Of a stretch of DNA of 64,000 nucleotides, positions 1-64,000 are shown in pieces. Origin of the DNA: a virus; IMG/VR virus record IMGVR_UViG_3300037567_000704, positions 1-64,000 of that record; one strand, written 5' to 3'. The first letter of the stretch is position 1. Every line of letters starts with the position of its first letter. Below the pieces are notes generated by a model. The model did not search any database, was not told the origin of the DNA, and was given only the letters and a program-made list of their open reading frames with translations. The translations under genes were made by a program, and so were the position numbers.

Positions 1-896
1 CTCCGTTCAGATGGCATGAAGAGCCAAATCTGGCATTGACTCCTAGACGCTATTTCCCATTTCACCCTCATGATGACGTTCAGAGGGTTGTTGATTACAA
101 TGGAGGGTTGTATCAGAGGATTCTATCTAGCGGGGCCACTAAGATGCTCTATGTCTTACCAGAACCAGATGGAAGTAGATTGGTTTGGCGAGATAGGTCT
201 GGGGGAATCACCTCTGGTGGTATAGCGCCAAACGACGAATGGCTTCCTAAAGGGCCGATAATCCTAGAAACGGCATCGAAGGATGGAGTCATACACGTGT
301 ATGATGTCATTATGCCGCGATATCCAGATTACACTCTAGAAGAGCGATTGACTGTATTTTCCGAGCATATTGCTGATTTCCCAGATGCCCCTTTGATAGT
401 CCACCAGCCGTCAACGATAGACAAAATGTCAGAACTTATCTCCACATTGGAATCTGATGCTCTTCTCAGATTTCCCAGCACGGCAGCCTTCGACCCATTC
501 AAATCAGGCGGCTTTGTGTTGATGACTTCACAAGCAAAGGCAATACTGCGACTACATTCAATCAGAAAAGTCACTGGTGACAGAACCGAAATTAAGGTAT
601 CTTGCTTGGATGGGTTTGATGACTTCATTCCTGTGGTAATGGCTGAAGTCACTGGTGACACTCAAAACCACTTACACCAGACGGTGTCGAGAATGACATC
701 TTTAACACCTGATGAACAATGGCAGGAAATAGAGTCTGAAATCGTTATCCCTCTCTCCATGATAGTTCCCTCTATGACACTCCCCTTCGCAATTGGGGAT
801 ATCATTCAAGATGCGTATGTATTGGAAGTGCGAGAGGACTTGGGTATCAGCGATATCACCCAATATGTGGATTTACTGCACAGAAGTGATGATTGA
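1..896 (+). CDS. Partial protein with a degenerate ATP-ligase-like nucleotidyltransferase domain
   Basis: The reading frame is open to the left edge, so the true start is outside the window; the first internal start is a TTG at 36. Numbered from that TTG, residues 42-48 read PEPDGSR, followed by a beta-strand-like LVWRD. This resembles motif I of ATP-dependent ligases (KxDGxR), but with Glu43 where the nucleophilic Lys should be. ILETAS near residue 76 and HVYDVI then TLEERL downstream look like motifs III/IIIa, and GGFVLM near residue 156 like motif IV, all degenerate. The same pattern occurs in the large protein at 60309-64000. Without the lysine it should not form the ligase-AMP intermediate. 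It may be a structural or nucleic-acid-binding relic. The ligase relation is my inference from motif order; the protein could also be an unrelated fold. Confidence 0.5.
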   Translation, partial: PFRWHEEPNLALTPRRYFPFHPHDDVQRVVDYNGGLYQRILSSGATKMLYVLPEPDGSRLVWRDRSGGITSGGIAPNDEWLPKGPIILETASKDGVIHVYDVIMPRYPDYTLEERLTVFSEHIADFPDAPLIVHQPSTIDKMSELISTLESDALLRFPSTAAFDPFKSGGFVLMTSQAKAILRLHSIRKVTGDRTEIKVSCLDGFDDFIPVVMAEVTGDTQNHLHQTVSRMTSLTPDEQWQEIESEIVIPLSMIVPSMTLPFAIGDIIQDAYVLEVREDLGISDITQYVDLLHRSDD

Positions 897-1018
897 TGGA
901 TATTTTTTCTTTAGGAATTGGGTTTTTGTGCTCAGACCTTAAGTTTCATGTTTCTGTGCAAAAAAGCACTACTGCGGCTTGTGGGTATCGAATAAATCGT
1001 TTCATTAGATGGCGTTCT

Positions 1019-1026
1019 CTTATAAA
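1019..1026 (+). promoter_or_regulatory. Candidate archaeal TATA box (TTATAAAG)
   Basis: TTATAAAG lies about 26-33 bp before the ATG at 1052, the distance expected for an archaeal TATA box driving a leaderless or short-leader mRNA. It sits in 897-1051, a T-rich stretch of about 155 bp that is the longest likely non-coding gap seen. A weak GTGC-A6-GCAC hairpin is at 956-969. No clear BRE element was identified. Confidence 0.35.
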
Positions 1027-1051
1027 GCAACAACAAAAATCCCCAAATAAC

Positions 1052-1297
1052 ATGTTTTCTGTTTTAGATGATGTTTTGGGAAAGTTCGATTTACCCTTAC
1101 AGCAGAAGTATCATGACGGTGGGAATGTGATGAAGTTCATGGATTTCATAGAAGACATAGGCCTCGATAAATACCTATCCGACCATGATGGCTATCTATT
1201 GATGAAATGGATATTGGATAACCCACCTCCGAACAACTTTGAAGAATTCGTAGAGTGGGCAAAGGAGTTTGAGGCAAGTGCATATAAAGGCACATAA
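1052..1297 (+). CDS. Small acidic protein of unknown function
   Basis: 81 residues, rich in Asp/Glu and aromatic residues, probably all helical (DVLGKFDLPLQQKY, FEEFVEWAKEFEAS). I do not recognise a family. The frame is open upstream to an ATG at 896 that overlaps the stop of the preceding gene. I prefer 1052 because the 897-1051 stretch is T-rich, encodes a Cys/Phe-rich segment unlike its neighbours, and contains a TATA-like element at the right distance. It ends eight bases before the RFC gene and so is probably co-transcribed with the replication genes. Confidence 0.55.
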   Translation: MFSVLDDVLGKFDLPLQQKYHDGGNVMKFMDFIEDIGLDKYLSDHDGYLLMKWILDNPPPNNFEEFVEWAKEFEASAYKGT

Positions 1298-1305
1298 CAA
1301 GTAGT

Positions 1306-2307
1306 ATGATGTTCAGGGCTTGGAATGCTGTTGGGAGACCCTCAGAAATACACGAAATCGTGGGTCAGAAGAATTTCACCGATGATGCTAAGGAGTGGAT
1401 TGAGAACGCCTCTTATCCAGAAGCCTTGCTCTTCGTAGGCCCATCGGGAATTGGAAAGACCTCAGCAGCACGAGTCATTGGGATGAAGATGCTTGGTAAA
1501 CACGGTTACGACACCGATTTCTATGAATGCAATGCAAGTGACGATAGAGGGATTGATTTTGTCAGAGTATTCCTCAAACAAGCAGCGACAACAGCACCTT
1601 ATCAGGGTGATAGGAAAGTCATCCTTCTTGATGAAGCAGACGGATTGACTCCTGCGGCTCAAGATGCAGTGAGACAGATAATAGAGAACAACACTGGGAA
1701 TTGTCTCTTCATCTTCACTGCTAATGAGGGAAGTAAAATCCGACCTGCCATAAAGAGTCGATGTGTAGTCTATCAATTCAAACCGATTAACCCCGATGAA
1801 GGTAGTAAACACCTATTCAATGTGTGTGAAAAGGTAGGAGTGCCAAACAGCATATGTGTAAGTTGGAGCAAAGACTTCCCAAGACTCATTCGTTCAATGA
1901 ACGGTGACCTTCGTGCGTGCGTAAACATGTTAGAAGCCCTATCGCCGTATGAAGACTCACTCCACAAGAAGATTGGAGACATGGGTGATATTAGCAAAGC
2001 GGCCATAAGTGCCATGGCTAATGACTTCTTGAATATGAGAGTCCTATTCCACGACTCGATTGACCGAGGAAGAGACAAAGCGTTTGTCATGAGAAGTTTC
2101 TATCAGAACATCTCTACCTTCTTCAATTTCGATTCTGATGATTATACCACTTCTGATGATTATGATTTCTCTTCCGGCGATGAAAAGGTGTGGTCAATCA
2201 TGCGCGTTTATGGCGACATGATGAGAAACATTCATGAATGGCCGGACAGCGATTACGCATTCCTCGACTACTTCGTATCGAAGTTAGAAGGAGAGTTGAA
2301 ACAATGA
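1306..2307 (+). CDS. rfcS: Replication factor C small subunit (clamp loader ATPase)
   Basis: AAA+ ATPase that would open and load the sliding clamp on primed DNA. Visible motifs are an N-terminal RFC-type start with IVGQ (18-21), Walker A GPSGIGKT (45-52), NASDDRG (76-82), Walker B LLDEAD (107-112), sensor-like FTAN (137-140) and the SRC arginine-finger motif (151-153). The length of 333 residues fits archaeal RfcS (about 320-330). No RFC large subunit is encoded in the window, so the viral subunit either works alone or joins the host large subunit. The matching clamp candidate is at 5206. Two adjacent ATG codons (1306, 1309) are possible starts. TATAAAGG at 1283-1290 could be an extra promoter, but it sits slightly too close. 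Confidence 0.93.
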   Translation: MMFRAWNAVGRPSEIHEIVGQKNFTDDAKEWIENASYPEALLFVGPSGIGKTSAARVIGMKMLGKHGYDTDFYECNASDDRGIDFVRVFLKQAATTAPYQGDRKVILLDEADGLTPAAQDAVRQIIENNTGNCLFIFTANEGSKIRPAIKSRCVVYQFKPINPDEGSKHLFNVCEKVGVPNSICVSWSKDFPRLIRSMNGDLRACVNMLEALSPYEDSLHKKIGDMGDISKAAISAMANDFLNMRVLFHDSIDRGRDKAFVMRSFYQNISTFFNFDSDDYTTSDDYDFSSGDEKVWSIMRVYGDMMRNIHEWPDSDYAFLDYFVSKLEGELKQ

Positions 2308-3617
2308 CAGAAGAATATGATTATGAAAAGAGCGATGAGAATGAAAGCCTACCGTCTGGTGTCCAAGAGCGTTTGGAAAAGCACGCAGAAAGAACCGGCG
2401 ACAAGATTGGTGAAGTGATTGCACACTTCTTGGGCTTCATTTTGAATGAACACAGTTGTGACAACTGGCGAGTTGAAGATGAAGACCTCTTGATTGACTG
2501 GGCTGAACAATGTTTCGTTCAATTAAGGAGAGGCACAGTAGGAGGGGGCTCTAACACAGTCACCTTCGTTGGCTGCTTCGTTGGTGTTGATGCAAACAAG
2601 AGAGACAGGAGAGCGGGCATGGTCAATAGGGCCACACGTGAGTTCATCATGGATGCTAAGGCAGCAGTAGATAGTGGTCGAGTAGGTATCTATGAGAAGA
2701 ACGATAGTTTCTGGAGCATCAAGGCTCAGAATGGTATGATTGAGACGAACGAACCTACCGAAGACACTCCCATTATGGGATTCAAAGTGGATAATAGATA
2801 TGTCTGTCTGATGGGTATGACTACAGGCAGACCGATGATGCCATCTCTGATGGGTAGGAATTACTATTTCGTAGGTAATGAGAAGAGCGAGTTCGACAAA
2901 GCCATTCAACTATGGCGAATAGATTCGCTAGGAGATGGTGTAGACCTTCAAGTGAAGATAGGAGTGCCCTGCAAAATTACAGTCAGACCTCCTAATCCAG
3001 AAGCAGCAGAAGGATGGAAGGATGTTCTTGGAACCAACAAGGGTTTCGAAAACAGCATCCAATACACAGACGATTTCGTAAGTGAGGAAGACAGGAAATT
3101 CCTTCATCCTCACAAGTTCTTAGCGACCGCAGATTTCCATGACCTGTATGTTTCCCTTGAGAGTCTAGGAGACGCATACAATGAGAGGCACAGGACATTC
3201 GAGATAAACGGAGAGGAAGGCAAGTCTGGTCCAGTAGTCATAACCAAGGGAACTGTTAGCAGACTCTCAACAGAAGGAAGAGAGAGTCCCTATGATGAGA
3301 CAGGAAGGAACTTCATGTTCAGTCTCTCTAATGTGGCTCTCCAAAGTATGTTCGGACAAGGAAGACGAGCAGAAGTCACCTGTTGGGTGAGTGGTGCTTG
3401 CTTCGACAACTCTAACCCGTTCATTTCAAGAAACGGAGACGAAGAGATAGAGTGGGCCGAGAAATCTACTATCCTTGTGATAGGGAGAGTAGCAATGAGT
3501 ATCGTTGATGGAGAGGAAGTCCCAAAGATAAATGTCTTCGGTGTCTATGCTGACCCAAGGAGAATCCGAAGGAGAACAAAGGGTGGAAACACAAACATTT
3601 CACAATTCATAAAATGA
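2304..3617 (+). CDS. Putative RPA-like single-stranded-DNA-binding protein
   Basis: 437 residues from an ATG that overlaps the rfcS stop (ATGA); the frame extends upstream, but that part is a shadow of rfcS. The N-terminus is acidic and helical. The remainder is rich in beta strands with several stretches that look like OB-fold barrels (NTVTFVGCFVGVD, VDLQVKIGVPCKITVRPP, RRAEVTCWVSGACF, KSTILVIGRVAM). The C-terminus is basic (DPRRIRRRTKGG). An OB-fold replication protein between clamp loader and clamp would fit an RPA role in coating single-stranded DNA. No zinc-finger cysteines are evident. This is fold-level inference, and a structure prediction would decide it. Confidence 0.5.
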   Translation: MTEEYDYEKSDENESLPSGVQERLEKHAERTGDKIGEVIAHFLGFILNEHSCDNWRVEDEDLLIDWAEQCFVQLRRGTVGGGSNTVTFVGCFVGVDANKRDRRAGMVNRATREFIMDAKAAVDSGRVGIYEKNDSFWSIKAQNGMIETNEPTEDTPIMGFKVDNRYVCLMGMTTGRPMMPSLMGRNYYFVGNEKSEFDKAIQLWRIDSLGDGVDLQVKIGVPCKITVRPPNPEAAEGWKDVLGTNKGFENSIQYTDDFVSEEDRKFLHPHKFLATADFHDLYVSLESLGDAYNERHRTFEINGEEGKSGPVVITKGTVSRLSTEGRESPYDETGRNFMFSLSNVALQSMFGQGRRAEVTCWVSGACFDNSNPFISRNGDEEIEWAEKSTILVIGRVAMSIVDGEEVPKINVFGVYADPRRIRRRTKGGNTNISQFIK

Positions 3618-3626
3618 GGTGATACA

Positions 3627-3890
3627 ATGGTAAGAAAAACAATAAGCGAAATGGAAAAAATAACATTGAAATTAGAGACGGAGAATATAGAGTTGAGGGG
3701 GAACTATGAAACTCTGTTGGAACAGGCACAACAACTACAGGGCTTGGCTACCAACAGACTGGTGTTCATTCGTCTCTTGGAAGGGTTTGCTAACGAAGTG
3801 AATCAGTCTCTTCAGAAACTGCAGAGAGATTTATTCGAACTGCAGAGAGGCGCAACGCCAGAAGAAGAGGAAGCGGTAGGTGGTGCTTGA
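3627..3890 (+). CDS. Small coiled-coil protein
   Basis: 87 residues, almost entirely heptad-like (ISEMEKITLKLETENIEL, then NEVNQSLQKLQRDLFELQ), with an acidic tail (PEEEEAVGG). The ATG follows a strong GAGGTGAT Shine-Dalgarno-like sequence 10 bp after the preceding stop. Two helices separated by a short non-heptad stretch recall prefoldin-like hairpins, and the virus carries a chaperonin, but the resemblance is not specific enough to call. It may be an oligomerisation or accessory replication factor. Confidence 0.6.
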   Translation: MVRKTISEMEKITLKLETENIELRGNYETLLEQAQQLQGLATNRLVFIRLLEGFANEVNQSLQKLQRDLFELQRGATPEEEEAVGGA

Positions 3891-4189
3891 TGGGTAAGAT
3901 AAAGCAGTTCTCTACAATCTTGACTTGCAAGTGTGTCGGAAGACCCGCCGCTGCGAACATAGAGGGTAGAATTAAATGTGAAAAAATAATTCAAATACCT
4001 GTTAATGAAGAGGGAGATGGGCCCATGGCTACTTCTTCTTTTCGTTTAATCCAAAAAGAAACTCAACCGTTCCTTGAAAAAGCAGGTTGGATGAAATTAA
4101 AGACGCTTGGATATTTTCAGCGTTTGTGTCCATCCTGTTCTAAGCATGTGCTAGCAAAGAGAGCACGCGATAAGGAGACGTGGGGTTAA
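3890..4189 (+). CDS. Small putative zinc-ribbon protein
   Basis: 100 residues from an ATG overlapping the preceding stop (TGATG). It has CKC near the N-terminus, a further Cys near residue 30, and CPSC near residue 81 followed by a basic tail (KHVLAKRARDK), consistent with a metal-binding nucleic-acid protein. No family was recognised. It ends on the start of the RecA-like gene (TAATG), so the two are translationally coupled. Confidence 0.55.
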   Translation: MGKIKQFSTILTCKCVGRPAAANIEGRIKCEKIIQIPVNEEGDGPMATSSFRLIQKETQPFLEKAGWMKLKTLGYFQRLCPSCSKHVLAKRARDKETWG

Positions 4190-5205
4190 TGGCAGGTTTT
4201 GGTAAGGCCAAGGAATTGGAAGCAGGACTGAAGCCTAAGCCTAAGGCTAAGGCTAAGGCTAAGGCTAAGGCTAAGGCTAAGGCTAAGAAGAATGAGGAGG
4301 TTACTCATATAGATGTCTTCTCAGATTTGCGTGAGGAACTTAAGAGTCTGCATCAAACGAGACCGAAGACCCATCTGTTTGTTGGTGTAGCCGGTCATGA
4401 GAACAGTGGTAAGACTGCGATAATTCTCGATGCTTTCGTCAGAGATGAAGAGGCAACGAAGAATGAAGATACCTTTGATATCATAGATTTCGATGGTGGG
4501 GGCTCTGCTTCTGCTTCGGCATTCTACCCAGATAACGAGCGCATCAGATGCTGGGAACCTTGGGTCATGCAGAAGAACGACAGGACCGCATATGATTACC
4601 CAGAAACTCACAATCGTGTGATGAAGATACTCCAGTTCGCTCAACAGAGAGCGAGAGAACAGAACGAATCAGACTATGAAGGACCAAGATTGTGGGGCAT
4701 TCTCGTAACAGGCGTAGACCTATGGGACTCTGTCTGTGTGAACAACATGAGAATTGTAGACCTCAATCTCGCTAAGGACGGTATTGAAGCAGCAGACTGG
4801 AATAAGAAGGTAGGCCACCAATGGGATTGGGCTATCAGAAAGACAAGGTTCCATCAGATGACTGCGATTTGTCGTGGGCTTGTCAAGTTAGGAGTTCGTG
4901 TGTTCTGGGAAACACATTTGAGACTCACCAACTACTCATGGGGGAAGAACGAAGAGACCGCACAGTGGCGACCTGATTGGGAGAAGTCAAGCAACAACTA
5001 TGTCTTCCAGATTATTCTCTGTGAGAGGAAGGACTCCTATGATGAAGAATCTGGAGACATCGTGAAGAGCGAATTTACTGCAACATTCGATAAGTGTAAG
5101 ACCAATGCAACCTTGCAAGGACAGAAGAGAACCATCCTCGTAACCGAAGTTGGGAAGCCTCCTGTTTGGATAGGACTTCCAGAATTATCTGATGGAAGTC
5201 TATGA
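4189..5205 (+). CDS. RecA/RadA-superfamily P-loop ATPase (Sak4-like candidate)
   Basis: 338 residues from the ATG at 4189. The N-terminus has a tract of alternating Lys and Ala/Pro (KP/KA repeats), probably a flexible basic arm. The ATPase core has a Walker A-like GHENSGKTA, IIDFDGG in the position of the catalytic-acid strand, a Walker B-like hydrophobic strand with Asp (ILVTGVDLWDS) and a late FWETHLR strand. The pattern fits the single-domain RecA/RadA-like ATPases of phages (Sak4 / AAA_24 group), which act in single-strand annealing and recombination-dependent replication, often next to an SSB. Its place between the RPA-like and clamp genes supports a replication/recombination role. Assignment within the superfamily is tentative. 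Confidence 0.65.
   Translation: MAGFGKAKELEAGLKPKPKAKAKAKAKAKAKAKKNEEVTHIDVFSDLREELKSLHQTRPKTHLFVGVAGHENSGKTAIILDAFVRDEEATKNEDTFDIIDFDGGGSASASAFYPDNERIRCWEPWVMQKNDRTAYDYPETHNRVMKILQFAQQRAREQNESDYEGPRLWGILVTGVDLWDSVCVNNMRIVDLNLAKDGIEAADWNKKVGHQWDWAIRKTRFHQMTAICRGLVKLGVRVFWETHLRLTNYSWGKNEETAQWRPDWEKSSNNYVFQIILCERKDSYDEESGDIVKSEFTATFDKCKTNATLQGQKRTILVTEVGKPPVWIGLPELSDGSL
4231..4284 (+). repeat. Hexanucleotide repeat encoding Lys-Pro/Lys-Ala tract
   Basis: Nine tandem hexamers, two AAGCCT then seven AAGGCT, lie inside the N-terminus of the RecA-like gene. They keep the frame and encode a lysine-rich arm. Copy number could vary by slippage without breaking the gene. Confidence 0.9.
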
Positions 5206-5955
5206 ATGACAGACTTCGTGGTGGGCCGAAACGAGGCAATAGCCTTCCTGTCCTCCTTCGGTGAACACACAGAAGATTTGTTGGTGAATGTGCACGACGG
5301 ACGACTTACTGGAACGGTGGGTTTCGACACCTTCTACTTCCGTAAACAAATAGTCATACCTCCTAACCAGATAAGCAAGGAAGGAGAGATTGGCCTCTCT
5401 GATTTGAAGAAGGTAATACAGTTCTGTAAGAAGAGCAAAGCCGATGGGGTCAGATTCTTTCAACAAGAACTAGGGAAGCAACTCACAATCAAATGTGGAG
5501 GTATGACTCTCAAAGTTCCTACCATGAAGGTGATGAACAGCCATGCTAAGGTTCCAGCAATCGAGAAGATAATTATGAAGACCGAAGAGAACATGTTCAC
5601 CTACTACAAAGAGACTCAACTAGAGGGACATGGTATCATAGATGTCTCTCAATTGAGAGCAGTATCTGGTTTCAAAAATTTCTTCACTTATCCTAATTTC
5701 CTCTTATCTCTACACCCAGAAGAAGGAGAGTTCTTCATTAAAGCAGGAAAGCGAGGCACTATGCAACTCACAATTGATACCGTATTGCTTGACGCAGAAG
5801 GACCTAACAAGAGGATAGAGAGCAAGTTCGGTAAGTGGTTGATGGAATGCTCTGGACTGTTAGATGAAGGAACGGCTTGGGTCCACATGGGTGAGAATAC
5901 CTTCCTTTTCCTAACGCAAGAGAATAACGTATTAGTGGTAAAGAATGAGGCTTAG
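5206..5955 (+). CDS. pcn: PCNA-like DNA sliding clamp
   Basis: 249 residues, the usual PCNA length. Two similar halves can be seen: an N-terminal domain with a central linker-like region (TLKVPTMKVMNSHAKVP) and a C-terminal domain ending in the strand pairs typical of clamps (TAWVHMGENTFLFLTQENNVLVVKNEA). It would form a ring that tethers PolB and other factors. Clamp identity rests on length, the two-domain beta-rich pattern and the position between a clamp-loader/recombinase block and DNA polymerase; sequence similarity to cellular PCNA is weak by eye. It starts one base after the preceding stop and ends two bases before polB. Confidence 0.65.
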   Translation: MTDFVVGRNEAIAFLSSFGEHTEDLLVNVHDGRLTGTVGFDTFYFRKQIVIPPNQISKEGEIGLSDLKKVIQFCKKSKADGVRFFQQELGKQLTIKCGGMTLKVPTMKVMNSHAKVPAIEKIIMKTEENMFTYYKETQLEGHGIIDVSQLRAVSGFKNFFTYPNFLLSLHPEEGEFFIKAGKRGTMQLTIDTVLLDAEGPNKRIESKFGKWLMECSGLLDEGTAWVHMGENTFLFLTQENNVLVVKNEA

Positions 5956-5957
5956 GT

Positions 5958-8336
5958 ATGATTGTAGATTGGTTTCATCCCGACTTCGATAAGAGTGAAC
6001 CACCCCACATATACGAGCGCACAAGAGGGGAGGATGGAATTCTCCATGAGAACCTCATACTACCAGAAGATGAAGGCTATGTTATGCCCTTCTGTTGGGT
6101 GAGGGAGGACATAAACCCAAGATTACAGTCAAGGGTATGTGCTGACTTCCCCCGAACCAACTTCCACTTCGATGAGCAAGCAGAAGGTATAGACGGAGTT
6201 CCTCTCATCAAGATGACAACAGTTTCACCAGATAACCTCTGGGAAATCAAAAACAGAATACCCACTTACGAAGCAGACATCAGTTACCAAGACCAATACA
6301 TCATCACAAGATACCCAGACGGAATACCAGAGTTCTTCCCAAGGATATGGTATTACGATTTAGAATGGGACGTTAAGGAAGGCTTCACCACAGTCATGGC
6401 TGTAGTTGATACCTATGAAGAACATCCTGTCGTCTTCGCATGGAGGGAAGGGCAGGAAGACACTATAGAATGGATAGACAGGTATGACGGCTATCTCCTG
6501 CACCTGTATGGTAGTGAAATGGAGATGCATGAAGGCTTCCTGCGATACCTAGACAAATGCAACCCTGACATCCTAGTCGCGCATGCAGGTAACTGGGCTG
6601 ACTTACCTCACTTGGTCAGAAGACTGGATAATCATCACAGACTGAGCCCATTACTCTACATGACTCCACTTAGAGAAGGAGGAAAAGACTTCTATGATGA
6701 TGTAGCACAACCCATACGAGGCAGACTTGTCTACGACAGTGCGGCTAGAGGGATGACTGGTAGTGGTTTCGAATCCATCTGGCAGAAGTCTGGCAAAGGA
6801 CAGATGTCCAGTAGAAAACTCAATTGGATTGCAAATGAATTAGAATTGGGAGAAAAACTGACCAATCGTATAAAGGGTATGACCGTCTTCAATGGGTGGG
6901 GAGAATACTTTGATGAGTTTGTAGATTACTGTCTCGTTGATGCCACACTACTGAGAGACATAGACCAGAAGTTGCATGCAATAGAATTCCAATTGGCAAT
7001 GCAGAAATTATGTGGTGTCTCTTTCCCAAGCACATGTAGAGTCACTCGATACTTTCGTGGTTTGATTGGTCGCCGCACATCATATAAAGCACCATCATCT
7101 AAGGCTATAATTCGAGAGGACCTCCAAGCCGCTTACATTCCAAAACCCAAAGCAGGAAGACATTCGAAAGTCGGACTCTTTGATTACGAATCACTCTACC
7201 CTAACATCATAATCAGTGACAACCTCTCTTGGGAGACCAAGCGCAGACATGCTGGGGATGGTATCAAGACCATAGGTAACGGGACACACTGGGACCAGAG
7301 TGAGCGTGGCCTTCTCCCATCCATAGTGCTTGAGATGCTAGCCTTGCGCGGGGAATACAAGACTCTCATGAAGAACGCAAAGAGCGAAGACGAGAGGCGT
7401 GGCTTCGACATGCTTCAAACGGCTACGAAGGTGGCGGTTAATGCAGTCTATGGAATGGTCGCTATGAAAAAGATAGGAGGAATGTGGTCTGACTTGGACA
7501 TAGGGAAGACCATTACTTATCGAGGGAGAGAGAGCATCAAGTTCCTCATGAGCGAGAGTGAGAAACTAGGATATACACCTCTCTATGGACACACTGATTC
7601 TGCATTCATACAGGTTCCATTCGATGAAGCACAGGCTTTGGCCGACCACCTCACTCAAGCAGCAAGAGAACAGTTAGACATGATTCATCTCAATGTCGAA
7701 CTCGAAACCTACTTTGACTACTGGACAAGCACTGAGACGAAGAACAGATATTTTGGTATCAAGACTTGGCCAAAGGAAGAGGCAGGTAAGATGAAGGTTA
7801 CAGGATTCGAACTCAAAGCAGCGAATGCTGCACCGATAAGCAAGATGGTGCAAGACGTAGCATTCAATCTCATAGGAACAGGGGCGACAGAAGAACAAGT
7901 CAATGCTGCTATCTATCCTATCATCAAAGCAGTGGAGAAAGGAGAGATATCCATCGAAGACCTAGCCCCATACGGGAGGGTCAAGAAGGCATTCTCTGAT
8001 TATCAAACGGTAGTGCCTATGGCTGCAAGAGCGGCGAAATACTACAACGATAACATGACCCCAGTAAATCCCTTCAGACAAGGAGACGGGGCTCAATGGG
8101 TGTATATCTCTAACACACCAGAGGACATGCCTAACGAGGTCGTGTTCCCTAAGAGAGCGAAGAATCTCAAAGCAAATGTGATAGCGTTCAGAGAGGCTTC
8201 GGAGATTCAAGAGTTTCCTATAGACTACGATGTAATCATCGTGAAGATGATACACAGAAAACTCGAATCAGTATACAACGCTATGGGATGGGAACTGAAG
8301 AATGCGTTAGCAGCGAGCAAGCCTGCTAGGTGGTAA
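5958..8336 (+). CDS. polB: Family B DNA polymerase with 3'-5' exonuclease domain
   Basis: 792 residues, typical of archaeal replicative PolB. Exo I is DLE (134-136) in YYDLEWD. Exo II is around HAGNWADLPHLVRR, and Exo III is YCLVDATLLRD. Polymerase motif A is DYESLYPN with D409, motif B is KVAVNAVYG (K491-G499), and motif C is YGHTDS with H545 and D547. In almost all family B polymerases motif C is YGDTDS; here the first Asp is His, while the second, which binds metal, is kept. All other catalytic residues look intact, so an active proofreading polymerase is expected. No clear C-terminal PIP box is seen. It sits directly after the clamp and before small nucleotide-metabolism genes. Confidence 0.95.
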   Translation: MIVDWFHPDFDKSEPPHIYERTRGEDGILHENLILPEDEGYVMPFCWVREDINPRLQSRVCADFPRTNFHFDEQAEGIDGVPLIKMTTVSPDNLWEIKNRIPTYEADISYQDQYIITRYPDGIPEFFPRIWYYDLEWDVKEGFTTVMAVVDTYEEHPVVFAWREGQEDTIEWIDRYDGYLLHLYGSEMEMHEGFLRYLDKCNPDILVAHAGNWADLPHLVRRLDNHHRLSPLLYMTPLREGGKDFYDDVAQPIRGRLVYDSAARGMTGSGFESIWQKSGKGQMSSRKLNWIANELELGEKLTNRIKGMTVFNGWGEYFDEFVDYCLVDATLLRDIDQKLHAIEFQLAMQKLCGVSFPSTCRVTRYFRGLIGRRTSYKAPSSKAIIREDLQAAYIPKPKAGRHSKVGLFDYESLYPNIIISDNLSWETKRRHAGDGIKTIGNGTHWDQSERGLLPSIVLEMLALRGEYKTLMKNAKSEDERRGFDMLQTATKVAVNAVYGMVAMKKIGGMWSDLDIGKTITYRGRESIKFLMSESEKLGYTPLYGHTDSAFIQVPFDEAQALADHLTQAAREQLDMIHLNVELETYFDYWTSTETKNRYFGIKTWPKEEAGKMKVTGFELKAANAAPISKMVQDVAFNLIGTGATEEQVNAAIYPIIKAVEKGEISIEDLAPYGRVKKAFSDYQTVVPMAARAAKYYNDNMTPVNPFRQGDGAQWVYISNTPEDMPNEVVFPKRAKNLKANVIAFREASEIQEFPIDYDVIIVKMIHRKLESVYNAMGWELKNALAASKPARW

Positions 8337-8341
8337 TTGAA

Positions 8342-8533
8342 ATGAGTGAAGTGGAAGATGATGTATGCAAGAAGATACAAGCGAGAGCCGTAGTAGGATT
8401 AGAAAAGTATGGTGTGACGATGGAGCGAGAGGATTTCACTCAACTTGATTGGCTCACTTATCTACAAGAAGAACTTATGGATGCTGTTGTATACCTTCAA
8501 CGATTGATACAAGACGGAGAGGACGAGATATGA
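8342..8533 (+). CDS. Small MazG-like / phage DUF550-type protein
   Basis: 63 residues from the ATG at 8342 (an in-frame GTG at 8330 lies inside polB). The pattern GLEKYGVTMER, DWLTYLQEELMDAVVYLQRLI is the one seen in short phage proteins related to all-alpha NTP pyrophosphohydrolases, where a helix carrying EExxD binds Mg. Such proteins are thought to clean or adjust nucleotide pools. The domain is short, so enzymatic activity is uncertain. Its stop overlaps the next start (ATGA). Confidence 0.6.
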   Translation: MSEVEDDVCKKIQARAVVGLEKYGVTMEREDFTQLDWLTYLQEELMDAVVYLQRLIQDGEDEI

Positions 8534-8721
8534 TGGATTACGATGCTATGACTAAAGACGAATTGATTACTGAAATAATGTTCTTGAAGGGGATTATACG
8601 AAAGGATAGGCTTCCAAGATTCAAACGGTGGTTGCAGTATGGTCATGTCACCAAGGAGAAACTCAAAGAGTACGGGGCAACCCAAGAACAAATTGACAAT
8701 TTTCCGAGGCCGATTAAATGA
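8530..8721 (+). CDS. Small helical protein of unknown function
   Basis: 63 residues from the ATG at 8530, which overlaps the preceding stop (ATGA); the frame extends upstream, but that part shadows the MazG-like gene. The sequence is basic and helical (TKDELITEIMFLKGIIRK, then RFKRWLQYGHVTKEKLKEYG) and resembles small phage helical or DNA-binding proteins without a family match. Its last codons contain the left copy of the 24-bp repeat that bounds the methyltransferase. Confidence 0.55.
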   Translation: MMDYDAMTKDELITEIMFLKGIIRKDRLPRFKRWLQYGHVTKEKLKEYGATQEQIDNFPRPIK

Positions 8722-8735
8722 AGATAGCAGAGTGC
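8712..8735 (+). repeat. 24-bp direct repeat, left copy
   Basis: A 24-bp sequence spanning the methyltransferase start codon and its first six codons is identical to 9477-9500. The two copies are exactly 765 bp apart, the length of the methyltransferase gene including its stop. Confidence 0.95.
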
Positions 8736-9482
8736 TTGATAGGAGACTGCTTAGAAGTCATGGAAGTCATTAAAGACGAGTCTATTGATTTGATTTGTTG
8801 TGACCTTCCTTACGGAACTACCAATATTTTTTGGGACACTCCCATCGACCTTGAAAGGCTTTGGGGACAATATGATAGAATAATCAAGCCAAAGGGAGTC
8901 ATCTGCTTATTCGGTTCTCAACCCTTTACGACTATTCTGATTTCAAGTAAAATAGATTGGTTCAAATACGAACTTATCTGGAATAAAAATAAGTGTGGTT
9001 CCCCCGGATTAGCCAAATACCGGCCAATGAAAACTCATGAAAATGTTCTTATTTTCGCCAAAAAATCAGGAGGAATCTACAACCCTCAGATGGTAAAGGG
9101 AGAGCCCTATCATAGAAAGTCGAAGAACCCCGAAGGCTATGTGGGGAAGACAAACGTCCATGGGTATGGGTTGAAACCAAGGAAAGAGTTCAGTAACCCC
9201 GGTATTAGATACCCAAAGAGCATACTGAATATTTCAAGGAACTTTTCGGCACAACAACAAGTTCATCCCACTCAAAAGCCGGTCCCACTTATGGAATGGT
9301 TGGTTCGCACATACTCCAATGAAGGAGATTTAGTTCTAGACAACTGTATGGGGTCTGGTTCAACAGGAATCGCTGCCGTTAATCTCAATAGAAATTTTAT
9401 TGGGATTGAGATAGAAAGTGAATACTTCGATATCGCGCAACGAAGGATAAAGGCAGCATTGCATGAAAAAAAAGGTGATTAA
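8718..9482 (+). CDS. DNA methyltransferase (N6-adenine or N4-cytosine, beta-type order)
   Basis: 254 residues. The catalytic motif IV DLPYG (29-33) lies near the N-terminus, and the SAM-binding motif I, in DNCMGSGSTG (208-217), near the C-terminus with FIGIEIE after it. This permuted order is that of beta-class amino-methyltransferases. HPTQKP before motif I is also typical of the family. The target base and site cannot be read from sequence. No restriction endonuclease is adjacent, so it is likely an orphan enzyme for protection or regulation. Start and stop lie in two copies of a 24-bp direct repeat, and its first codons equal those of the following zinc-protein gene, which suggests insertion as a cassette. 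Confidence 0.92.
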   Translation: MKIAECLIGDCLEVMEVIKDESIDLICCDLPYGTTNIFWDTPIDLERLWGQYDRIIKPKGVICLFGSQPFTTILISSKIDWFKYELIWNKNKCGSPGLAKYRPMKTHENVLIFAKKSGGIYNPQMVKGEPYHRKSKNPEGYVGKTNVHGYGLKPRKEFSNPGIRYPKSILNISRNFSAQQQVHPTQKPVPLMEWLVRTYSNEGDLVLDNCMGSGSTGIAAVNLNRNFIGIEIESEYFDIAQRRIKAALHEKKGD

Positions 9483-9500
9483 ATGAAGATAGCAGAGTGC
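9477..9500 (+). repeat. 24-bp direct repeat, right copy
   Basis: Identical to 8712-8735. It covers the methyltransferase stop region and the start plus first six codons of the tiny zinc-protein gene. A crossover between the copies would excise exactly the methyltransferase and leave a working start for the next gene. Confidence 0.95.
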
Positions 9501-9611
9501 ATGTGTGGATGGAGAGGCCCAGAGCAGACCTTCAGACACAATGGTAAACCCTCATGTCCTTACTGTGGAAGAGAACTATTTGCAATGAAATGTGAGGGGT
9601 GTTCAGATTGA
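9483..9611 (+). CDS. Tiny zinc-ribbon protein (42 residues)
   Basis: MKIAEC then CGWRG, CPYCG and CEGC. The cysteines at 6, 8, 25, 28, 37 and 40 form CxC, CxxC and CxxC sets, a compact zinc-ribbon or rubredoxin-like knuckle. The stop overlaps the TTG start of the nuclease gene. The dense, well-spaced cysteines and tight packing argue that it is a real gene. Its role may be nucleic-acid or protein binding and is otherwise unknown. Confidence 0.65.
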   Translation: MKIAECMCGWRGPEQTFRHNGKPSCPYCGRELFAMKCEGCSD

Positions 9612-10567
9612 GATTCAATCCTAACAATGAAGATAGAATGGAAAGGGATGACTATCCCTTTGAGGACTTGCTTGAATCATACGCTAAGAGCACATACGCA
9701 TGGACAAGTGCTGATGAGAACAAGATACTCAGAATCACGAAGAGCAGTCTCGGCACATTCAACTGGTGTCCCAAACAGTATTTCTTCCAGAACATCCTGA
9801 AATTAAAGACCGAAGAGAAGGACCACCACGTAAGAGGCAAAAACGTCCACGATGTTACCCAGTTCTTCTTCAATGAGATATTCGAGTCCATTGATGATAT
9901 CCTTGAGAAGATAGAGGAAGGAAATACAGACGCAGCGAGAGACAAAACACACCAAGTTATCTCTCGACCTCCTGAGCCATACGTTTTCGGAGAGCCAGAA
10001 CAAATACAGAGATGGGTGGATTGGCAATTCGATAGACTCGTTCTCACCAAAGGTGAGGGTTGGCATCCAGTAGGTAATGAGTCAGAGATACACGGCACGA
10101 GAGTTGTCGAGGTAGAGACAGATGATGGTGAGACCGTGAGTGTGCCAATTCACATGAAGGGTTTCATTGATAGGATATTCGAGGATGGAAACGGAGGCTT
10201 CGCACTAATGGAGTTGAAGACTGGTAAGTGGAAGAAGCGAAAGAACTCAGACATGAGAGCAGAGATGCAATTCTACAAACAAATGCTAGAACATAGTCCT
10301 CATGAAGAGTTCTTACCAATCACACACTGGGGATGGGAGTTCCCCGGCGGGGACATCAATGAGGGTGACGGCCCTCATTGGGATTACGAATCAGTTACAG
10401 CGAATAGATGGACTAAGAACACCCCTACGGTTGTAGAGCGAAGACTGAAGAAGTTGGTCAAGGCTCATTTAGATGAAGATTTTCCTGCGGAACGGACGGA
10501 TTGGAAATGTCCTTGGTGTGATTTTATTGACATCTGTCCCGCTTGGACATTACAGGAGTTAGGATAA
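9608..10567 (+). CDS. PD-(D/E)XK nuclease with iron-sulfur cysteines (Cas4/RecB-like)
   Basis: 319 residues from a TTG that overlaps the preceding stop and follows GAGGGGTG; a GTG at 9599 is an alternative. The nuclease core shows GFIDRI (D188) and the MELKTGK strand (E202, K204), the PD-(D/E)XK signature. One Cys near the N-terminus (C54 in WCPKQ) and three near the C-terminus (C301, C304, C310 in CPWCDFIDIC) match the 4Fe-4S arrangement of Cas4/AddB-type nucleases. It would resect or process DNA ends in replication and recombination. No Cas genes or repeats are nearby, so a CRISPR role is unlikely. Confidence 0.88.
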   Translation: MRFNPNNEDRMERDDYPFEDLLESYAKSTYAWTSADENKILRITKSSLGTFNWCPKQYFFQNILKLKTEEKDHHVRGKNVHDVTQFFFNEIFESIDDILEKIEEGNTDAARDKTHQVISRPPEPYVFGEPEQIQRWVDWQFDRLVLTKGEGWHPVGNESEIHGTRVVEVETDDGETVSVPIHMKGFIDRIFEDGNGGFALMELKTGKWKKRKNSDMRAEMQFYKQMLEHSPHEEFLPITHWGWEFPGGDINEGDGPHWDYESVTANRWTKNTPTVVERRLKKLVKAHLDEDFPAERTDWKCPWCDFIDICPAWTLQELG

Positions 10568-10884
10568 TGAGAGAAAGAAGTGATTGTGAAAAAGTGATTG
10601 TAAGAATACTGGAAGCCATTCTGAATTATACAGTTCAGAATATGAAAGTGAAAGTGGTCATAGGTATGTGTGGTAACAACCCCTTTAGGGTTCAATATAC
10701 GAAGCAGATGACTCTTCACGACTACACGGATATAGGTATCAGTAGGAATGAAGATGAGATGTATAACCATCTGGATATAATTATCAACAAGGCAGTAATT
10801 ACAGACCCGGAGATTGGTAAGATAATATGCAATCTACTTGATGCTGTAGAAAGAAAGACAGAACAGTTTAGGCTGATGAAATGA
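10567..10884 (+). CDS. Hypothetical protein before primase
   Basis: 105 residues from an ATG overlapping the preceding stop (TAATG), ending in ATGA overlap with the primase. Alternating helices and strands (CEKVIVRILEAILNYTVQNMK, KVVIGMCGNNPFRVQYT, DEMYNHLDIIINKAV) suggest a small alpha/beta fold. No motif was recognised. Its coupling to the primase suggests a replication accessory role. Confidence 0.6.
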   Translation: MRERSDCEKVIVRILEAILNYTVQNMKVKVVIGMCGNNPFRVQYTKQMTLHDYTDIGISRNEDEMYNHLDIIINKAVITDPEIGKIICNLLDAVERKTEQFRLMK

Positions 10885-11987
10885 ACTTCATCACTCTTGA
10901 CTTTCCAAGAGAAGTCCTTGAGTTAGACACTGATGGGTTGAAAGGATTTCGTAGAGTCGTCAAGAACGCAAAGGAACTTGAATCATATTGGAGGGGTAAG
11001 AACGGTAGTGGTAATGTCTTCTTCACAGCCTATGGATATCGTAGTCTCACACCACCTAAGAACCACAGAGTGGATTACAACACCCCAATCATCAGACATT
11101 TCGTATGTGATTTTGATTGCAAGAACTTCAGACAAAGAGGAGTCGAAGTCCCTTTCGAAGAGATGCATCGACAAGTAAAAGCCCTTCATAATTACTTAAG
11201 AAGCAACAACAAAAAGCACTTCGTGTGGTTTAGTGGGGGTGGATTTCATTTCTGGGTCCCTCTTGAGAAAACATTCACACCCTCCACAGGATATGATGTA
11301 GCGAGAATCAAAGATGCGGGTAGAACCTTACTCTCAGATTGGCATCGTTCTCTCAATCTCTACTGTAATGACCCAACAGTAGCCTTTGACACTGCAGGTA
11401 TGATTCGCATCCCTAACTCATACAACAGCAAGAGAGGGTGTTGGTCCATTCCTCTCACGTCCGAAGAGATACTGGAATGTGATTATGAAGAGTTCATCGA
11501 ATTAGCGAGTAGGCCCCGCTCTGGTTTCATCACTCATTGTGAAGAAGAAGTCAAACTGAAAGTGAAGAAGACAAAGAAGTTCAAGAAGAAGAAATACATT
11601 GATATTGACCTACCAGAACTAAGTGCTAACGATATGTTAATTCTTCCCTGTCTCGCTCAAGCGGCTATGGGTGAAGGCAATCCCATTCACAAAGCCAGAG
11701 TCCATCTGGCATCTTATCTGGCGAGTAGATTACGTTGGTTCTTTCCGCCGGATTCAATCACCGATGATGAGAAATCTGAACACGTAGAACAGATAGTTGA
11801 TATCATATCAAAACAGAATTGGAGCGATTTCAATGAAGACATAACCACTCGACAAGTCATTAGCATAGTCTACGGAAGTGGTAGTAACAAAGGATATCTA
11901 CCCGCTACATGCAGAACGCTTATTCAAGATGGAATATGCACAGGTATATGTAGATACTACGATGGGACTGCTGAGGGATTATTCTGA
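10881..11987 (+). CDS. priS: Archaeo-eukaryotic DNA primase, apparent PriS-PriL fusion
   Basis: 368 residues. The N-terminal part is an AEP catalytic domain: FVCDFDC with D77 and D79, the SGGGFH motif (118-123), and a third block FDTAGMIRIPNSYNSKRG. A lysine-rich linker follows (KKTKKFKKKK). The last 110 residues resemble the iron-sulfur domain of the primase large subunit: an LPC (C257) then a helical stretch HKARVHLASYLASRLRW, then C344, C353 and C357. Four cysteines with this spacing fit a 4Fe-4S cluster. A one-chain primase of this kind is known in Nanoarchaeota. It would synthesise primers for the viral PolB. The catalytic assignment is strong; the PriL assignment is by pattern. Confidence 0.88.
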   Translation: MNFITLDFPREVLELDTDGLKGFRRVVKNAKELESYWRGKNGSGNVFFTAYGYRSLTPPKNHRVDYNTPIIRHFVCDFDCKNFRQRGVEVPFEEMHRQVKALHNYLRSNNKKHFVWFSGGGFHFWVPLEKTFTPSTGYDVARIKDAGRTLLSDWHRSLNLYCNDPTVAFDTAGMIRIPNSYNSKRGCWSIPLTSEEILECDYEEFIELASRPRSGFITHCEEEVKLKVKKTKKFKKKKYIDIDLPELSANDMLILPCLAQAAMGEGNPIHKARVHLASYLASRLRWFFPPDSITDDEKSEHVEQIVDIISKQNWSDFNEDITTRQVISIVYGSGSNKGYLPATCRTLIQDGICTGICRYYDGTAEGLF

Positions 11988-12118
11988 AATATTGTAGAGT
12001 GTGTGGTCAGGAACTAAATGGGTATAACACGAAAGGTGGGGCAACGAAAACACATAGATGCGGAAAATGCTATTTGAAATGGAAGAAAGAAGAGAGGGCG
12101 AAACATGGTGAAGCCTGA
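11984..12118 (+). CDS. Tiny zinc-finger protein, likely CTG start
   Basis: 44 residues: KYCRVCGQEL then HRCGKCYLKWKKEERAKHG, a CxxC...CxxC zinc knuckle with a basic C-terminal helix. The only starts that keep all four cysteines are CTG at 11984, which overlaps the primase stop as CTGA, or ATT just upstream; a GTG further in would lose the first Cys. The frame then overlaps the start of the ERCC4 gene by 14 bp. The start-on-stop pattern matches many other junctions here. Confidence 0.55.
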   Translation: MKYCRVCGQELNGYNTKGGATKTHRCGKCYLKWKKEERAKHGEA

Positions 12119-12812
12119 ATTATTCATTGATTCTAATGAGAGAGGCCCTTTGTGTGACTCAATTCTCAGAAAGGCAGAGAAAGCAGGACTGAGAGTAGCC
12201 CGCAAGTCTCTCATGATAGGCGACTACCTACTCGGTGGTGCATGTGTGGAGGCCAAGAGTCTCAATGACCTCTTCCAATCAAGTCATAGTGGACACCTAT
12301 GGAGACAACTCGACAATATGGATGTAAATTATGAGAGATTCTTCCTAGTCATTCACGGAGCCATAGACAAATATGTTGTCATGGCCAAGCGCAATGGTAG
12401 GAGAGGCCTCACTTACACTAGAATACAGAATGAATTAACGGGAACCATAGCGAGGATAATGGCTGACTTCGATTGCCAAGTATTTTACACACCAAACATT
12501 AGTGAAGCGGCCCTCTTCATAACGAAGTTGCACGACAAACTACACAAGCCCGCATCAAGACACGGAGCGAGGACAATAAGGAAAGTGTCTTCCAATGATG
12601 TGAGAGCAGATATGCTTCTTACAATCCCCGGTATAGGGAAGGACTTAGCAGAGAGAATCCTTGAGGAATGCGGAAGCATCGAAGAGATGTGCTATCCAGA
12701 ATCACTCAAGAAAATCAAAGGTATGGGCCCTACGTTAAGGGCAAGATTACTCCAAGCACTCACCTCTGAAGAGGTAATGCATATTGAGAAGGTAGTGAAA
12801 AAACCTGTATAA
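12105..12812 (+). CDS. XPF/ERCC4-family structure-specific nuclease with helix-hairpin-helix domain
   Basis: 235 residues. The ERCC4 nuclease domain has FIDSNERG (7-14) and IGDYLLGG, followed by VEAK (48-51), the position of the family motif V/IERK; Arg is replaced by Ala50 while E49 and K51 are kept. QFEDxxxRL-like surroundings continue to about residue 150. The C-terminus carries tandem helix-hairpin-helix motifs (LTIPGIGKDLAERIL and KIKGMGPTLRARLL). Archaeal XPF/Hef homologues cut 3'-flaps and forks. Here it may resolve replication intermediates. It is shorter than Hef, with no helicase domain, like crenarchaeal XPF, which acts with PCNA; no PIP box was found. Confidence 0.9.
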   Translation: MVKPELFIDSNERGPLCDSILRKAEKAGLRVARKSLMIGDYLLGGACVEAKSLNDLFQSSHSGHLWRQLDNMDVNYERFFLVIHGAIDKYVVMAKRNGRRGLTYTRIQNELTGTIARIMADFDCQVFYTPNISEAALFITKLHDKLHKPASRHGARTIRKVSSNDVRADMLLTIPGIGKDLAERILEECGSIEEMCYPESLKKIKGMGPTLRARLLQALTSEEVMHIEKVVKKPV

Positions 12813-12817
12813 TGTCT

Positions 12818-12843
12818 TATGTCCTCTCTATACATAGGACATA
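12818..12843 (+). promoter_or_regulatory. Inverted repeat around a TATA-like element (putative operator)
   Basis: A perfect 8-bp inverted repeat, TATGTCCT at 12818-12825 and AGGACATA at 12836-12843, flanks CTCTATACAT. The TATA-like CTATACATA (12828-12836) starts about 35 bp before the ATG at 12863. A repressor bound to the two arms would block TBP, so this looks like an operator-promoter for the helicase/chaperonin genes. An RNA hairpin is an alternative, but there is no T tract after it. Confidence 0.45.
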
Positions 12844-12862
12844 GACTAAGAACCAACCCCGT

Positions 12863-14275
12863 ATGAGGTCAATTATGCGTCATTATACAGAGTATCAAGC
12901 CATAGAAAAATTCCCACTGTTCCGAGGATATCTGGAGCATTTCAGACAGACCTCTATGGAGAATGACATACCCGGAATGCTCTCCTTCTTCTTCCTACAA
13001 GGACAAGTCGCCGTGCCCTTCGTGCGTATACCTTGGGGCCCTACTCACCTTGACCCGCGTGTTCATGTCTTCTGGATTCAACCAAGCAGAACAGGGAAGT
13101 CAGTATCATGGGAGTTCATAGGGGACATTTGCAAACAAGCAGAGATTCCTACAGAGATGTATACCACTGGAACAGATGCTGCTCTCATTGGTGGATGGGA
13201 AGAGGAAATCATAGACGGAGAGACTCACAAGCATTTGAAAGAAGGACTGCTCGATGGAAGAAAGGCCCTTAATTTTGATGAAGGAAGTATCATCCTCAAT
13301 CCTAACAAACACAGTCAAGAGACTGTCTTGTATCTTCAATCCGCTTGCAACCCAGTAGGCAGCAATAACAACATACTCGTCAAGCACACCAAGGCTGGTA
13401 GGATAGAGACTGAATCTCTAGTCTCCATGTGGATAACCACTTTCCCTCCCAAGGGAGTCAAGGAGTATGTTCTAACCAAAGGGATATTCCAGAGGGTGCT
13501 TCTCTTTTGGCAAGATTGGGACATTGATAAGAGAATGGGAGTCAGTATGAAGAGAATGGAAATGGTATTCAAGAAGATACCCAAACAATCTCTGGACCGT
13601 AGCGAGATAGTAGACTATTTCAAAAATCTCACAAAGAGGGTGAGAGACAGAGTCTTGAACATAAGCGAAATCTCCTTCTCTGATTGGGACACTATGAACA
13701 GACTCGACCAAGAAGAAATCTTGCAAGCACACATGTATGAGATGTTTACCGCAGATGATACATTCTATCCCGCTTGTTACGATGCTATCGAGGATTACTA
13801 TTCATTACTGGATGGATTAGGTCCGGGTATAGGAGAAGTGGTTGCCTCTTTCATGCCTGCAGTAGAGAACTATACGGTGATTTTTGCTACACACATGGCA
13901 ATGTTAGATGAGACATGGGTAGTGACTGGAGAACATGTAGATATGTCCAAAGACATCATCTACGATTTAACTAAGAACCTCATCCTTTGGTTGGAAGACG
14001 AAGTAGAAGTAGGTTACAAGAAGACAGAGGTCTCTGAGTTCAAGAAGAGATTCGCAATAGCATATCAGAACACAGACTCTTTCGACTTTGAAGACACAAG
14101 AGGGGCAGGTTGGCATAGGAAGAGCGTGGTTATACAGACATACATGAAACTCAACTCTGTTACAAGAGGGACGGGTTGGAATCACTTTGGCAAGTATGCC
14201 AAGGACATGTTCGATACAGTCAAGGAACACAAAGTCGTTTACCTACGAATGAAAGAAGGCGTTAATGAGGCATAA
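12863..14275 (+). CDS. P-loop ATPase, candidate replicative helicase
   Basis: 470 residues. Walker A is QPSRTGKS with K79, Walker B is ALNFDEGS with D139 and E140, and a sensor-like MWITTFPP follows. The layout resembles the DUF3987/primase-associated helicase-like ATPases of phages. The C-terminal 100 residues look like a winged-helix domain (VSEFKKRFAIAYQN, SVVIQTYMKL, HKVVYLRMKEG). The window has no MCM or other helicase, so this is the best candidate for fork unwinding, but a DNA-translocating or other AAA+ role is possible. It is preceded by the only sizeable gap in this half of the arm, with a palindromic promoter-like element. An in-frame ATG at 12875 is an alternative start. Confidence 0.6.
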   Translation: MRSIMRHYTEYQAIEKFPLFRGYLEHFRQTSMENDIPGMLSFFFLQGQVAVPFVRIPWGPTHLDPRVHVFWIQPSRTGKSVSWEFIGDICKQAEIPTEMYTTGTDAALIGGWEEEIIDGETHKHLKEGLLDGRKALNFDEGSIILNPNKHSQETVLYLQSACNPVGSNNNILVKHTKAGRIETESLVSMWITTFPPKGVKEYVLTKGIFQRVLLFWQDWDIDKRMGVSMKRMEMVFKKIPKQSLDRSEIVDYFKNLTKRVRDRVLNISEISFSDWDTMNRLDQEEILQAHMYEMFTADDTFYPACYDAIEDYYSLLDGLGPGIGEVVASFMPAVENYTVIFATHMAMLDETWVVTGEHVDMSKDIIYDLTKNLILWLEDEVEVGYKKTEVSEFKKRFAIAYQNTDSFDFEDTRGAGWHRKSVVIQTYMKLNSVTRGTGWNHFGKYAKDMFDTVKEHKVVYLRMKEGVNEA

Positions 14276-14277
14276 AT

Positions 14278-15780
14278 ATGAAGGAGAGCGAGAAGATAAG
14301 AGATAACGCACAAGCACTGAACATCAGAGCGGCCAAAGCCATAGTAGAAACGGTCAAATCCACTTTGGGTCCCTTGGGGATGGATAAAATGATGGTGGAC
14401 GGTGGAGGTAATGTCATTGTTACCAATGACGGAGCGACCATATTACGAGAACTGGATGTGGCACATCCCGGCGCTAAGATGATGGTCGAGATTGCCAAGA
14501 CACAAGAGGCTCTGTGCTATGATGGAACGACAACTACAGTGGTATTGGCTGGGCAACTACTATCCAACAGTGAGATGCTTTTCGAGAAAGGACTGCATCC
14601 TAATGTGATTTGTCGTGGCTATCACGAGGCATCACAGATGGCAGTGGATTATTTAATTAGAGAAATAGCAATGAAGGGTGGAGATAATGTCTTACATGAA
14701 GTAGCGAAGACTGCAATTACTGGGAAGACTGTAGAGACTGCGACTGATATCGTAAGCACACTCTGCGTTGATGCTGTGCTTGCAGCAGGAGATGCAGACA
14801 AAGTCAGAGTCATTAGTCTACCCGGAGGAAGCATAGAAGATTCTTACCTCTTCAAGGGAGCGATAGTTAGCAAAGACTTCGTCTTGGATTACGAAGTTGA
14901 TGAAGATACCAACGCTCTACTTCTCAATACAGGTCTGGAAGAAGAGAAGGGACAAGATAACGTGCAAGTTCAACTTGATGCCGCTTCATATAAAGAGTTC
15001 AACCAAGCAGGTAAGAAGGGACTTCTAGAACAAGCACAGCGAGTAGTAGATAAGATGGGAGGAAGGGGGATTTTGTTTGTAAGAGATGGAGTTCATGACC
15101 ATGTCTGTGCTTATCTGAAGAAGAATGGTATAGGAACAGTCAGAAGGCTACCAGAGAGCACACTACGAGCATTGAGCAACACCTTAGGTATAGCAGTCTC
15201 TCAATCTGTCGAGGACCTTGAAGCCTCTACTACCATACGAGTATCGAGACAAAAACACAATGATGTCTACTATCTATTCATTGTTAGTGAAGTGGACAGC
15301 AACCAATCAACACTGGTGTTGAGAGGCGCAACCCAATCAACCCTCGATGAGATGGAAAGAGGATTCGATGATGCTCTTGGTGTAGTCAGTCTAGTCAAAG
15401 ACAATCACAGTGTAGTGGCTGGAGGCGGTTCGAGTTTCGTAGCAATGGCCTCTTATTTGAGAAACCATGCTGCTACTGTAGGCGGTAGGGCGCAAATGGC
15501 AATAGAAGCATTCGCTGATGCTTTGGAGATAATCCCCGCTACCATAGCAGAGAACGCAGGGTTCGACCCATTAGACACAATCCTAGCCATTAGACATGAG
15601 ATACAGAATGGGTGTCTCCACTATGGCCCAGACGTATCAGAAGGGGGAGTCAAGAATATGGAAGTAGAAGGAATCCTAGAGCCTACTGAACTAATCAGAC
15701 AAGCAGTCTTGAGCGCTACAGAAGTCACTACCTCAATCCTCAGGATTGACGATATAGTCAGTAGGAGACAACTTGAGTAA
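14278..15780 (+). CDS. Group II chaperonin (thermosome subunit)
   Basis: 500 residues, somewhat shorter than cellular thermosome subunits (about 545). Diagnostic motifs: NIRAAKAIVETVKSTLGPLGMDKMMVD, NVIVTNDGATIL, DGTTTTVVLAG, and DDALGVV with the catalytic Asp, followed by the GGG of VVAGGGSSF and IAENAGFDPLDTI. The nucleotide motif usually GDGTT reads YDGTT here (Gly to Tyr), and the C-terminal Gly/Met tail is missing. The protein would form a double ring that folds viral proteins such as the very large virion proteins. Magroviruses are known to carry thermosome genes. It lies at the end of the main replication operon, two bases after the helicase-like gene. Confidence 0.96.
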   Translation: MKESEKIRDNAQALNIRAAKAIVETVKSTLGPLGMDKMMVDGGGNVIVTNDGATILRELDVAHPGAKMMVEIAKTQEALCYDGTTTTVVLAGQLLSNSEMLFEKGLHPNVICRGYHEASQMAVDYLIREIAMKGGDNVLHEVAKTAITGKTVETATDIVSTLCVDAVLAAGDADKVRVISLPGGSIEDSYLFKGAIVSKDFVLDYEVDEDTNALLLNTGLEEEKGQDNVQVQLDAASYKEFNQAGKKGLLEQAQRVVDKMGGRGILFVRDGVHDHVCAYLKKNGIGTVRRLPESTLRALSNTLGIAVSQSVEDLEASTTIRVSRQKHNDVYYLFIVSEVDSNQSTLVLRGATQSTLDEMERGFDDALGVVSLVKDNHSVVAGGGSSFVAMASYLRNHAATVGGRAQMAIEAFADALEIIPATIAENAGFDPLDTILAIRHEIQNGCLHYGPDVSEGGVKNMEVEGILEPTELIRQAVLSATEVTTSILRIDDIVSRRQLE

Positions 15781-15950
15781 TGGGTCGAGTGAAAACCCCA
15801 AGTTGTCTTACATGCGACATCAAAATGACGAGAATCTATGTTCGGCCAACAGGTATCAAGACGTATTGTCCGGTTGGTTTCGTTTGTGTGTGCGGAGGAG
15901 CAGTTTATGAATGGCCTCCTGATGTGAGAAAATGGATGGAAGGACGGTAA
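15780..15950 (+). CDS. Tiny zinc-ribbon protein (56 residues)
   Basis: The ATG overlaps the chaperonin stop (TAATG). CLTC near the N-terminus, then CPVGFVCVCGG, gives a CxxC...C(x)5-7C set typical of zinc ribbons. The C-terminus is Trp/Arg-rich (YEWPPDVRKWMEGR). Function is unknown; it may bind nucleic acid. Confidence 0.6.
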   Translation: MGRVKTPSCLTCDIKMTRIYVRPTGIKTYCPVGFVCVCGGAVYEWPPDVRKWMEGR

Positions 15951-15954
15951 TAGA

Positions 15955-16131
15955 ATGGGTCGCTTGATGGACAAACTGAATGTAGTGTGTAGAGGCTGTG
16001 GGCACAAACACATACCAAGACGCTTGAACGCTCGCTATCATGACGGTGAGAGGAAAAGAATCTATCTCTGGCAATGCAAGGAGTGCAGTCACTTCTGGCA
16101 GGATTCAGCATACAAGAAGCAGAAAGTGTAA
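15955..16131 (+). CDS. Tiny zinc-ribbon protein (58 residues)
   Basis: CRGC at about 12-15 and CKEC at about 41-44 form a classic two-knuckle zinc ribbon with basic residues between and after (RRLNARYHDGERKR, YKKQK). It begins four bases after the preceding stop. The pattern resembles archaeal zinc-ribbon DNA-binding or transcription-factor-like domains (TFIIS/TFIIB type), but no specific family was recognised. Confidence 0.6.
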   Translation: MGRLMDKLNVVCRGCGHKHIPRRLNARYHDGERKRIYLWQCKECSHFWQDSAYKKQKV

Positions 16132-16139
16132 TGAACCGT

Positions 16140-16158
16140 CGGTGTAGAAATTACACCG
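16140..16158 (+). terminator. Short hairpin, function unclear
   Basis: CGGTGTA, a five-base loop GAAAT, then TACACCG: a perfect 7-bp stem in the gap between two tiny genes. No T tract follows, so it may instead be a processing or mRNA-stability element or an operator. Confidence 0.3.
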
Positions 16159-16166
16159 TTGTATAG

Positions 16167-16262
16167 ATGGGTCTCTTCAATCTCGGCGGTTATCCATGGT
16201 TTAAGGGCATGGGGCCGTCTGCGTTTGTGATTTGTTATGAGCATGATGAGGAAGGAAAGTGA
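16167..16262 (+). CDS. Possible 31-residue peptide
   Basis: A short frame with an ATG soon after the hairpin, rich in Gly and aromatics (GGYPWFKGMGPSAF). It ends in a TGA that overlaps the GTG start of the next gene, the same coupling used throughout this arm. That coupling is the main reason to list it. Confidence 0.35.
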   Translation: MGLFNLGGYPWFKGMGPSAFVICYEHDEEGK

Positions 16263-16480
16263 CCCAGAGGAAGGAAGATTCGGATATTGATTGGGATTAC
16301 TGGGATGCTCAAATTGAAGGTTTCAAGGAGGCTTTCAAGAAACCCATTTGGAGAGACTATCTTCAGACACAGAAGAGTCTAATGGATGATGTTCATGATT
16401 TCTTCTGGAAAGAGAAAGAAGAAAACAATCAACAATCAATACCATCTGTGAAGCCATCTGTGGCCTTCAAGTCAAGGTAG
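16259..16480 (+). CDS. Small charged protein at the end of the rightward arm
   Basis: 73 residues from a GTG overlapping the preceding stop (GTGA). Acidic and aromatic (DSDIDWDYWDAQIEGFKEAFKK, VHDFFWKEKEENN), probably helical; no family recognised. Its last 17 codons overlap the end of the oppositely transcribed gene, so the two arms meet tail-to-tail here. It may end earlier or be regulatory, but the coding pattern before the overlap looks genuine. Confidence 0.5.
   Translation: MTQRKEDSDIDWDYWDAQIEGFKEAFKKPIWRDYLQTQKSLMDDVHDFFWKEKEENNQQSIPSVKPSVAFKSR
16407..16427 (-). terminator. Pyrimidine/T-rich tract after the virion operon
   Basis: On the minus strand, just after the stop at 16429, comes a run of T and C with TTTT, TT, TTT and TTT clusters. 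Archaeal RNA polymerases terminate at oligo-T tracts, so this could end leftward virion transcription. It lies inside the coding region of the convergent gene. Confidence 0.3.
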
Positions 16481-16758
16481 GATTGCTTGATTAGATTATA
16501 CTGAGTCTTAGCCCCAGCGTCATCCAATTCAAACCTACCATTGAATCCACCAATCGGTGATGAACCGTCGGTATAGGCGTTCACAGAAGCGTAGATTTTA
16601 CCATTGTAATTGATGGGGTAACTTGTCGTCACGACTTCATTCCCATCACTATCTTCAGTTACTTCTCTTTCTTTGTTCACTCTTGCATCTCGGACGATGC
16701 AGTGCGCGTATTCACAAGTTATTCCATAATGCGTTTCATATTCTATTCTCAATGCCAT
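16429..16758 (-). CDS. Last gene of the virion arm, putative tail-associated protein
   Basis: 109 residues from the ATG at 16758, which follows GGTGATT, a good ribosome-binding site; a GTG at 16767 is the alternative. The sequence is beta-rich (LRIEYETHYGITCEYAHCIV, NYNGKIYASVNAYTDG) and ends in a helical Asp-rich tail. No family recognised. Its position after fibre and methyltransferase-like genes suggests a small tail or accessory protein. Its 3' end overlaps the convergent gene by 52 bp. Confidence 0.6.
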   Translation of the reverse strand: MALRIEYETHYGITCEYAHCIVRDARVNKEREVTEDSDGNEVVTTSYPINYNGKIYASVNAYTDGSSPIGGFNGRFELDDAGAKTQYNLIKQSYLDLKATDGFTDGIDC

Positions 16759-16759
16759 T

Positions 16760-17314
16760 TCAATCACCCCAAAACCCGATGTTATCAGTATATTGGGAGT
16801 ATCGCTCAGTCATAAGTGTTCTGTATTCGGAGTAAGTCATCGAGTTATCAACCAACCAAGAGTCACCCCATACAGTATCAAATGAACTCTCTTCAGGTGG
16901 TGTCCATGTTTCAAAATCTGCTACCACCACCGAGAAGGTATCATCCTTAGCACAATCTTCCCACACCAAGTCCACCACATCCTGAGCCACTTCTATGATG
17001 GTCACAGATGTGACTGCCTCATTGTCTATCAATGGCTGATGACACATACCTAGACCAAGCCCACCTATCAGGACATCTCCTGTTGCATTATTCCATAGCC
17101 ACTGATGTTCTACATATTCTGCATCAGAGTTCTGCATGATGGGCATGAGACAATTTTCTTTGAGTAGGACTGTCCACGAATCAAATGATTCATTCGCACA
17201 CTTAGACATACTGAGATACAGTTGCCAATCTTTCTCTGTGGTTTCATCTGTATAGATGGCGATTTCATAATCACCGGAAGTCCCTTCGGGGATATCAACT
17301 TCTATTCTTGTCAT
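16760..17314 (-). CDS. Rossmann-fold, methyltransferase/spermidine-synthase-like protein
   Basis: 184 residues. After a short beta-rich N-terminus comes a nucleotide-binding pattern: VLIGGLGLGM (glycine-rich loop), TSVTIIEVAQDVVDLV (acidic end of strand 2, expected to bind ribose or an amine) and FSVVVADFETW (motif III/IV region). This order is that of class I SAM-dependent methyltransferases and polyamine synthases. Proteins of this type occur among fibre genes of marine phages and may modify virion or host-surface components. Substrate unknown. Placed at the distal end of the fibre cluster. Confidence 0.65.
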   Translation of the reverse strand: MTRIEVDIPEGTSGDYEIAIYTDETTEKDWQLYLSMSKCANESFDSWTVLLKENCLMPIMQNSDAEYVEHQWLWNNATGDVLIGGLGLGMCHQPLIDNEAVTSVTIIEVAQDVVDLVWEDCAKDDTFSVVVADFETWTPPEESSFDTVWGDSWLVDNSMTYSEYRTLMTERYSQYTDNIGFWGD

Positions 17315-17315
17315 A

Positions 17316-17876
17316 TCAACTACCTATGAAATTGTAAGTCAGAACGCAATTGGTTGCGTCTGTATCGCCAGTGGAGTTGGTCGCTGTGGCCCTGAGAGTC
17401 ACTACTATTGAGTCTCCAGCCGATGGGTATGTCTGTCCACCTCGACCCCCTCCAAATGATATTTTGAGGATTTCACCTACACCACTAGATGTGCAATCTT
17501 GCGCGGTTGATGCCGTACCTTCAACAGTAGCAGTGCCACTGCTAAGACTTGAGGATGTTAGTGATAAATCCCAAAGAAAACTCGTCGCACCTGTCGCCCT
17601 GATATAACCTAAGAACTTATTGTTTGAGTTTGAAGAACAGCCGTCAAAAGCATCAAACTCGGCTACATTCATGCTATGTGTTATGGCATTACTGGAAAAT
17701 TGTATCGGGCCAACATTCATCGACCCGAAACCGCAAGAGGTAGCATCTACCACGGTGAATGACTCATCATAGTTTCCTGAAGAGCCGGTGGCAATTGAGA
17801 CATCCGTTGGTGCAGTTGCAGGAGCAGCCTGATTTCCTTGTTGAGCCACAACTCCGGCTGTGCCTATGAAACTCAT
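17316..17876 (-). CDS. Putative fibre-tip or virion surface protein
   Basis: 186 residues from an ATG overlapping the stop of the YadA-like fibre gene (ATGA). Rich in Ser/Thr/Gly/Ala with spaced cysteines (SCGF, DGCSSN, QDCTSSG, TNCVL), predicted beta-sandwich; SFGGGRGGQTYPSAGDSIVVTLRA looks like the end of an Ig- or lectin-like fold. Four cysteines may form disulfides, as in extracellular proteins. Its close coupling to the large fibre gene suggests a tip, adhesin or fibre chaperone. Confidence 0.55.
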   Translation of the reverse strand: MSFIGTAGVVAQQGNQAAPATAPTDVSIATGSSGNYDESFTVVDATSCGFGSMNVGPIQFSSNAITHSMNVAEFDAFDGCSSNSNNKFLGYIRATGATSFLWDLSLTSSSLSSGTATVEGTASTAQDCTSSGVGEILKISFGGGRGGQTYPSAGDSIVVTLRATATNSTGDTDATNCVLTYNFIGS

Positions 17877-20800
17877 GCGCCTACCTGCACCCAATTATCT
17901 GTTGAAACGCAGACATAACTTGTAGCATCATGGTCTGCTACTGCTGCATTAGCGGCCCAACCTGACACTATTGCTTCTCCACTACTGAATGCAACAGTAG
18001 CACTAGAGCCGGTGTTGTTGAAGATAGTAAAATGAGCCCCTGCTACTGTGTTTGCTGGAAGAGTTAGCGTTCCGGATGTCCAATATACATAGGAGCCGCT
18101 TTGAGCCTGTGTGAGAACCGTGTTACCTGCTACTGCTACAACATCTGCTAATTGGTTAAGCGACACATTGCCATTTGAGTCACCTGTAATCCACACAGGG
18201 GAGCCATCACCCGAAGAAATTGAGAGTTGGTCATTGGCTGTTGCGCTTGCCGCATCTGCTCCGCCAATCATAACATTGTTTGAACCGGAAGTGATATTGT
18301 CGCCAGCACCGAATCCAATACCGAGGTTGTAGGAACCCGTATTAACAGCAGCAAGTGAGTTATTACCAAGTGATGAATTGTATTCTCCTGTTGAAGTCAC
18401 TTTGAGTGCGTTGTAGCCAATGGCTGTGTTCTTGCCTCCCGTCACGGTTCCCGTTGCACCATAGAGTGCATTTCCTCCTATTGCTGTATTCTGATATTGG
18501 GTCGTAGCATAATACCCCGCTTGATAACCTATGAATGTGCTATATCCGGCAGTAGTAGTGGCTGAACCAGCCTCATGTCCAATGGCGACATTCTTATCCC
18601 CACTCGTCAAAACATCGAGTGAGTAGTTTCCAATTGCTATGTTCTTCTCGCCACCATTAACAGCACCACCGAGGGCATCGTAACCGATGGCGATGTTGTC
18701 GCTGTCCGTTGTAGCGGCATCGAGAGCAAGACTTCCGATTGCGATATTCCTTGTGCCTGATGTTATATTCAGGGCGGCATCATTACCTATTCCTATGTTA
18801 TCGCTGGCAGTTGAATCCTGTAATGCATAATTTCCGATGGCTACATTTCGCGCTCCACCAACACCATAAGTGAGTGCAAGATTACCAATGGCTACATTCT
18901 CATCGCCTGTGTTGTTGCCACCTGCTGATTTCCCCACGAACACATTGTCGTTGCTTGAACCTGTTGTCCCTCTCTTACCGGCATTCGTCCCTACGAATGT
19001 ATTGTTGCCTCCGGTATTGAATCTCCCTGCGTTATCTCCAACATGGACGTTACTACTACCTGTGGTCAATACATCCCCCGTTTCTCTACCTATCAGCACA
19101 TTGTTACTACCCGAAGTAAGTGAATCCGCAACATCATACCCTATTGCGATGTTGTAATCTCCACTTTCAATACTCTCTAATGCATCTTTTCCAAGACCGA
19201 TGTTTCCTGTCGCAGTTGATAGAGTGCCTGTTGTCGGTGCTGAACCATCGCTATCTGTCTGAAGTAAGAACCCATCAACCCAATTAGTAGCATCCATCAT
19301 CACATCCGTCAAACCACCAATGACAGAAGCACCACCAACAGCAGAACCCGCTACTGTTAGAGAACCGGGGATATTGACGACACCTGCGCTTGTTCCTGTA
19401 AGCCATGAAACCCCGCCATCTCCTGACGAGATGAGTAATTGACTATCGCCTGTCGCACTTGCAGCATCACCGCCACCGATAATCACATTGAAATCGCCGG
19501 TAGTGATATTGTCGCCGGATTGATACCCTACGGTGATATTCTTATGCGCCGCCCCACCGAGGTTATAGCCCGCCTTGTAGCCTAATCCGATGTTGTAATC
19601 GCCCGATAATGAACCATTCTGCATGGCCCATGAGCCTATTGCTACATTGTGGTCGCCAGTGTTATCTGCATTCATCATCGCCCCATAACCAATCGCTACT
19701 GAATAGACGTGATTACCAAAAGCACCAGCATTATAGCCGAAGAATGAGTTTCCATAACCTGATGATAATTGACTCCCTGCTCCGTGACCTACTATAGTGT
19801 TGTAAGCACCACCGGCTATGGCATCACCAGCATAGTTTCCAATGACTACACAGTTAATGGCACCATTAGCAGCGCCCATAGCATCGTAGCCGATGGCGAT
19901 GTTATCTGATTCGGTGTCTGCGGCATCATAGGCTGTCTTTCCAATAGCGATATTCCGAGTACCTGTGGTGATTGCATACCCCGAACCTGCACCTATGGCG
20001 ATATTGGCTTCTCCTGTTGAAACATTTTTCATGGTGTTAGTACCCATCGCTATATTGTCCCAACCTTGATTGCCCGCACCTGTTGCCGCAGCACCTTCCA
20101 TCGTACTATAACCAATGGCTATGCTACCATAACCATCCACTCCATACTTACCGGCGGCAAACCCAACAGCGACACCACCGGCAGCACCGGTTGTTACCCC
20201 CCCACCTGCTTGCTTGCCAATGAAAACTCCATTATTCATCCTAGAGTTTTGTCCTGCATCATATCCTATTGCTACAATACCAGTTTGAGTGTTTATTGCG
20301 CTACCGGCTCTTCCGCCGATTACAACACTATCCTCACCAGTGGTTATTGAATCTCCAGCAGTCCAACCTATTGCGACATTGTAGTTTCCTTCCGTCATCG
20401 CCTTACCCGCATCTTTTCCTATTGCGACATTGTAGGTTCCTTCAGTTAATGCCGCAAAAGCATCTTTACCCATTCCCACATTCCCTGTTGCTGATGATAG
20501 GGTCCCTGTTGGTGGCGCGGCTCCATCAGGTGATATGAGAATGCTGTCTGTAAAATTAGTGATGTTGCTGATTACATCTGTTAATCCATTGAGAGCAGAA
20601 GCACCGCCAACTGCTGAACCAGCGACGGTTAGAGAACCGGGGATATTGACTACACCTGCTTCTGTCCCTGTAATCCATGTAGTACCACCATCACCATCTG
20701 AAATTGATAATTGGCTATCTCCTGTTGCGCTTGATACATCAGCCGCGCCTATGACGACATTGTTTGAGCCCGTAGTGATGTTATTTGCAGCATCGTGTCC

Positions 20801-22324
20801 TATGCCGATATTGGCTGAACCTGTTGTAATTACGTCTAAAGAACCATATCCCATAGCAGTATTATTATCACCTGTGAAATTAGTGGTACCAAACATAGAA
20901 CCATAACCAAGCCCTGTATTCTTTTCACCACCTCTTGAATAATAACCCGCATACGCACCAAAGTAAGCATTGTAACCTGTTTCCTGTTCCAAATACATCG
21001 CTTGATTACCAACGGCTGTGTTTCTCCCACCGATGGTTTGAGACAGACCTGCCCCACTTCCAATAAGGACATTGTAAGAGCATCTTAATGTTCCACTACT
21101 CCAAGTGGACATGGTTTTACCTGCCTCGTGACCTATCACCACATTGTATGCACCATTTGTAAGTGCTGCACCTGCTTCATTACCGATGTAAACTGAGTTA
21201 GCAATGTCACTTGAACCTGTTATCAATGAACCTGCGGCGTTGTATCCTATTGCTATCAGATTATCAGCAGTTGTTACTGCATCTGCGGCATAGTTACCAA
21301 TCGCTATCGTTTTTTCTGCACCTGCAACAGCGCCACCGAGAGCAGAAATACCTATTGCGATGTTATCGTTTTCCGCATCGAATCCATCTGCGGCATTTTT
21401 CCCGATGGCGATATTCCTAGCCCCGCTTGTTAGCATTCCCAATGTGTAATTTCCTATACCAAGATTGTCTGCTCCGCTAACAGCACCATTTGTGTTAGTG
21501 CCATCACCATACATTGACTGATAACCGATACCCAAGTTGTCGCTGTGTGCTGTACCCATCCTGATTGCCTGATAACCTATCGCTATGTTTCTTGAGCCGG
21601 TAGTTTGCACCAGTAGTGTTTGTGTGCCTACGCCTATGTTGTAAGTCCCACTTGTTAGATTCTGTAATGCAGAAGCCCCCATTCCTATATTGGAAGAGCC
21701 CGTTACAGCCGAACTCAACGAACTATTTCCCACCGCTATGTTTGAACCACCATCTCCCGAATTGAATAATGCTCTATAACCAACTGCGACATTGTTTGCG
21801 CCGGTATTCGATTGTTGTGCTTGATAACCAATGGCTGTGTTGTAACCTCCGTCAGTCACAGCACTACCCGCCTCCATTCCGATGAATGTATTGGCATTAC
21901 TATCTACTATTGCATCACCCGCCTTGCTACCGATAACAGTGTTTTTAGTTCCCGAAGTCAATGCCGTGAATACATCCTTCCCCATTCCTATGTTATCACT
22001 TGCACTGCTAAGATTCCCATGTGGGGGAGCAGCCCCATCGGGGGATATGAGAATACTGTCTGTAAAATTAGTGATGTTGCTGATTACATCTGTTAATCCA
22101 TCAAGGTCAGAAGCACCACCAGCAGCATTAACAGCGCTCGCTGTGGTAATTTGAATATCCGTTCCGTTATCATCTGTGAAGTATAGCAGACCGTCTCCGG
22201 TATCTTTCACCCAAAGTTGGCTGTAACCTGCTGCATCGCTTTCTGCGTTCGCTTGCTCTTTCAACGATATTGTTCCGCTCGCAACGGTTAATCCTTTCTT
22301 TATTACAAAATTCTTTTCTGCCAT
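17873..22324 (-). CDS. Large tail-fibre protein with YadA-like beta-roll head repeats
   Basis: 1,483 residues. The N-terminus MAEKNFVIKKGLTV is shared with the fibre at 24708-26543. Most of the protein is 14-residue-type repeats with NxAIGxxAG (for example NVAIGYQA, NTAIGYNAL, NIGIGNDA), the Hep/Hag repeats of YadA-type trimeric adhesin heads. Three long beta-roll blocks each end in a cap (SATGDSQLSISDGDGG...WITG..AGVVNIPGSLTVAGSAVGGAS) and a restart (GLTDVISN...). The C-terminus is a small beta domain ending NWVQVGA. The protein probably forms a trimeric receptor-binding fibre. The ATG is preceded by GGTGAT. Confidence 0.88.
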   Translation of the reverse strand: MAEKNFVIKKGLTVASGTISLKEQANAESDAAGYSQLWVKDTGDGLLYFTDDNGTDIQITTASAVNAAGGASDLDGLTDVISNITNFTDSILISPDGAAPPHGNLSSASDNIGMGKDVFTALTSGTKNTVIGSKAGDAIVDSNANTFIGMEAGSAVTDGGYNTAIGYQAQQSNTGANNVAVGYRALFNSGDGGSNIAVGNSSLSSAVTGSSNIGMGASALQNLTSGTYNIGVGTQTLLVQTTGSRNIAIGYQAIRMGTAHSDNLGIGYQSMYGDGTNTNGAVSGADNLGIGNYTLGMLTSGARNIAIGKNAADGFDAENDNIAIGISALGGAVAGAEKTIAIGNYAADAVTTADNLIAIGYNAAGSLITGSSDIANSVYIGNEAGAALTNGAYNVVIGHEAGKTMSTWSSGTLRCSYNVLIGSGAGLSQTIGGRNTAVGNQAMYLEQETGYNAYFGAYAGYYSRGGEKNTGLGYGSMFGTTNFTGDNNTAMGYGSLDVITTGSANIGIGHDAANNITTGSNNVVIGAADVSSATGDSQLSISDGDGGTTWITGTEAGVVNIPGSLTVAGSAVGGASALNGLTDVISNITNFTDSILISPDGAAPPTGTLSSATGNVGMGKDAFAALTEGTYNVAIGKDAGKAMTEGNYNVAIGWTAGDSITTGEDSVVIGGRAGSAINTQTGIVAIGYDAGQNSRMNNGVFIGKQAGGGVTTGAAGGVAVGFAAGKYGVDGYGSIAIGYSTMEGAAATGAGNQGWDNIAMGTNTMKNVSTGEANIAIGAGSGYAITTGTRNIAIGKTAYDAADTESDNIAIGYDAMGAANGAINCVVIGNYAGDAIAGGAYNTIVGHGAGSQLSSGYGNSFFGYNAGAFGNHVYSVAIGYGAMMNADNTGDHNVAIGSWAMQNGSLSGDYNIGLGYKAGYNLGGAAHKNITVGYQSGDNITTGDFNVIIGGGDAASATGDSQLLISSGDGGVSWLTGTSAGVVNIPGSLTVAGSAVGGASVIGGLTDVMMDATNWVDGFLLQTDSDGSAPTTGTLSTATGNIGLGKDALESIESGDYNIAIGYDVADSLTSGSNNVLIGRETGDVLTTGSSNVHVGDNAGRFNTGGNNTFVGTNAGKRGTTGSSNDNVFVGKSAGGNNTGDENVAIGNLALTYGVGGARNVAIGNYALQDSTASDNIGIGNDAALNITSGTRNIAIGSLALDAATTDSDNIAIGYDALGGAVNGGEKNIAIGNYSLDVLTSGDKNVAIGHEAGSATTTAGYSTFIGYQAGYYATTQYQNTAIGGNALYGATGTVTGGKNTAIGYNALKVTSTGEYNSSLGNNSLAAVNTGSYNLGIGFGAGDNITSGSNNVMIGGADAASATANDQLSISSGDGSPVWITGDSNGNVSLNQLADVVAVAGNTVLTQAQSGSYVYWTSGTLTLPANTVAGAHFTIFNNTGSSATVAFSSGEAIVSGWAANAAVADHDATSYVCVSTDNWVQVGA
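20544..20589 (-). repeat. 46-bp exact intragenic repeat, copy A
   Basis: Identical to 22056-22101 and embedded in a longer near-identical block that encodes the inter-head restart segment of the fibre. A weaker third copy of the neighbouring cap segment is near 19310-19420. Confidence 0.9.
22056..22101 (-). repeat. 46-bp exact intragenic repeat, copy B
   Basis: Identical to 20544-20589. DNA identity over 46 bp, beyond what protein constraint needs, suggests recent duplication or gene conversion of a fibre module. Confidence 0.9.
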
Positions 22325-22349
22325 TCAATCACCATGATTTCACTATCCA

Positions 22350-24692
22350 TCATTGCTTCGCTAAGTGAGTTGCTACTACATCATATGTGAGTGCGGAAAT
22401 AGTGCCACCACTTATGTTTGTGAAAATTAGGTTGATGTTAGTGCCGTCCACAGTAGTGCTGAGATTACCCAATGCAGTATCTGAACTGATGTAAGCGTAT
22501 GTCGTCATGTCAATACTCGCGGCAGCGTTTTCAGCATTTGAGGCGTGTCCTCCCCATGTTACCAATACCTCGAACGCATCAACATCTGTGCCATCAGTGA
22601 CCTGTCCTACATATTTCACAGTTCGATATGTAGCCCAAGCGAATTGTGCGAGTTCTTGTGTTCCAGCATTGGCCACGCTACTTGCGGTTCCAGTAGAAGT
22701 ATCTAAGACAGCAATTGCATCTACACTCAGAGTGCCACCCTTCAATTCACCTGCTGCTGTGAGATTACGGAAAGATGCTATATCCTTGTTTGAGTCAACT
22801 ACCACTGCCCTGCTTGCTGTTACAGTCCCACCTGCTGTGGTGATGCCATCGAGGACACCCAACTCAGCAGTTACGAGAGTTGTTGAGTCAAGAGTGAGAG
22901 AGGTATCTCCGGTAATCGTGCCCGAAACCGCCAGACTGGTTCCAACAATAGCACCGCCAGTCAGAGTGCCAGATGTGGAAATGGTCCCTGAGCCTACATC
23001 TATTGAAGTGAAACCTGATGTAATCGAGCCAGCATTAAGAGCGCCTACTGTGACAAGAGAACTCGCTGTCGTGCCATACCAAGTGGTCGAGGTCAGTTTT
23101 GTGGTTCCACCGAAACTGAGATGGCCACTGGTGATATCCAAATCGTTCGAGAACGTCCAACCGTTACTGGTGTCGTATTGAAGACTGTGCAACGATGTTC
23201 CGGGAACATAGATACCTGAAGTATCAGCAGTGGCTTCAGTAGTATTTGCAGAGGAATGCTGCATGGTAGCGCCAGAGCCTACCGTGCCTGAAGTGCCGTG
23301 TGAATCCACTACAAATGTGTTAGTCGCCACACTGCTTACCGCATACACGCCGTCTGCAATACTGTTACCCATGTTTGAGACATAGACGTATTCACCGTTA
23401 CTGAAACCATGAGAGGTTGATGTAACGGTGACCACAGCGCTGGCTCTGGCATACGTGGCATCTTCCATTCCACCAGCGACACCAAGCACTATCGTCTTAT
23501 CCTCAGCAACTATTGCTGTGCTGTTAATTACTGTCTGGTCTCCGCTTATAGTGAGATTTCCTGTTATCGTCACATTGTCTTGGAAAGTGACTTCCGAAGT
23601 GCCATGACCGATTGTAATCGCAACGCCGCTATTCGCAGTTCCTATCGAGACGCTGGTTGCTGAGTCGAGAGTCAGTGCCCCGGATGCATCCAAGTCAAAT
23701 GTTGAGGCATCGAAATCAACAGCCACATCTGCATCGCCACCGATTGTGATAGAACCACCATCAAGCGTAAGTGCCCCTGCTGCGTCTAGGTCTATTGTCC
23801 CATCAGCAGTGATTGAGATGAGTCCATTGCCATCGCCAGAATTAGATGCGTTAATGGTCATCGTTTTGTTACTGGCATTGGCAGCAGTCATCGTGAGGTT
23901 GGTTGTGTCAGTTGAGTCCATTGTTAGGGTAGCCCCGTTCAAATCGAGATTACCTGCCGCATTGATACTCAACAATCCTGCGTTGTTTGTGGAGATATAC
24001 TCACCACCTCCTACATCATAGAAATGTAGTTTCGCACTCTGACCTATCAAACCAAGAGTTGTTGCAGAAGAATCCCAATGGAGATAATTACCAGAATTAG
24101 CACTGTAAGCCCTCAAATCTGCTACAGCGCCGCTATTGACCCCTCCTCGTCCAATCGCTAAACCTGTAGCCGCGCCGTAGGTTAAATCCAAATCACCCTC
24201 CATAGCAGTAGTCCCAGTCCATACACCAACTTGGTCTGCTGCTGGTGTCCCAGTAATTCCGACACTACCAGAGCCAGAAGTGGATGTGATGAGCAAGTCA
24301 GTCCTTCCAGACCCTGCATTTGTAGAGGACGCAAGAGTGATACCGCTACCCGCTAAGAAGCCGAAGCCATCATCTCTACCGGGGCCGTATTGTGTAGAGA
24401 ACACCAATGTCGCTCCGCCACTTGATGCGGTTTTGGGAAACCTGCTAACTTCTATTGATGGTACTCCTGAACTGTAACTCACCACATAGGTTTCTGGATG
24501 CAAATGAGCAGAAGTAACTAACATGCCTACCGCAATAGCAGCATTAGCAGAATCTAGCGTGACTGTAAAGTCAGATATGGAAGTAGTGCAATCAGCGATA
24601 GACAAAGCGACTCCGTCTGAGCCACCCCCAAGATGCAAGTGCTGTAAGTTTCCACCGATTTTTGTGCCATCAGAGTATGCAGGTGCTGCCAT
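22350..24692 (-). CDS. Tail-fibre / baseplate-wedge-associated protein
   Basis: 780 residues after a strong GGAGGTGAT. Low-complexity beta-rich repeats (GNLDLNGATLTMDSTDTTNL, GTIDLDAAGALTLDGGSI) lead to the block VTITGNLTISGDQTVINST, TIVLGVAGG, a motif common in fibres of marine T4-like and other ocean phages. A small barrel-like insert (VTSTSHGFSNGEYVYVSN) and a C-terminal domain with VGQVTDGTDVDAFEVLVTW follow. It likely forms a trimeric fibre shaft and acts with the fibres on either side. The exact attachment site is unknown. Confidence 0.75.
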   Translation of the reverse strand: MAAPAYSDGTKIGGNLQHLHLGGGSDGVALSIADCTTSISDFTVTLDSANAAIAVGMLVTSAHLHPETYVVSYSSGVPSIEVSRFPKTASSGGATLVFSTQYGPGRDDGFGFLAGSGITLASSTNAGSGRTDLLITSTSGSGSVGITGTPAADQVGVWTGTTAMEGDLDLTYGAATGLAIGRGGVNSGAVADLRAYSANSGNYLHWDSSATTLGLIGQSAKLHFYDVGGGEYISTNNAGLLSINAAGNLDLNGATLTMDSTDTTNLTMTAANASNKTMTINASNSGDGNGLISITADGTIDLDAAGALTLDGGSITIGGDADVAVDFDASTFDLDASGALTLDSATSVSIGTANSGVAITIGHGTSEVTFQDNVTITGNLTISGDQTVINSTAIVAEDKTIVLGVAGGMEDATYARASAVVTVTSTSHGFSNGEYVYVSNMGNSIADGVYAVSSVATNTFVVDSHGTSGTVGSGATMQHSSANTTEATADTSGIYVPGTSLHSLQYDTSNGWTFSNDLDITSGHLSFGGTTKLTSTTWYGTTASSLVTVGALNAGSITSGFTSIDVGSGTISTSGTLTGGAIVGTSLAVSGTITGDTSLTLDSTTLVTAELGVLDGITTAGGTVTASRAVVVDSNKDIASFRNLTAAGELKGGTLSVDAIAVLDTSTGTASSVANAGTQELAQFAWATYRTVKYVGQVTDGTDVDAFEVLVTWGGHASNAENAAASIDMTTYAYISSDTALGNLSTTVDGTNINLIFTNISGGTISALTYDVVATHLAKQ

Positions 24693-24707
24693 TCTTCATC
24701 ACCTCCA

Positions 24708-26543
24708 TCATGAATTGAGACACACAGGCATGCTTATGCCATTCATATTCACACCAAACGTCGCAGTTCTGTCAGTGCTGGATTTTTCTGCGTATATGCA
24801 GAACCCTATTGAAAGATATTTGTCACTCCCATCATTGTAGAGACCTGCACAGAACTCTCCGGGCGGGTAAGCATTCAGACTATTCGTGAATCTCGTGTTA
24901 TCTGTTCTAAACTCGACAGTGTTGCCATCGTAACAAGCGTATAATTTCTGAGACAACCATCGTGTCCTTACATTAGTTGATGTTATTTTCTCTTGGAAAC
25001 CACACTCAACCTCTACTGCGTGATACTTGTTGTTGGAACTGTTGTCCAGATTTATGTATGCAATAGTATGGACAGAACCTGCACCGATTGCTGCGGTCAC
25101 CGTATTGGTATCACTTGCTCTGAAGTTGCTGTTCTCCATGTTTATAGAAGTCAATTTAGTTCCAGAAAGCGCTATGACAGATATGTCTTGGTATATTCCT
25201 CCATCCTCTTTTGCTCTGATGGTAGCAGTGCTATGTAAATCTATACCTGTTCCTGCACTTGCTTGCTCAGTAGTGCTGTTGAATCCTCCACCGGACACTG
25301 TGCCTGTGGCATCCATTTTTCCTGTGACATCTATTCCTCCTGTCCCTACGACAACTTTCGTATTGGAGTTATACTTCAGGTTGATAACACCATCAGCATC
25401 AATGTTTAGGGGTGCTAGAAGACTTCCAGCAGCATCCACGGTTGCGATAGTTGATGCACCATGAGTAGTAGAAGTAATACTAAGTGTATCTCCTGTTGTT
25501 GGTGTCATCACAATCGAGTCATCCGTGATAACTGTAGAGCCAATAGTGAAATCAGTAGTCGCATCAATGGTCGTGCCAGAAATTGTCCCACCTACTAATG
25601 CCGTAGAAGTGATTGAGGTAGCAGCAGATACAGTTCCAAGATTGGCACATGTAACACCAGAAGCAGTCCAAGCACCATCTATGGTTCCTTGCCAAGTTCC
25701 AGCATTGATGTCAGCAGTTGTAACTGTGCCAAGGTCTGCGATAGTAGTGCCTGCGAAAGTCGTGTTCCTACCGAAGGTGAGGGTTTCAACATTAGTATTG
25801 AACACCATCCAGTCGTTTGTTCCATCTGTAATGCTTAGAGCGTCTGCCATAGCATCTCTGAGAGTAATCACTCCAGTGCCAGTATTAGCAGCACTGAAAT
25901 CCACATTGAGACCAGCGGCGGCAGCATCAACACTGATACTATCTGCATTGATGTCTCCAGCATTGGTGATGTTTCCCTCAGTCAAAGTCAGACTTGTGAG
26001 TGTTCCAGAAGTACCTGTTAGCGCGGCAAATGTGCCAGCACGAGCAGTATCAGCACCTATAATACCATCAATGTTAGTGCCAATTAAATCTGTAGCAGTA
26101 ATTGAGGTTGCAGCAGACACAGTGCCTAAATCAGCAATGATGGTCCCATTAAATGTGGAGCCTCGACCAAATGTTATCTGCTCACTACCGTTTGTAGTAA
26201 CCAGTTTGATGTATGAATGGTCACCAGTCTTGATATCCAAACCAGCAGCGACATTGTCTTTCACCTTCAAAATCGTTGAGTCAGCGGTTAGGTCAATCGT
26301 GTCTGCATCAATGATGAGGTCTCCAGAACCATTGGGTGATAATTTGAGATTTCCGTTGGTAGGTGAAGAAGATATTAATGAGATATTAGGTGACCCTGCT
26401 ACAATGCTCAACAGAGGACCATCGGTTACTCCTATCGTCCCTGAAGAGACCACTACGTTTCCAGTAGTCACAGCAACGCTTGTAGCCGATGCAGTTCCAT
26501 CAACTACAAGCCCTTTTCTTACACGAAAATCTTTCTCTGCCAT
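24708..26543 (-). CDS. Tail-fibre protein sharing N-terminus with the YadA-like fibre
   Basis: 611 residues. The N-terminus MAEKDFRVRKGLVVDGTAS matches MAEKNFVIKKGLTV of the fibre at 17873-22324, probably a common docking segment. The middle has repeats around TSITATDLIGTNIDGIIG and TFAALTGTSGTLTSLTL, typical of shaft repeats in phage fibres. The last 150 residues are non-repetitive with scattered cysteines (EVECGFQEK, YACYDGN, IGFCIYAEK) and probably form the globular receptor-binding head. Confidence 0.75.
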   Translation of the reverse strand: MAEKDFRVRKGLVVDGTASATSVAVTTGNVVVSSGTIGVTDGPLLSIVAGSPNISLISSSPTNGNLKLSPNGSGDLIIDADTIDLTADSTILKVKDNVAAGLDIKTGDHSYIKLVTTNGSEQITFGRGSTFNGTIIADLGTVSAATSITATDLIGTNIDGIIGADTARAGTFAALTGTSGTLTSLTLTEGNITNAGDINADSISVDAAAAGLNVDFSAANTGTGVITLRDAMADALSITDGTNDWMVFNTNVETLTFGRNTTFAGTTIADLGTVTTADINAGTWQGTIDGAWTASGVTCANLGTVSAATSITSTALVGGTISGTTIDATTDFTIGSTVITDDSIVMTPTTGDTLSITSTTHGASTIATVDAAGSLLAPLNIDADGVINLKYNSNTKVVVGTGGIDVTGKMDATGTVSGGGFNSTTEQASAGTGIDLHSTATIRAKEDGGIYQDISVIALSGTKLTSINMENSNFRASDTNTVTAAIGAGSVHTIAYINLDNSSNNKYHAVEVECGFQEKITSTNVRTRWLSQKLYACYDGNTVEFRTDNTRFTNSLNAYPPGEFCAGLYNDGSDKYLSIGFCIYAEKSSTDRTATFGVNMNGISMPVCLNS

Positions 26544-26554
26544 TATTCATTCCT

Positions 26555-29380
26555 CTATATTTTCAATCCTATCCATGCTATCTCTGTTGCGAAGGTTTTG
26601 TTACCCCCGCCAATCTGTAAATAGGAAATTGTAAGGTTCACATTACCACCGGATATGCTTGCACCATATGTGGCGACTGTGTCGCCATCGTTAATGGTTC
26701 CGTATGTTGTGATAGCAGTATTACCTGTTGAGCCATTTGTGCTATCATGGATAACTAGAACTTTAGTAGCCTCAAATGCGGAATCATCTGTTGCTTTACT
26801 TGATACTAGAACTTCGATGGACCGGAACTGTGCTGGAGTGCAAATACTCACTGTTGTAGTGTTGTTACTTGTCCCTCCTGCGACTGATTTATGTTCATAA
26901 CCAGAACCCCCAACTTGTAAAGAAACTAATGGTGTTGCTTGATTAATCCCGACCTTAGCAGGATTGGTGGTATCAGTGTCTACTACGAAGTCATCTGTGT
27001 TGATTACCACATCTGCAGAACCAGTTATCGTAGTAGCAGAAATACTACCACCAGACTGGTCTCCGCTTAGATTTCCGCTTAGATTGGCCACCATAGTTCC
27101 AACAGCACCACTCATGAGCCCACTGCTATCAGTCGCATCTGGTATGTAGGTCAATGATGGGACACTTGCACTGGTTGATTCATCCAAGACAAGAGCAGCA
27201 ATCTTAGCGGCACTACCAGTATGCCAGTGCATTTTGAGTCCCAAATCCTTAACAGCATCTGCTGAAGGAGCAGCGCCATCACTCAATCCTATTTCGATAA
27301 GAGGCTGGTCCACATTCAGAGTCTCAACAGATATTGAACTGGATGCACCATTGATAGTCAAGTCACCAGTAATAGTCACATCACCAGCAAAAGTGCTTAC
27401 TTGAGAAGAGTCAATTGTCAATGCTGTTGTAAGTGTTGAACCAGTATGCGTGCTTAGAATCAATTTGCCTTTGGTATCACTGGCCGCTCCATGATGACTT
27501 CCTTGGATAGATGCTAGAGAGGCATTTGTATGGTCTTCGAACAGTATGTTGCTCTCAGCACCGCCCTCAGTGTTTTCATCAATACTATTTTTGAGAGTAA
27601 TAGTCGGACCATCAGCGGTTATCTGCAATTGGGTTCCGGGAGTAGTGTCTCCGATGCCTAGTCTAGCCGCACCTCCTAGAATCAAATCGTCTTGGCTCTG
27701 GTCCCAGAGCATGTAGGCACTAGCAGTATCACCGAAGAACTTGACATCATACCCTGTGCCATCAACACCCACAGTGATTGTTCCATCTACGTCTAATATT
27801 GATTGGACATAGAGTGTGTCTACAGAGGCATCCCAATGGATGAACTTGGAAGCAGTATCTCCGAAAGCCTTGAAATCTACTCCGTAGTTATCTGCTCCTA
27901 GAATGAGTGAGCCGTTTGTCTGGTCATCATGGTCCCACTTCATACCTACATTGTTAGCAGTTGCCGAGTGTAGAAGCAAGTCAGCGCCATTACCTGAGGC
28001 TCCTACTTCGAGTGTTACACCATCGAACTTGAGAAGCGCTTCTGCTTCTAATTCTGTAACAGTATTACCTATGGTAACGAGTTCGTTCTCAGTGGCGTTA
28101 TTGACCGCTGTGACTGCTCCCGTAGACGATGCACTTGACGTGAACACCTTCCTCCAAGCAGACGCAGTCTTAACGAATATGGCATTCTCTTGTGCAGGAA
28201 CTGAATGATTCAGTCCAGTGCTATCGAATGCTATAGCATGTCCTCCAGAGTTATTCTCGTTTCTCACCATGACTAGATGCCCTATGGGAAAATCAGTGCT
28301 GCTGTTGTCTGGGTTGAGAAGAGTGCTGCCTTGTTGCGGTTGTAAGACAAATATGTTAGGACCATCGAAAGTGAAGTAATTGGTAGTAGTGGAGAGAGAA
28401 TCATCTACATGCACCTTTTCTGGCCCGAAGCGCATGGTCTTACGGCTCCCTCCCTCTTTATACGACAGAAATAGGACATCATCTCCGATTGCTCCTAATC
28501 TGGTTCCACCTGCAGTTATCTTGTCTGTGGAGTGCGACATCCATATTGCTCCGAAGGGAGAGGCATTCAAATCTCCAGTCTGCCCTGCATGTAAGGATTG
28601 GAGGTCTGTGGCGCTATTGACTGAATTGGCTGATGTGTAACTACCGACTGCCCCTTTGGTGACAGGGGAGAGATACATCGGTGTGGGTCTCAGAAAAATC
28701 CTCTTGTCGTTGATTTCAGTTATGGTAATCTCAAGGTCATTGTCACTATGTGCAGAGCCATTGTGAATCGCTCTTATGGTGGCGATGACCACTGTCTGTT
28801 TGACAGAATTAGCGCTTGGACTCTTGAGATAGACACTTGGAGAGGATGGGTATGTTCCTGCAGCAACTGGTATCACATCGCTTTGTTCCCAATATATGTG
28901 TTCGACATCGCTATCCGTCTCGCTTGACAGATAGACGGTGAAGAGGCATTCCTCATCAGAATCCACTGTAGCGACATTTCCCACCTTGCTCTCATTATCA
29001 GTGGTGGTTCCCGGCTTATTGTCTGTAAGATTTATCGTGAAGGTGTTAGGATTAGCGCCGTTGTAGCCATTAGCAAACGCATAGAGAGCGCCGTCCAATA
29101 CGACATATCCTCCCTTGATTGAAATCTGGTGTGCGCTTGCTCCCTTGGAAACAGCGCCAGATAAATTGTCTGGGTTTAGTCTGTTACCGCCACCTATGGC
29201 TGTGTCATCAAGCAATAGGATTCCGTTATCGTGAACTCCTTCCAGCATATTGGTCAATGAGGCTGACAGTATCTGGTCTCCGTCTTTTAGACCGTCTACT
29301 CCCCTTCCTTGATTAGCACTGTAAGCAGTGTTGTAGTTAGCAGTGGTGTGTCCTGAGAGTATGTTACTTGCATCTGCCAT
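26555..29380 (-). CDS. Large tail-fibre / tail-spike-like protein
   Basis: 941 residues; GAGGTGA precedes the ATG. The N-terminal 250 residues (GVDGLKDGDQILSASLTNMLEGVHDNGILLLDD, then KGGYVVLDGALYAF) look like a baseplate-docking domain of the sort seen in marine myovirus fibres. The middle has beta-rich fibre repeats including DVTITGDLTINGASSSI and QPLIEIGLSDGAAPS, related to the block in the 22350 gene. The C-terminus (HKSVAGGTSNNTTTVSICTPAQFRSIEVLV) may be a beta-sandwich tip. It is the fibre gene closest to the hub-like gene, so it may connect fibres to the baseplate. Confidence 0.75.
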   Translation of the reverse strand: MADASNILSGHTTANYNTAYSANQGRGVDGLKDGDQILSASLTNMLEGVHDNGILLLDDTAIGGGNRLNPDNLSGAVSKGASAHQISIKGGYVVLDGALYAFANGYNGANPNTFTINLTDNKPGTTTDNESKVGNVATVDSDEECLFTVYLSSETDSDVEHIYWEQSDVIPVAAGTYPSSPSVYLKSPSANSVKQTVVIATIRAIHNGSAHSDNDLEITITEINDKRIFLRPTPMYLSPVTKGAVGSYTSANSVNSATDLQSLHAGQTGDLNASPFGAIWMSHSTDKITAGGTRLGAIGDDVLFLSYKEGGSRKTMRFGPEKVHVDDSLSTTTNYFTFDGPNIFVLQPQQGSTLLNPDNSSTDFPIGHLVMVRNENNSGGHAIAFDSTGLNHSVPAQENAIFVKTASAWRKVFTSSASSTGAVTAVNNATENELVTIGNTVTELEAEALLKFDGVTLEVGASGNGADLLLHSATANNVGMKWDHDDQTNGSLILGADNYGVDFKAFGDTASKFIHWDASVDTLYVQSILDVDGTITVGVDGTGYDVKFFGDTASAYMLWDQSQDDLILGGAARLGIGDTTPGTQLQITADGPTITLKNSIDENTEGGAESNILFEDHTNASLASIQGSHHGAASDTKGKLILSTHTGSTLTTALTIDSSQVSTFAGDVTITGDLTINGASSSISVETLNVDQPLIEIGLSDGAAPSADAVKDLGLKMHWHTGSAAKIAALVLDESTSASVPSLTYIPDATDSSGLMSGAVGTMVANLSGNLSGDQSGGSISATTITGSADVVINTDDFVVDTDTTNPAKVGINQATPLVSLQVGGSGYEHKSVAGGTSNNTTTVSICTPAQFRSIEVLVSSKATDDSAFEATKVLVIHDSTNGSTGNTAITTYGTINDGDTVATYGASISGGNVNLTISYLQIGGGNKTFATEIAWIGLKI

Positions 29381-29381
29381 T

Positions 29382-29726
29382 TCATCTCACCTCGATTAGG
29401 ATTTGAATCTTCATCTCATTCCCACTGTTCTTAGTCACTGGCGCTATCACATGTCGAGACATTGGTGTGAAACTGTCGCTTCCCTTGAATTGCACGTATA
29501 CCTCTTTCAACGTCTCTGAGAATGAATGCTCTGTCCCAAGCGTTCCTTCGACCAATAATGTGGAATCATCTATCACAGTCACAGTTGGGGTGATTGTAAT
29601 AGCCGGACGACCAGCAGCACCATCGCTGGATGTTGAAGGAGTCCCATCGAATCCCAACGTCATCTCATTGATGTTAGATGCTATGGTGTCCAACACCAAT
29701 CTTCTCATGTGGTCACTTGCTGGCAT
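29382..29726 (-). CDS. Small baseplate or fibre-connector protein
   Basis: 114 residues; start and stop overlap (TGATG) couple it to the hub-like gene before it. An N-terminal helix (RRLVLDTIASNINEMTLG) leads to a beta-sandwich (AITITPTVTVIDDSTLLVEGTL, TLKEVYVQFKG) and a C-terminal strand. Its size and position match small baseplate proteins that join fibres to the hub, but no family was recognised. Confidence 0.5.
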   Translation of the reverse strand: MPASDHMRRLVLDTIASNINEMTLGFDGTPSTSSDGAAGRPAITITPTVTVIDDSTLLVEGTLGTEHSFSETLKEVYVQFKGSDSFTPMSRHVIAPVTKNSGNEMKIQILIEVR

Positions 29727-31159
29727 CAGTCTTCACCCTTGAAAGTCAATGTATGCAATTTGTTCACTCCTATCACATTGTTGAGGCTTCGCCCGATGGT
29801 TGCACTACCCGCAGCGGGGCCGATGAGGAACTTCGTATTTTCTACTTCTACCGCTCTTACAGAGATGATAGGAATGATGTTTATCTGAATGAAGGAGAAT
29901 AATGAGAGATTTTCCTCTGTGGTTTGGGAAATCTTATCTGGGTTATGAGGTGCTGAAGAGGCAATCATTCCCTCACTTACCCCATGCAACACTCCCTCTA
30001 TACCTTTCTGCACAGTTAAGAAATTGAAGTCTGACATTCTGGTAGTAAGGGTGTGTCTTGATTCGGTGATTAGTCTTTTCACCCCTTTATACAGAGCCAC
30101 TTTACCCGGTCTCATGTCCCAAGTATCTGGATGACCACTGCTCCTCAATGAACCTCTGTGTATAGCGTTGGATTTCAGAATCTGTCTTGCTACTCTCTTA
30201 GCATCTGCTTTGCTCTTCACAGTCGCATCGAAAATATTCGTGACGTTCTCTTGTATATCCAAATCAAATCTTCCTTGTTGTCTCTCGGAATCACTTACAG
30301 TTACGCTTGCTACTTCATTCAAGGATATGGAATTTCCCACAACTGTTATCTTGTTCTCGGTGTTGTCTATCGGATTGGTCTCCTCGTTACCAGTTCTCCC
30401 GAACTCTGAGATTTCTCTACTTGCTTCTGTGAAAACTAACGGTGTGTATAACAGATTAGCGAACCTGTCGAAGTATACGATATTAGAATCGTGTCTCGAT
30501 GTGAACTTCAATGCGGATATCAACGTCACCCCGTAAAAATCCTGAGCGAGGAACTTAGTCGTATGCTTTCTTCTTCCTTCATTGGTATTGCTTGGGCTTC
30601 TCAAACTACCGAGAGACACGGATGTCAGAGTCCCAACCATATCAGTTCCCAATTTCATAGCGAGGTCACTCGTTCTGAAACCCACATCTATAGGGTCACC
30701 TAGATGGACAGCGTCTCCCTTGAGCCCTATGTCATTCAAAGACCTCCCCTTCATGTTTCTGAGATTCATTTTCACTCCATCTGTGGAAGCCTCTATAGAA
30801 CTGAATGTGAGCCTCTTGGTGATATCAGCATCGTTGTAGAGTAGTATTGGCTTCTTAGATGTAGGAGAAAGTGCAGAGTTTTGGTAAAAGGGTGCAATCT
30901 TGCTTGTGTAACCGTGCCCCCTCTTGTGAGTCAATTGAACGAAACCGTCTCCTTCTACCAATTCATAAGCATTTTCACTGAAGACATTGTAAGTGGCGTT
31001 ATTCCTATTTTCTATGGTGACTTTCTGCTTGTTAGAAGTCTGACTTGAAACAAGACCATGATGCACTGCGTTGTCTACAAAAACTGGTTGTCTCGCTTCA
31101 GTCATGATTTCAACTACATCGAAATCAAACTTTCCAGCGCTCGCCATCAATTTAGTCAT
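29726..31159 (-). CDS. Putative baseplate hub / gpD-like protein
   Basis: 477 residues. The sequence contains ISALKFTSRHDSNIVYFDRFANLLYTP, then KSKADAKRVARQILKSNAIHRGSLRSSGHPDTWDMRPGKVALYKG. A basic helix (A.R.A..IL) followed by a short beta strand, GxPxxxPG and a final strand is the pattern of the gp27/gpD-type tail hub fold. It lies between the giant protein and the fibres, where a hub gene is expected. The last 80 residues (IIPIISVRAVEVENTKFLIG) form a separate beta segment. A moderate call based on pattern and order. Confidence 0.5.
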   Translation of the reverse strand: MTKLMASAGKFDFDVVEIMTEARQPVFVDNAVHHGLVSSQTSNKQKVTIENRNNATYNVFSENAYELVEGDGFVQLTHKRGHGYTSKIAPFYQNSALSPTSKKPILLYNDADITKRLTFSSIEASTDGVKMNLRNMKGRSLNDIGLKGDAVHLGDPIDVGFRTSDLAMKLGTDMVGTLTSVSLGSLRSPSNTNEGRRKHTTKFLAQDFYGVTLISALKFTSRHDSNIVYFDRFANLLYTPLVFTEASREISEFGRTGNEETNPIDNTENKITVVGNSISLNEVASVTVSDSERQQGRFDLDIQENVTNIFDATVKSKADAKRVARQILKSNAIHRGSLRSSGHPDTWDMRPGKVALYKGVKRLITESRHTLTTRMSDFNFLTVQKGIEGVLHGVSEGMIASSAPHNPDKISQTTEENLSLFSFIQINIIPIISVRAVEVENTKFLIGPAAGSATIGRSLNNVIGVNKLHTLTFKGED

Positions 31160-34100
31160 GCGGCATCACCACTATGGTCGCTAACATTGAACGTCACATC
31201 ACCTTTGTGCCCCTTCGGATGTAACGCTTGACTAAATCTAGGCTTGACAGAAAAGTCCATTCTTTTGATTTCACTCTCGTTTTCTGCTATTTGTCTTCTT
31301 CGAGGTGCATCTGAACGATAGTGTTGTAGTGTGTTTTCACTCATCACCAAACGTGTTACTGGACTCGTAATAGTCGTCTTGTCAAACTTGTCTACTCCCA
31401 CTACTTCTGTTCCCAGAATCTTAGGTCCTTGACTGGTAGGGGTGATGGTGGAAGAACCTGAAGCCATGTAGAAGACTGGGACATATGGAGCATTAGTGTT
31501 TGGAGCCGCCGAACTTGGAAAATTATTGGAGGCGACTCTCGGAGTAGTCACTTCGTAGGTGTATATACCGTATTTTCCTCCTGCAGATGCTCTGAAATAA
31601 TCAGTAGGGGTGTTAGTTCCTTTATTGACTGTGTTGTTGTATTGGGGAGTTCCTGAAATAGTAGCGGGTAGGGTTCTGAACATCTCTACATGATTCTTAT
31701 CTAGTAATCTCACAGGTCTGAGTAGCCATTTGATGCTCTTATCACTCTGATTATTTTTGATTGTTGTTCTATTGAAATCAACATTTTGATATGGGTTAGT
31801 GGTTTTCACTGCTCCCGAAAGCCCGTCATAACCCCAACCTGTATCATCGAAAGGATTCCCATAGTTCCTAGTTTCCAAAATATAGTTACCTCCCAAAGGG
31901 CTCATGTTGCTCGTATGACTGAATCTAAGAGCAGAGCGAGGTTGCACACCGAAGGCCAAACTGGTCAAGTCGAGATGCGCTAGAGTCTGTGACCCTCCTA
32001 GTAAGCACCCATGCAAGATGGTTCTCTGTCCTACATTGCGGTCAGTATGCAGGCTGTGGGCCTCTGTATTGATTGCGATATGGTCCTTCTCCACACTTTC
32101 CACATTATGTCCGTCTATGCCTATTCTTGGACTGTTTCGGCTTACTGCGTCCTTGTGGGGACTTGTCCCGATTATCTCCTCAACCCTATCGCTCACCACA
32201 GCATCTGGTTTCAGTAACCCATGTTCGGAGATTTCGAGCCTCGCACTGATTCCTCTTGGTATTTCATCGGCCTGTAACACATCGTTACGGGGGCGTAACA
32301 GCCCTGTTACGGCTGGTGGCTCTGCCGTGTTACTGCTCAAAACTAACCCTGTAGTGTGTATTGGTTCAGAAAGTTCCGTCAGAATATCTTCATTGAATTG
32401 AATTGGATATCTGACTCCTCTACCGTTGCCCATGTCTCCTATCCTCATGGAATGAGTCGGCGCAAAAACATCCACCATAGTGTTGGTATCAGTGTTATTT
32501 ACAGCGTTTGACCTACCGCATAGCAATGGTGGTTCGTTGTCCAGATTTCCAGAAGAGTCAATGACTGGGGCGCTGATGCCGGTGAGAACCTCGTAGATTG
32601 GTTTACCATAATTCCAGATTCTAGCGTGAGGAGTTCTATTGTTGGCTCTATCGTATTCGTAGACATCACCACAGTCCCATGCTGGTCTGATGCCAAATCC
32701 ACGTACTGGAGCACGCCTTACGTCCTCTCCACGCTCATTGCCCCACCAATCCACCAAATAATACTGCGCGGCCTCAGCGAGGCTGTAAATGCCCTTTCCT
32801 GCGACCTCCCCCCACCAGTCCTTATTCATGTTAGAATTAGAGAGTAGAGTTCTGATAGGCGTTCCGAACGGTCTGGTCATTCTTCTGCCTTCGCTATACT
32901 TCACTTGCCATTCTGGTTTGTCGCAACCTAACATGCCTGCGAAATTAGTCTGTCTCTCCATTACACCGACATAGGTAGTAGTGTAAGAAACGTTAGACTG
33001 CGAGCCAGTATCTCCACCAGCATAAGCCCATGTCATGGCCTCATGTTGAACGAGTGGGCCAGATGCGTAATCAACAGTGAAATTATTATCAGAAGAAGCA
33101 TCGTCCTCCAGTTTTCCTCTACCTGTGAGAATACCCCAAGTCGGTTTGTTACAGGCTTGACGCACAGCGATACGCCACCCATACGGATATTTTCTGTTAT
33201 CACCACTATAACCTGAGCCCATAGCCGTGAAAGTGATTCCAGAAGAGCCCTGAGCATAGTTTTCATCCAACCCGTCTTCATCATTCCAGAAGTAGAAATC
33301 GTTGGAAGCATACTTTCTGGGTATATTCCATGATATGCTTGCTTGTGTGTATAGGTCAAGCCTACTTGTGAGAGGCCCACCACGACTACCACATGGCCAG
33401 AACTTGCTGAACATTATTTTCTGACTATCGAAATTAGTTCCACCCTGTGCTTCGTACCCAGAAAATGCATGAATTTCAGCACCAGTGGATGCAACACCAT
33501 CTTTATCTTCTGGATTAGGACTCTTCATTCGGAAATCAAATGGACCTAAACTCATTGCATATACTGAATCCTGATAATGTATGGTCTCAAAATGTTCAGG
33601 CATGCAATTATACGGTTTCTTATCTACTGCTCTATCAGATGTTAGATTACCCCAAGTACGAGAACTGTCGGAATAGAAAGTATGTGGCCTACCTAGATTG
33701 TAATGCCAGAGACATAAGTATGCATCTGGAATATGTAATGCAGTTGTATCTCTAGTCCCCTTCTCCACTTGTGGAAGAATCATGGTGAAAATGCTATTAT
33801 TCGTATCAGTCATCACTTTCCCTGCTGATAGGTTGTTGTATGGATGTGTCAGTCTGAGCGTTGTTTCGACCGAAGCGGCGAGTAATGCTGTTAGTTTAGT
33901 CCAGAAAGAGCCAGAGACTGTAGTTGATGTAAACTTCTTAGGTTCATTGATAGTTCCTATTTGCAATCCATACCTTCTGGTGTATGGTAGAGTCTGTATG
34001 TTACCATCTGCGTCGGTAAATTCTAACAATTGACCATATTGTGGGGTTTCTGGAAATGCACTTGCATCATCTACTGTGATTTCTCTAGTCCCACTACTTT

Positions 34101-37100
34101 CTGCATGTATAGTTTTGACTATACACTTAGGGTTTATCGAGGTATTCTGCAATACATGTGAGTATATCGCAGGGTATTTCGAAGGATATCCAGCAATTGT
34201 TAATTGCACTCCTATACTTCCGAAGGTACTTCTCTTCATCATGTAGTAGTTATCCAGACGATGGTGTGTTAAATGCTTGAAATTATTAGATGAACCATCA
34301 TCTGGGGCTATTTTGTGAACTATGCTCCACCAAGGAATATTGAGAGTGTAGCCCGGTGTGGAATTACTGAACAGTTTTGGATGATAAGGAAGTGTTCTTC
34401 TGGTGAAAGCAGGTGATTCAGTGCCTTCTACCCCAAACGGGTTGTAGAGTAACAAAGGAGGTATGTTGGTGAACTGTTCACCGTGGTCAGGATTGATATC
34501 CAGCATAACCTCATTGATGAAAATCTCACAACCTCTTACATCTGCTTGAGTTGTTTGAGCCAATAAAAGGGCAACTGCGCCTGTGCCGCTTATTCCAGAA
34601 GTCGCTGGTTTGCGTCCTATGACTGTATTCACCTGTTGTCCTGTTAGAGTATAACTGCCACCATCAACGTGATATCCGATTAATTGGTTGGAAAAAGTAT
34701 TCGGCTGTATGACGATTTGATACGCTCCTACTCTTGCTGGGTCTGGGAAAAAATCGTCCAATGTATAATTTCCAGAGGCTTCCAAAACTACGGTATGGCC
34801 TCCTTGTTGGTTGATTTTTCCAGCAACACCAGTAGATGCTAAAACCCCGTAACCATCGTTTTTCAGTTTACTTTCGAACATCAAAGTGAATGCTCCACCA
34901 TGAATATCGCTTGGACCACTAGGCGCAGCATTCAACGAACCGAATGCAATTTCTGCATCTTGTAGATGAAAATAATTAGATACTCCTGACGCTATATCAC
35001 TTTTTTCTGTGGTCGCTGTCGTATTTTCTTTGAGTAGATTCCTATCTACAGAGCCTCGCAGTGATGCATTTTCTGCAAGATGACTACGATACAGTCCTTG
35101 GTATACAGGGTGAGCCCAATGACCCGGAAGCATGGGCATGGTCGGTGTGACGAAATGATGCCCCATTCTCGGTAGAGGCATTGGTGTAATCACCGCTTTG
35201 TTGTAGATGTTGTAAGCGAGAGTCTCTGTATTGATGGTCCCGTAGGTCCCTGTCGAATACTGGGTTTTTGCCATGTCTGGGGAATTTCCACTCACTTCAG
35301 CGTGGTCTCGTAAACGACGTGCTGCGAAGAAGCGATTGCTTCCTGCGGGGATGTAATAGGAAGGAACCACTTTCAGATTCGTAATAGTTTGAGCAGCCAT
35401 GAAGTCTGTAAAATCAACGTCACCCACAACACCAGTGAATGTTTGTCCACTTATTCCGGTATACGAAGCCACTACACTTTCTTCAGTAGATGAATTGTAG
35501 ATTCTGATAAAACGCCTACCAGTCGTTGTATGAGCCATTTCCTTGCTACCGAAATCAGCAGCAAAAATATCCGTATTAGTGGTCGGCATTAAAACTGCAG
35601 CATTGACTGTCAAAGTTGTCCCACTGAAAATACTCGCAGTTAAAATTCTTGTCTCTACACCATTTTCGTGTGAAAAAACTGTCGGATAACGGTGAGTGTG
35701 ACTGTGCCCCATTTTCGTAACGTGGAAGTAGAGAGTCCTGTCATGCTGTTCGTAACTGGTTCTCAATGGAGCGTTGTCTGTGGTCTCTTTCCAACCAGCA
35801 GTAGTGCTGTCCTTGGTCAATGGGTCTATGTGTTCCCAGTTGTGGTCTTCGTATGTCGGTCCCTTTCTCGGACCAGAGACGCTGTTGTCGAACAAATTAC
35901 CCAGATAATCCTCATTCAAATCAGCATGCATCATTCCTCCTGAACCCATAGTTTCGTTCTGATAACCTTGCAGTCTATCGAATCCTGACCTCACGATGAT
36001 GTTTCCGGGTATGCTGTTCGGGTCTGGTAGTTGTATTTTCAGATTGGGGGCTATACCACTGTTTGCAAGAGACGGGGACATTCCTTTGGCCTCTCTGTCA
36101 GTTACTTTGCTGAAACCTCGAATGATGGTCCCCAGTGGGCTACCGCCCTCGATTATGTGCTCTTGCCCGGAATCATCCTTGACGGTGATTTCCTCGAACT
36201 GCATTTCCTCGTTCGGAATATTCAACACGTTTCCTATCAACAGGGGATTTTTGCTCGCTAACTGAGGATGGGCTATTTCCTGTGCTTGTAGAATTGGTAG
36301 CATAGCACTGTTTGTAGTCTCGAAAGAAAATCTCACATTCCCGAAAATCTTCTCTCCAGTAGTATACGCTACGCCGTTTTTCACCCTCGTCATCCAAGGG
36401 ACAGCGCCAAGCCCTCGTGCGTTAATTGCAGGAAGACTGAGATTTCCGCCATCCATTCTCTTCCATACTATTTGTTCTACCGTGAAGTTTTTCGCAGGCG
36501 CTCTATCATAGAGGGCGTATGCATTCACATCTCCTGCCCAAAAATCATTGACTCTCAAAGTAGAACCGTTATCATATTCTGTCGTATAATCCACATCTTC
36601 ATAGAAATCATCTGCAACATTGCGCGTCACTCCTGAGTCTTCCAAGAAGAAAGAGCCTATGGAGTGGTCAATATCGAAGAGCATATCTCCTGTTTTGTGC
36701 AATCCGGGTATGGCGTTTTCCACTGTGGTGTTGGTGGCGGCAGCCCCATGCAGGAAGTATTCGGCATTGAATGGCGCAGCATCTGCTCCATGCGTAGCGG
36801 AAAACGTGATTGAGGGAACAGTAGGAGTCTTATGCACCAGCGCTTCTACATTAGGCCCAGCATTCGCAGGTGCGATGAAACGGTCTTGACCGTGGAACCT
36901 CTCGTCCCAACGTGTCGTGCCAGCATAATGTATGGGATTTGAAACACTGTTAGCAGCCGCCCCTTTGACTTGTAACCAGTCTCCTAGAGCAGTTATGCCA
37001 TCTCTGTCATATTTTGCTATGAGAGCGCTCTCGCACTCGTAACTCACGACGAGGAATGCTCGACCCAACACCCCTTGTGGATGAGTCATGAAATCCGGTA

Positions 37101-40100
37101 GTGTGGTATCAACGTAAATCGGGGGTTTTGAGTGGAGTGTGTCTGGCCCATCATTATCAGATGTTTTTCTCGCTCTGGTGTAACCTGTATCATGGGCCAA
37201 TGTGAATCCTGTAGTATTGGCGTAAGGGACATTCAGGAATCCCATGAGATTAACGCCAAGATTGTCTATTGGTGGTAGACTCTCAGGACTTCTGGGCATA
37301 GGAGCCACCACTGGTAGATTACCAAATGCAGTCATAGCAGAACTGGCACTGCCATAAGGAGAGAATCCTAACATCGGATGCCAAGCGCCTAGACCCCCAG
37401 CATACCCTTCTGTGCCCACTTTGAGGCTGTTCAAGTAGGAATAGCGCTCTCCGGCCCATCCTGCTGCTCCTATCGGTCTGGTGCGGTCTATGGCATCAAC
37501 GATTCCAGAGAAGTGAGTCTGGCACATATGGTCGCGTGTTGCCGCTACTTCGTTGTTGTAACGATGAACTCCTGCTTTCGACCAGACATGTAACACATCA
37601 CTAGCGCTTATGGCTGGGAAGTCACTGATAGTTCCATCAGTATCATACCAAGTGGTTCTGTCTTCAAACTTCATCTGCCCGCTTATCCTGTTAGGAGCAA
37701 TGTAGAACCTCACTTTGAGAGTAGAGTCGTTATTCACCTCTCTCGCATAGTAAGGAGCAAAGCCGCCAGCAGCAGTCCTCAGCCAGCCGCATGCCGGTAT
37801 CTGTTCCAAACGGTCTCTATTGACTGTATTGTTAGCAGTATAGCCGCTCATTTCCACAGTGATGTGATTGTTGCTTGGCGTTGTATTTGAATTGGTGATA
37901 TTGGTGCATTCGACTTCTACCCAACCATATCGGTCCTGTCGCATGGAATTACCCATAGACGGCATGTGTGTCCCTCCCATCGCTTTGAGCGCCCCTGCTC
38001 CGGGATAGGTGTTGATTGCCATACCCATCACTGTGGCGAGTTCCTCTCCATTCTGGCATCTAGTCGCATCAACGATGATGTATTCCATATCCACATCAGC
38101 GCCTACCAAATCTCCTTCGGCTGCTGCATAACCCAATACCTTCGTGGTTATTGGACCAGCGACTCTGTATGCGCTTGAGTGCAACTGTGTTGCTGCTCCC
38201 CATTTTTGCAGGATTGTATTGCTCTTGGGATGAGGCGGGTTGAATGTGATTTGGTTGTCCATCCAGTGTCCTCCGGGATGGTAGCCTCCATCCATGTGGA
38301 AGACCATATCAGCAGCCATTGCCACACCATGCCCTATCACTGAGCAGTGCCTCATTGGATGGGCCCTGTCTAGTTCGTCGTTTATTCCGGATGTGGCTGT
38401 GTCTGCGTTGAAATGAGTCCCATACATCCTTCCTGACTCTGGTCCTTGTTTGAGTATAGCCACATTGGGCTTTCCTTGTGGTGGCTCCCAGTTGATAGTG
38501 GAACGCCAGTGGAATCTGCCTCTCGCCAATTGATATGTCGAGGACTCAGGCATGTAGAAGCCATCGTAGTTCTGTATGTGATTCGGTAGTTTAACCGTCC
38601 CAGACACTGGGACTTTGGACCAAGTGTTACCTATCGTCACCACTGCTCCGGGATGAGGCTGCTCTGTGTTAGCACCACTCATGTTAGCGCTATCTGCTAT
38701 CTCTTGGGTGAACGGGAATGCCTGTCCGGGACCGAAGACGATGTATGTGGTCTTGTTCTCCACATTGCTCGTGCCACTGCTGTTCTTGTGGTCCTCGTAA
38801 CGCGCTGTGGGATGAGCGAATCTCAGTATGAGTGGGCTTGGTTTCTGAACTCTCACTCTGAGCGATGTCGTGGAGTGATTGTATGGGGAGGTATTACCGC
38901 TGTTGGGATGCCCGGTGTTTATCGTAGTCCCTGTCTTTGAGAGGTCCGGGGATAGGATGCTATCTTTGTTGAAGAACGGCGGTAGTATGCTGCCACGATG
39001 CTGATTGCAGAATGCAGCGCCGGGGAAGAAAGCGAACATCGCATTGCAGTCCAACAAAGCGAAACTGGTGGATATCTCGTTGGCATTCTGTATTCCTGAG
39101 GTCCCTGTGGGTCCGTTCGCATAAGGATGGGTATAGAATGTGGAGTAGTCATTCATAGTCCCGTCGTTTATATCGAGGGTCACACCGCTGAATCCACCAC
39201 CGAAGAATAGTGGAACGCTGTGGTCCACACTGCCCTTCCCTCCTTTGAAATGAACTATGGGTTCTGAGAAAACACTACCGAGAGAACGAAGCCCGTCGAA
39301 CTCCATTGTTCTCTTGATGTCTCCGAAATGTGAGAATGCAAGTGTGTCGTCTATATCAGCAGTAGGCCAATCCTCGGACCTGCCTTCCTCATACCATACC
39401 AATGTAGTCTTGTTAGTCACAAAAGAAGCAGTGCCGGGATTCAAACCCTCGACTACGATGAATTGCTTATCAGCCATGTAGATTGTCTTCTTCTCACCGA
39501 AGGATGGAACTCTGTCTGTGTTTCCCTCCTCCCCTGCCGGTATCAGGAAGTTCCACATCTCATGAGCCAAAGGGAACTGTTTGGTCGTTCCATCCCAATT
39601 ATCACTATTTCCAGCAGAGTTGTCGTAAACAACAATCGGGTTGTTTATCATCGGTAGGATGTGGTCACCACTGTGTCTGGTGAAACTCTCTCCTTTGAGG
39701 TTCCTTCTCCATTCATTGGTGTCCACCGGGTTGTTGAAGGAGTCCACGAGTAGTGGTGTTGCTGTATTGGTGTTCGGTCCTCTGCCTCTTGTTATGATTT
39801 GTAAGACTGTGTCGGGTATGTAACCACAAGCCATTCTCTTCTGATTTTTGATATCGGTATTTGAAAGGGCTCTAGATGTCCCGAAAGCCCAACCAGAACC
39901 AGTATTATCAGTCTTCTCAACCTCTCCTAACTCTATGTGTGCTGCTTGTATTCCCATGTCCCGATGAAACGAGGCATAGAAGAAGTCAGAAAGGGGTTTG
40001 ACTGGTTTCGTTGTGTCATAACTTCTGATTATAATTGCGTCTGCAGCAACTCCCCATTCTCCAAACGTCCTACCATCTGTCGCATACATCTCTCTGCAAT

Positions 40101-43100
40101 CGAATGCTAAACCCTTTGGATTGTTGATATCTGAATCATCAGCGTTGATTGCTGCGGTTGAGATTACTGCAAGCAACTCGTCAGTGACTATAGTGGTCCA
40201 GTTCAATAATGGTGAAATCAAATATGAATTAACAAATGTGTCTCCATTCTGTGAACTCTTTATCCCGAAGAAAGTATGTGGTCCACTTTTGTTGTTCTGT
40301 GTTCTATGAGTATAGGAGAAGGTCATGCCCCCCTTTCCATCTTGAGAATCCGTGATTTGGATGACTCCATTCTTCAGAGGAAAGCCGAGATAACCGAGTA
40401 TGTCATGATGTGCACAAGTGTCTCCGTTTTGAAACGGTCTCTCTAAACTCACAGTAAGACTTGTAGCATTAGCGCTCTTGCTTATAGTGCAATTCACCGC
40501 TATGCTAGGCGCACTAACCCCTCTCCACCTGTTGCCACAATAGGCTTGGTCTGTAATAGAAACAGCAGAGCCAGACCCTCCAGAAATGTCCAATCTACCA
40601 GAAGCGTCTCCACTACCATACATGTGTTTGCCCATAGTGAATCCACCAAGACCCACGTCTCTGTCGTCAATGAAAACACACACTTCGTTGGATATTGTGT
40701 CTGGCAGGGTGGTGTTCTCGTTTGCGAAGCCCTCACCCATAGTCCTGTAGATAAATCTCAGACCGTGTTTTCCTCCTCTGTGGTCCTCGAACTGCAGTCC
40801 ATACAAAGAGGAGTTTCCCACTACATCCGACTTCAAGTCAGAGGAATTGGTATGACTGGTATAAGAGACATCAGTGAGACTGCCGTATCTGCCTCTGAAC
40901 TTTTGAGAGCCCTTCTTGCCGAATCCCCACACACCTGCGTCTGGAGCCCAACCGGGAATGCCAGATGCTACAAGTCCACCGAAGTTCACTCTCCCTATCG
41001 CTCGCTTACCTACTCTCAGACCCTCTACCAATACTGATGATGAGCCCTCAGTCTCGAAAGACTCGGTATTGACTGTATTGAACTGTTTACCACTACCCAA
41101 ATGGTGAGATGTTCCCCTCAACACAGAGGCATCTGCATCTGTTACATTATCATCGAAGGTCACGAAGTCGGTATTGCTCACTACATCTTCACCAGAGTCC
41201 TCTGGGGTGACGTATTGTGTGAGTGTGGTGACAGGAGCGAAAGGTCTACCATGCTTGTTGAGAGGCATGGGAGCGGGATGCATGTTCTCTCCCTCCTTCT
41301 CCTCAGGCAATGCCCAGAAGTTCCTCCAACGTCCTCCATGTCCAATGAGGAACTCAGGCTGATAGACTGATTGTCCCTTGCTGTTATCCAGCCAAACGCA
41401 GAAGTTCCTACCACTCGCTCCCGGCACAGTGCTATGTATCACCACAGTGAATCCGATATTTCCGTTCTTGTCTTGCACCTCTCTGCCTATGTGTGCTCTG
41501 ACATAGCCCATGTGAGTCCCTCGGTCACGAGTGGAGAACGCCTTGTCACTGTCCCACCAAGCAGTCGGGTCATGAGCACTGCCTGTAGTGTCCTTGTCCA
41601 CTACTATCTGTCCCTTAGGCGCTCCTGCTTGGTTGATTTGACGAACAATCTCCAATGCAGCAGACTTTACAGATACCACTCCGTCCTTCTGAGCCACAGA
41701 GCCACAGTCTACCGTTAATCTCCTCACGAAGTCCATGTCCGTCCACTGTTTGAGGTGCTGCAAACGAGATTCCGAATGTGATGTAAGGTCGAGTGCATTT
41801 GCTCTTTTTCCTTTAAGGCAAAGGAAAGCAGGTATGACGCGAGTTCCGTCTGGGGTATCGAAGAACGTGGATGGGTCTCTGAGAGTATGAGAAATGCTAG
41901 TATCTGTCCTCAACTTGACTAGAGAGGTAGTAAAACTATCTGATACAGAGCGTTTCGTTCTTGAGAAACTGTGGTCTGGATTCGCTATGAGTGGATTGAC
42001 TGTATTGTCGTTGGTTCTGAGTAAGACGCTGTCTCCTTCTGAGAAGGTCTGGTAAGCACCGTATATCGAATACCCATCATGGACGTGATGCCCATGAGCC
42101 TTTCCATATATGCCCGGAGACAAAGAGCCACTTGCATAGTTGAACATGCTGTTCGGCAGAGTCCCGCTATTGAGTGAAGTAAGTAATCGAGTGGATAGGC
42201 TGTTCGCTATATCATGAGCATAGGCACTCTCGATGAACTTGGATTGCTGAACACTGCGTATGTATGGGTTCTCGCTTGGGAAGCCGTTAGCAACGTCTAT
42301 CTGAGTAGTAAGCCAAGAAGGTCCTCCGCCATTTAGTGTAGCGGCGTATTCCATCGTATCTGAGATTACATTGCTTGTACCAATCACCATCTTCTTAGGC
42401 CATCCAATCTTGACAGCATCAGCGCTAGTCTGAACCTGCATATGCAGGTCTTGGAATGCCACGAACTCCCTGTCATGGGCGACATCATAGAGAAGAACAC
42501 GAGCATGTCCATCCTCTGAGAGATAGGGGTCCACATAAGCGACCTTGGGCGCTTGACTCGCTGTCAGACCGAGAACCTTGTAATTCTCCTCTACAGTCTT
42601 GTTCACATGCTGGGCGTAATTCTGTGCAGTTTCAAGACAGGTGTCTCCAATTAGGAAGTTTTCAAGCGGTATGCTCTCTCTCGGTCTTGTGGCTAATGCT
42701 CCCTTACCACCGTTGAACCCCGTCCACACTAATGCCTCATTGAGAACCCCTCTGCTCTTAGAGAAGAGTCCCTCTATGGAATGTGGGTTGTTCATACTCA
42801 TGTTGGCCCATATCGTATCGCCACTACGCAGTCCACCCGGAGCATATGGATAATTCCAAGTTTTGTTCAGGATTGCCTCATCATCATCTACCTGCGGCAT
42901 TTCAATACGAAGAGGCTTGCTACTGGTATCGTTTTGGCAACTCCCAGTCAGAGTCACTGTGTAAGTTCCGTCATCATAGTCCTCTATATGAGACACTGTT
43001 CCGATATGTAGAATCTTACTCGCAGTTTCTTCTGAGTATATCGAATCCCCCTCTCTGAGGTTCAGACCCGATATTGTGTTCGAACCGGCCAATCTACCAT

Positions 43101-46100
43101 TCCCATTGGTAATAGTGCAGGTTGAGACGAGAGTTGATGCTGAGATAGTCCAAGCATCATCTCCTGCTGGTTTGAAAGTCTTGGCGATAATCTCATTGTT
43201 AGCAGCCTTGGTTGTATTGCTTGGAGGAGCACCACTTACGTTTCCGAATATGCTCCTCGTCTTCTTAGTGAGCGTTATCTCATTACCGGGCAGATTGGTA
43301 ACCCAAGAAGGCTTACTGTTACCAGTATCATAAAACACGAACATTAGAGTGTTGGCAGATACAACCTCATTAGAGGTGTTCTTGCTGATTCTTCCATAGT
43401 AATGCATGCTGCTCGGAGACAGAGAAGCACTTGCATCTGCTTGATAGAGATACTCTCCAGAACTGAAGGTATATGTATTCATATCATCATAATCTAAATC
43501 TGGGAACAGAGCCATATCCTCATCACTCATAGTTACAATTAATTCATGAATGAACTTAGAACTAGCGCCATCCAATACTGACCACTCTACGTTAGTCACT
43601 ACGCCTGTGGCTCTACCACTCATCACTTTAGGCGCGTGAGGATTGCTTTCCGGTCCAGCCTTGAACTCCACCGCGCTGACATACTGTCTGATACCGTAAT
43701 CCACATTGCCTCCCTGTGTCTTCGCGCTTGCACTGTCATGGTAGTATTCACCTCTGTTCTCGAAATCAGAGGACGGGGTTATGCTGTCAGAGCCTATGGG
43801 TATGAGTCCCTCTGATAGAGAAGGGCCACCCGGTGAAACGGCTGCTCCCACTACAGCGCTTTCTACAAAACCGCTTGAGAAACCCCAATTGCTATCATTG
43901 GGTATTTTGAGATACCGTGTGCCCACCAATGGTATGTCTTCGTAATATGCCCATTCCCCATTAGCGAGGAACACCTTACGGTAGTTTCTCACGTTACTGC
44001 CGACGTTCTGGTATGATGCATCGCTCAGACTTACACTGTGGAACAACTCGCTATTGTCTGGGTGAAGGTGATAGAATGAGGCAACTAACTCGAACTTGTC
44101 AATACGGGTTATGGGCGTGAACTTCTTCTCCGCCTTGTTCATCGTGAAGGAAGACCTCGCCTCTCTATCTGCAGGCTCTACTCCCTTGTGTCTCCTACCT
44201 ACAGGGCTGGGGTTGTATGTGTGTGCAGTCTGAGTAGCATCAACATGAATCTTGAAGGAGTTGTCTGGTCCGGGTAGAATACCCTTCTCAGGCTCATCGA
44301 AGAATTGGTTAGCAAAGAATGGAATCTCCACTATCGCTCTCGTACTCGCGTATTGTGTTCCCAACTGGTAATCATGAGAGACATCGTTCATAGTCTGGAA
44401 CATCCTGTCATTGACAGTGGTCCCATCCTCAGCAAGCGATGACTCATCGAAGAACTCGTCATTGAAGAACGACGTTGAGATATACATGTCGCTACCATTA
44501 GAGACTGCGCCTAATGCTGTCTCTGTTGCCTCCAACCATTGAAAGAAATTTTGGAACTCGGTTCCGTTCGCTAACAAGAACTTACCATCGCCAAAAGCGC
44601 TAGCAGCAGTGAATACGAACTCGTCTCCGTCCTTGGAATCGTAAAGAGCATTAGAACCGTCCTCCAAGTAGACTCTGCCCTTCATCGGGAATCCGTAAGT
44701 CCCCCAAGACGCAAGGTCGTCTGCTTCGTTGTTGAGTGGTTTGACGTAGATTTTACCACCATTAGTCGTAGTTGTGATTCGGTAACCAAGTGTAGCACAG
44801 TTCCTCCTCGTGGAGAAGGGCAAGCGTGCTAACGGACTGGGGTCAAACGTCGGTTTGGTGTCCATAGCCCCTTGTCCGGGACCACCGAGAGTAACCGTGA
44901 CGACAGGCGCATTGGGTTCTATCTCCTTGACTATGTGAGAGTCCGGGCTGCCTTTACCTCTCACGCTCACGTTCCTGTTGGCTGTGGATTCTGACAGACC
45001 CACGCAATGGACAGAGGTGAAGTTCTCACCTTCCTTGTCTGACTCTTTGACAGAACGGACTCTGGCTCTCGACATGAGATACATGAGTGATACAAAGTTC
45101 GCCTCCTCACCATCACTAACGGAAGAACGTATCTTTGCGAGTTGATTCACTCTTCTTCTGTCAGAAGGCTGTATGAACAAACGCATTCCTTCCTTGTTAC
45201 CACTGATGGAACCATTGTCAATAATATCGAACATCTCGTGAATATGTGTATTGGAAGAGGTGACCCCCTTGTCGAATTCACCGTTGGAAGGAGAATCGAG
45301 GACCACGCTAGGCTCCCTTCTGTGAAACTCCCCCTTGTCCGTCAAAGTCTGATTTTTGTCTCCATGGAATGTATCAATCACTATACGATGAAATACCGAA
45401 TCATGACTTGTGCTCGGTGAATGGGAAGCGGTTATGATTTGTGGAGTAGTATTGGGATTTATGTTTGCAAGAACCCCTACATACAATTCCTCCCCATTGA
45501 TTAGGGCAACTGCTCGATTCTCGTCCAATGTGATATCATTTCCTATTGATGCTATTATACCCACGAAAACCAGACTGGAGGTGTAGATAGTATCATCCAC
45601 TGCGATATTGACGTTACCAGTTGTATTACCTGTTGTGGTTATCGTATTGCCGCCACCAGCATTCTGATTACCGCTAACAGTAATACCTGTAGGAGTCAGT
45701 GGTTTGTAGTTGATAGGAGTGAGACTCTCATCCAACTCGTCATCAGACTCATAGCCTTCACTCGTATCTCCAACAAGAGAATGTGATTGTATCAGATTAC
45801 CGACTAATTGCTGACCTTCGAATCTCGCTTCTATGTAACCTCCGGGAGCATAAAGGGTAGCAGTGATAGAAGCGCTGGTCACTGCAGTTTTTATCAATTC
45901 GTATATGGTAGTGGTTCCTGTGACCACTGTGGTCCCTGCAGGAACGGTCTTTTCCACCATCAACAGGGGTTGGATAGTGCCACTCATGCTTGCGCCAGTC
46001 AAATCAATAGCGTTGTAGTAAATTTTGACGAATGGGGCTAAGTCGTAAGTAGAAAGTGCTGGAACATGTAATATGGCTACCCGACTCTCCTCACTTGGTC

Positions 46101-47952
46101 GTAAGTGATGCCTTCTGGTCTCAGCATTGATATTATCCAGATTGTCTGGAACTGGGCCTTTGAGCATGAAAGCCTTGTAATCGAAATTAACTCCACCTAT
46201 CGCCAAGAGTTCCTTGTTCTCCTTGGTGAGACCGTTGTTGAAGAGCGCCTCACATCTAGAGGAATTGACGACTTTATTGATTTCGAAAACATCTTGTTCT
46301 CTGAAGATGTCTACACGACTGTTCACTGATATCTGTTCGCCTGCTCCCGTTCTTCCTACATCGTATATGATATCAATCAAATCAGCAGACCCGTCTATTC
46401 TCTGGTCAATTATTTCCTCGTTCGCTCTTGGTAACATTCTCAGGAACTCGTGCCCATCAACGTGATTGAGTATGTGTCTGCCACTATGTCCTATCTGAAA
46501 AGAAGTATCAACCGTAGCAGGCCAGACAACAGCGAAGGGATTATCACTGTCATCAGTGGTATTAGCCATGTTGCTTGAATAAACGAAACCGTGTTGAGCG
46601 AATGGGCTCTCGTCAATGACCATCTGACCCGTCCTGTCAATTATCTGTGTGGAGAAATGAGGGTCTTGGTATGGCTTTCCTGTAGCATTGTCGATGAGCA
46701 AGTCAGCGCCTATTACTACGAAGTGATTGTCCAATCCTGTTGTTCTGGTGTGTAAGGCGCTACGAAGCCCATTGCTGGAATTGGGAAAATCAAGATGGAT
46801 GCTGGAAACTAGCATGTTTCCAGTGGTTGTGTTTATGTTATGGAGTCTGACCCTCTCTGGTGGTTTACCGTTCGGTTTGTGAGTGTCCAAGTCTATGCCC
46901 CCAGCATTGATGAGAAGATTGTATGGAGTGTGGGAAATGCTGTGCATCACCGGAGTGCCAGTTGATTGTTGGTAATCCACCACCTTGTAGTCCCCACCCG
47001 AATACTTGTGAGTCCCAGTGCTGTCCTTGGAAAAGACATAGTTACCTGATACCGTTGATAGTCCGGTCAGTTTCTTGGCCAGAGTAATAGCATCAGTTGT
47101 GGTTATTGTGATTTGAGATATGGTAACAGTAGCGCCATCCATAGTGGTGCTGTTGTTGGCAATGGCAGAGAACTTGTAGGTCCCTGAGATAGGAGCGATT
47201 GGCTCCTCGAACCTGTAAAGCAATAACGTATTCTCGTTCCTGAGTGGTGCAGACCTGTCAATAGCCTCCTCTGAAAAATCGCTACTGATATGAAGGGCCT
47301 CCATCACACCTCTGAACTTGCCTCCTTTACCTCCTACATACAGATGTGAATCGTAATTCGCTATGGTTACATTCCTGTTCAACAAGGATTTTTGAACCAT
47401 TAACACCCCATTGATGTAGAGGTCTATCGAGTTCGACCTTACAGTAGCCACAATGTGAATCAACGGCCTGTGGTCTATGTTCAAAGATGTTGCATCATCA
47501 GAAGAACCATCATACCTGTTGTAGGAATCATGGATTCCTCTGAACTCTGCTGGAGGGTATACCGTTCCCTCGTAGCCTCTGCTGGTCACTGACTTTGCTG
47601 TAGAGAGAGTCTCGACTACAGTGCCGCTGTCAGAATTGAGATAGACTTCGAATACAGCAGGTCCGGGAGTATCAACATCTCCGATTTTCAATCTGAACTG
47701 CCCTTCCTTCTCTACTACAACGCCACCACAGTCAGGAACCACCCAAGCCTCGATGCACAACTGATTGTTGAGAGCACCAGACAAATTGCCGTGACTGCCT
47801 GCTTGGTTGTCTTCTCCTAGTATGTTACCTACGCTCTTGGTCCCCTGTGTGGTTGCCTTGCCTAGTCTGCTCATTGCCCCTTGTGGGACGATTATACTGT
47901 CAGTCACCCCATCGAACATGAAAGCGTGATTGGAACGACTCATTACTGGCAT
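31156..47952 (-). CDS. Giant 5,598-residue tail protein with LamG-like domains
   Basis: A single uninterrupted 16.8-kb frame, about a quarter of the window, preceded by GAGGTGA. Residues 30-240 look like a LamG/concanavalin-type beta-sandwich (LCIEAWVVPDCGGVVVEKEGQFRLKIGD, IHIVATVRSNSIDLYINGVL, FRGVMEALHIS). A second such domain is near residues 4340-4490 (GAFTLMFESKLKNDGYGVLAST, YQIVIQPNTFSNQLIGYHVDGG). The rest is beta-rich and non-repetitive, high in His, Trp and Tyr, without obvious membrane segments. It lies between tape-measure/baseplate genes and the hub-like gene, so it is probably a tail-tip or tail-surface component that binds glycans. The viral chaperonin could help with smaller proteins, but this chain is far too large for one chaperonin cavity. 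Confidence 0.8.
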   Translation of the reverse strand: MPVMSRSNHAFMFDGVTDSIIVPQGAMSRLGKATTQGTKSVGNILGEDNQAGSHGNLSGALNNQLCIEAWVVPDCGGVVVEKEGQFRLKIGDVDTPGPAVFEVYLNSDSGTVVETLSTAKSVTSRGYEGTVYPPAEFRGIHDSYNRYDGSSDDATSLNIDHRPLIHIVATVRSNSIDLYINGVLMVQKSLLNRNVTIANYDSHLYVGGKGGKFRGVMEALHISSDFSEEAIDRSAPLRNENTLLLYRFEEPIAPISGTYKFSAIANNSTTMDGATVTISQITITTTDAITLAKKLTGLSTVSGNYVFSKDSTGTHKYSGGDYKVVDYQQSTGTPVMHSISHTPYNLLINAGGIDLDTHKPNGKPPERVRLHNINTTTGNMLVSSIHLDFPNSSNGLRSALHTRTTGLDNHFVVIGADLLIDNATGKPYQDPHFSTQIIDRTGQMVIDESPFAQHGFVYSSNMANTTDDSDNPFAVVWPATVDTSFQIGHSGRHILNHVDGHEFLRMLPRANEEIIDQRIDGSADLIDIIYDVGRTGAGEQISVNSRVDIFREQDVFEINKVVNSSRCEALFNNGLTKENKELLAIGGVNFDYKAFMLKGPVPDNLDNINAETRRHHLRPSEESRVAILHVPALSTYDLAPFVKIYYNAIDLTGASMSGTIQPLLMVEKTVPAGTTVVTGTTTIYELIKTAVTSASITATLYAPGGYIEARFEGQQLVGNLIQSHSLVGDTSEGYESDDELDESLTPINYKPLTPTGITVSGNQNAGGGNTITTTGNTTGNVNIAVDDTIYTSSLVFVGIIASIGNDITLDENRAVALINGEELYVGVLANINPNTTPQIITASHSPSTSHDSVFHRIVIDTFHGDKNQTLTDKGEFHRREPSVVLDSPSNGEFDKGVTSSNTHIHEMFDIIDNGSISGNKEGMRLFIQPSDRRRVNQLAKIRSSVSDGEEANFVSLMYLMSRARVRSVKESDKEGENFTSVHCVGLSESTANRNVSVRGKGSPDSHIVKEIEPNAPVVTVTLGGPGQGAMDTKPTFDPSPLARLPFSTRRNCATLGYRITTTTNGGKIYVKPLNNEADDLASWGTYGFPMKGRVYLEDGSNALYDSKDGDEFVFTAASAFGDGKFLLANGTEFQNFFQWLEATETALGAVSNGSDMYISTSFFNDEFFDESSLAEDGTTVNDRMFQTMNDVSHDYQLGTQYASTRAIVEIPFFANQFFDEPEKGILPGPDNSFKIHVDATQTAHTYNPSPVGRRHKGVEPADREARSSFTMNKAEKKFTPITRIDKFELVASFYHLHPDNSELFHSVSLSDASYQNVGSNVRNYRKVFLANGEWAYYEDIPLVGTRYLKIPNDSNWGFSSGFVESAVVGAAVSPGGPSLSEGLIPIGSDSITPSSDFENRGEYYHDSASAKTQGGNVDYGIRQYVSAVEFKAGPESNPHAPKVMSGRATGVVTNVEWSVLDGASSKFIHELIVTMSDEDMALFPDLDYDDMNTYTFSSGEYLYQADASASLSPSSMHYYGRISKNTSNEVVSANTLMFVFYDTGNSKPSWVTNLPGNEITLTKKTRSIFGNVSGAPPSNTTKAANNEIIAKTFKPAGDDAWTISASTLVSTCTITNGNGRLAGSNTISGLNLREGDSIYSEETASKILHIGTVSHIEDYDDGTYTVTLTGSCQNDTSSKPLRIEMPQVDDDEAILNKTWNYPYAPGGLRSGDTIWANMSMNNPHSIEGLFSKSRGVLNEALVWTGFNGGKGALATRPRESIPLENFLIGDTCLETAQNYAQHVNKTVEENYKVLGLTASQAPKVAYVDPYLSEDGHARVLLYDVAHDREFVAFQDLHMQVQTSADAVKIGWPKKMVIGTSNVISDTMEYAATLNGGGPSWLTTQIDVANGFPSENPYIRSVQQSKFIESAYAHDIANSLSTRLLTSLNSGTLPNSMFNYASGSLSPGIYGKAHGHHVHDGYSIYGAYQTFSEGDSVLLRTNDNTVNPLIANPDHSFSRTKRSVSDSFTTSLVKLRTDTSISHTLRDPSTFFDTPDGTRVIPAFLCLKGKRANALDLTSHSESRLQHLKQWTDMDFVRRLTVDCGSVAQKDGVVSVKSAALEIVRQINQAGAPKGQIVVDKDTTGSAHDPTAWWDSDKAFSTRDRGTHMGYVRAHIGREVQDKNGNIGFTVVIHSTVPGASGRNFCVWLDNSKGQSVYQPEFLIGHGGRWRNFWALPEEKEGENMHPAPMPLNKHGRPFAPVTTLTQYVTPEDSGEDVVSNTDFVTFDDNVTDADASVLRGTSHHLGSGKQFNTVNTESFETEGSSSVLVEGLRVGKRAIGRVNFGGLVASGIPGWAPDAGVWGFGKKGSQKFRGRYGSLTDVSYTSHTNSSDLKSDVVGNSSLYGLQFEDHRGGKHGLRFIYRTMGEGFANENTTLPDTISNEVCVFIDDRDVGLGGFTMGKHMYGSGDASGRLDISGGSGSAVSITDQAYCGNRWRGVSAPSIAVNCTISKSANATSLTVSLERPFQNGDTCAHHDILGYLGFPLKNGVIQITDSQDGKGGMTFSYTHRTQNNKSGPHTFFGIKSSQNGDTFVNSYLISPLLNWTTIVTDELLAVISTAAINADDSDINNPKGLAFDCREMYATDGRTFGEWGVAADAIIIRSYDTTKPVKPLSDFFYASFHRDMGIQAAHIELGEVEKTDNTGSGWAFGTSRALSNTDIKNQKRMACGYIPDTVLQIITRGRGPNTNTATPLLVDSFNNPVDTNEWRRNLKGESFTRHSGDHILPMINNPIVVYDNSAGNSDNWDGTTKQFPLAHEMWNFLIPAGEEGNTDRVPSFGEKKTIYMADKQFIVVEGLNPGTASFVTNKTTLVWYEEGRSEDWPTADIDDTLAFSHFGDIKRTMEFDGLRSLGSVFSEPIVHFKGGKGSVDHSVPLFFGGGFSGVTLDINDGTMNDYSTFYTHPYANGPTGTSGIQNANEISTSFALLDCNAMFAFFPGAAFCNQHRGSILPPFFNKDSILSPDLSKTGTTINTGHPNSGNTSPYNHSTTSLRVRVQKPSPLILRFAHPTARYEDHKNSSGTSNVENKTTYIVFGPGQAFPFTQEIADSANMSGANTEQPHPGAVVTIGNTWSKVPVSGTVKLPNHIQNYDGFYMPESSTYQLARGRFHWRSTINWEPPQGKPNVAILKQGPESGRMYGTHFNADTATSGINDELDRAHPMRHCSVIGHGVAMAADMVFHMDGGYHPGGHWMDNQITFNPPHPKSNTILQKWGAATQLHSSAYRVAGPITTKVLGYAAAEGDLVGADVDMEYIIVDATRCQNGEELATVMGMAINTYPGAGALKAMGGTHMPSMGNSMRQDRYGWVEVECTNITNSNTTPSNNHITVEMSGYTANNTVNRDRLEQIPACGWLRTAAGGFAPYYAREVNNDSTLKVRFYIAPNRISGQMKFEDRTTWYDTDGTISDFPAISASDVLHVWSKAGVHRYNNEVAATRDHMCQTHFSGIVDAIDRTRPIGAAGWAGERYSYLNSLKVGTEGYAGGLGAWHPMLGFSPYGSASSAMTAFGNLPVVAPMPRSPESLPPIDNLGVNLMGFLNVPYANTTGFTLAHDTGYTRARKTSDNDGPDTLHSKPPIYVDTTLPDFMTHPQGVLGRAFLVVSYECESALIAKYDRDGITALGDWLQVKGAAANSVSNPIHYAGTTRWDERFHGQDRFIAPANAGPNVEALVHKTPTVPSITFSATHGADAAPFNAEYFLHGAAATNTTVENAIPGLHKTGDMLFDIDHSIGSFFLEDSGVTRNVADDFYEDVDYTTEYDNGSTLRVNDFWAGDVNAYALYDRAPAKNFTVEQIVWKRMDGGNLSLPAINARGLGAVPWMTRVKNGVAYTTGEKIFGNVRFSFETTNSAMLPILQAQEIAHPQLASKNPLLIGNVLNIPNEEMQFEEITVKDDSGQEHIIEGGSPLGTIIRGFSKVTDREAKGMSPSLANSGIAPNLKIQLPDPNSIPGNIIVRSGFDRLQGYQNETMGSGGMMHADLNEDYLGNLFDNSVSGPRKGPTYEDHNWEHIDPLTKDSTTAGWKETTDNAPLRTSYEQHDRTLYFHVTKMGHSHTHRYPTVFSHENGVETRILTASIFSGTTLTVNAAVLMPTTNTDIFAADFGSKEMAHTTTGRRFIRIYNSSTEESVVASYTGISGQTFTGVVGDVDFTDFMAAQTITNLKVVPSYYIPAGSNRFFAARRLRDHAEVSGNSPDMAKTQYSTGTYGTINTETLAYNIYNKAVITPMPLPRMGHHFVTPTMPMLPGHWAHPVYQGLYRSHLAENASLRGSVDRNLLKENTTATTEKSDIASGVSNYFHLQDAEIAFGSLNAAPSGPSDIHGGAFTLMFESKLKNDGYGVLASTGVAGKINQQGGHTVVLEASGNYTLDDFFPDPARVGAYQIVIQPNTFSNQLIGYHVDGGSYTLTGQQVNTVIGRKPATSGISGTGAVALLLAQTTQADVRGCEIFINEVMLDINPDHGEQFTNIPPLLLYNPFGVEGTESPAFTRRTLPYHPKLFSNSTPGYTLNIPWWSIVHKIAPDDGSSNNFKHLTHHRLDNYYMMKRSTFGSIGVQLTIAGYPSKYPAIYSHVLQNTSINPKCIVKTIHAESSGTREITVDDASAFPETPQYGQLLEFTDADGNIQTLPYTRRYGLQIGTINEPKKFTSTTVSGSFWTKLTALLAASVETTLRLTHPYNNLSAGKVMTDTNNSIFTMILPQVEKGTRDTTALHIPDAYLCLWHYNLGRPHTFYSDSSRTWGNLTSDRAVDKKPYNCMPEHFETIHYQDSVYAMSLGPFDFRMKSPNPEDKDGVASTGAEIHAFSGYEAQGGTNFDSQKIMFSKFWPCGSRGGPLTSRLDLYTQASISWNIPRKYASNDFYFWNDEDGLDENYAQGSSGITFTAMGSGYSGDNRKYPYGWRIAVRQACNKPTWGILTGRGKLEDDASSDNNFTVDYASGPLVQHEAMTWAYAGGDTGSQSNVSYTTTYVGVMERQTNFAGMLGCDKPEWQVKYSEGRRMTRPFGTPIRTLLSNSNMNKDWWGEVAGKGIYSLAEAAQYYLVDWWGNERGEDVRRAPVRGFGIRPAWDCGDVYEYDRANNRTPHARIWNYGKPIYEVLTGISAPVIDSSGNLDNEPPLLCGRSNAVNNTDTNTMVDVFAPTHSMRIGDMGNGRGVRYPIQFNEDILTELSEPIHTTGLVLSSNTAEPPAVTGLLRPRNDVLQADEIPRGISARLEISEHGLLKPDAVVSDRVEEIIGTSPHKDAVSRNSPRIGIDGHNVESVEKDHIAINTEAHSLHTDRNVGQRTILHGCLLGGSQTLAHLDLTSLAFGVQPRSALRFSHTSNMSPLGGNYILETRNYGNPFDDTGWGYDGLSGAVKTTNPYQNVDFNRTTIKNNQSDKSIKWLLRPVRLLDKNHVEMFRTLPATISGTPQYNNTVNKGTNTPTDYFRASAGGKYGIYTYEVTTPRVASNNFPSSAAPNTNAPYVPVFYMASGSSTITPTSQGPKILGTEVVGVDKFDKTTITSPVTRLVMSENTLQHYRSDAPRRRQIAENESEIKRMDFSVKPRFSQALHPKGHKGDVTFNVSDHSGDAA

Positions 47953-47961
47953 TGCTTCACC

Positions 47962-49221
47962 TCAGATTGACCTATCTACTGGGATGAAGTTCATCACGAA
48001 ACCATAGACGTTCTCACCGGCTTCGTATGTGATATCCAGTTTCTGAACTACCCCCTTAATCCCTGCTCTGTTACCGTCTTTGGTCAGGTCTGCGCTCGCT
48101 ACGAGAGTGTTCCCTGCACTAGACTTATCCGTAGGACTTTTACCCCAACCAGTAGGCATGATGAAGTTACGAGCGACATAGGTCTTGCCGTCTGACTGTA
48201 TGGTGGAATTGTATGGAATCTGTATACCTATGATGTAATCGCTACCCATTCCTGTGCCTTCTAACATCATACCAACTCCAGTAGCCGCTATTCCTCCAGT
48301 CATTCCTATGCCTACTACTCCTACACCAGTGCTCGCAAGTGCAACAGTGGCTACTCCACCAGTAAGAGCCATGAGGCCACCAGTAACAATCTTACCAGCG
48401 CCAGTCCTCTTCATATTGTTCATAAGACCATACAAATCCATGGCCTTGTCGCCAGCGGATTTCTTTACCACGGTTCTCCCTCCCACGAAATCAGAAGTGT
48501 ATGGGGCGCTGAAACCAGCGCCCAAATACTTCCAATCCGGGGTCACGTTGTTACCTGCTTTCCCAGCAACGTCTTGTGATATCTTCACAGCGCCCGCAAC
48601 TTGCTTTATCGTTGAATCAATAGCAGTAGCGGTGAATACAGCGGCCAACGTCGGTTCATTATTAATCAGACTGATGAAGCCATCGCGCAAGACTGTCGCA
48701 GTTATACTACTACTATCTGGATTGATACCCATCACATACGACCCATTCGTCGTATTGGTGACTGTCCCGCTTGTCAGTTTTTTGAAGGATATCGTAAACT
48801 TAGTCCCATTTGAGGCTGCGAGACGAAGGATAGTGAGACTGTATGTATCACCACTACTATCGTAAGTATTCTGAGTATTGAATAGATTTGCGAGATTATT
48901 TCTCGTTATATTTGTAGGACCATCTATGAATGAAATAGTCGCATTAGCCCAGCCGACAGGATAAACAGACGTGAAATCAACTATGCTAGAAGCAAGACTG
49001 TCTGTTCCCACTATCTCCTTATCATCAGTGAAGACTCCATGGACGATTACAATGGCCTTCTGCATGTTCATATCCAAACCGAACCTCTGTCCACCAGAGA
49101 ACGGGACTGCCATGCCGCCAGCCTTCCTGCTGGTAGTGAGAGTTATGCTTGTGGCATCCAATTCGATTAGACCGCCATTTTCTTGAACCAGACGAATCGG
49201 AACACCATTAGCCGCCACCAT
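47962..49221 (-). CDS. Tail/baseplate protein with hydrophobic Gly-rich segment
   Basis: 419 residues. The N-terminal half is beta-rich (IRLVQENGGLIELDATSITLTTSR, QKAIVIVHGVFTDD), similar in position to distal-tail proteins that follow the tape measure. Around residues 275-320 is a long hydrophobic Gly/Ala/Val stretch (GGLMALTGGVATVALAS, VGVVGIGMTGGIAATGVGMML) that could form two membrane-spanning helices. The C-terminus returns to beta structure. A membrane-active segment next to the tape measure could serve in DNA entry through the host membrane. The start overlaps the tape-measure stop (TAATG). Confidence 0.6.
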   Translation of the reverse strand: MVAANGVPIRLVQENGGLIELDATSITLTTSRKAGGMAVPFSGGQRFGLDMNMQKAIVIVHGVFTDDKEIVGTDSLASSIVDFTSVYPVGWANATISFIDGPTNITRNNLANLFNTQNTYDSSGDTYSLTILRLAASNGTKFTISFKKLTSGTVTNTTNGSYVMGINPDSSSITATVLRDGFISLINNEPTLAAVFTATAIDSTIKQVAGAVKISQDVAGKAGNNVTPDWKYLGAGFSAPYTSDFVGGRTVVKKSAGDKAMDLYGLMNNMKRTGAGKIVTGGLMALTGGVATVALASTGVGVVGIGMTGGIAATGVGMMLEGTGMGSDYIIGIQIPYNSTIQSDGKTYVARNFIMPTGWGKSPTDKSSAGNTLVASADLTKDGNRAGIKGVVQKLDITYEAGENVYGFVMNFIPVDRSI

Positions 49222-50030
49222 TATGCATACCTACCCTGTGTCGTTGTTCCTCCCATTCCTCTAGCCATTTCCTCTTGAATGAGTTGTCCCATCTCTCTTG
49301 CTACTGACCTCTTATCAGTTCGGTCAGTCATTCCGCTAATCTCTATGTTCATAGTCATGTTCTGAGTGATTCCGCCTTGAATAGCAGTGCCCACAGTGGT
49401 AGTGGATTGAGTGTTCGTTCCTCCACCTCCACCGTATATTTTATCAATCGCTTTTCCTATCACATTACTGATTGCATTCTTAATTTTCTTTATGATGGCC
49501 CAGACATATTCGAAAGGCACTTTTATCTTGTCGATAACACCCGTCATAACATCTTTCAGAGTGTCCTTAAGACTCAGCAGTTTGTCTTTAATCCCACCCA
49601 TTTTGGCTTTCAGATTTTTGAGAGCCTTACCAATAGCCTCCTTGATAGCAAACGGTATTCCGAGTATGAAGTCCTTTACCCCACTAAGTTTCTCGATTAT
49701 TCCATCTTTGAGATTTCCTAACTTCTCAGGAATGGAGCCTATGGCTCCAGATATCTTCTCGACCAACCCCATGAAAAGGTCTTTGAATATTCCCAAAATC
49801 GTCTTTGCTCTTTCAATCCAAGGCTCAAGAATGGGTGCTATATGTTCTTCCCATAGAGACTTTATTTTATCGAATGTCTCTTTAGCGGCACCACTGAACT
49901 TGCTCCAGATTTTACCTAAGAACTCACCAACTTTACTTATTCCGCTTTGAATGCCCTCCATAGCACCACTGATGATTTGAGTAGAAGAGTTCACTGCAGA
50001 GAGACTGGTTAACAGCCCTGACAATGCCAT
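49221..50030 (-). CDS. Short tail tape measure protein
   Basis: 269 residues, almost all amphipathic helix with hydrophobic periodicity (IQSGISKVGEFLGKIWSKFSGAAKETFDKIKSLW, IPFAIKEAIGKALKNLKAKMGGIKDKLLSLKDTL). A Gly-rich break (YGGGGGTNTQ) precedes a C-terminal segment MTMNIEISGMTDRTDKRSVAREMGQLI. This composition, and a position right after the frameshifted tail chaperones, identify a tape measure. At 1.5 angstrom per residue of helix it would set a tail of about 40 nm, short for a siphovirus. It lacks peptidase or transglycosylase domains. Confidence 0.82.
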   Translation of the reverse strand: MALSGLLTSLSAVNSSTQIISGAMEGIQSGISKVGEFLGKIWSKFSGAAKETFDKIKSLWEEHIAPILEPWIERAKTILGIFKDLFMGLVEKISGAIGSIPEKLGNLKDGIIEKLSGVKDFILGIPFAIKEAIGKALKNLKAKMGGIKDKLLSLKDTLKDVMTGVIDKIKVPFEYVWAIIKKIKNAISNVIGKAIDKIYGGGGGTNTQSTTTVGTAIQGGITQNMTMNIEISGMTDRTDKRSVAREMGQLIQEEMARGMGGTTTQGRYA

Positions 50031-50311
50031 CAGAAGTCCTCCTGTTCTAAGAACGAGTAATCGAAAGTGATAATCTCATTACTATCAGTGCTCTCAGCGA
50101 ATTTCTGACGAGCGACTTCCTTCTCTTGCTCTTCCTCTACAGCCAATGCCCAAACGAGCGATTGCGTGAAAATCTCCTCACTCATCTGATACACTTCCGT
50201 CAATGAAACACCGTAGTGTTTCGCTACCATATAGGCAAACAGTTCTAGTTGCAGCGAGATGTCTTCAGGGGATTCTATTGTTTTCCTCTGAAGAAACTGC
50301 TGCACCTTCAA
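50030..50311 (-). CDS. Tail assembly chaperone, downstream (T) part of a G-GT pair
   Basis: 93 codons, helical and acidic (ISLQLELFAYMVAKHYGVSLTEVYQM, EEEQEKEVARQKF). The only in-frame start is a TTG overlapping the preceding stop, but the frame is also open back through GTT TAC CAA AGC to a run of seven G at 50329-50335. A -1 slip there fuses it to the protein encoded at 50308-50676, as in the lambda G-GT chaperones that wrap the tape measure. It lies just before the tape-measure gene, as expected. Confidence 0.82.
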   Translation of the reverse strand: MKVQQFLQRKTIESPEDISLQLELFAYMVAKHYGVSLTEVYQMSEEIFTQSLVWALAVEEEQEKEVARQKFAESTDSNEIITFDYSFLEQEDF

Positions 50312-50676
50312 CTGTTCGCTTTGGTAAACCCCCCCGACATGGCCTCTGCTAATTCATCAGGTTTAGGGAGGAGATTGGCCAACTGCTCCCCCACGTAAGC
50401 ATTGAGTTGGGTTATTTCTTCTGCAGTCAATTCCGGCTCGGTCCCCACTACCCAGTTTGTGAAGGCATACTTCCAGTATGCTTCGAGGTCAAGCGTTACA
50501 CCCTCTCCTCCTACTACAAACATTGTCTGCGCGGCTTTCTGGACATCGAGATACGAAATCTCTCTTATCCACACCAATAGCATGCTGTCCGGGTTATCCG
50601 GGTCGGCACGTATCTCATACTGGTGGTCATTCTTCTTCGTCAATATTTTGTTCTTTTCCACTACTGTCATTTTCAT
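50308..50676 (-). CDS. Tail assembly chaperone, upstream (G) part
   Basis: 122 residues: VVEKNKILTKKNDHQYEIRADPDNPDSMLLVWIREISYLDVQKAAQ at the N-terminus, then a helical EELTAEEITQLNAYV-type segment. A small mixed protein between tail tube and tape measure whose last codons cover a G7 slippery run is the hallmark of a G-type tail chaperone. Most ribosomes would stop at the TGA at 50308-50310; a minority would slip to give the GT fusion. Its start lies about 50 bp inside the end of the SAP-domain gene; ATG codons at 50676 and 50670 are both possible. Confidence 0.8.
   Translation of the reverse strand: MKMTVVEKNKILTKKNDHQYEIRADPDNPDSMLLVWIREISYLDVQKAAQTMFVVGGEGVTLDLEAYWKYAFTNWVVGTEPELTAEEITQLNAYVGEQLANLLPKPDELAEAMSGGFTKANS
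50329..50335 (-). promoter_or_regulatory. -1 programmed ribosomal frameshift site (G GGG GGG)
   Basis: In the zero frame the minus strand reads TCG GGG GGG TTT. Slipping back one base lets both tRNAs re-pair on GGG GGG, then GTT TAC CAA AGC GAA CAG TTG continues without a stop into the downstream chaperone frame. This fits the X XXY YYZ rule with all G. A stimulatory structure was not checked. Confidence 0.8.
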
Positions 50677-51250
50677 TCACTTCCTCGGTTGCAGCCGTAT
50701 CTACGGGGGCATCCAATGATTCCTCGGCAGCCTCTTCCAAGGGGGCCTCGGTCTCATTTTCTGTCGGTTGTGCTTCTGTGATTCCATCATCGTCTCGTCG
50801 TAATCTGAGAACGACCTCTGCTTTGGTTCCACGTATCGTAAGACCTCGTTGTCTGCATACATCTTGCAGTTCACGTATGGTATACGAATTGTAATCATTA
50901 AGGATGAATGGAGAGTCCACCAATTCTTCAGGTTCAGGCTCAGGTTCAGGCTCAGGTTCAGGCTCAGGTTCAGGCTCAGGTTCAGGTTCAGGCTCAGGCT
51001 CAGGTTCTGTTAGAACAATACCCTCATCATCAGAAGAATCAGTCCAATGAACTCCAGTCACGTCTATTGCCGCTTGAACCCATGTTGGCTCTTCTTCTTC
51101 CTCATAATGTAACAGAGTCTCAGCGAAAGCATCAATCTCATGTCTTGAGCCCAGTTGGAGCATTTCCTCATCCATCTCTATACCAATCCTATCAACTAAC
51201 CACATGACATAATCTGCTCTGCTGTTCCTGTTGTAGAATCGCGCTCTCAT
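50627..51250 (-). CDS. Acidic virion-region protein with SAP domain and Pro-Glu repeat
   Basis: 207 residues from the ATG at 51250, which has GGAGG five bases before it (an ATG at 51268 is less likely). Order: a helical N-terminal domain (ADYVMWLVDRIGIEMDEEMLQLG), a tract of 13 Pro-Glu units, a SAP-type helix-extended-loop-helix (YTIRELQDVCRQRGLTIRG then KAEVVLRLRR) expected to bind DNA, and a long acidic tail. Placed between tail tube and tail chaperones. Compare the protein at 56801-57238, which also joins a SAP-like domain to an acidic tail. Role unknown; it may be a DNA-binding assembly factor. Confidence 0.65.
   Translation of the reverse strand: MRARFYNRNSRADYVMWLVDRIGIEMDEEMLQLGSRHEIDAFAETLLHYEEEEEPTWVQAAIDVTGVHWTDSSDDEGIVLTEPEPEPEPEPEPEPEPEPEPEPEPEPEELVDSPFILNDYNSYTIRELQDVCRQRGLTIRGTKAEVVLRLRRDDDGITEAQPTENETEAPLEEAAEESLDAPVDTAATEEVNENDSSGKEQNIDEEE
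50929..51006 (-). repeat. Hexanucleotide repeat encoding Pro-Glu tract
   Basis: Thirteen tandem hexamers, CAGGTT or CAGGCT on the plus strand, encode alternating Glu and Pro in the SAP protein. The synonymous third-position changes suggest it is old enough to have diverged. Confidence 0.9.
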
Positions 51251-51277
51251 TCTTCCTCCCGGCAACATAGTCTAACC

Positions 51278-53521
51278 TCATGAATGGAATAGTGTATCTG
51301 TGGCAATAACTCTCATTGACTTAGGAGCAATCTTGAGCATACTTCGAATCGGCCCTTTGTCCTCCGGTATTGGCAAAGGAGCCTCTGTGATGAAGTAATC
51401 ATCTATGATTATGTCAAGTGACTCCTTGGTCCCAGTGCCACCCTGTTTGGTGAAAGAGAGACGAATCATATCTGAATCAGTAGTATCTGTAGTAGTATCA
51501 TCAAAGTTGTCCACTGCTCTCCTCATATTGTGATAGAAAACGGGGTCATCCACTATTATCTCCAAATCTAAGTCATAGGTGGTCTTACCTTCAACAGCAA
51601 TGGTAGGATTACGAGCGCCAGCAAAGGGAACTTGGTCGGTAACGGCACTATCCACGTTGGACCCTGTGATTGTGTAGAACTGCTGAACACCTGTAGTGCC
51701 TTTCAAAGTGAAACTAGTTACTTGCCCCAACGTCACGCCCTTGACGGTTATGATTCCGTTGTAAAACATGAAGGGCTTCTGAGTCCTCTTGGCAATTCCT
51801 GACTTCTTCCTGTTGGCTTCAGTGTTAGCAGTGTCCTCGAAGAGCCTATGCGGGTCGTATCTGTCTCCCTTGTTACTCGTTTCCAATCTGCCTGTATCCG
51901 TGTAACAGAGAGCCGCATCGAAATTCACAGTCATTCTTAGAGCAGCATCAGTATCTGCCTTGAGAGAGAAGTCCTTGACCTTGCACCCACGATACAGCCT
52001 TGTGAGTTGCTTAGTATCAGCAGCACCTCCAGAGACATCTTCAGTAATATCAGTTCCAGTATCAGCAGTATCGTTTCTTCTGATACTGACTTCCATAGCG
52101 AAAGATGGGACTGTGGACCTTGAAAAGATGAGCCTCTGCACCGGATTTTGTAAAGTAGCATAAGAAGAACTGCCGGAAGTAGTAATGAGATGGGGGCTAC
52201 CTTTGGTGTTATCACCATTGAACTGGGTGAAGAAGATTGCAGAAGCGCTGACATGACTAAAACAGAATGGGTCGTCTATCCATATCGAGGAGTCTTTGAT
52301 AGCCGCTATCCTCCGTATCTCAGTCTTGTTGGCTCTACTGACTATGCTATCAGCGCCATTGACGGGCCATACACCGTCACTTGCAGTTTCTCTATGGACG
52401 TTTATGTCAGTAAGATTGTCATTACTAGCCCCAGCACCCTCTGGAATCCAGACGTAATCCCCCACACCCGGAACCACATTACCAGTCAGTTCAGCAGCAG
52501 GAGTTCCGGTGTATTTGAAGAAGGAGTCGCCGGGGTTGATTGTAGTTGTAGTCTTCACCACAGTAGCGGCATTGCACAAAGCGGCGGAACTATAGTAAAG
52601 AGCATCATTATTAGAAAGAGCCGTTTTTATCCCAGCACTGCAAGTAATGGTGCTACCGGCACCACTATCGCTCGCAGCAGTGATATGACCTACATACTGA
52701 CCGTATTGATTGAAAATAGCATCTCCGGGGTCTAATCCCACAGGAACAGCAGTGATTGCTATTGCGCCTGTATATCCAACAGCCTGCGCCCCATTGCTAT
52801 CCACAGCCGCAACAGCAGTCACTATCGGCATCTTGACTACCTCATGACCAAGAGTGTAGTAGAACCAACGAGCGTTGTGTATGTTGGCTTCGAAAGAGCC
52901 ACCTGTGTTGATGAACCTACCCGGAACTTGGATTGCAACATCACGACCAAGACCCACTACATGAAATCTCTTCAAGTCCACTGTGGTCTCCGGTAATGCG
53001 ACTGTGCCTACCACTCCCACGAATTGGTCAGTCAGAACCGATTCTGCTGCAGCATTAGCATTAGTAGCATGTTCCATGTTGATGTCCATCGTGGGGGTCT
53101 TGTAAGGCAGAATATGTAATTTACCTACATCATTGGTAGCAGTAGTCACATTGGCAGTAGCACTGTGAGCAGTCCTCAATGCTGGTGTGAGGGTGAGTTC
53201 AGTGGCTGATTGTGCCACTATCGTGAAAGTCCTACCACTTTTTGAGTAGTTGTCGTCTGAACTGAAAGCAGCACCGAGGTCAGAGAAGACCACCTTACTG
53301 CCTACCAGCATCCCTTTTGGAAACATTATCTGCTCACTTGCATTGACGGGCAAACCGTCTTCCCCATCTGCGAAAATAATGACGCTGGTATCTGCAATCG
53401 AGTCTTTGGTATGAGCGACAATACGCAGATTATTCGAACCCATACCGTTTTCTAACACTATCCCAGACTCGTGTCCGAAACTGATTTCGGACAAATCACC
53501 CTTGTAGACTGTGGACGGCAT
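51278..53521 (-). CDS. Major tail tube protein candidate (large)
   Basis: 747 residues, beta-rich throughout. It precedes the tail chaperones and tape measure and follows connector-like genes, the canonical place of the tail tube gene. Stretches such as FEANIHNARWFYYTLGHEVVKM and LYRGCKVKDFSLKADTDAALRMTVNFDAAL recall phage tail-tube domains. It is much larger than typical tube proteins (about 150-450 residues), so decoration domains are probably inserted (e.g. around 230-400, with VGYTGAIAITAVPVGLDPGDAIF). No sheath-like gene follows, arguing for a non-contractile tail. Confidence 0.65.
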   Translation of the reverse strand: MPSTVYKGDLSEISFGHESGIVLENGMGSNNLRIVAHTKDSIADTSVIIFADGEDGLPVNASEQIMFPKGMLVGSKVVFSDLGAAFSSDDNYSKSGRTFTIVAQSATELTLTPALRTAHSATANVTTATNDVGKLHILPYKTPTMDINMEHATNANAAAESVLTDQFVGVVGTVALPETTVDLKRFHVVGLGRDVAIQVPGRFINTGGSFEANIHNARWFYYTLGHEVVKMPIVTAVAAVDSNGAQAVGYTGAIAITAVPVGLDPGDAIFNQYGQYVGHITAASDSGAGSTITCSAGIKTALSNNDALYYSSAALCNAATVVKTTTTINPGDSFFKYTGTPAAELTGNVVPGVGDYVWIPEGAGASNDNLTDINVHRETASDGVWPVNGADSIVSRANKTEIRRIAAIKDSSIWIDDPFCFSHVSASAIFFTQFNGDNTKGSPHLITTSGSSSYATLQNPVQRLIFSRSTVPSFAMEVSIRRNDTADTGTDITEDVSGGAADTKQLTRLYRGCKVKDFSLKADTDAALRMTVNFDAALCYTDTGRLETSNKGDRYDPHRLFEDTANTEANRKKSGIAKRTQKPFMFYNGIITVKGVTLGQVTSFTLKGTTGVQQFYTITGSNVDSAVTDQVPFAGARNPTIAVEGKTTYDLDLEIIVDDPVFYHNMRRAVDNFDDTTTDTTDSDMIRLSFTKQGGTGTKESLDIIIDDYFITEAPLPIPEDKGPIRSMLKIAPKSMRVIATDTLFHS

Positions 53522-53535
53522 GACTCTCTCTCACC

Positions 53536-53985
53536 TCATGGGATAAGTTCTGCAAAGATAACTACTTCGATTTGGAAGGTCGTTCTGAACAACATTTTGG
53601 ACCTATCTGACAAATCTGTACGTGTTTTGAATACAAGCCTGTCAAAATTAGTGCCATCTCCCTTTCTCTTGATGTGAATACATCTACGAACCTCGTTCTC
53701 CATGTTCTGCATGTGCTTACGACTCCTCATGGTCCGAGCATCAAGAGTGATATTAATGCGCGTCGTAACAAAATCATAGAGCATTTCAGGAGTCTCTTCG
53801 TTGTGCGCTGTCTCAAAGACCAAAACGTAATCTCGATTTTTCATATCCAACCTCTTCCCGCGCTCTGGACTGATTTCAGCGATATCTATGATTACAGGCT
53901 TGTAGTTATTGGTATTACCTCGATTCCAATTCGTGTCTAAGACATCAATCAATACGTCTAACCCTTCGAGCCAAGTAGCAGTCAT
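53536..53985 (-). CDS. Putative tail terminator / tail completion protein
   Basis: 149 residues; the ATG overlaps the preceding stop (ATGA). Pattern: an N-terminal helix (WLEGLDVLIDVL), strands KPVIIDI and DYVLVFETA, a helix with TPEMLYDFVTTRINITLDAR, then paired strands TTFQIEVVIFAEL. Small alpha/beta proteins of this shape just before the tail tube are usually tail terminators that cap the tube and join the head. Family-level call by position and pattern only. Confidence 0.5.
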   Translation of the reverse strand: MTATWLEGLDVLIDVLDTNWNRGNTNNYKPVIIDIAEISPERGKRLDMKNRDYVLVFETAHNEETPEMLYDFVTTRINITLDARTMRSRKHMQNMENEVRRCIHIKRKGDGTNFDRLVFKTRTDLSDRSKMLFRTTFQIEVVIFAELIP

Positions 53986-54320
53986 ACCTTCACCTTCCTG
54001 ATAATCTTCATACCCACGTATTCGAAACCTAACTCATTCATCATGGAATTACCTTCTGTGAGCATCCTCTCCTCAACTATCTTCAAGACGCCTTTTCCCT
54101 TCTCGAAGTCTATCGGTTGCTGGGTATTCTCATCAATCATGACTCCGTCTTTCTGGATTATTCCCGCTTCTTCAAACTCTTCCCGCTCTTTAACTGCTCT
54201 AAGTGAGACAGGTTCCTGTGAAAAGAAAGCCCTCAATTCCTTCTGTGCGTTATCGTCCTTTTTGAATCCCTTATTGATTTCAAATAAGGTCTCTACAGCG
54301 AAATCATCCTTCTTAGCCAA
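53982..54320 (-). CDS. Putative head-tail connector / neck protein
   Basis: 112 residues from a TTG at 54320 that overlaps the preceding stop and follows a strong GGAGGTGG; the longer frame to 54401 shadows the upstream gene. Basic and helical at first (AKKDDFAVETLFEINKGFKKDD), then mixed, ending VGMKIIRKVKV. Its order (adaptor, this, terminator, tube) matches HK97 gp10-type neck proteins, but no motif proves it. Confidence 0.5.
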   Translation of the reverse strand: MAKKDDFAVETLFEINKGFKKDDNAQKELRAFFSQEPVSLRAVKEREEFEEAGIIQKDGVMIDENTQQPIDFEKGKGVLKIVEERMLTEGNSMMNELGFEYVGMKIIRKVKV

Positions 54321-55986
54321 AGGAGACCACCTCCAAGTAACGCGGCAGAGTCCTTTCCACATCTGCTTTGTAGAGTTGGATTTTGGAAGACAAGTCCACA
54401 TTCTGAGTTCCTTCTGGTATCAGAACGCTACGGTCATCACTCATCAGTAAATCAACCGCCACCATCTTGGTGCACATATCCTCTATACCTTTCTCAAGAT
54501 AACGCTCTCCATAAATGTAAGCCACCTTGATTGCATTCCACTCGAAGAACGGGTATGAGTTGTTGAAGTAAATGATACCCATCTCGTTGTCAATCCACCA
54601 ATCTCGCAGTCTACCTCTATCACCAGAAGCACTACCGCCCTGCAAATCAACTGACAAAAGGTATTGAGTGATTTCTACACCTGTGGTGTTCAAAGTAGTT
54701 AAAGGAGTTCCGCTGAGATTAACACACCCAGTGAAAGTTCCCCACGCTGTAACGGCTCCTGTATCAGGATGGAGCGTCGTTGCCGTCTTTCCAGTGTAAG
54801 AAACTACCTCGTTACCTACCTGTAATAGACCCTTTTCAACGAAACCAGCAGTCTTAGATGCAGTGGTAGTGGCTCCATTATCATCGAAAGTGTAACCAAG
54901 AGTCACTGTAGTTGAACTCACCGATGCGCTATATGCAGTCGCTGAGGTAGTTTCACTCACCGTTATGTTGGTAGCATCACTTACTGCGATAGTGCAAGTC
55001 TCCCCGGCAGAAGTAGAACGCATACTAGTTATCTTGACCACACCGCTACCATAATCAGAATTAGCGGTGGCGAGGAACTCGTTATGAACAGCAACAGCAG
55101 AAGTGCTACCTTCTAAAGTGAATGTAGTAGTAGAATCACTTTGGTCTGAAAGGAAATTGACGACAGTCTTACCGACTCTGTCTTCTTTATTGATTAGGTC
55201 AGCGAAATTCTGGGCTGTAGTAATTTTGTCGAAGTCTGACCTCCATTGGTTTGTTCCCGTCCCGATTTGTAATTTGGCAAAGAATCCGTTACCAGAAGAT
55301 AGGAATACGCTATCAGAAGCGAGTTTGGTATAGTCTGTTATTATGACTCTACATTCTGCAGCACCTATCTCTCTGTAATCGTCTCCTTGCCAGAGTTCCA
55401 ATCTAAGAATCTGTTGAACGTTTCTGTATAGAAGAGGAGTGGTTCCCACATAATCAGTGTAGTATCGGCGGCGATAAGGTTTGTATGTATCGAAATTGAT
55501 GTATTCTGCATTAACTAGATTGGGTCTCCAAGAGTTATGAGTTATGTTGTCTATCTTGTCCTGCATCCTCTTGATTATTTTCTCCACCTTGTCTTTGGTC
55601 ATACCACGAGTCCTACCATTAGTGAAGGAAGCCGTGTTCTGGACATATGCATTGTCAGCGAATTGGTAGTTAGCATGAGTGATTGAGACAGCGAAGTTCA
55701 ATTGGACACCGGGTGAGTTGGTTGTCACCGAGGTAATTGTTCTCTCTGTCCCCATGGGGTCTGCATCAGAATAGAGAAGAATGATATCATCTTTACTGAA
55801 TCCTATGTTCCTATAGTCCGTCCCGGTGACGTATACTGCGTTCGCTGTGCTGTCTTGAGCGACAAGAACAGCATCCTGCGGTCCTATATCGAGTAGGTCA
55901 GCGACATTCTGCGCTGTGGTGTAGACAATGGCATCTGGGTCAAGAGGCCTTGTCTCTGCTTCACCCGGACTGAATACTTGTGGCAT
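54313..55986 (-). CDS. Putative head-tail adaptor with inserted beta domains
   Basis: 557 residues. The N-terminal TTAQNVADLLDIGPQDAVLV and the helical GMTKDKVEKIIKRMQDKIDNITHNSWRP are like the start of gp6/gp15-type adaptors. In the middle is a long Thr/Ser-rich beta insertion (FTLEGSTSAVAVHNEF, TISVSETTSATAYSAS). The C-terminal helix bundle (YIYGERYLEKGIEDMCTKMVAVDLLMSD, KIQLYKADVERTLPRYLEVV) resembles the second half of an adaptor. So a small helical adaptor seems split by large beta inserts. It overlaps the zinc gene before it (TAATG). Confidence 0.5.
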   Translation of the reverse strand: MPQVFSPGEAETRPLDPDAIVYTTAQNVADLLDIGPQDAVLVAQDSTANAVYVTGTDYRNIGFSKDDIILLYSDADPMGTERTITSVTTNSPGVQLNFAVSITHANYQFADNAYVQNTASFTNGRTRGMTKDKVEKIIKRMQDKIDNITHNSWRPNLVNAEYINFDTYKPYRRRYYTDYVGTTPLLYRNVQQILRLELWQGDDYREIGAAECRVIITDYTKLASDSVFLSSGNGFFAKLQIGTGTNQWRSDFDKITTAQNFADLINKEDRVGKTVVNFLSDQSDSTTTFTLEGSTSAVAVHNEFLATANSDYGSGVVKITSMRSTSAGETCTIAVSDATNITVSETTSATAYSASVSSTTVTLGYTFDDNGATTTASKTAGFVEKGLLQVGNEVVSYTGKTATTLHPDTGAVTAWGTFTGCVNLSGTPLTTLNTTGVEITQYLLSVDLQGGSASGDRGRLRDWWIDNEMGIIYFNNSYPFFEWNAIKVAYIYGERYLEKGIEDMCTKMVAVDLLMSDDRSVLIPEGTQNVDLSSKIQLYKADVERTLPRYLEVVSFG

Positions 55987-56285
55987 TAGAGCCTCGCCCC
56001 CTCATCACGATGGCCGAGGTTGTATTCCATAGGCCTTTTGCAACTCCCACAATCTTTCTTCCACATGAAATGAAGAAGACCACAGTGCTTACAACGAGTG
56101 CCAGAGCCAATATTGAGAACGTCGCCTATATCCTTGTTTCTCTGTCGCTGCTCAGAAATTACGCCCTCCAAGGGCTTCAAATCGTTGTATACCTCGCTTG
56201 TCCCTAAGGACTCAGCCAGTCTAACATTCTCTTTTTGAGCACGAGAGATGTCGTCAAAATCGAGAGTTTTTAACTCGAAACCCAC
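55986..56285 (-). CDS. Zinc-ribbon protein in the head cluster
   Basis: 99 residues from GTG. A helical N-terminus (FDDISRAQKENVRLAESL) is followed by RCKHCG and CGSCKRP, a CxxC...CxxC zinc ribbon, and a short tail. It lies among capsid-associated genes and may be a head-completion or assembly factor. No family recognised. Confidence 0.6.
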   Translation of the reverse strand: MGFELKTLDFDDISRAQKENVRLAESLGTSEVYNDLKPLEGVISEQRQRNKDIGDVLNIGSGTRCKHCGLLHFMWKKDCGSCKRPMEYNLGHRDEGARL

Positions 56286-56300
56286 ACATCTCCCTCACTC

Positions 56301-56501
56301 TCATGCACTACCTGTGCCATATGTAGTTGTTACAAAAATCCAAACATTACCAAGAATAGTATGCGGGTCAGCAGACACTATTGTGGCATTACCGGCAGCA
56401 GTAACTACGGCAGCCGCTATTGTCGTAACACTGCTCGCGCCTTCTATGAAATCCTTAGGCGGGTAAGGCCCTAGTATTGTGCACGATGTTGTTGCTGCCA
56501 T
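56301..56501 (-). CDS. Small virion protein
   Basis: 66 residues, Ala/Thr/Val-rich, with beta strands TTIAAAVVTAAGNATIV and NVWIFVTTTYG. It is similar in length, composition and location to the next two small genes upstream (56516 and 57248), a set of paralogue-like minor capsid or decoration proteins after the capsid gene. No detectable motif. Confidence 0.55.
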   Translation of the reverse strand: MAATTSCTILGPYPPKDFIEGASSVTTIAAAVVTAAGNATIVSADPHTILGNVWIFVTTTYGTGSA

Positions 56502-56515
56502 TTAGATTACCGCCT

Positions 56516-56794
56516 TCAAGAACGGTTACCTATCGCCATGAACTGGTAGTCGCCGCCAGACCCGCTAGTTATCGTAGCGAGATAGACCAACGTTCCGTCA
56601 ATGGATGAGGCGGGTGCTGCCAAAGCGGTCGCCCCTACTCCGTTGATGAGGAAAGTATCTACGCTCGCTAGAAGGTCAGCAAAATCAATGTGACCGCTAG
56701 TTGCTCCTGAGTTAGTTAGTGTTCCAGTCACCACAGCCTTGTTTCCAAATACTGTCGGTCTTGCGTCAAATGCTAATGTTGCTAGTAATGCCAT
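56516..56794 (-). CDS. Small virion protein
   Basis: 92 residues: FDARPTVFGNKAVVTGTLTNSG, SVDTFLINGVGATAL, DYQFMAIGNRS. A beta-sandwich pattern ending in a FMAI strand also found at the end of the 57248 protein (LFMAIVS), so they may be paralogues. Likely a decoration or cement protein. Confidence 0.6.
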   Translation of the reverse strand: MALLATLAFDARPTVFGNKAVVTGTLTNSGATSGHIDFADLLASVDTFLINGVGATALAAPASSIDGTLVYLATITSGSGGDYQFMAIGNRS

Positions 56795-56800
56795 TTCTAA

Positions 56801-57238
56801 TCACTCTTCTGTTTTTTCTGCCTCTTCCTTGGCTGGTTCTTCGACTATTTCCTCGATTACTTCTTCGACTATTTCCTCGACTACTTCTACTTCAGGTTCG
56901 ACTACTTCTACTATCGGCTCAGGGGCGGGGGGATTTAGATGTTGCTCCACTATACCAAGTAGCGCACTCTTTGTTTTGTAACCCAGACCCAGAGATACAC
57001 CCTGTTCGTCTAACCACGTTATGATATCAGGTCTTCGCCATCCAGAATCTGGAAGGCCATCCCCATCATCGTGAGTAGGAGCCTCATCTCCTTCGATTTC
57101 GAAATTCTCACCCATGTGGAAACGATTATCATCCATCCACTTTTGAGATACATCTACCCATTGGGCCCTTGGAAAGACAACGTCCTTCCCAGCACTTCTG
57201 GTCTCGTAATGAGGACCCAAAAACCTAACCTGCGGCAA
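56801..57238 (-). CDS. Acidic protein with SAP/HeH-like domain
   Basis: 145 residues from a TTG preceded by GAGGTG. An N-terminal beta segment (VRFLGPHYETRSAGKDVVFP) precedes a helix-extended-helix unit with PDIITWLDEQGVSLGLGY and KSALLGIVEQHL, like SAP/HeH DNA-binding domains in phage structural genes. The last 40 residues are Glu/Val/Pro repeats (VEVVEEIVEEVIEEI). Compare the SAP protein at 50627. It could link head or tail proteins to DNA during packaging. Confidence 0.6.
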   Translation of the reverse strand: MPQVRFLGPHYETRSAGKDVVFPRAQWVDVSQKWMDDNRFHMGENFEIEGDEAPTHDDGDGLPDSGWRRPDIITWLDEQGVSLGLGYKTKSALLGIVEQHLNPPAPEPIVEVVEPEVEVVEEIVEEVIEEIVEEPAKEEAEKTEE

Positions 57239-57247
57239 TTATACACC

Positions 57248-57670
57248 TCAAGAGACTATTGCCATGAAAAGAGTTCTGTTGTCCAATGTGCCCTCTGCGA
57301 GCATTGTGGCCGTTGCACTTCCGCCGGTAGTGAGGTTAGTCGTGCAAGTCAGAGACTTACCCGCTACACCCGAACCGCCGATTATCAGTCCGTGAATGGT
57401 ATCTGCATCTCCACCAACTGTGAAGACGTTAGCGTTCTGCACTAGAGTGAGAACACCCATCACGAGTTTCAACCCTCGTCCTGCTGTATTTATCGTATCG
57501 TCGTTTGTTGCTTGGAATCCAGTTATAGCGCCGGGGTAAGCATCTGCTACTCCTGCCGCACCGTCTAACCAGCGCGTGCTACCTTCTAACGCTCCTGCAT
57601 ACATATCTATTTCAAAATCTACGGCCATTACGCCGCCACTTCCTGTCGTTAAACTAAATGTTACTGCCAT
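57248..57670 (-). CDS. Putative capsid decoration protein
   Basis: 140 residues just after the major capsid gene, with GAGGTGA before the ATG. Ser/Thr/Gly/Ala-rich beta protein (TGSGGVMAVDFEIDMYAG, LKLVMGVLTLVQNANVFTVGG, LDNRTLFMAIVS). Position immediately downstream of the MCP and composition fit a decoration or cement protein. No membrane segment. Confidence 0.6.
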   Translation of the reverse strand: MAVTFSLTTGSGGVMAVDFEIDMYAGALEGSTRWLDGAAGVADAYPGAITGFQATNDDTINTAGRGLKLVMGVLTLVQNANVFTVGGDADTIHGLIIGGSGVAGKSLTCTTNLTTGGSATATMLAEGTLDNRTLFMAIVS

Positions 57671-57705
57671 TTTTTTTCACCTCTATCTCCTATAATTCTC
57701 CATCA

Positions 57706-58848
57706 TCACTTGATGTCTCGAATACTTCCTTGTCCTCCGAAGAAAGTGGTCCAGACCTCTCCCATTGTTCGGTAGAGTCCTTCCTGACCCAGTCTGTTGA
57801 TGGCGAATGGGTCTCCAGTCTCGATGCCCGACTCGAAATATTGTGTCGGTATCGCTGTGCTGAAGTATAAGTAATCTGTGTCTAGGTAATACATCCTGCT
57901 GATTCCATCAGAGTTGTAAACGTCCTTGGATGGAATGATTGGAACACCGTTGTAAGTAGCCACGATGAACCCGGCCTCCATACCCGGAACACCCTTCACA
58001 CCGTTGTAAGTGGGGGTGACCCTCTTCTCTTCCATGAACCTCTGCTGGCTCTGCAATAGTTGCTGCAGACGCATTAGAGTATCGTAGCCGGTCAGAATGA
58101 CCTTCGGATTTCCACCACGAACCCAGACTTTCTGGAACAAATCATCCAGTTGGTCAAGACTCAGTGTGCGATTAGTTCCGCTTGTTGCAGCATTGCACTC
58201 AGAGTAGGACCAACCGTTGCCGCCCCCATTTCTGTTGATACTGTAGATATCTTCTCTGGTAGCCGTATAATGGGTTCCAGCAGTCATTGCGGTGGAATCA
58301 CCACAAGTAATCCTGTCGAGAGATTCCAAGTTATTACCTGCTACAGTGTCTATGTCGCCAGTGAGCATCAAGTTCACCATCTCAGCGTGATGCTTGCCCA
58401 TCTCTTCCTTGAGAACTTGTCGAATGTCTCCGAGGCCGTCGTCCTTGTCAGCGAGGAAAATCGCCACTTCGCTCATGTCGAATGAATGGGCGATAGTCTT
58501 GGGCTTTGCAGCAACGTGCTGGAAAGTCGGCTTGACCGTCTCAGGCAGAGTTGCATTCTCAGCAACACCGCCATGAACGGAGCCAGAGTTAGGCTTGTCT
58601 GTGATGACTCGCCATCCAGACCTGTCCCAAGGTTTCTTGGGCAGTATGCTGAAGGCATTGAATTCTTGATTCATCTGACTCCATACTTTGCGTCCGTAAA
58701 TTGCTTGATAAGTCCCACCAGTAGATGAGAGCATTGGGCTGTCAGCCTTCAGTAATTCACTACCACTGTAGGTGTAACCCATTGCGTTCCCTGCGCCATA
58801 ATAATAACGCTCCATGTCTGTTACTGTTCGAATATAGTTTCTTGCCAT
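57706..58848 (-). CDS. HK97-fold major capsid protein
   Basis: 380 residues, directly after the prohead protease, the usual place. Features of the HK97 fold: N-terminal arm; GGVAENATLPETVKPTFQHVAAKPKTIAHSFDMSEVA (the E-loop/P-domain region); long spine helix KEEMGKHHAEMVNLMLTGDI; A-domain with NPKVILTGYDTLMRLQQLLQ and GFIVATYNGVPIIPSKDV; final strand-helix RTMGEVWTTFFG. The protein would build the capsid and DNA-filled head of a caudovirus. GGAGTGATG precedes the ATG. Confidence 0.87.
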   Translation of the reverse strand: MARNYIRTVTDMERYYYGAGNAMGYTYSGSELLKADSPMLSSTGGTYQAIYGRKVWSQMNQEFNAFSILPKKPWDRSGWRVITDKPNSGSVHGGVAENATLPETVKPTFQHVAAKPKTIAHSFDMSEVAIFLADKDDGLGDIRQVLKEEMGKHHAEMVNLMLTGDIDTVAGNNLESLDRITCGDSTAMTAGTHYTATREDIYSINRNGGGNGWSYSECNAATSGTNRTLSLDQLDDLFQKVWVRGGNPKVILTGYDTLMRLQQLLQSQQRFMEEKRVTPTYNGVKGVPGMEAGFIVATYNGVPIIPSKDVYNSDGISRMYYLDTDYLYFSTAIPTQYFESGIETGDPFAINRLGQEGLYRTMGEVWTTFFGGQGSIRDIK

Positions 58849-58866
58849 TCTTCATCACTCCTTTAT

Positions 58867-60279
58867 TCAGTCGCTCCTAAATGCTCTATTCGCTAAATTG
58901 TGAACCTCAGTCCACGACATTTCAGCAAGGTCTTCTGTTGAGGGGACCTCGAACACTGGGAGGGATTCGTTACTCTTCTGGATATTCTCGCCAATTTCGG
59001 CGGGAGTTCCGATATTCTCAATGCGCTCAGTTAGTGCAGCGATACTCTTCTGGATTTGGGCAAGTGGGCCACGAGCATCGAAGGCCTGTGCCTCGGCCTT
59101 AGTTACCTCATTAGTCCTCTCGTGCGCGTATCGTGATGAGAAATTATTTTCCAAGGCACCCTTGAACTCTTGCTCAAGAGCAGCAGCCTTGTAGATTTCA
59201 TATGCAGCCTCAACATCGCTCTCAGATACTCGGTCTGGAGTTAGGAAGTTACCCTTCTTGACTCCTCCGCCTTTACCAGAAAGGCCTGAAGCGGATAGAG
59301 CATTGGTAGAAGGCTTGCCGCTCTCGGTCGCTCGACCCTTAACTTGACCAGTCCTCTGTGGCAGACTCTGCTCCAATTCCTCAGGGGTGGAACCAGCGTT
59401 AGCCTTGGAGACATTATCGAAGTGTGAGCGTGCGGCTATTGTGTCCACGCCTGCACTCTTCAGACTTGTCTCCATCCAATCGAGATACTCAGAAGATATG
59501 ACATCGGAGTATTCCGATTTCTTCTCAAACGGATTCTTTTCATCCTTATCCTTCTTGTCATCGCCATTGTCATCGTCGCTGCCTTTGTCATCGTCGTCGC
59601 CATTGCCGTTTTTCTTATCGTCCTTACCGTCTAACCAAGGAAGTCCTTTCTCCATAGAATCGAGCCTTCCTTCTAAACGACCAAGAACGTCAGTCATTTG
59701 CGTCATAACATTGTTGTCTTCTTCTGTCATTTTATTCACCTTGTCTTCTTTCAATATTCTAAATGTTGCTTCTGGATTGATTCCTTTTTCACAGATTGTT
59801 ACTTCGTGTAGTTCAAGTTTGCTGATTTCTTGGTAATCGCCGTGCACTGGGTCTGATTTTCTGACTCGTTTGAATGCCTGCCCTCCGATACTGAAACCCC
59901 TTAATGCTCCTTTTCGGATTTCGGCAGCGACTTCCTTTGCTTTTTCAATGTCGTTTCTGAGTTCTACTACTACAAACATCCCGACATCATCAACTTCGCT
60001 TTTCCACAACCTCCCTTCACTATCTGTATAATTTGGAATCACTTCACCGACTTGTATGTTAGAATGCGCTAATTGCACGTTTCTGTATTTCGGGTCCCCC
60101 ATGTATTTTTGGAATGCATCTTTGAGCGCTTCTTTGGTTATTTTATCCCCTTGCTTGTCTACTACTTCCACGCTCGCGTAGCCTGCAACGATGAGGTCTC
60201 CACCCTTGATGAGAGTGATTTTATGTTCTGAACTGACTCGAAGAGGGGATAACACACTGGCTCTGAGTGTGGCCGCCAT
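58867..60279 (-). CDS. Prohead protease fused to scaffold-like domain
   Basis: 470 residues. The N-terminal 180 form a caudovirus prohead protease (peptidase S78 / herpes assemblin-like): GYASVEVVDKQGDKI (33-47), catalytic H72 in LAHSNIQVG, S130 in GFSIGGQAF, and LELHEVTICEKGINPEATF. An acidic Asp/Lys/Asn linker (about 215-250) leads to a helical domain (EYLDWMETSLKSAG, DVEAAYEIYKAAALEQEFKG) that probably acts as an internal scaffold and is degraded during maturation. Such protease-scaffold fusions are common. A weak TATA-like AT tract near 60303-60312 could drive the head operon. Confidence 0.9.
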   Translation of the reverse strand: MAATLRASVLSPLRVSSEHKITLIKGGDLIVAGYASVEVVDKQGDKITKEALKDAFQKYMGDPKYRNVQLAHSNIQVGEVIPNYTDSEGRLWKSEVDDVGMFVVVELRNDIEKAKEVAAEIRKGALRGFSIGGQAFKRVRKSDPVHGDYQEISKLELHEVTICEKGINPEATFRILKEDKVNKMTEEDNNVMTQMTDVLGRLEGRLDSMEKGLPWLDGKDDKKNGNGDDDDKGSDDDNGDDKKDKDEKNPFEKKSEYSDVISSEYLDWMETSLKSAGVDTIAARSHFDNVSKANAGSTPEELEQSLPQRTGQVKGRATESGKPSTNALSASGLSGKGGGVKKGNFLTPDRVSESDVEAAYEIYKAAALEQEFKGALENNFSSRYAHERTNEVTKAEAQAFDARGPLAQIQKSIAALTERIENIGTPAEIGENIQKSNESLPVFEVPSTEDLAEMSWTEVHNLANRAFRSD

Positions 60280-60308
60280 ACTACTTTAATGAAGCGACAC
60301 CAAAAATA

Positions 60309-63300
60309 TTACGTTTTAGGGTCATCTTTCTCGTCAGAATCGCTATACTGCAAGCCTTTCCTCTTTCTACGCTGCCGCTTTATATGCGGATATTCCTTTT
60401 CGGAATCCTCAGTTGGCCGAGCAATCATATCCCAATCTGGCATACTCTCTTCCCCCTCCAAATGAGTAGGACCTCTAGGACTCTCTGTCAGAGACCCGAC
60501 ATCTATCCCTAGACCCTTTGCTCCACCTGTGAATCCGAATTGATTCTTCTCCAATAAATCCAATGCCCTCTCTATGAGCGTAAGCCCCTCTTCCATCTTG
60601 GGTTTGAGCAACAAGTCCTCATCATCCAACTCTTCAGAGTCTTCTTCTATGTCCTCTTGTGAATCTTCTGATGGAATGGGGTCATCTACTCTCTCAATCT
60701 TACCCTTTAGAAGCATACTCACTACTTGCCCCCAAAATGGTTTCAAACTCTCACTCAGCATTATACTGTAGTTCCCTCCTCCCATATCACTGAGAATGGT
60801 ATCAGGAGAATGGACCCAGAAACCGCCATGAGACTTCTCCAATGTGTAAGACACTTCGTCTTGGTATGGTATGAATACTACCACTTTATCATCAACCACT
60901 TTGACATCGTGTGGGAAATGAAGGTGCTTGAGTGACTTCGAAAGCATCCCAAGAGTTTCCATACTGACGCTGGATTCTCCTTCTCCTTCTCCTATCAATT
61001 TCATAGGAGTAAGACTGTAAACATCTCTACCATCTATCTCTTGATGCTTTATCCCACTAACTTTCACCTCTACGATGTCTCCCTCTTCGAATGGCTTTGG
61101 GCTTGAGACTGTCCCTACGTCCAGATAGATATCATTTTCAAATTCTACCGTTTTGTCTTCTATCCCATCATCATCAATCAATGGTCCTGCTCCAAGTCTG
61201 TAAGTGAACGGCTTCTTTCCTCTCTTATCCAATATTTTGAGATTGATTGACTTGTTAGGTCTGAGAAGCACCCATTTGGGATGTCTTCTCTCACCTTTCA
61301 TGTAAGTGCTCTTCCCATCTCTCAATAGCAGAGTCTTGTGCTCGTCTAAGAAATTATTGACCAAATCCTCCAATCCCTCTTCATCCGTGAGTTTAGTATC
61401 ATGTGGTCCGGGTATGGTGACTTGCTCATAACTATCGAACTGTCCTCTTAGAATTTTCAATCTCTCTTGCACACTCATGTCAGTCACATCGGTATCATCG
61501 TAGAAGGTGATGTCTATGACGTGTAATTCCTTTTTATCGAGAATCCCATCCAGAGTGCAATCCTTCTCTCCGAGGTTCTTGACCCCATTTTTAGCCCAAT
61601 CCGGTATACTTCTCCGCCCTCCGCCTTCATCATACCCGTTTATCTCGTCTCCCTTCTTGGTAACCACTATCCTTTCTCCATCATACCACTTAGAGACCAC
61701 CCAAGTGCCGGTGAATCCACGAAGCCTCTGGAGGTCCTTGAACGAGAATATTCTGTGCATGGGTCTGATAGGCGGGACCCAAGAAGGGGAGTCGCCCTTC
61801 ATCAAGAGGGAGTCTGGGTTCAAGAGGTAAGCAGCGTAATCACTCGGTTCGCTCCAAGTTCCGGATTCTTTGACCTCAGCAGGAATCATACTTCCTACTA
61901 ATGGGTCTTCATACGGAGTGAACTGATTGGCTCCTCTCTCCCAAGTCATTGCCTCATCCTGCATTTGAACGGTATTGGCCACATCAAGGTCCCATAGACT
62001 CGATATAGCATCCATAGGAGCCGGACTAAATGCCTCTTCTTGAGTGTGAGGTCCTAGAACTGGTTTCCCAGTGCCAAAATCCATACTGTGTGTAGGGACC
62101 CCTCTTCTATAATTAGAATATTCCAACAGTCCGGTTTTGTCGAATAAATCCATTATCGGCGTTCCTGTGGTCCCCATCGGGTGTATTTCCCTTCCGGGTC
62201 CGTCTCTAATCGTCTCAGTTGTGATATCCTTAGGCAAAGAAGACAAATCCACATTGGGGTCTTGGATGAAGACGTTCTTCATCTGATGCTCGATATTCCT
62301 TCCTGAGACTCTGAAGTTTCTGTTGCTGTGTCTACCTTGAATATGGATATCGCCATCTCCATCTTTTACGAGCATCGAATGTTTTCCTTTATCGTCAATT
62401 GTAGGAGCCGACATAGGAGTTATTCCCAAAGTAGCAAGACCCTCTTTCCCGAATTGTCTTCTTACATTGGTTTGGAAACCTAGTATAGCCTTTCTCATAT
62501 CTTTCATTGGCTTCTGCCAACCTTTCACTGGCGACCCACCGTGAAACAATACTTCTCCGTCTCCGTCTTTTACATTTCTTTCGAATCCATACGTGTTGAA
62601 GAATTCCTCATCGCTTAAATGATTAAGATTAGGCGCTCTTCGAAGTTTTTGAACATGGTCTAGCACGTTTTCTACATCTTGATATTTATCGAAGAAGTTA
62701 TCACCCTTTTCGGTGGATAATTGTGGATTACTCCGTATCAAATGCTCCATTGACATAACTGTCCTATGGTCATCGTCATTCTTCAATCCACTTTGTATGG
62801 AAGTGAGCATGTTAGTAGCATGGGCTCGATGTGCTCCGTCTTGTGGATATTTCAAATAATCCATCAAGTCTTCAAAATCAGTCTCTCTAGTAACACGAAA
62901 GCCGTGTTCATCCATATGATTGTGGAAGTTACCGAATCCTGTCTGGTGCAAAGGAAGTTTATCTTCGTCAATACCGTAACCACTCACTGTTATGCCAAGG
63001 TCTCTAATGTATTCAGCAGGGAGATGCTTCAACGCTCTATTGGCTAGTTGGAATATTTTGTCTATGTCAATATTCAGATTGGGGTTGGAAGAAGTGAAAG
63101 TATCTTCTGGATACATCGGGGCCAAATGACCAACCACCGTGAGTATAGCGTTGTAATGAGATTCAATCATATTCTGCAGGTCATCGTATAATCTTCCTTC
63201 ATGGCCCTTTCCAAGTTTCTTCTCTTGGATAGTTTTACCACCCCCCTTTTCTCTTGCAAGAGGCCCCCCAAGTTTCGTCTCTTTGACAGTCTCTCGCAAA

Positions 63301-64000
63301 GCCTTCGAATCTAACAGAAATGATTCAGCAGCGCTCCCCTCTGTTACATCCAAACCCTCCGGTCTGGCCCCGAAGGTAGCCTGACGTGTGGCTAAACTTG
63401 CTGGAGTCATTCGCATTATGGAAGACGGTCTTCCCCTTTCTCCTCTACCCATCATGCTATTGATAGTATGCGACATCAGAGACTGGTCTCGCGCTATCAT
63501 GTCTGGTGTCCTGTTCTCTTTCTGCCGCGCGCCCAGTGGTTGCTGCTGTGTAAGTTCTAATGGGACTTCCACCGTTCTGCCGAACTCAGCGGTGATACCG
63601 GCACCAGCAATATCTATGGGCTTCTTGATATTCCAATTGATACCTTTCCCATGAGGGGTCTTGACGTTGTGTTGACGTGATGAGTAACGAGGGTGAGTAA
63701 TATCAAACTCTTTGTCATATTTTGCTTTAATCTGAGACATGCTCAATCCTGAGATAGCGTTTACCACTCCGGGAAACAAAGAGGACAAACCGGCAAGAAT
63801 CTGATTCTTGGGATTGCTCGCATCCTGATTCTCCGGGTTTTTGGAGTTATTGAAGCGAGAGAGCACAGCATGTGGGGTGTTGAATAAATCATGTCGAGCA
63901 GCGATATAGGGGCCCCAGAGCCCTATGTTATTCTCATTGACAGTGATTCTACTCCCATCAGTGGACCCGATGTAACTGTTACCATCCCCATCGCTACTGT
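60309..64000 (-). CDS. Partial large protein with degenerate ATP-ligase-like domain (portal-region gene)
   Basis: The frame is open to the right edge; the first internal start is a GTG at 63866 (1,185 residues). The N-terminal two thirds are polar, helical and unrecognised; the position before the protease suggests a portal or head-vertex link. Numbered from that GTG, K726-R732 read KWYDGER, resembling ligase motif I with the Lys shifted one position; LDGIL (772-776) resembles motif III with Ile for Glu; LHVIDITFYDD motif IIIa; LLLRD then YMKGERRHPKWVLLRP motifs IV/V, lacking the motif IV Glu; FEEGDIVEVKVSGI is OB-like. It thus keeps the shape of a ligase but lacks key catalytic residues. It could also be an unrelated fold. 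Confidence 0.6.
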   Translation of the reverse strand, partial: SSDGDGNSYIGSTDGSRITVNENNIGLWGPYIAARHDLFNTPHAVLSRFNNSKNPENQDASNPKNQILAGLSSLFPGVVNAISGLSMSQIKAKYDKEFDITHPRYSSRQHNVKTPHGKGINWNIKKPIDIAGAGITAEFGRTVEVPLELTQQQPLGARQKENRTPDMIARDQSLMSHTINSMMGRGERGRPSSIMRMTPASLATRQATFGARPEGLDVTEGSAAESFLLDSKALRETVKETKLGGPLAREKGGGKTIQEKKLGKGHEGRLYDDLQNMIESHYNAILTVVGHLAPMYPEDTFTSSNPNLNIDIDKIFQLANRALKHLPAEYIRDLGITVSGYGIDEDKLPLHQTGFGNFHNHMDEHGFRVTRETDFEDLMDYLKYPQDGAHRAHATNMLTSIQSGLKNDDDHRTVMSMEHLIRSNPQLSTEKGDNFFDKYQDVENVLDHVQKLRRAPNLNHLSDEEFFNTYGFERNVKDGDGEVLFHGGSPVKGWQKPMKDMRKAILGFQTNVRRQFGKEGLATLGITPMSAPTIDDKGKHSMLVKDGDGDIHIQGRHSNRNFRVSGRNIEHQMKNVFIQDPNVDLSSLPKDITTETIRDGPGREIHPMGTTGTPIMDLFDKTGLLEYSNYRRGVPTHSMDFGTGKPVLGPHTQEEAFSPAPMDAISSLWDLDVANTVQMQDEAMTWERGANQFTPYEDPLVGSMIPAEVKESGTWSEPSDYAAYLLNPDSLLMKGDSPSWVPPIRPMHRIFSFKDLQRLRGFTGTWVVSKWYDGERIVVTKKGDEINGYDEGGGRRSIPDWAKNGVKNLGEKDCTLDGILDKKELHVIDITFYDDTDVTDMSVQERLKILRGQFDSYEQVTIPGPHDTKLTDEEGLEDLVNNFLDEHKTLLLRDGKSTYMKGERRHPKWVLLRPNKSINLKILDKRGKKPFTYRLGAGPLIDDDGIEDKTVEFENDIYLDVGTVSSPKPFEEGDIVEVKVSGIKHQEIDGRDVYSLTPMKLIGEGEGESSVSMETLGMLSKSLKHLHFPHDVKVVDDKVVVFIPYQDEVSYTLEKSHGGFWVHSPDTILSDMGGGNYSIMLSESLKPFWGQVVSMLLKGKIERVDDPIPSEDSQEDIEEDSEELDDEDLLLKPKMEEGLTLIERALDLLEKNQFGFTGGAKGLGIDVGSLTESPRGPTHLEGEESMPDWDMIARPTEDSEKEYPHIKRQRRKRKGLQYSDSDEKDDPKT

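Follow-up and report, generated by a model that had tools for sequence, protein, structure and literature searches.

Magroviruses, the viruses of Poseidoniales, have been described as carrying PolB and replication genes opposite their structural genes (PMC12999244, PMC10768690), and reportedly rank with the most abundant viruses of the ocean (PMC10160649); MGII virus clade 1 typically carries an archaeal-type chaperonin (PMC5332604). The window considered here, which is the whole 64,000-nucleotide stretch that we analysed (positions 1 to 64,000 of IMG/VR record IMGVR_UViG_3300037567_000704, a linear virus contig of 86,731 bp), carries PolB, a clamp loader, and a thermosome-type chaperonin (Cpn60_TCP1, E 9e-126) on its plus strand, and capsid protein, protease, portal, and terminase genes on its minus strand. 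Magrovirales traits are present in the form of PolB and replication genes opposite the structural module, a druskavirus-related HK97 capsid protein, and the chaperonin, and we assign the window to a putative magrovirus-type archaeal tailed virus because its gene content matches the published descriptions. A search of one genome per species of GTDB gave no host links. Two genes of the head region are referred to below:

57706-58848, minus strand: HK97-type major capsid protein (phrog_24667, E 1e-52; 32% identity to HVTV-1).
58867-60279, minus strand: maturation protease gene of the structural module.

We note in passing that the same head-gene region encodes an 1185-aa protein with a GTG start (60309-63866, minus strand), which weakly matches a DNA ligase domain; in HVTV-1 a comparable position is occupied by a large 'zeta toxin' gene.

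The tail genes, in order of transcription, are the following, with a 114-aa gene between the 477-aa and 941-aa genes and poorly conserved fibre or spike genes after the last:

51278-53521, minus strand: probable homologue of the major tail protein, 747 aa (HVTV-1 gp128 matched by profile, 94.6%; function read from its position).
50308-50676, minus strand: tail assembly chaperone-like gene (weak PHROG match; weak profile match to HVTV-1 gp129).
49221-50030, minus strand: short tape-measure-like protein, 269 aa (matches to many PHROG tape-measure families, best E 2e-11).
47962-49221, minus strand: conserved tail gene 5' of the giant gene, 419 aa (conserved synteny; Dit-like in position, a tentative identity).
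31156-47952, minus strand: giant tail protein gene, 5598 aa, about 611 kDa, pI 5.6 (ORF and translation, homologues, dN/dS).
29726-31159, minus strand: conserved tail gene, 477 aa (possible baseplate hub; weak PHROG tail or baseplate matches in relatives).
26555-29380, minus strand: tail fibre-like protein downstream of the giant gene, 941 aa (conserved synteny; a putative fibre).

A preliminary description of this DNA had proposed that 31156-47952 is a single uninterrupted 16.8-kb gene for a 5,598-residue tail protein, occupying about a quarter of the window. The open reading frame list and translation confirm the frame, with 5,598 codons between an ATG start and one terminal stop; it is the largest gene in the record, of which it takes up 19% (26% of the window). 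GGTGA lies just 5' of the start, and the start itself is kept among relatives (consensus MxxIGRSNHAFFFDGVSDS). Both the length of the open frame, far above chance, and purifying selection in every 400-codon window (dN/dS about 0.1; for the relatives L014 and L015, dN 0.059 and dS 0.50) argue that the ORF is real. The assignment to the tail is likewise supported: the gene stands between the tape-measure and chaperone genes and further tail genes, two genes after the tape-measure-like gene, in an operon whose upstream part is collinear with that of HVTV-1, and its stop overlaps the start of the next tail gene as ATGA. On the basis of this operon position, the giant protein is very probably a tail component.

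The order of the tail genes is kept across relatives, with occasional insertions between the giant gene and the 477-aa gene; one contig carries an HMG-CoA lyase-like gene there (L018:28053-28904). Against PHROGs, the 419-aa protein of the window is without a match, and one weak match was found among 11 members of its family. Homologues of the tape-measure-like protein range from 190 to 573 aa, which together with the 269 aa found here suggests short tails of variable length. Farther downstream, the distal 780- and 1483-aa genes show little conservation among relatives. The 1483-aa product (17873-22324, minus strand) is Gly-rich (17% Gly), with PHROG matches to tail-spike and virion-structural families in many stretches; no relative of it was found in the syntenic loci, and no other tail gene of the window is as lineage-specific. 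It is likely a host-range gene, and is as good a candidate for that role as the giant. A 51-bp tandem repeat lies at 20366-20482, within the coordinates of this gene, and short repeats of a length divisible by three (6, 12, or 24 bases) occur in or near coding genes at 4231-4287, 50927-51007, and 56837-56888.

To place the length of the giant gene in context, we compared it with its homologues. A first IMG/VR scan yielded 31 loci holding relatives, every complete one being a single ORF, and wider scans by conserved segments gave 293, 321, and 247 stretches encoding relatives (overlapping sets, the best 80 of each being listed); some version of the gene is carried by hundreds of related viral contigs. 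Among the matches listed, the gene is complete as one ORF on 57 other IMG/VR contigs (18 + 16 + 23, a manual tally of the locus list in which no contig appears twice), and parts of it are present on many others. The complete homologues are 5,098 to about 6,140 aa long, from loci of 37-59% G+C, and identity to the window protein falls from 99.7% in the nearest relative to about 70%, then 51-58%, and 42%. The preliminary description had also thought this share of a genome unusual for one tail protein; such a size is the rule inside this virus group rather than an exception. Nor do the homologues consist of several separate genes. Only four contigs among the many examined have frame breaks inside the gene, each at a different site (L094/L210 near residue 3,895, L165 near 2,342, L325 between about 650 and 1,350, and L329 near 3,030-3,290); at such unrelated positions, these look like indel errors or sporadic mutations rather than a split-gene lineage, and no lineage with stable splitting was seen among the contigs examined. 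Loci fetched by the 477-aa gene have a long open frame upstream wherever the sequence suffices, except for the truncated L110, which we rejected as a giant-less relative given its short contig and the unrelated gene at that spot. One relative has a 591-aa insertion at giant residue 5105 (L032:25181-26953), which is Asn/Ser/Thr-rich and without a Pfam match.

Four regions of the chain stand out by domain search or by predicted structure:

47248-47952, minus strand: N-terminal LamG (concanavalin A-like) domain, residues about 1-235 (Pfam Laminin_G_3).
39676-41028, minus strand: conserved domain of unknown fold, residues about 2309-2759 (AlphaFold2 pLDDT about 66-93).
34498-34935, minus strand: candidate second LamG-like region, residues about 4340-4485 (conserved; partly confident beta-rich model).
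33766-34188, minus strand: small beta-rich domain, residues about 4589-4729 (AlphaFold2 pLDDT mostly 70-87; beta-barrel matches non-significant only).

The first reading of the sequence had recognised two LamG-like parts in an otherwise non-repetitive, His/Trp/Tyr-rich protein of unknown fold. The N-terminal part stands (E 2e-6; score 28.3 bits, cut-off 27.6; a Pfam match in 12 of 14 members) and makes up about 4% of the chain, whereas the second has neither a Pfam match nor a profile match to the N-terminal LamG. Besides Laminin_G_3, the giant gave no Pfam match, and no catalytic domain was found with Pfam or PHROGs; it has no PHROG match, whether to tail fibre, spike, hub, or tape-measure families. 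Searches of the PDB by sequence or profile and by fold returned nothing at E<=0.001 (weak fold matches to the norovirus P-domain and to a reductase barrel were discounted), and a translated search of 50,697 phage records gave no match. Domain-wise structure prediction on two segments was partly successful: the approximately 450 residues at 2309-2759 adopt a confident AlphaFold2 fold with no PDB counterpart at that threshold, but most of both segments is poorly folded (mean pLDDT 59 for residues 1640-2790 and 47 for 3660-4850). The chain is non-repetitive, since profile comparison of 351 segment pairs gave a single weak internal match (81%), and its enrichment in His, Trp, and Tyr is modest and due mainly to His (8.1% vs 5.4% in the structural proteins nearby). 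HxH metal-binding motifs of the kind present in long tail fibres are not enriched (6 vs 5.7 expected).

The backbone of the giant is conserved while short loops within it are hypervariable, which is a new observation. Over 34.8 kb, the closest contig, IMGVR_UViG_3300037572_000408, departs from the window in one block only:

37165-37264, minus strand: allele-replacement block of 100 bp with 51 differences (residues 3564-3593).

When 15 near pairs are compared, the pair above among them, hotspots of difference fall near residues 1290-1307, 1532-1595, 1644-1663, 2771-2799, 3349-3373, 3575-3605, and 4894-4905. One hotspot is common to 8 of the 15 pairs, against a mean maximum of 3.9 under random shifts (0 of 1000 reached 8); the shift test addresses shared positions rather than positive selection, and loops under relaxed constraint would score alike. 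The variable loops could indeed reflect relaxed constraint only. It is possible that the 100-bp block arose by chimeric assembly; a chimera, however, would need identical flanks in both variants, and would thereby itself imply two alleles in one population. A diversity-generating retroelement target was considered and rejected, as the 86.7-kb record, which may be incomplete, holds no RVT_1 and no template repeat; nor does it hold a donor or second copy of either loop allele.

Taken together, the LamG domain in 12 of 14 members, the recurrent loop hotspots, and the 30-residue loop swap between otherwise identical contigs point to a tail-tip or baseplate adhesin, with a lectin-like domain and variable loops that bind the archaeal surface, a reading to which we assign a probability of roughly 0.5. 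Under this reading, the giant would be one structural chain of ~611 kDa that sits at the tip or baseplate of the magrovirus tail, anchored beside the tail tube by its Dit-like and hub-like neighbours. The lectin-like LamG domain at its N-terminus and its other modules, for the most part beta-rich, would form a conserved scaffold displaying the short hypervariable loops toward the archaeal surface, and the protein would probably act as the main host-attachment body. We infer from sequence its presence in the virion, its location at the tail tip, glycan binding, and the role of the loops in host range; LamG is present in many proteins and is in itself no proof of lectin function. A tape measure corresponds to about 0.15 nm of tail length per residue, so that one of 269 aa would imply a tail of only some 40 nm, of which several ~600-kDa copies of the giant would make up a large part. 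A bolder extension, which we regard as improbable, is that a single-chain ~600-kDa tail-tip organ has replaced several baseplate and fibre proteins family-wide, its receptor-facing loops being renewed by short allele replacements without a retroelement.

The giant could also be a scaffold at the tail tip that stands in for several smaller baseplate proteins and leaves receptor binding to the variable fibre or spike genes downstream. Its strong conservation, set against the poorly conserved distal 780- and 1483-aa genes, is what would be expected if host range resided in the latter; the LamG domain and the shared hypervariable loops, allele swap included, suggest surface contact instead, and we consider this alternative unlikely, if still a serious one. 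Extreme length is also suggestive of a polyprotein, made as one chain and later cut into several tail proteins, and the structural module does include a maturation protease gene, though proteases of this type usually process head proteins. Conservation extends over the full chain, however, and no lineage was seen in which the gene is stably split, which renders a polyprotein quite improbable.

An internal protein ejected with the DNA, like the giant virion RNA polymerases or DarB-type proteins, has very long precedents, such as the 3,398-aa virion RNA polymerase of phage DEV (PMC10925440). Yet the giant lies among tail rather than head genes, combines LamG with beta-rich modules, and yielded no catalytic domain in the searches above, so that we give ejection very little credence. 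A very long tail protein near chaperone genes naturally recalls a tape measure; we rejected this role, whose chances are slight indeed, because the family matches sit on 49221-50030 and none on the giant, and because it is the homologues of that short protein that vary in length, while the giant is steady at about 5,100-6,140 aa. Finally, the source is metagenomic only, and an assembly fusion of several genes could in principle produce such a frame; the complete single ORFs in 57 separate, independently assembled contigs among the matches listed, down to about 40% identity, led us to reject fusion as having a practically negligible probability.

To our knowledge, no magrovirus has been cultured. 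The adhesin reading concerns a conserved, uncharacterised building block of these common viruses that probably takes part in attachment to the cell: its gene is kept by essentially every relative seen, most of its length is without a known fold, and its defined variable loops offer a handle for linking viruses to hosts. Among the open-literature papers covered by our search, we found no description of the giant gene, and a prior mention elsewhere is possible. For four magrovirus groups, Xu et al. (2023) counted Laminin_G_3 among the auxiliary metabolic genes (PMC10160649). Our data, which come from the window virus and its relatives, call this interpretation into question; at least here, Laminin_G_3 is a domain of a tail protein, and the reported auxiliary metabolic gene may often be the tip of a giant tail protein.

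Among known systems, HVTV-1 and other Druskaviridae share the order of capsid protein, tail protein, chaperone, and tape measure, with profile matches for several genes, but lack the giant gene between tape measure and baseplate genes; segments of the giant show no similarity to the tail proteins of HVTV-1 and vir519 that were tested. Very long single chains also occur in other tailed viruses, as in the crAss-like giant transcription proteins and N4-like virion RNA polymerases (PMC7886860 and PMC10925440), but these are RNA polymerases, a domain not found in the giant with Pfam or PHROGs. Likeness to LamG or concanavalin A-like proteins (Laminin_G_3) is confined to the N-terminus, the remainder being without a match. 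A direct counterpart is UniProt A0A1B1IU10, an unnamed viral protein (part 2 in BFVD) that is 57% identical over giant residues 1640-2790 and clearly of the same family, which is therefore already present, unnamed, in public databases.

Follow-up and report, generated by a model that had tools for sequence, protein, structure and literature searches.

A predicted programmed -1 ribosomal frameshift between two tail chaperone genes of a putative archaeal tailed virus, with one slippable tetramer conserved rather than seven G

Two overlapping reading frames, here called A and B, lie directly before a tape-measure-like gene in a viral genome, and the second has no conventional start codon. The question raised by this locus is how B is translated and whether the element responsible is the seven-G run close to A's 3' end. 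The window, meaning the whole stretch of DNA analysed, comprises 64,000 nucleotides (positions 1 to 64,000 of IMG/VR virus record IMGVR_UViG_3300037567_000704, which is 86.7 kb long). A reading made from the window's letters (the sequence-only reading) had proposed that ribosomes slip back by one base on the G run, joining two chaperone ORFs just before the tape measure as in G-GT of lambda-like phages. The features of the locus are as follows.

50308..50676, minus strand: gene A, predicted tail assembly chaperone (G-like), 122 aa, zero frame (ORF, fold, PHROG match)
50343..50346, minus strand: SD-like GAGG, ending 10 nt before the slip tetramer
50329..50335, minus strand: seven-G slip site G_GGG_GGG, read TCG GGG GGG TTT; the conserved tetramer G_GGG is 50329-50332
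50326..50328, minus strand: UUU (Phe) codon 3' of the G run, invariant, and part of U_UUU in other viruses
50320..50325, minus strand: spacer of 6 nt from UUU to the stem (fold and alignment)
50310..50319, minus strand: 5' arm of the stem, 10 bp in the window (fold z -6.65, covarying pairs)
50235..50244, minus strand: 3' arm of the stem (fold and alignment)
50030..50329, minus strand: B (T-like), -1 frame, from slip point to stop, 99 aa after the shift
50030-50311, minus strand: B as a separate ORF with a TTG start (ORF listing)
50309..50311, minus strand: TTG start of B, overlapping A's stop as TTGA, with no SD at the right distance
49221..50030, minus strand: tape-measure-like protein, 269 aa (PHROG tape measure families, best E 2.1e-11)

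The plus strand reads CCCCCCC at 50329-50335 and the G run is therefore on the minus strand, where gene A ends TCG GGG GGG TTT ACC AAA GCG AAC AGT TGA; the proposed reading of the run at the end of the upstream gene was borne out. No stop codon interrupts the -1 frame where it passes A's stop: it is open from 46 nt upstream of that codon's end to the stop at 50030. A slip would thus lead, as had been claimed, through a stop-free frame into B, and on up to the tape-measure-like gene. The predicted A-B fusion is 215 aa long. The tape-measure-like ORF begins with an ATG that overlaps B's stop and has AGGAGG upstream. Its matches to PHROG tape measure families are, in our reading, partly of the coiled-coil type.

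The neighbouring genes are on the same strand. Between a 747-aa protein and the chaperones lies a SAP-domain protein with a Pro-Glu repeat (50627-51268; Pfam E 3.4e-9), which overlaps the start of A. Just after the tape-measure-like gene and a 419-aa gene is a single ORF of 5598 aa (31156-47952), probably a giant structural or tail protein, which takes up about a fifth of the 86.7-kb record.

Relatives of the locus were collected from viral contigs. Searches with A as query gave 55 related loci and searches with B gave 14; a profile of A found 155 relatives and one led by a distant member found 131, the best 80 of each being kept, so that more distant sites lie outside the sample. Relatives of A reach down to 29% identity, and one locus (L001) is a 100% match to the window's A. 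In the genome contigs collection no relative of A was found, and sequence searches of A, B and the region against named phages gave no match. Among 224 loci with both A and B, many of them from the same contig, 84 distinct 140-nt sequences were taken as sites. The window itself is counted among them; one of 225 loci was excluded because it is the window's own stretch with A and B not read in forward frames. As the sequences are related, none of the counts over 84 sites are independent.

At all 84 sites (65 from a first listing and 19 more), B lies in the -1 frame relative to A. This bears directly on the reading that the frame break stems from gene decay or from a mistake in sequencing or assembly. 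Homopolymers are error-prone, which would fit a break at a G run; the same frame relation at 84/84 sites, in relatives as divergent as 29% identity in A and with the B protein conserved, refutes this reading, and we give it practically no weight.

Conservation of the frame does not extend to the seven G. The 64-kb window contains two G/C runs of seven bases, so that a G run alone is weak proof of a slip site; the other is a C run on the plus strand at 20197-20203, within a long minus-strand ORF (17873-22324). Among the relatives, UUU was taken to be the final in-frame TTT close to the 3' end of A, where it lies 9-24 nt ahead of A's stop. All 84 sites have Gly, Ser or Ala at codon -2 and Gly or Asp at codon -1, indicating that the located UUU is the conserved Phe codon. 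Every site carries exactly one slip tetramer in register, never both and never neither. In 47 of the 84 it is G_GGG directly before UUU (GGG GGG TTT in 42, TCG GGG TTT in 4, GCG GGG TTT in 1), and in the other 37 it is U_UUU (GGG GGT TTT in 29, GGA GAT TTT in 4, GGG GAT TTT in 3, AGT GGT TTT in 1). By the same criterion, a slip tetramer is found at 72 of 694 Phe codons elsewhere in A and B. The base preceding the 42 GGG GGG TTT sites is G in 10, the window among them, and A in 32. A conserved run of seven G was thus rejected as the element (G_GGG_GGG in 10/84, A_GGG_GGG in 32/84), and of the conserved frame and slippery heptamer expected in homologues, the frame was found throughout and the heptamer was not. 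The conserved element is one slippable tetramer. The canonical form X_XXY_YYZ is fitted formally by the window's G_GGG_GGG and by GGG GGT TTT (29/84), and is not fitted by A_GGG_GGG (32/84) or by sites with GAT TTT (7/84).

Codon choice around the site is also restricted. Codon -1 before UUU encodes Gly at 77 of 84 sites, as GGG (47) or GGT (30) and never as GGA or GGC, which account for 140 and 109 of 543 Gly codons elsewhere. Where codon -2 is Gly it is GGG in 74 of 78 cases, compared to 76 of 520 elsewhere. The third base of codon -1 is silent in A and in the -1 frame changes the residue among V, F, I or L; neither protein therefore readily explains the missing GGA and GGC. On a quick tree of the A and B proteins, from which the site was excluded, the slip type switched nine times, six of the switches being forced by well supported branches. 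The window's nearest sister on this tree (L074) is of the U type.

These substitutions also bear on whether the fusion could arise from RNA polymerase slipping on the G run, with no part played by the ribosome. Seven G is a length at which polymerase slippage is conceivable, and the window carries exactly that. However, 37 of 84 sites have U_UUU instead, five sites have no run longer than GGGG, and slippage by the polymerase would not need the conserved codon register or the spacing of the SD-like motif and stem described below. It was rejected as very improbable.

If ribosomes do not shift frame, B must be started independently. The sequence-only reading gave the downstream ORF a TTG start, and the window indeed has a TTG at A's stop and a GTG two codons later, its only early starts, neither with an SD at a suitable distance. 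B could in this way be a separate protein, made by ribosomes that terminate at A's TGA and reinitiate at the NTG overlapping it. Among the 67 sites where A ends in TGA, the overlapping codon is TTG in 26, GTG in 22 and ATG in 3, which would suit such a mechanism. An NTG in the -1 frame is, however, forced by any TGA stop in this register; the overlapping codon is CTG in 16 of the 67, and A ends in TAG or TAA at 17 of the 84 sites. No ATG, GTG or TTG is present in the first 10 codons after the slip at 33/84 sites. Within about 12 codons, 55 sites have a start without an SD, 28 have no start, and one (L119, with an ATG 12 codons in) has a start with an SD; the next gene, by comparison, has an ATG with an SD at 76 of 84. 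Homologues with a conventional start and Shine-Dalgarno for B, which would have spoken against a frameshift, are therefore represented by this one site, and a conventional B start was rejected for the family. In addition, the B protein is conserved from the slip point on (G-V/F-Y), upstream of any start, and reinitiation leaves the conservation of the slip tetramer unexplained. We regard reinitiation as an improbable route to B, though in certain viruses it may contribute some free B.

An SD-like motif is found upstream of the slip site. GGAGG or GAGG ends at a fixed place, 14 nt before UUU (10 nt before a G-type tetramer), at 53 of 84 sites, and the window's GAGG stands at this 10-nt distance, comparable to the roughly 10 nt in dnaX. 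Any SD-like motif is present in this stretch at 66 sites (79%), compared to 15% of 6956 control positions in A, and is absent at 18. The codons that build the motif are biased, GCG being used for 46 of 58 Ala (172/1000 elsewhere) and GAG for 64 of 69 Glu (652/1540 elsewhere), with p values for both that are overstated because the sequences are related. The 16S rRNA of the Poseidoniaceae MAG that holds the best match to the virus's chaperonin ends in GGATCACCTCCTA, with ACCTCCT present at the 3' end, and could thus pair with the motif. In haloarchaeal viruses HVTV-1 (L226, 7950-7971) and HCTV-5 (L310, 13866-13887), GGAGG lies exactly 10 nt before G_GGA_AAG; HCTV-1 has GGGGAG 8 nt before G_GGA_AAC. 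The spacing in HVTV-1 and HCTV-5 suggests that an SD-like stimulator may occur more widely among tailed viruses of archaea.

Downstream of the slip site the RNA is predicted to fold. The window RNA 3' of UUU has a predicted energy of -38.8 kcal/mol (z -6.65). For the 100 nt that follow UUU, z averages -3.70 across the 84 sites, 68% of which score under -2. Mean z ranges from -0.51 to -0.06 in the control stretches at -200, -110, +110 and +200; the one at -300 has a mean z of -1.70 (84 sites), which is also above-chance stability. This last value hints that in the relatives the RNA is structured some 300 nt upstream of the slip too, close to where A begins. At most 1% of synonymous versions of B are as stable as the natural RNA at 33 of 39 sites in the window's clade, 7 of 25 in a second clade and 3 of the remaining 20, which belong to distant clades and have no significant stem on average (mean z -0.24).

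In the window's clade (alignment A8, 39 sequences, 36 distinct), the fold is an 11-pair helix beginning 6 nt after UUU, 10 pairs of which form in the window; this lies within the 5-9 nt 3' of the slip at which the dnaX stem is placed. Of the 396 cells of this helix in the 36 distinct sequences, 98.2% are paired, as compared to 31-43% when the arms are slid, a control tilted in the helix's favour because the structures of A8 to A10 come from folds of the same sequences. Two pairs vary on both sides (A-U/G-C and C-G/U-A, 24 cells), by changes that leave the protein of the -1 frame unaltered in either arm (CAA CTG or CAG TTG). A tree-based test of covariation in independent pairs gave p 0.125-1, there being too few pairs. 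The second clade has different stems at the same 6-nt spacing. RNAalifold found only four pairs when this clade was kept mixed, and the stems appeared once it was split by subclade (alignments A9 with 11 and A10 with 13 sequences, 24 of the 25; L053, a near copy, was omitted). A search of Rfam with 50150-50420 gave no match. The sequence-only reading had described the signal as a slip site by itself; the site stands, and the SD-like motif and the stem have to be added to it.

The proteins were compared with known chaperones by structure and by profile. According to its model (pLDDT 83.8), protein A folds like tail assembly chaperones. In BFVD the model matches a predicted tail assembly chaperone of HHTV-2 (E 1.5e-5, TM 0.67), several phage chaperones and, weakly, Mu FS-gp41. 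A second structural comparison, against the PDB, gave YqbN (3klu, Z 5.8), ORF19 of a PICI-like element (Z 4.5) and the HK97 chaperone (2ob9, Z 3.8), with unrelated chains at 2.5 or below, all of these Z values being modest. By sequence, A matches PHROG 25860, a tail assembly chaperone family, at E 0.0053. The model of B is helical (pLDDT 83.9) and had nothing distinctive among its PDB matches in the second structural comparison. Foldseek searches of A and B against the PDB gave no match under E 0.001, and PDB sequence searches with profiles A3 and A4 gave no credible match. PHROG scans with 34 members of A and of B returned weak, mixed matches, and a profile comparison (hhalign) with the HVTV-1 chaperone was colinear and weak, with a probability of 21%.

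Taken together, these results point to a programmed -1 ribosomal frameshift of the lambda G-GT type, with a three-part signal like that of dnaX, in a tailed archaeal virus; we put the probability of this reading at about 0.92. The proposal of a shift joining two chaperone ORFs just before the tape measure is supported by the 84/84 homologous sites, and further by the family-wide absence of a usable B start, the fold of A and the fused chaperones annotated in haloarchaeal viruses. Most ribosomes would read A to its stop and make a short chaperone. A minority would pause, with the stem at the mRNA entrance of the ribosome and the SD-like motif paired with 16S rRNA, slip back one base at a GGG or UUU codon and continue into B, which would give a long chaperone, A-B, 215 aa in length. 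In the window, tRNA-Gly would slip on G_GGG; in sister viruses, tRNA-Phe would slip on U_UUU, mostly within G_GGU_UUU. The slipping itself, its rate, the tRNA that is moved and the function of B are what we infer.

The two slip types may differ in more than the codon used. In both, the distance to the stem from the first base of the codon preceding UUU would be 12 nt, which would put UUU in the A site of a paused ribosome and GGG or GGU/GAU in its P site. For the U type, tRNA-Phe could re-pair perfectly, as could tRNA-Gly at G_GGU. For the G type, the P-site tRNA-Gly would re-pair perfectly and UUU would mismatch, which suggests either a P-site slip with an empty A site or an earlier double slip on G_GGG_GGG. 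A tentative proposal, to which we give a chance of somewhat more than one in three, is that the site alternates between two single-tRNA slip modes one codon apart, with the stem and the SD-like motif holding the pause point in place; the G type would then slip by P-site tRNA-Gly alone, the A site (UUU) being kept empty by the stem. One transversion, GGG GGG UUU to GGG GGU UUU or the reverse, would switch the mode. If true, a slip of P-site tRNA-Gly alone would be a mode that is not among the efficient E. coli motifs. Two results in E. coli count against the frameshift reading: in the part of PMC4066793 that was available, the signal from a G_GGG tetramer construct is attributed to SD-driven initiation and not to frameshifting, and G_GGG_GGU without a stimulator is the weakest heptamer. 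The class D_DD.U_UU.H, which G_GGU_UUU fits, is given as efficient in a eukaryotic system.

The host is plausibly a member of Poseidoniales (Marine Group II), which are abundant archaea of the sea, judging from the gene content. The virus has an MCP (family phrog_24667), a protease, a PolB, a clamp loader and a group II chaperonin (14278-15780, plus strand; Cpn60_TCP1 E 8.6e-126). The closest cellular relative of the chaperonin is in a Poseidoniaceae MAG, at 43% identity, and the nearest named relatives of the capsid are haloarchaeal viruses.

Recoding in archaea has been little studied, and the reviews, in their available portions, list for archaeal -1 frameshifting one well-studied cellular case and a few haloarchaeal viruses. 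The available text of PMC10160649, PMC8651126 (where the word occurs only in a reference title) and PMC10768690 does not describe a frameshift in magroviruses, a genome figure in the last labelling a tail assembly chaperone gene, and neither does the full text of PMC12999244; a wider literature search, of partial coverage, returned no fitting paper. The present family offers a natural series in which slip codons and stems change while the spacing stays fixed, and rules for archaeal ribosomes would thus be directly testable. For the annotation of marine archaeal viruses, A and B should be joined. From the point of view of tail biology, this is one more instance of a very old phage trick and only moderately surprising; this version of the trick and its evolution look new.

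Phage lambda G-GT slips on G_GGA_AAG. The present locus shares the G-GT arrangement, in which two ORFs overlap just ahead of the tape measure gene, the second in the -1 frame and without a conventional start, and differs in having G_GGG or U_UUU, a stem conserved by clade and an SD-like motif. As far as the available parts of PMC5009743 and PMC8211752 go, frameshifting in the chaperone genes is a widely conserved feature of long-tailed phages, with reports of a -1 shift in HVTV-1, HCTV-1, HCTV-2 and HCTV-5 and of a +1 shift in HSTV-2. The Druskaviridae HVTV-1 and HCTV-5 likewise have an annotated joined chaperone directly before the tape measure (HCTV-1 has it two genes before), and HVTV-1, HCTV-1 and HCTV-5 share a homologous MCP with this virus, at about 31-32% identity. 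Unlike it, these three have the heptamers G_GGA_AAG or G_GGA_AAC, a chaperone that is barely alignable and another host group. The halovirus Hardycor1 is reported to have a G GGA AAT slip near the end of its first chaperone gene, before the tape measure; in contrast to the window's family its heptamer is of the canonical A type, and the available part of its description (PMC7911831) mentions neither SD nor stem. The closest likeness in signal is to E. coli dnaX, which also combines an SD-like motif with a slip site that is closely followed by a stem of about 10 bp (available parts of PMC7282821 and PMC8211752). dnaX, however, slips on A_AAA_AAG and yields a shorter product, whereas here the product would be longer, the slipping tRNAs would be those for Gly or Phe, and the stem encloses about 64 nt with inner helices.
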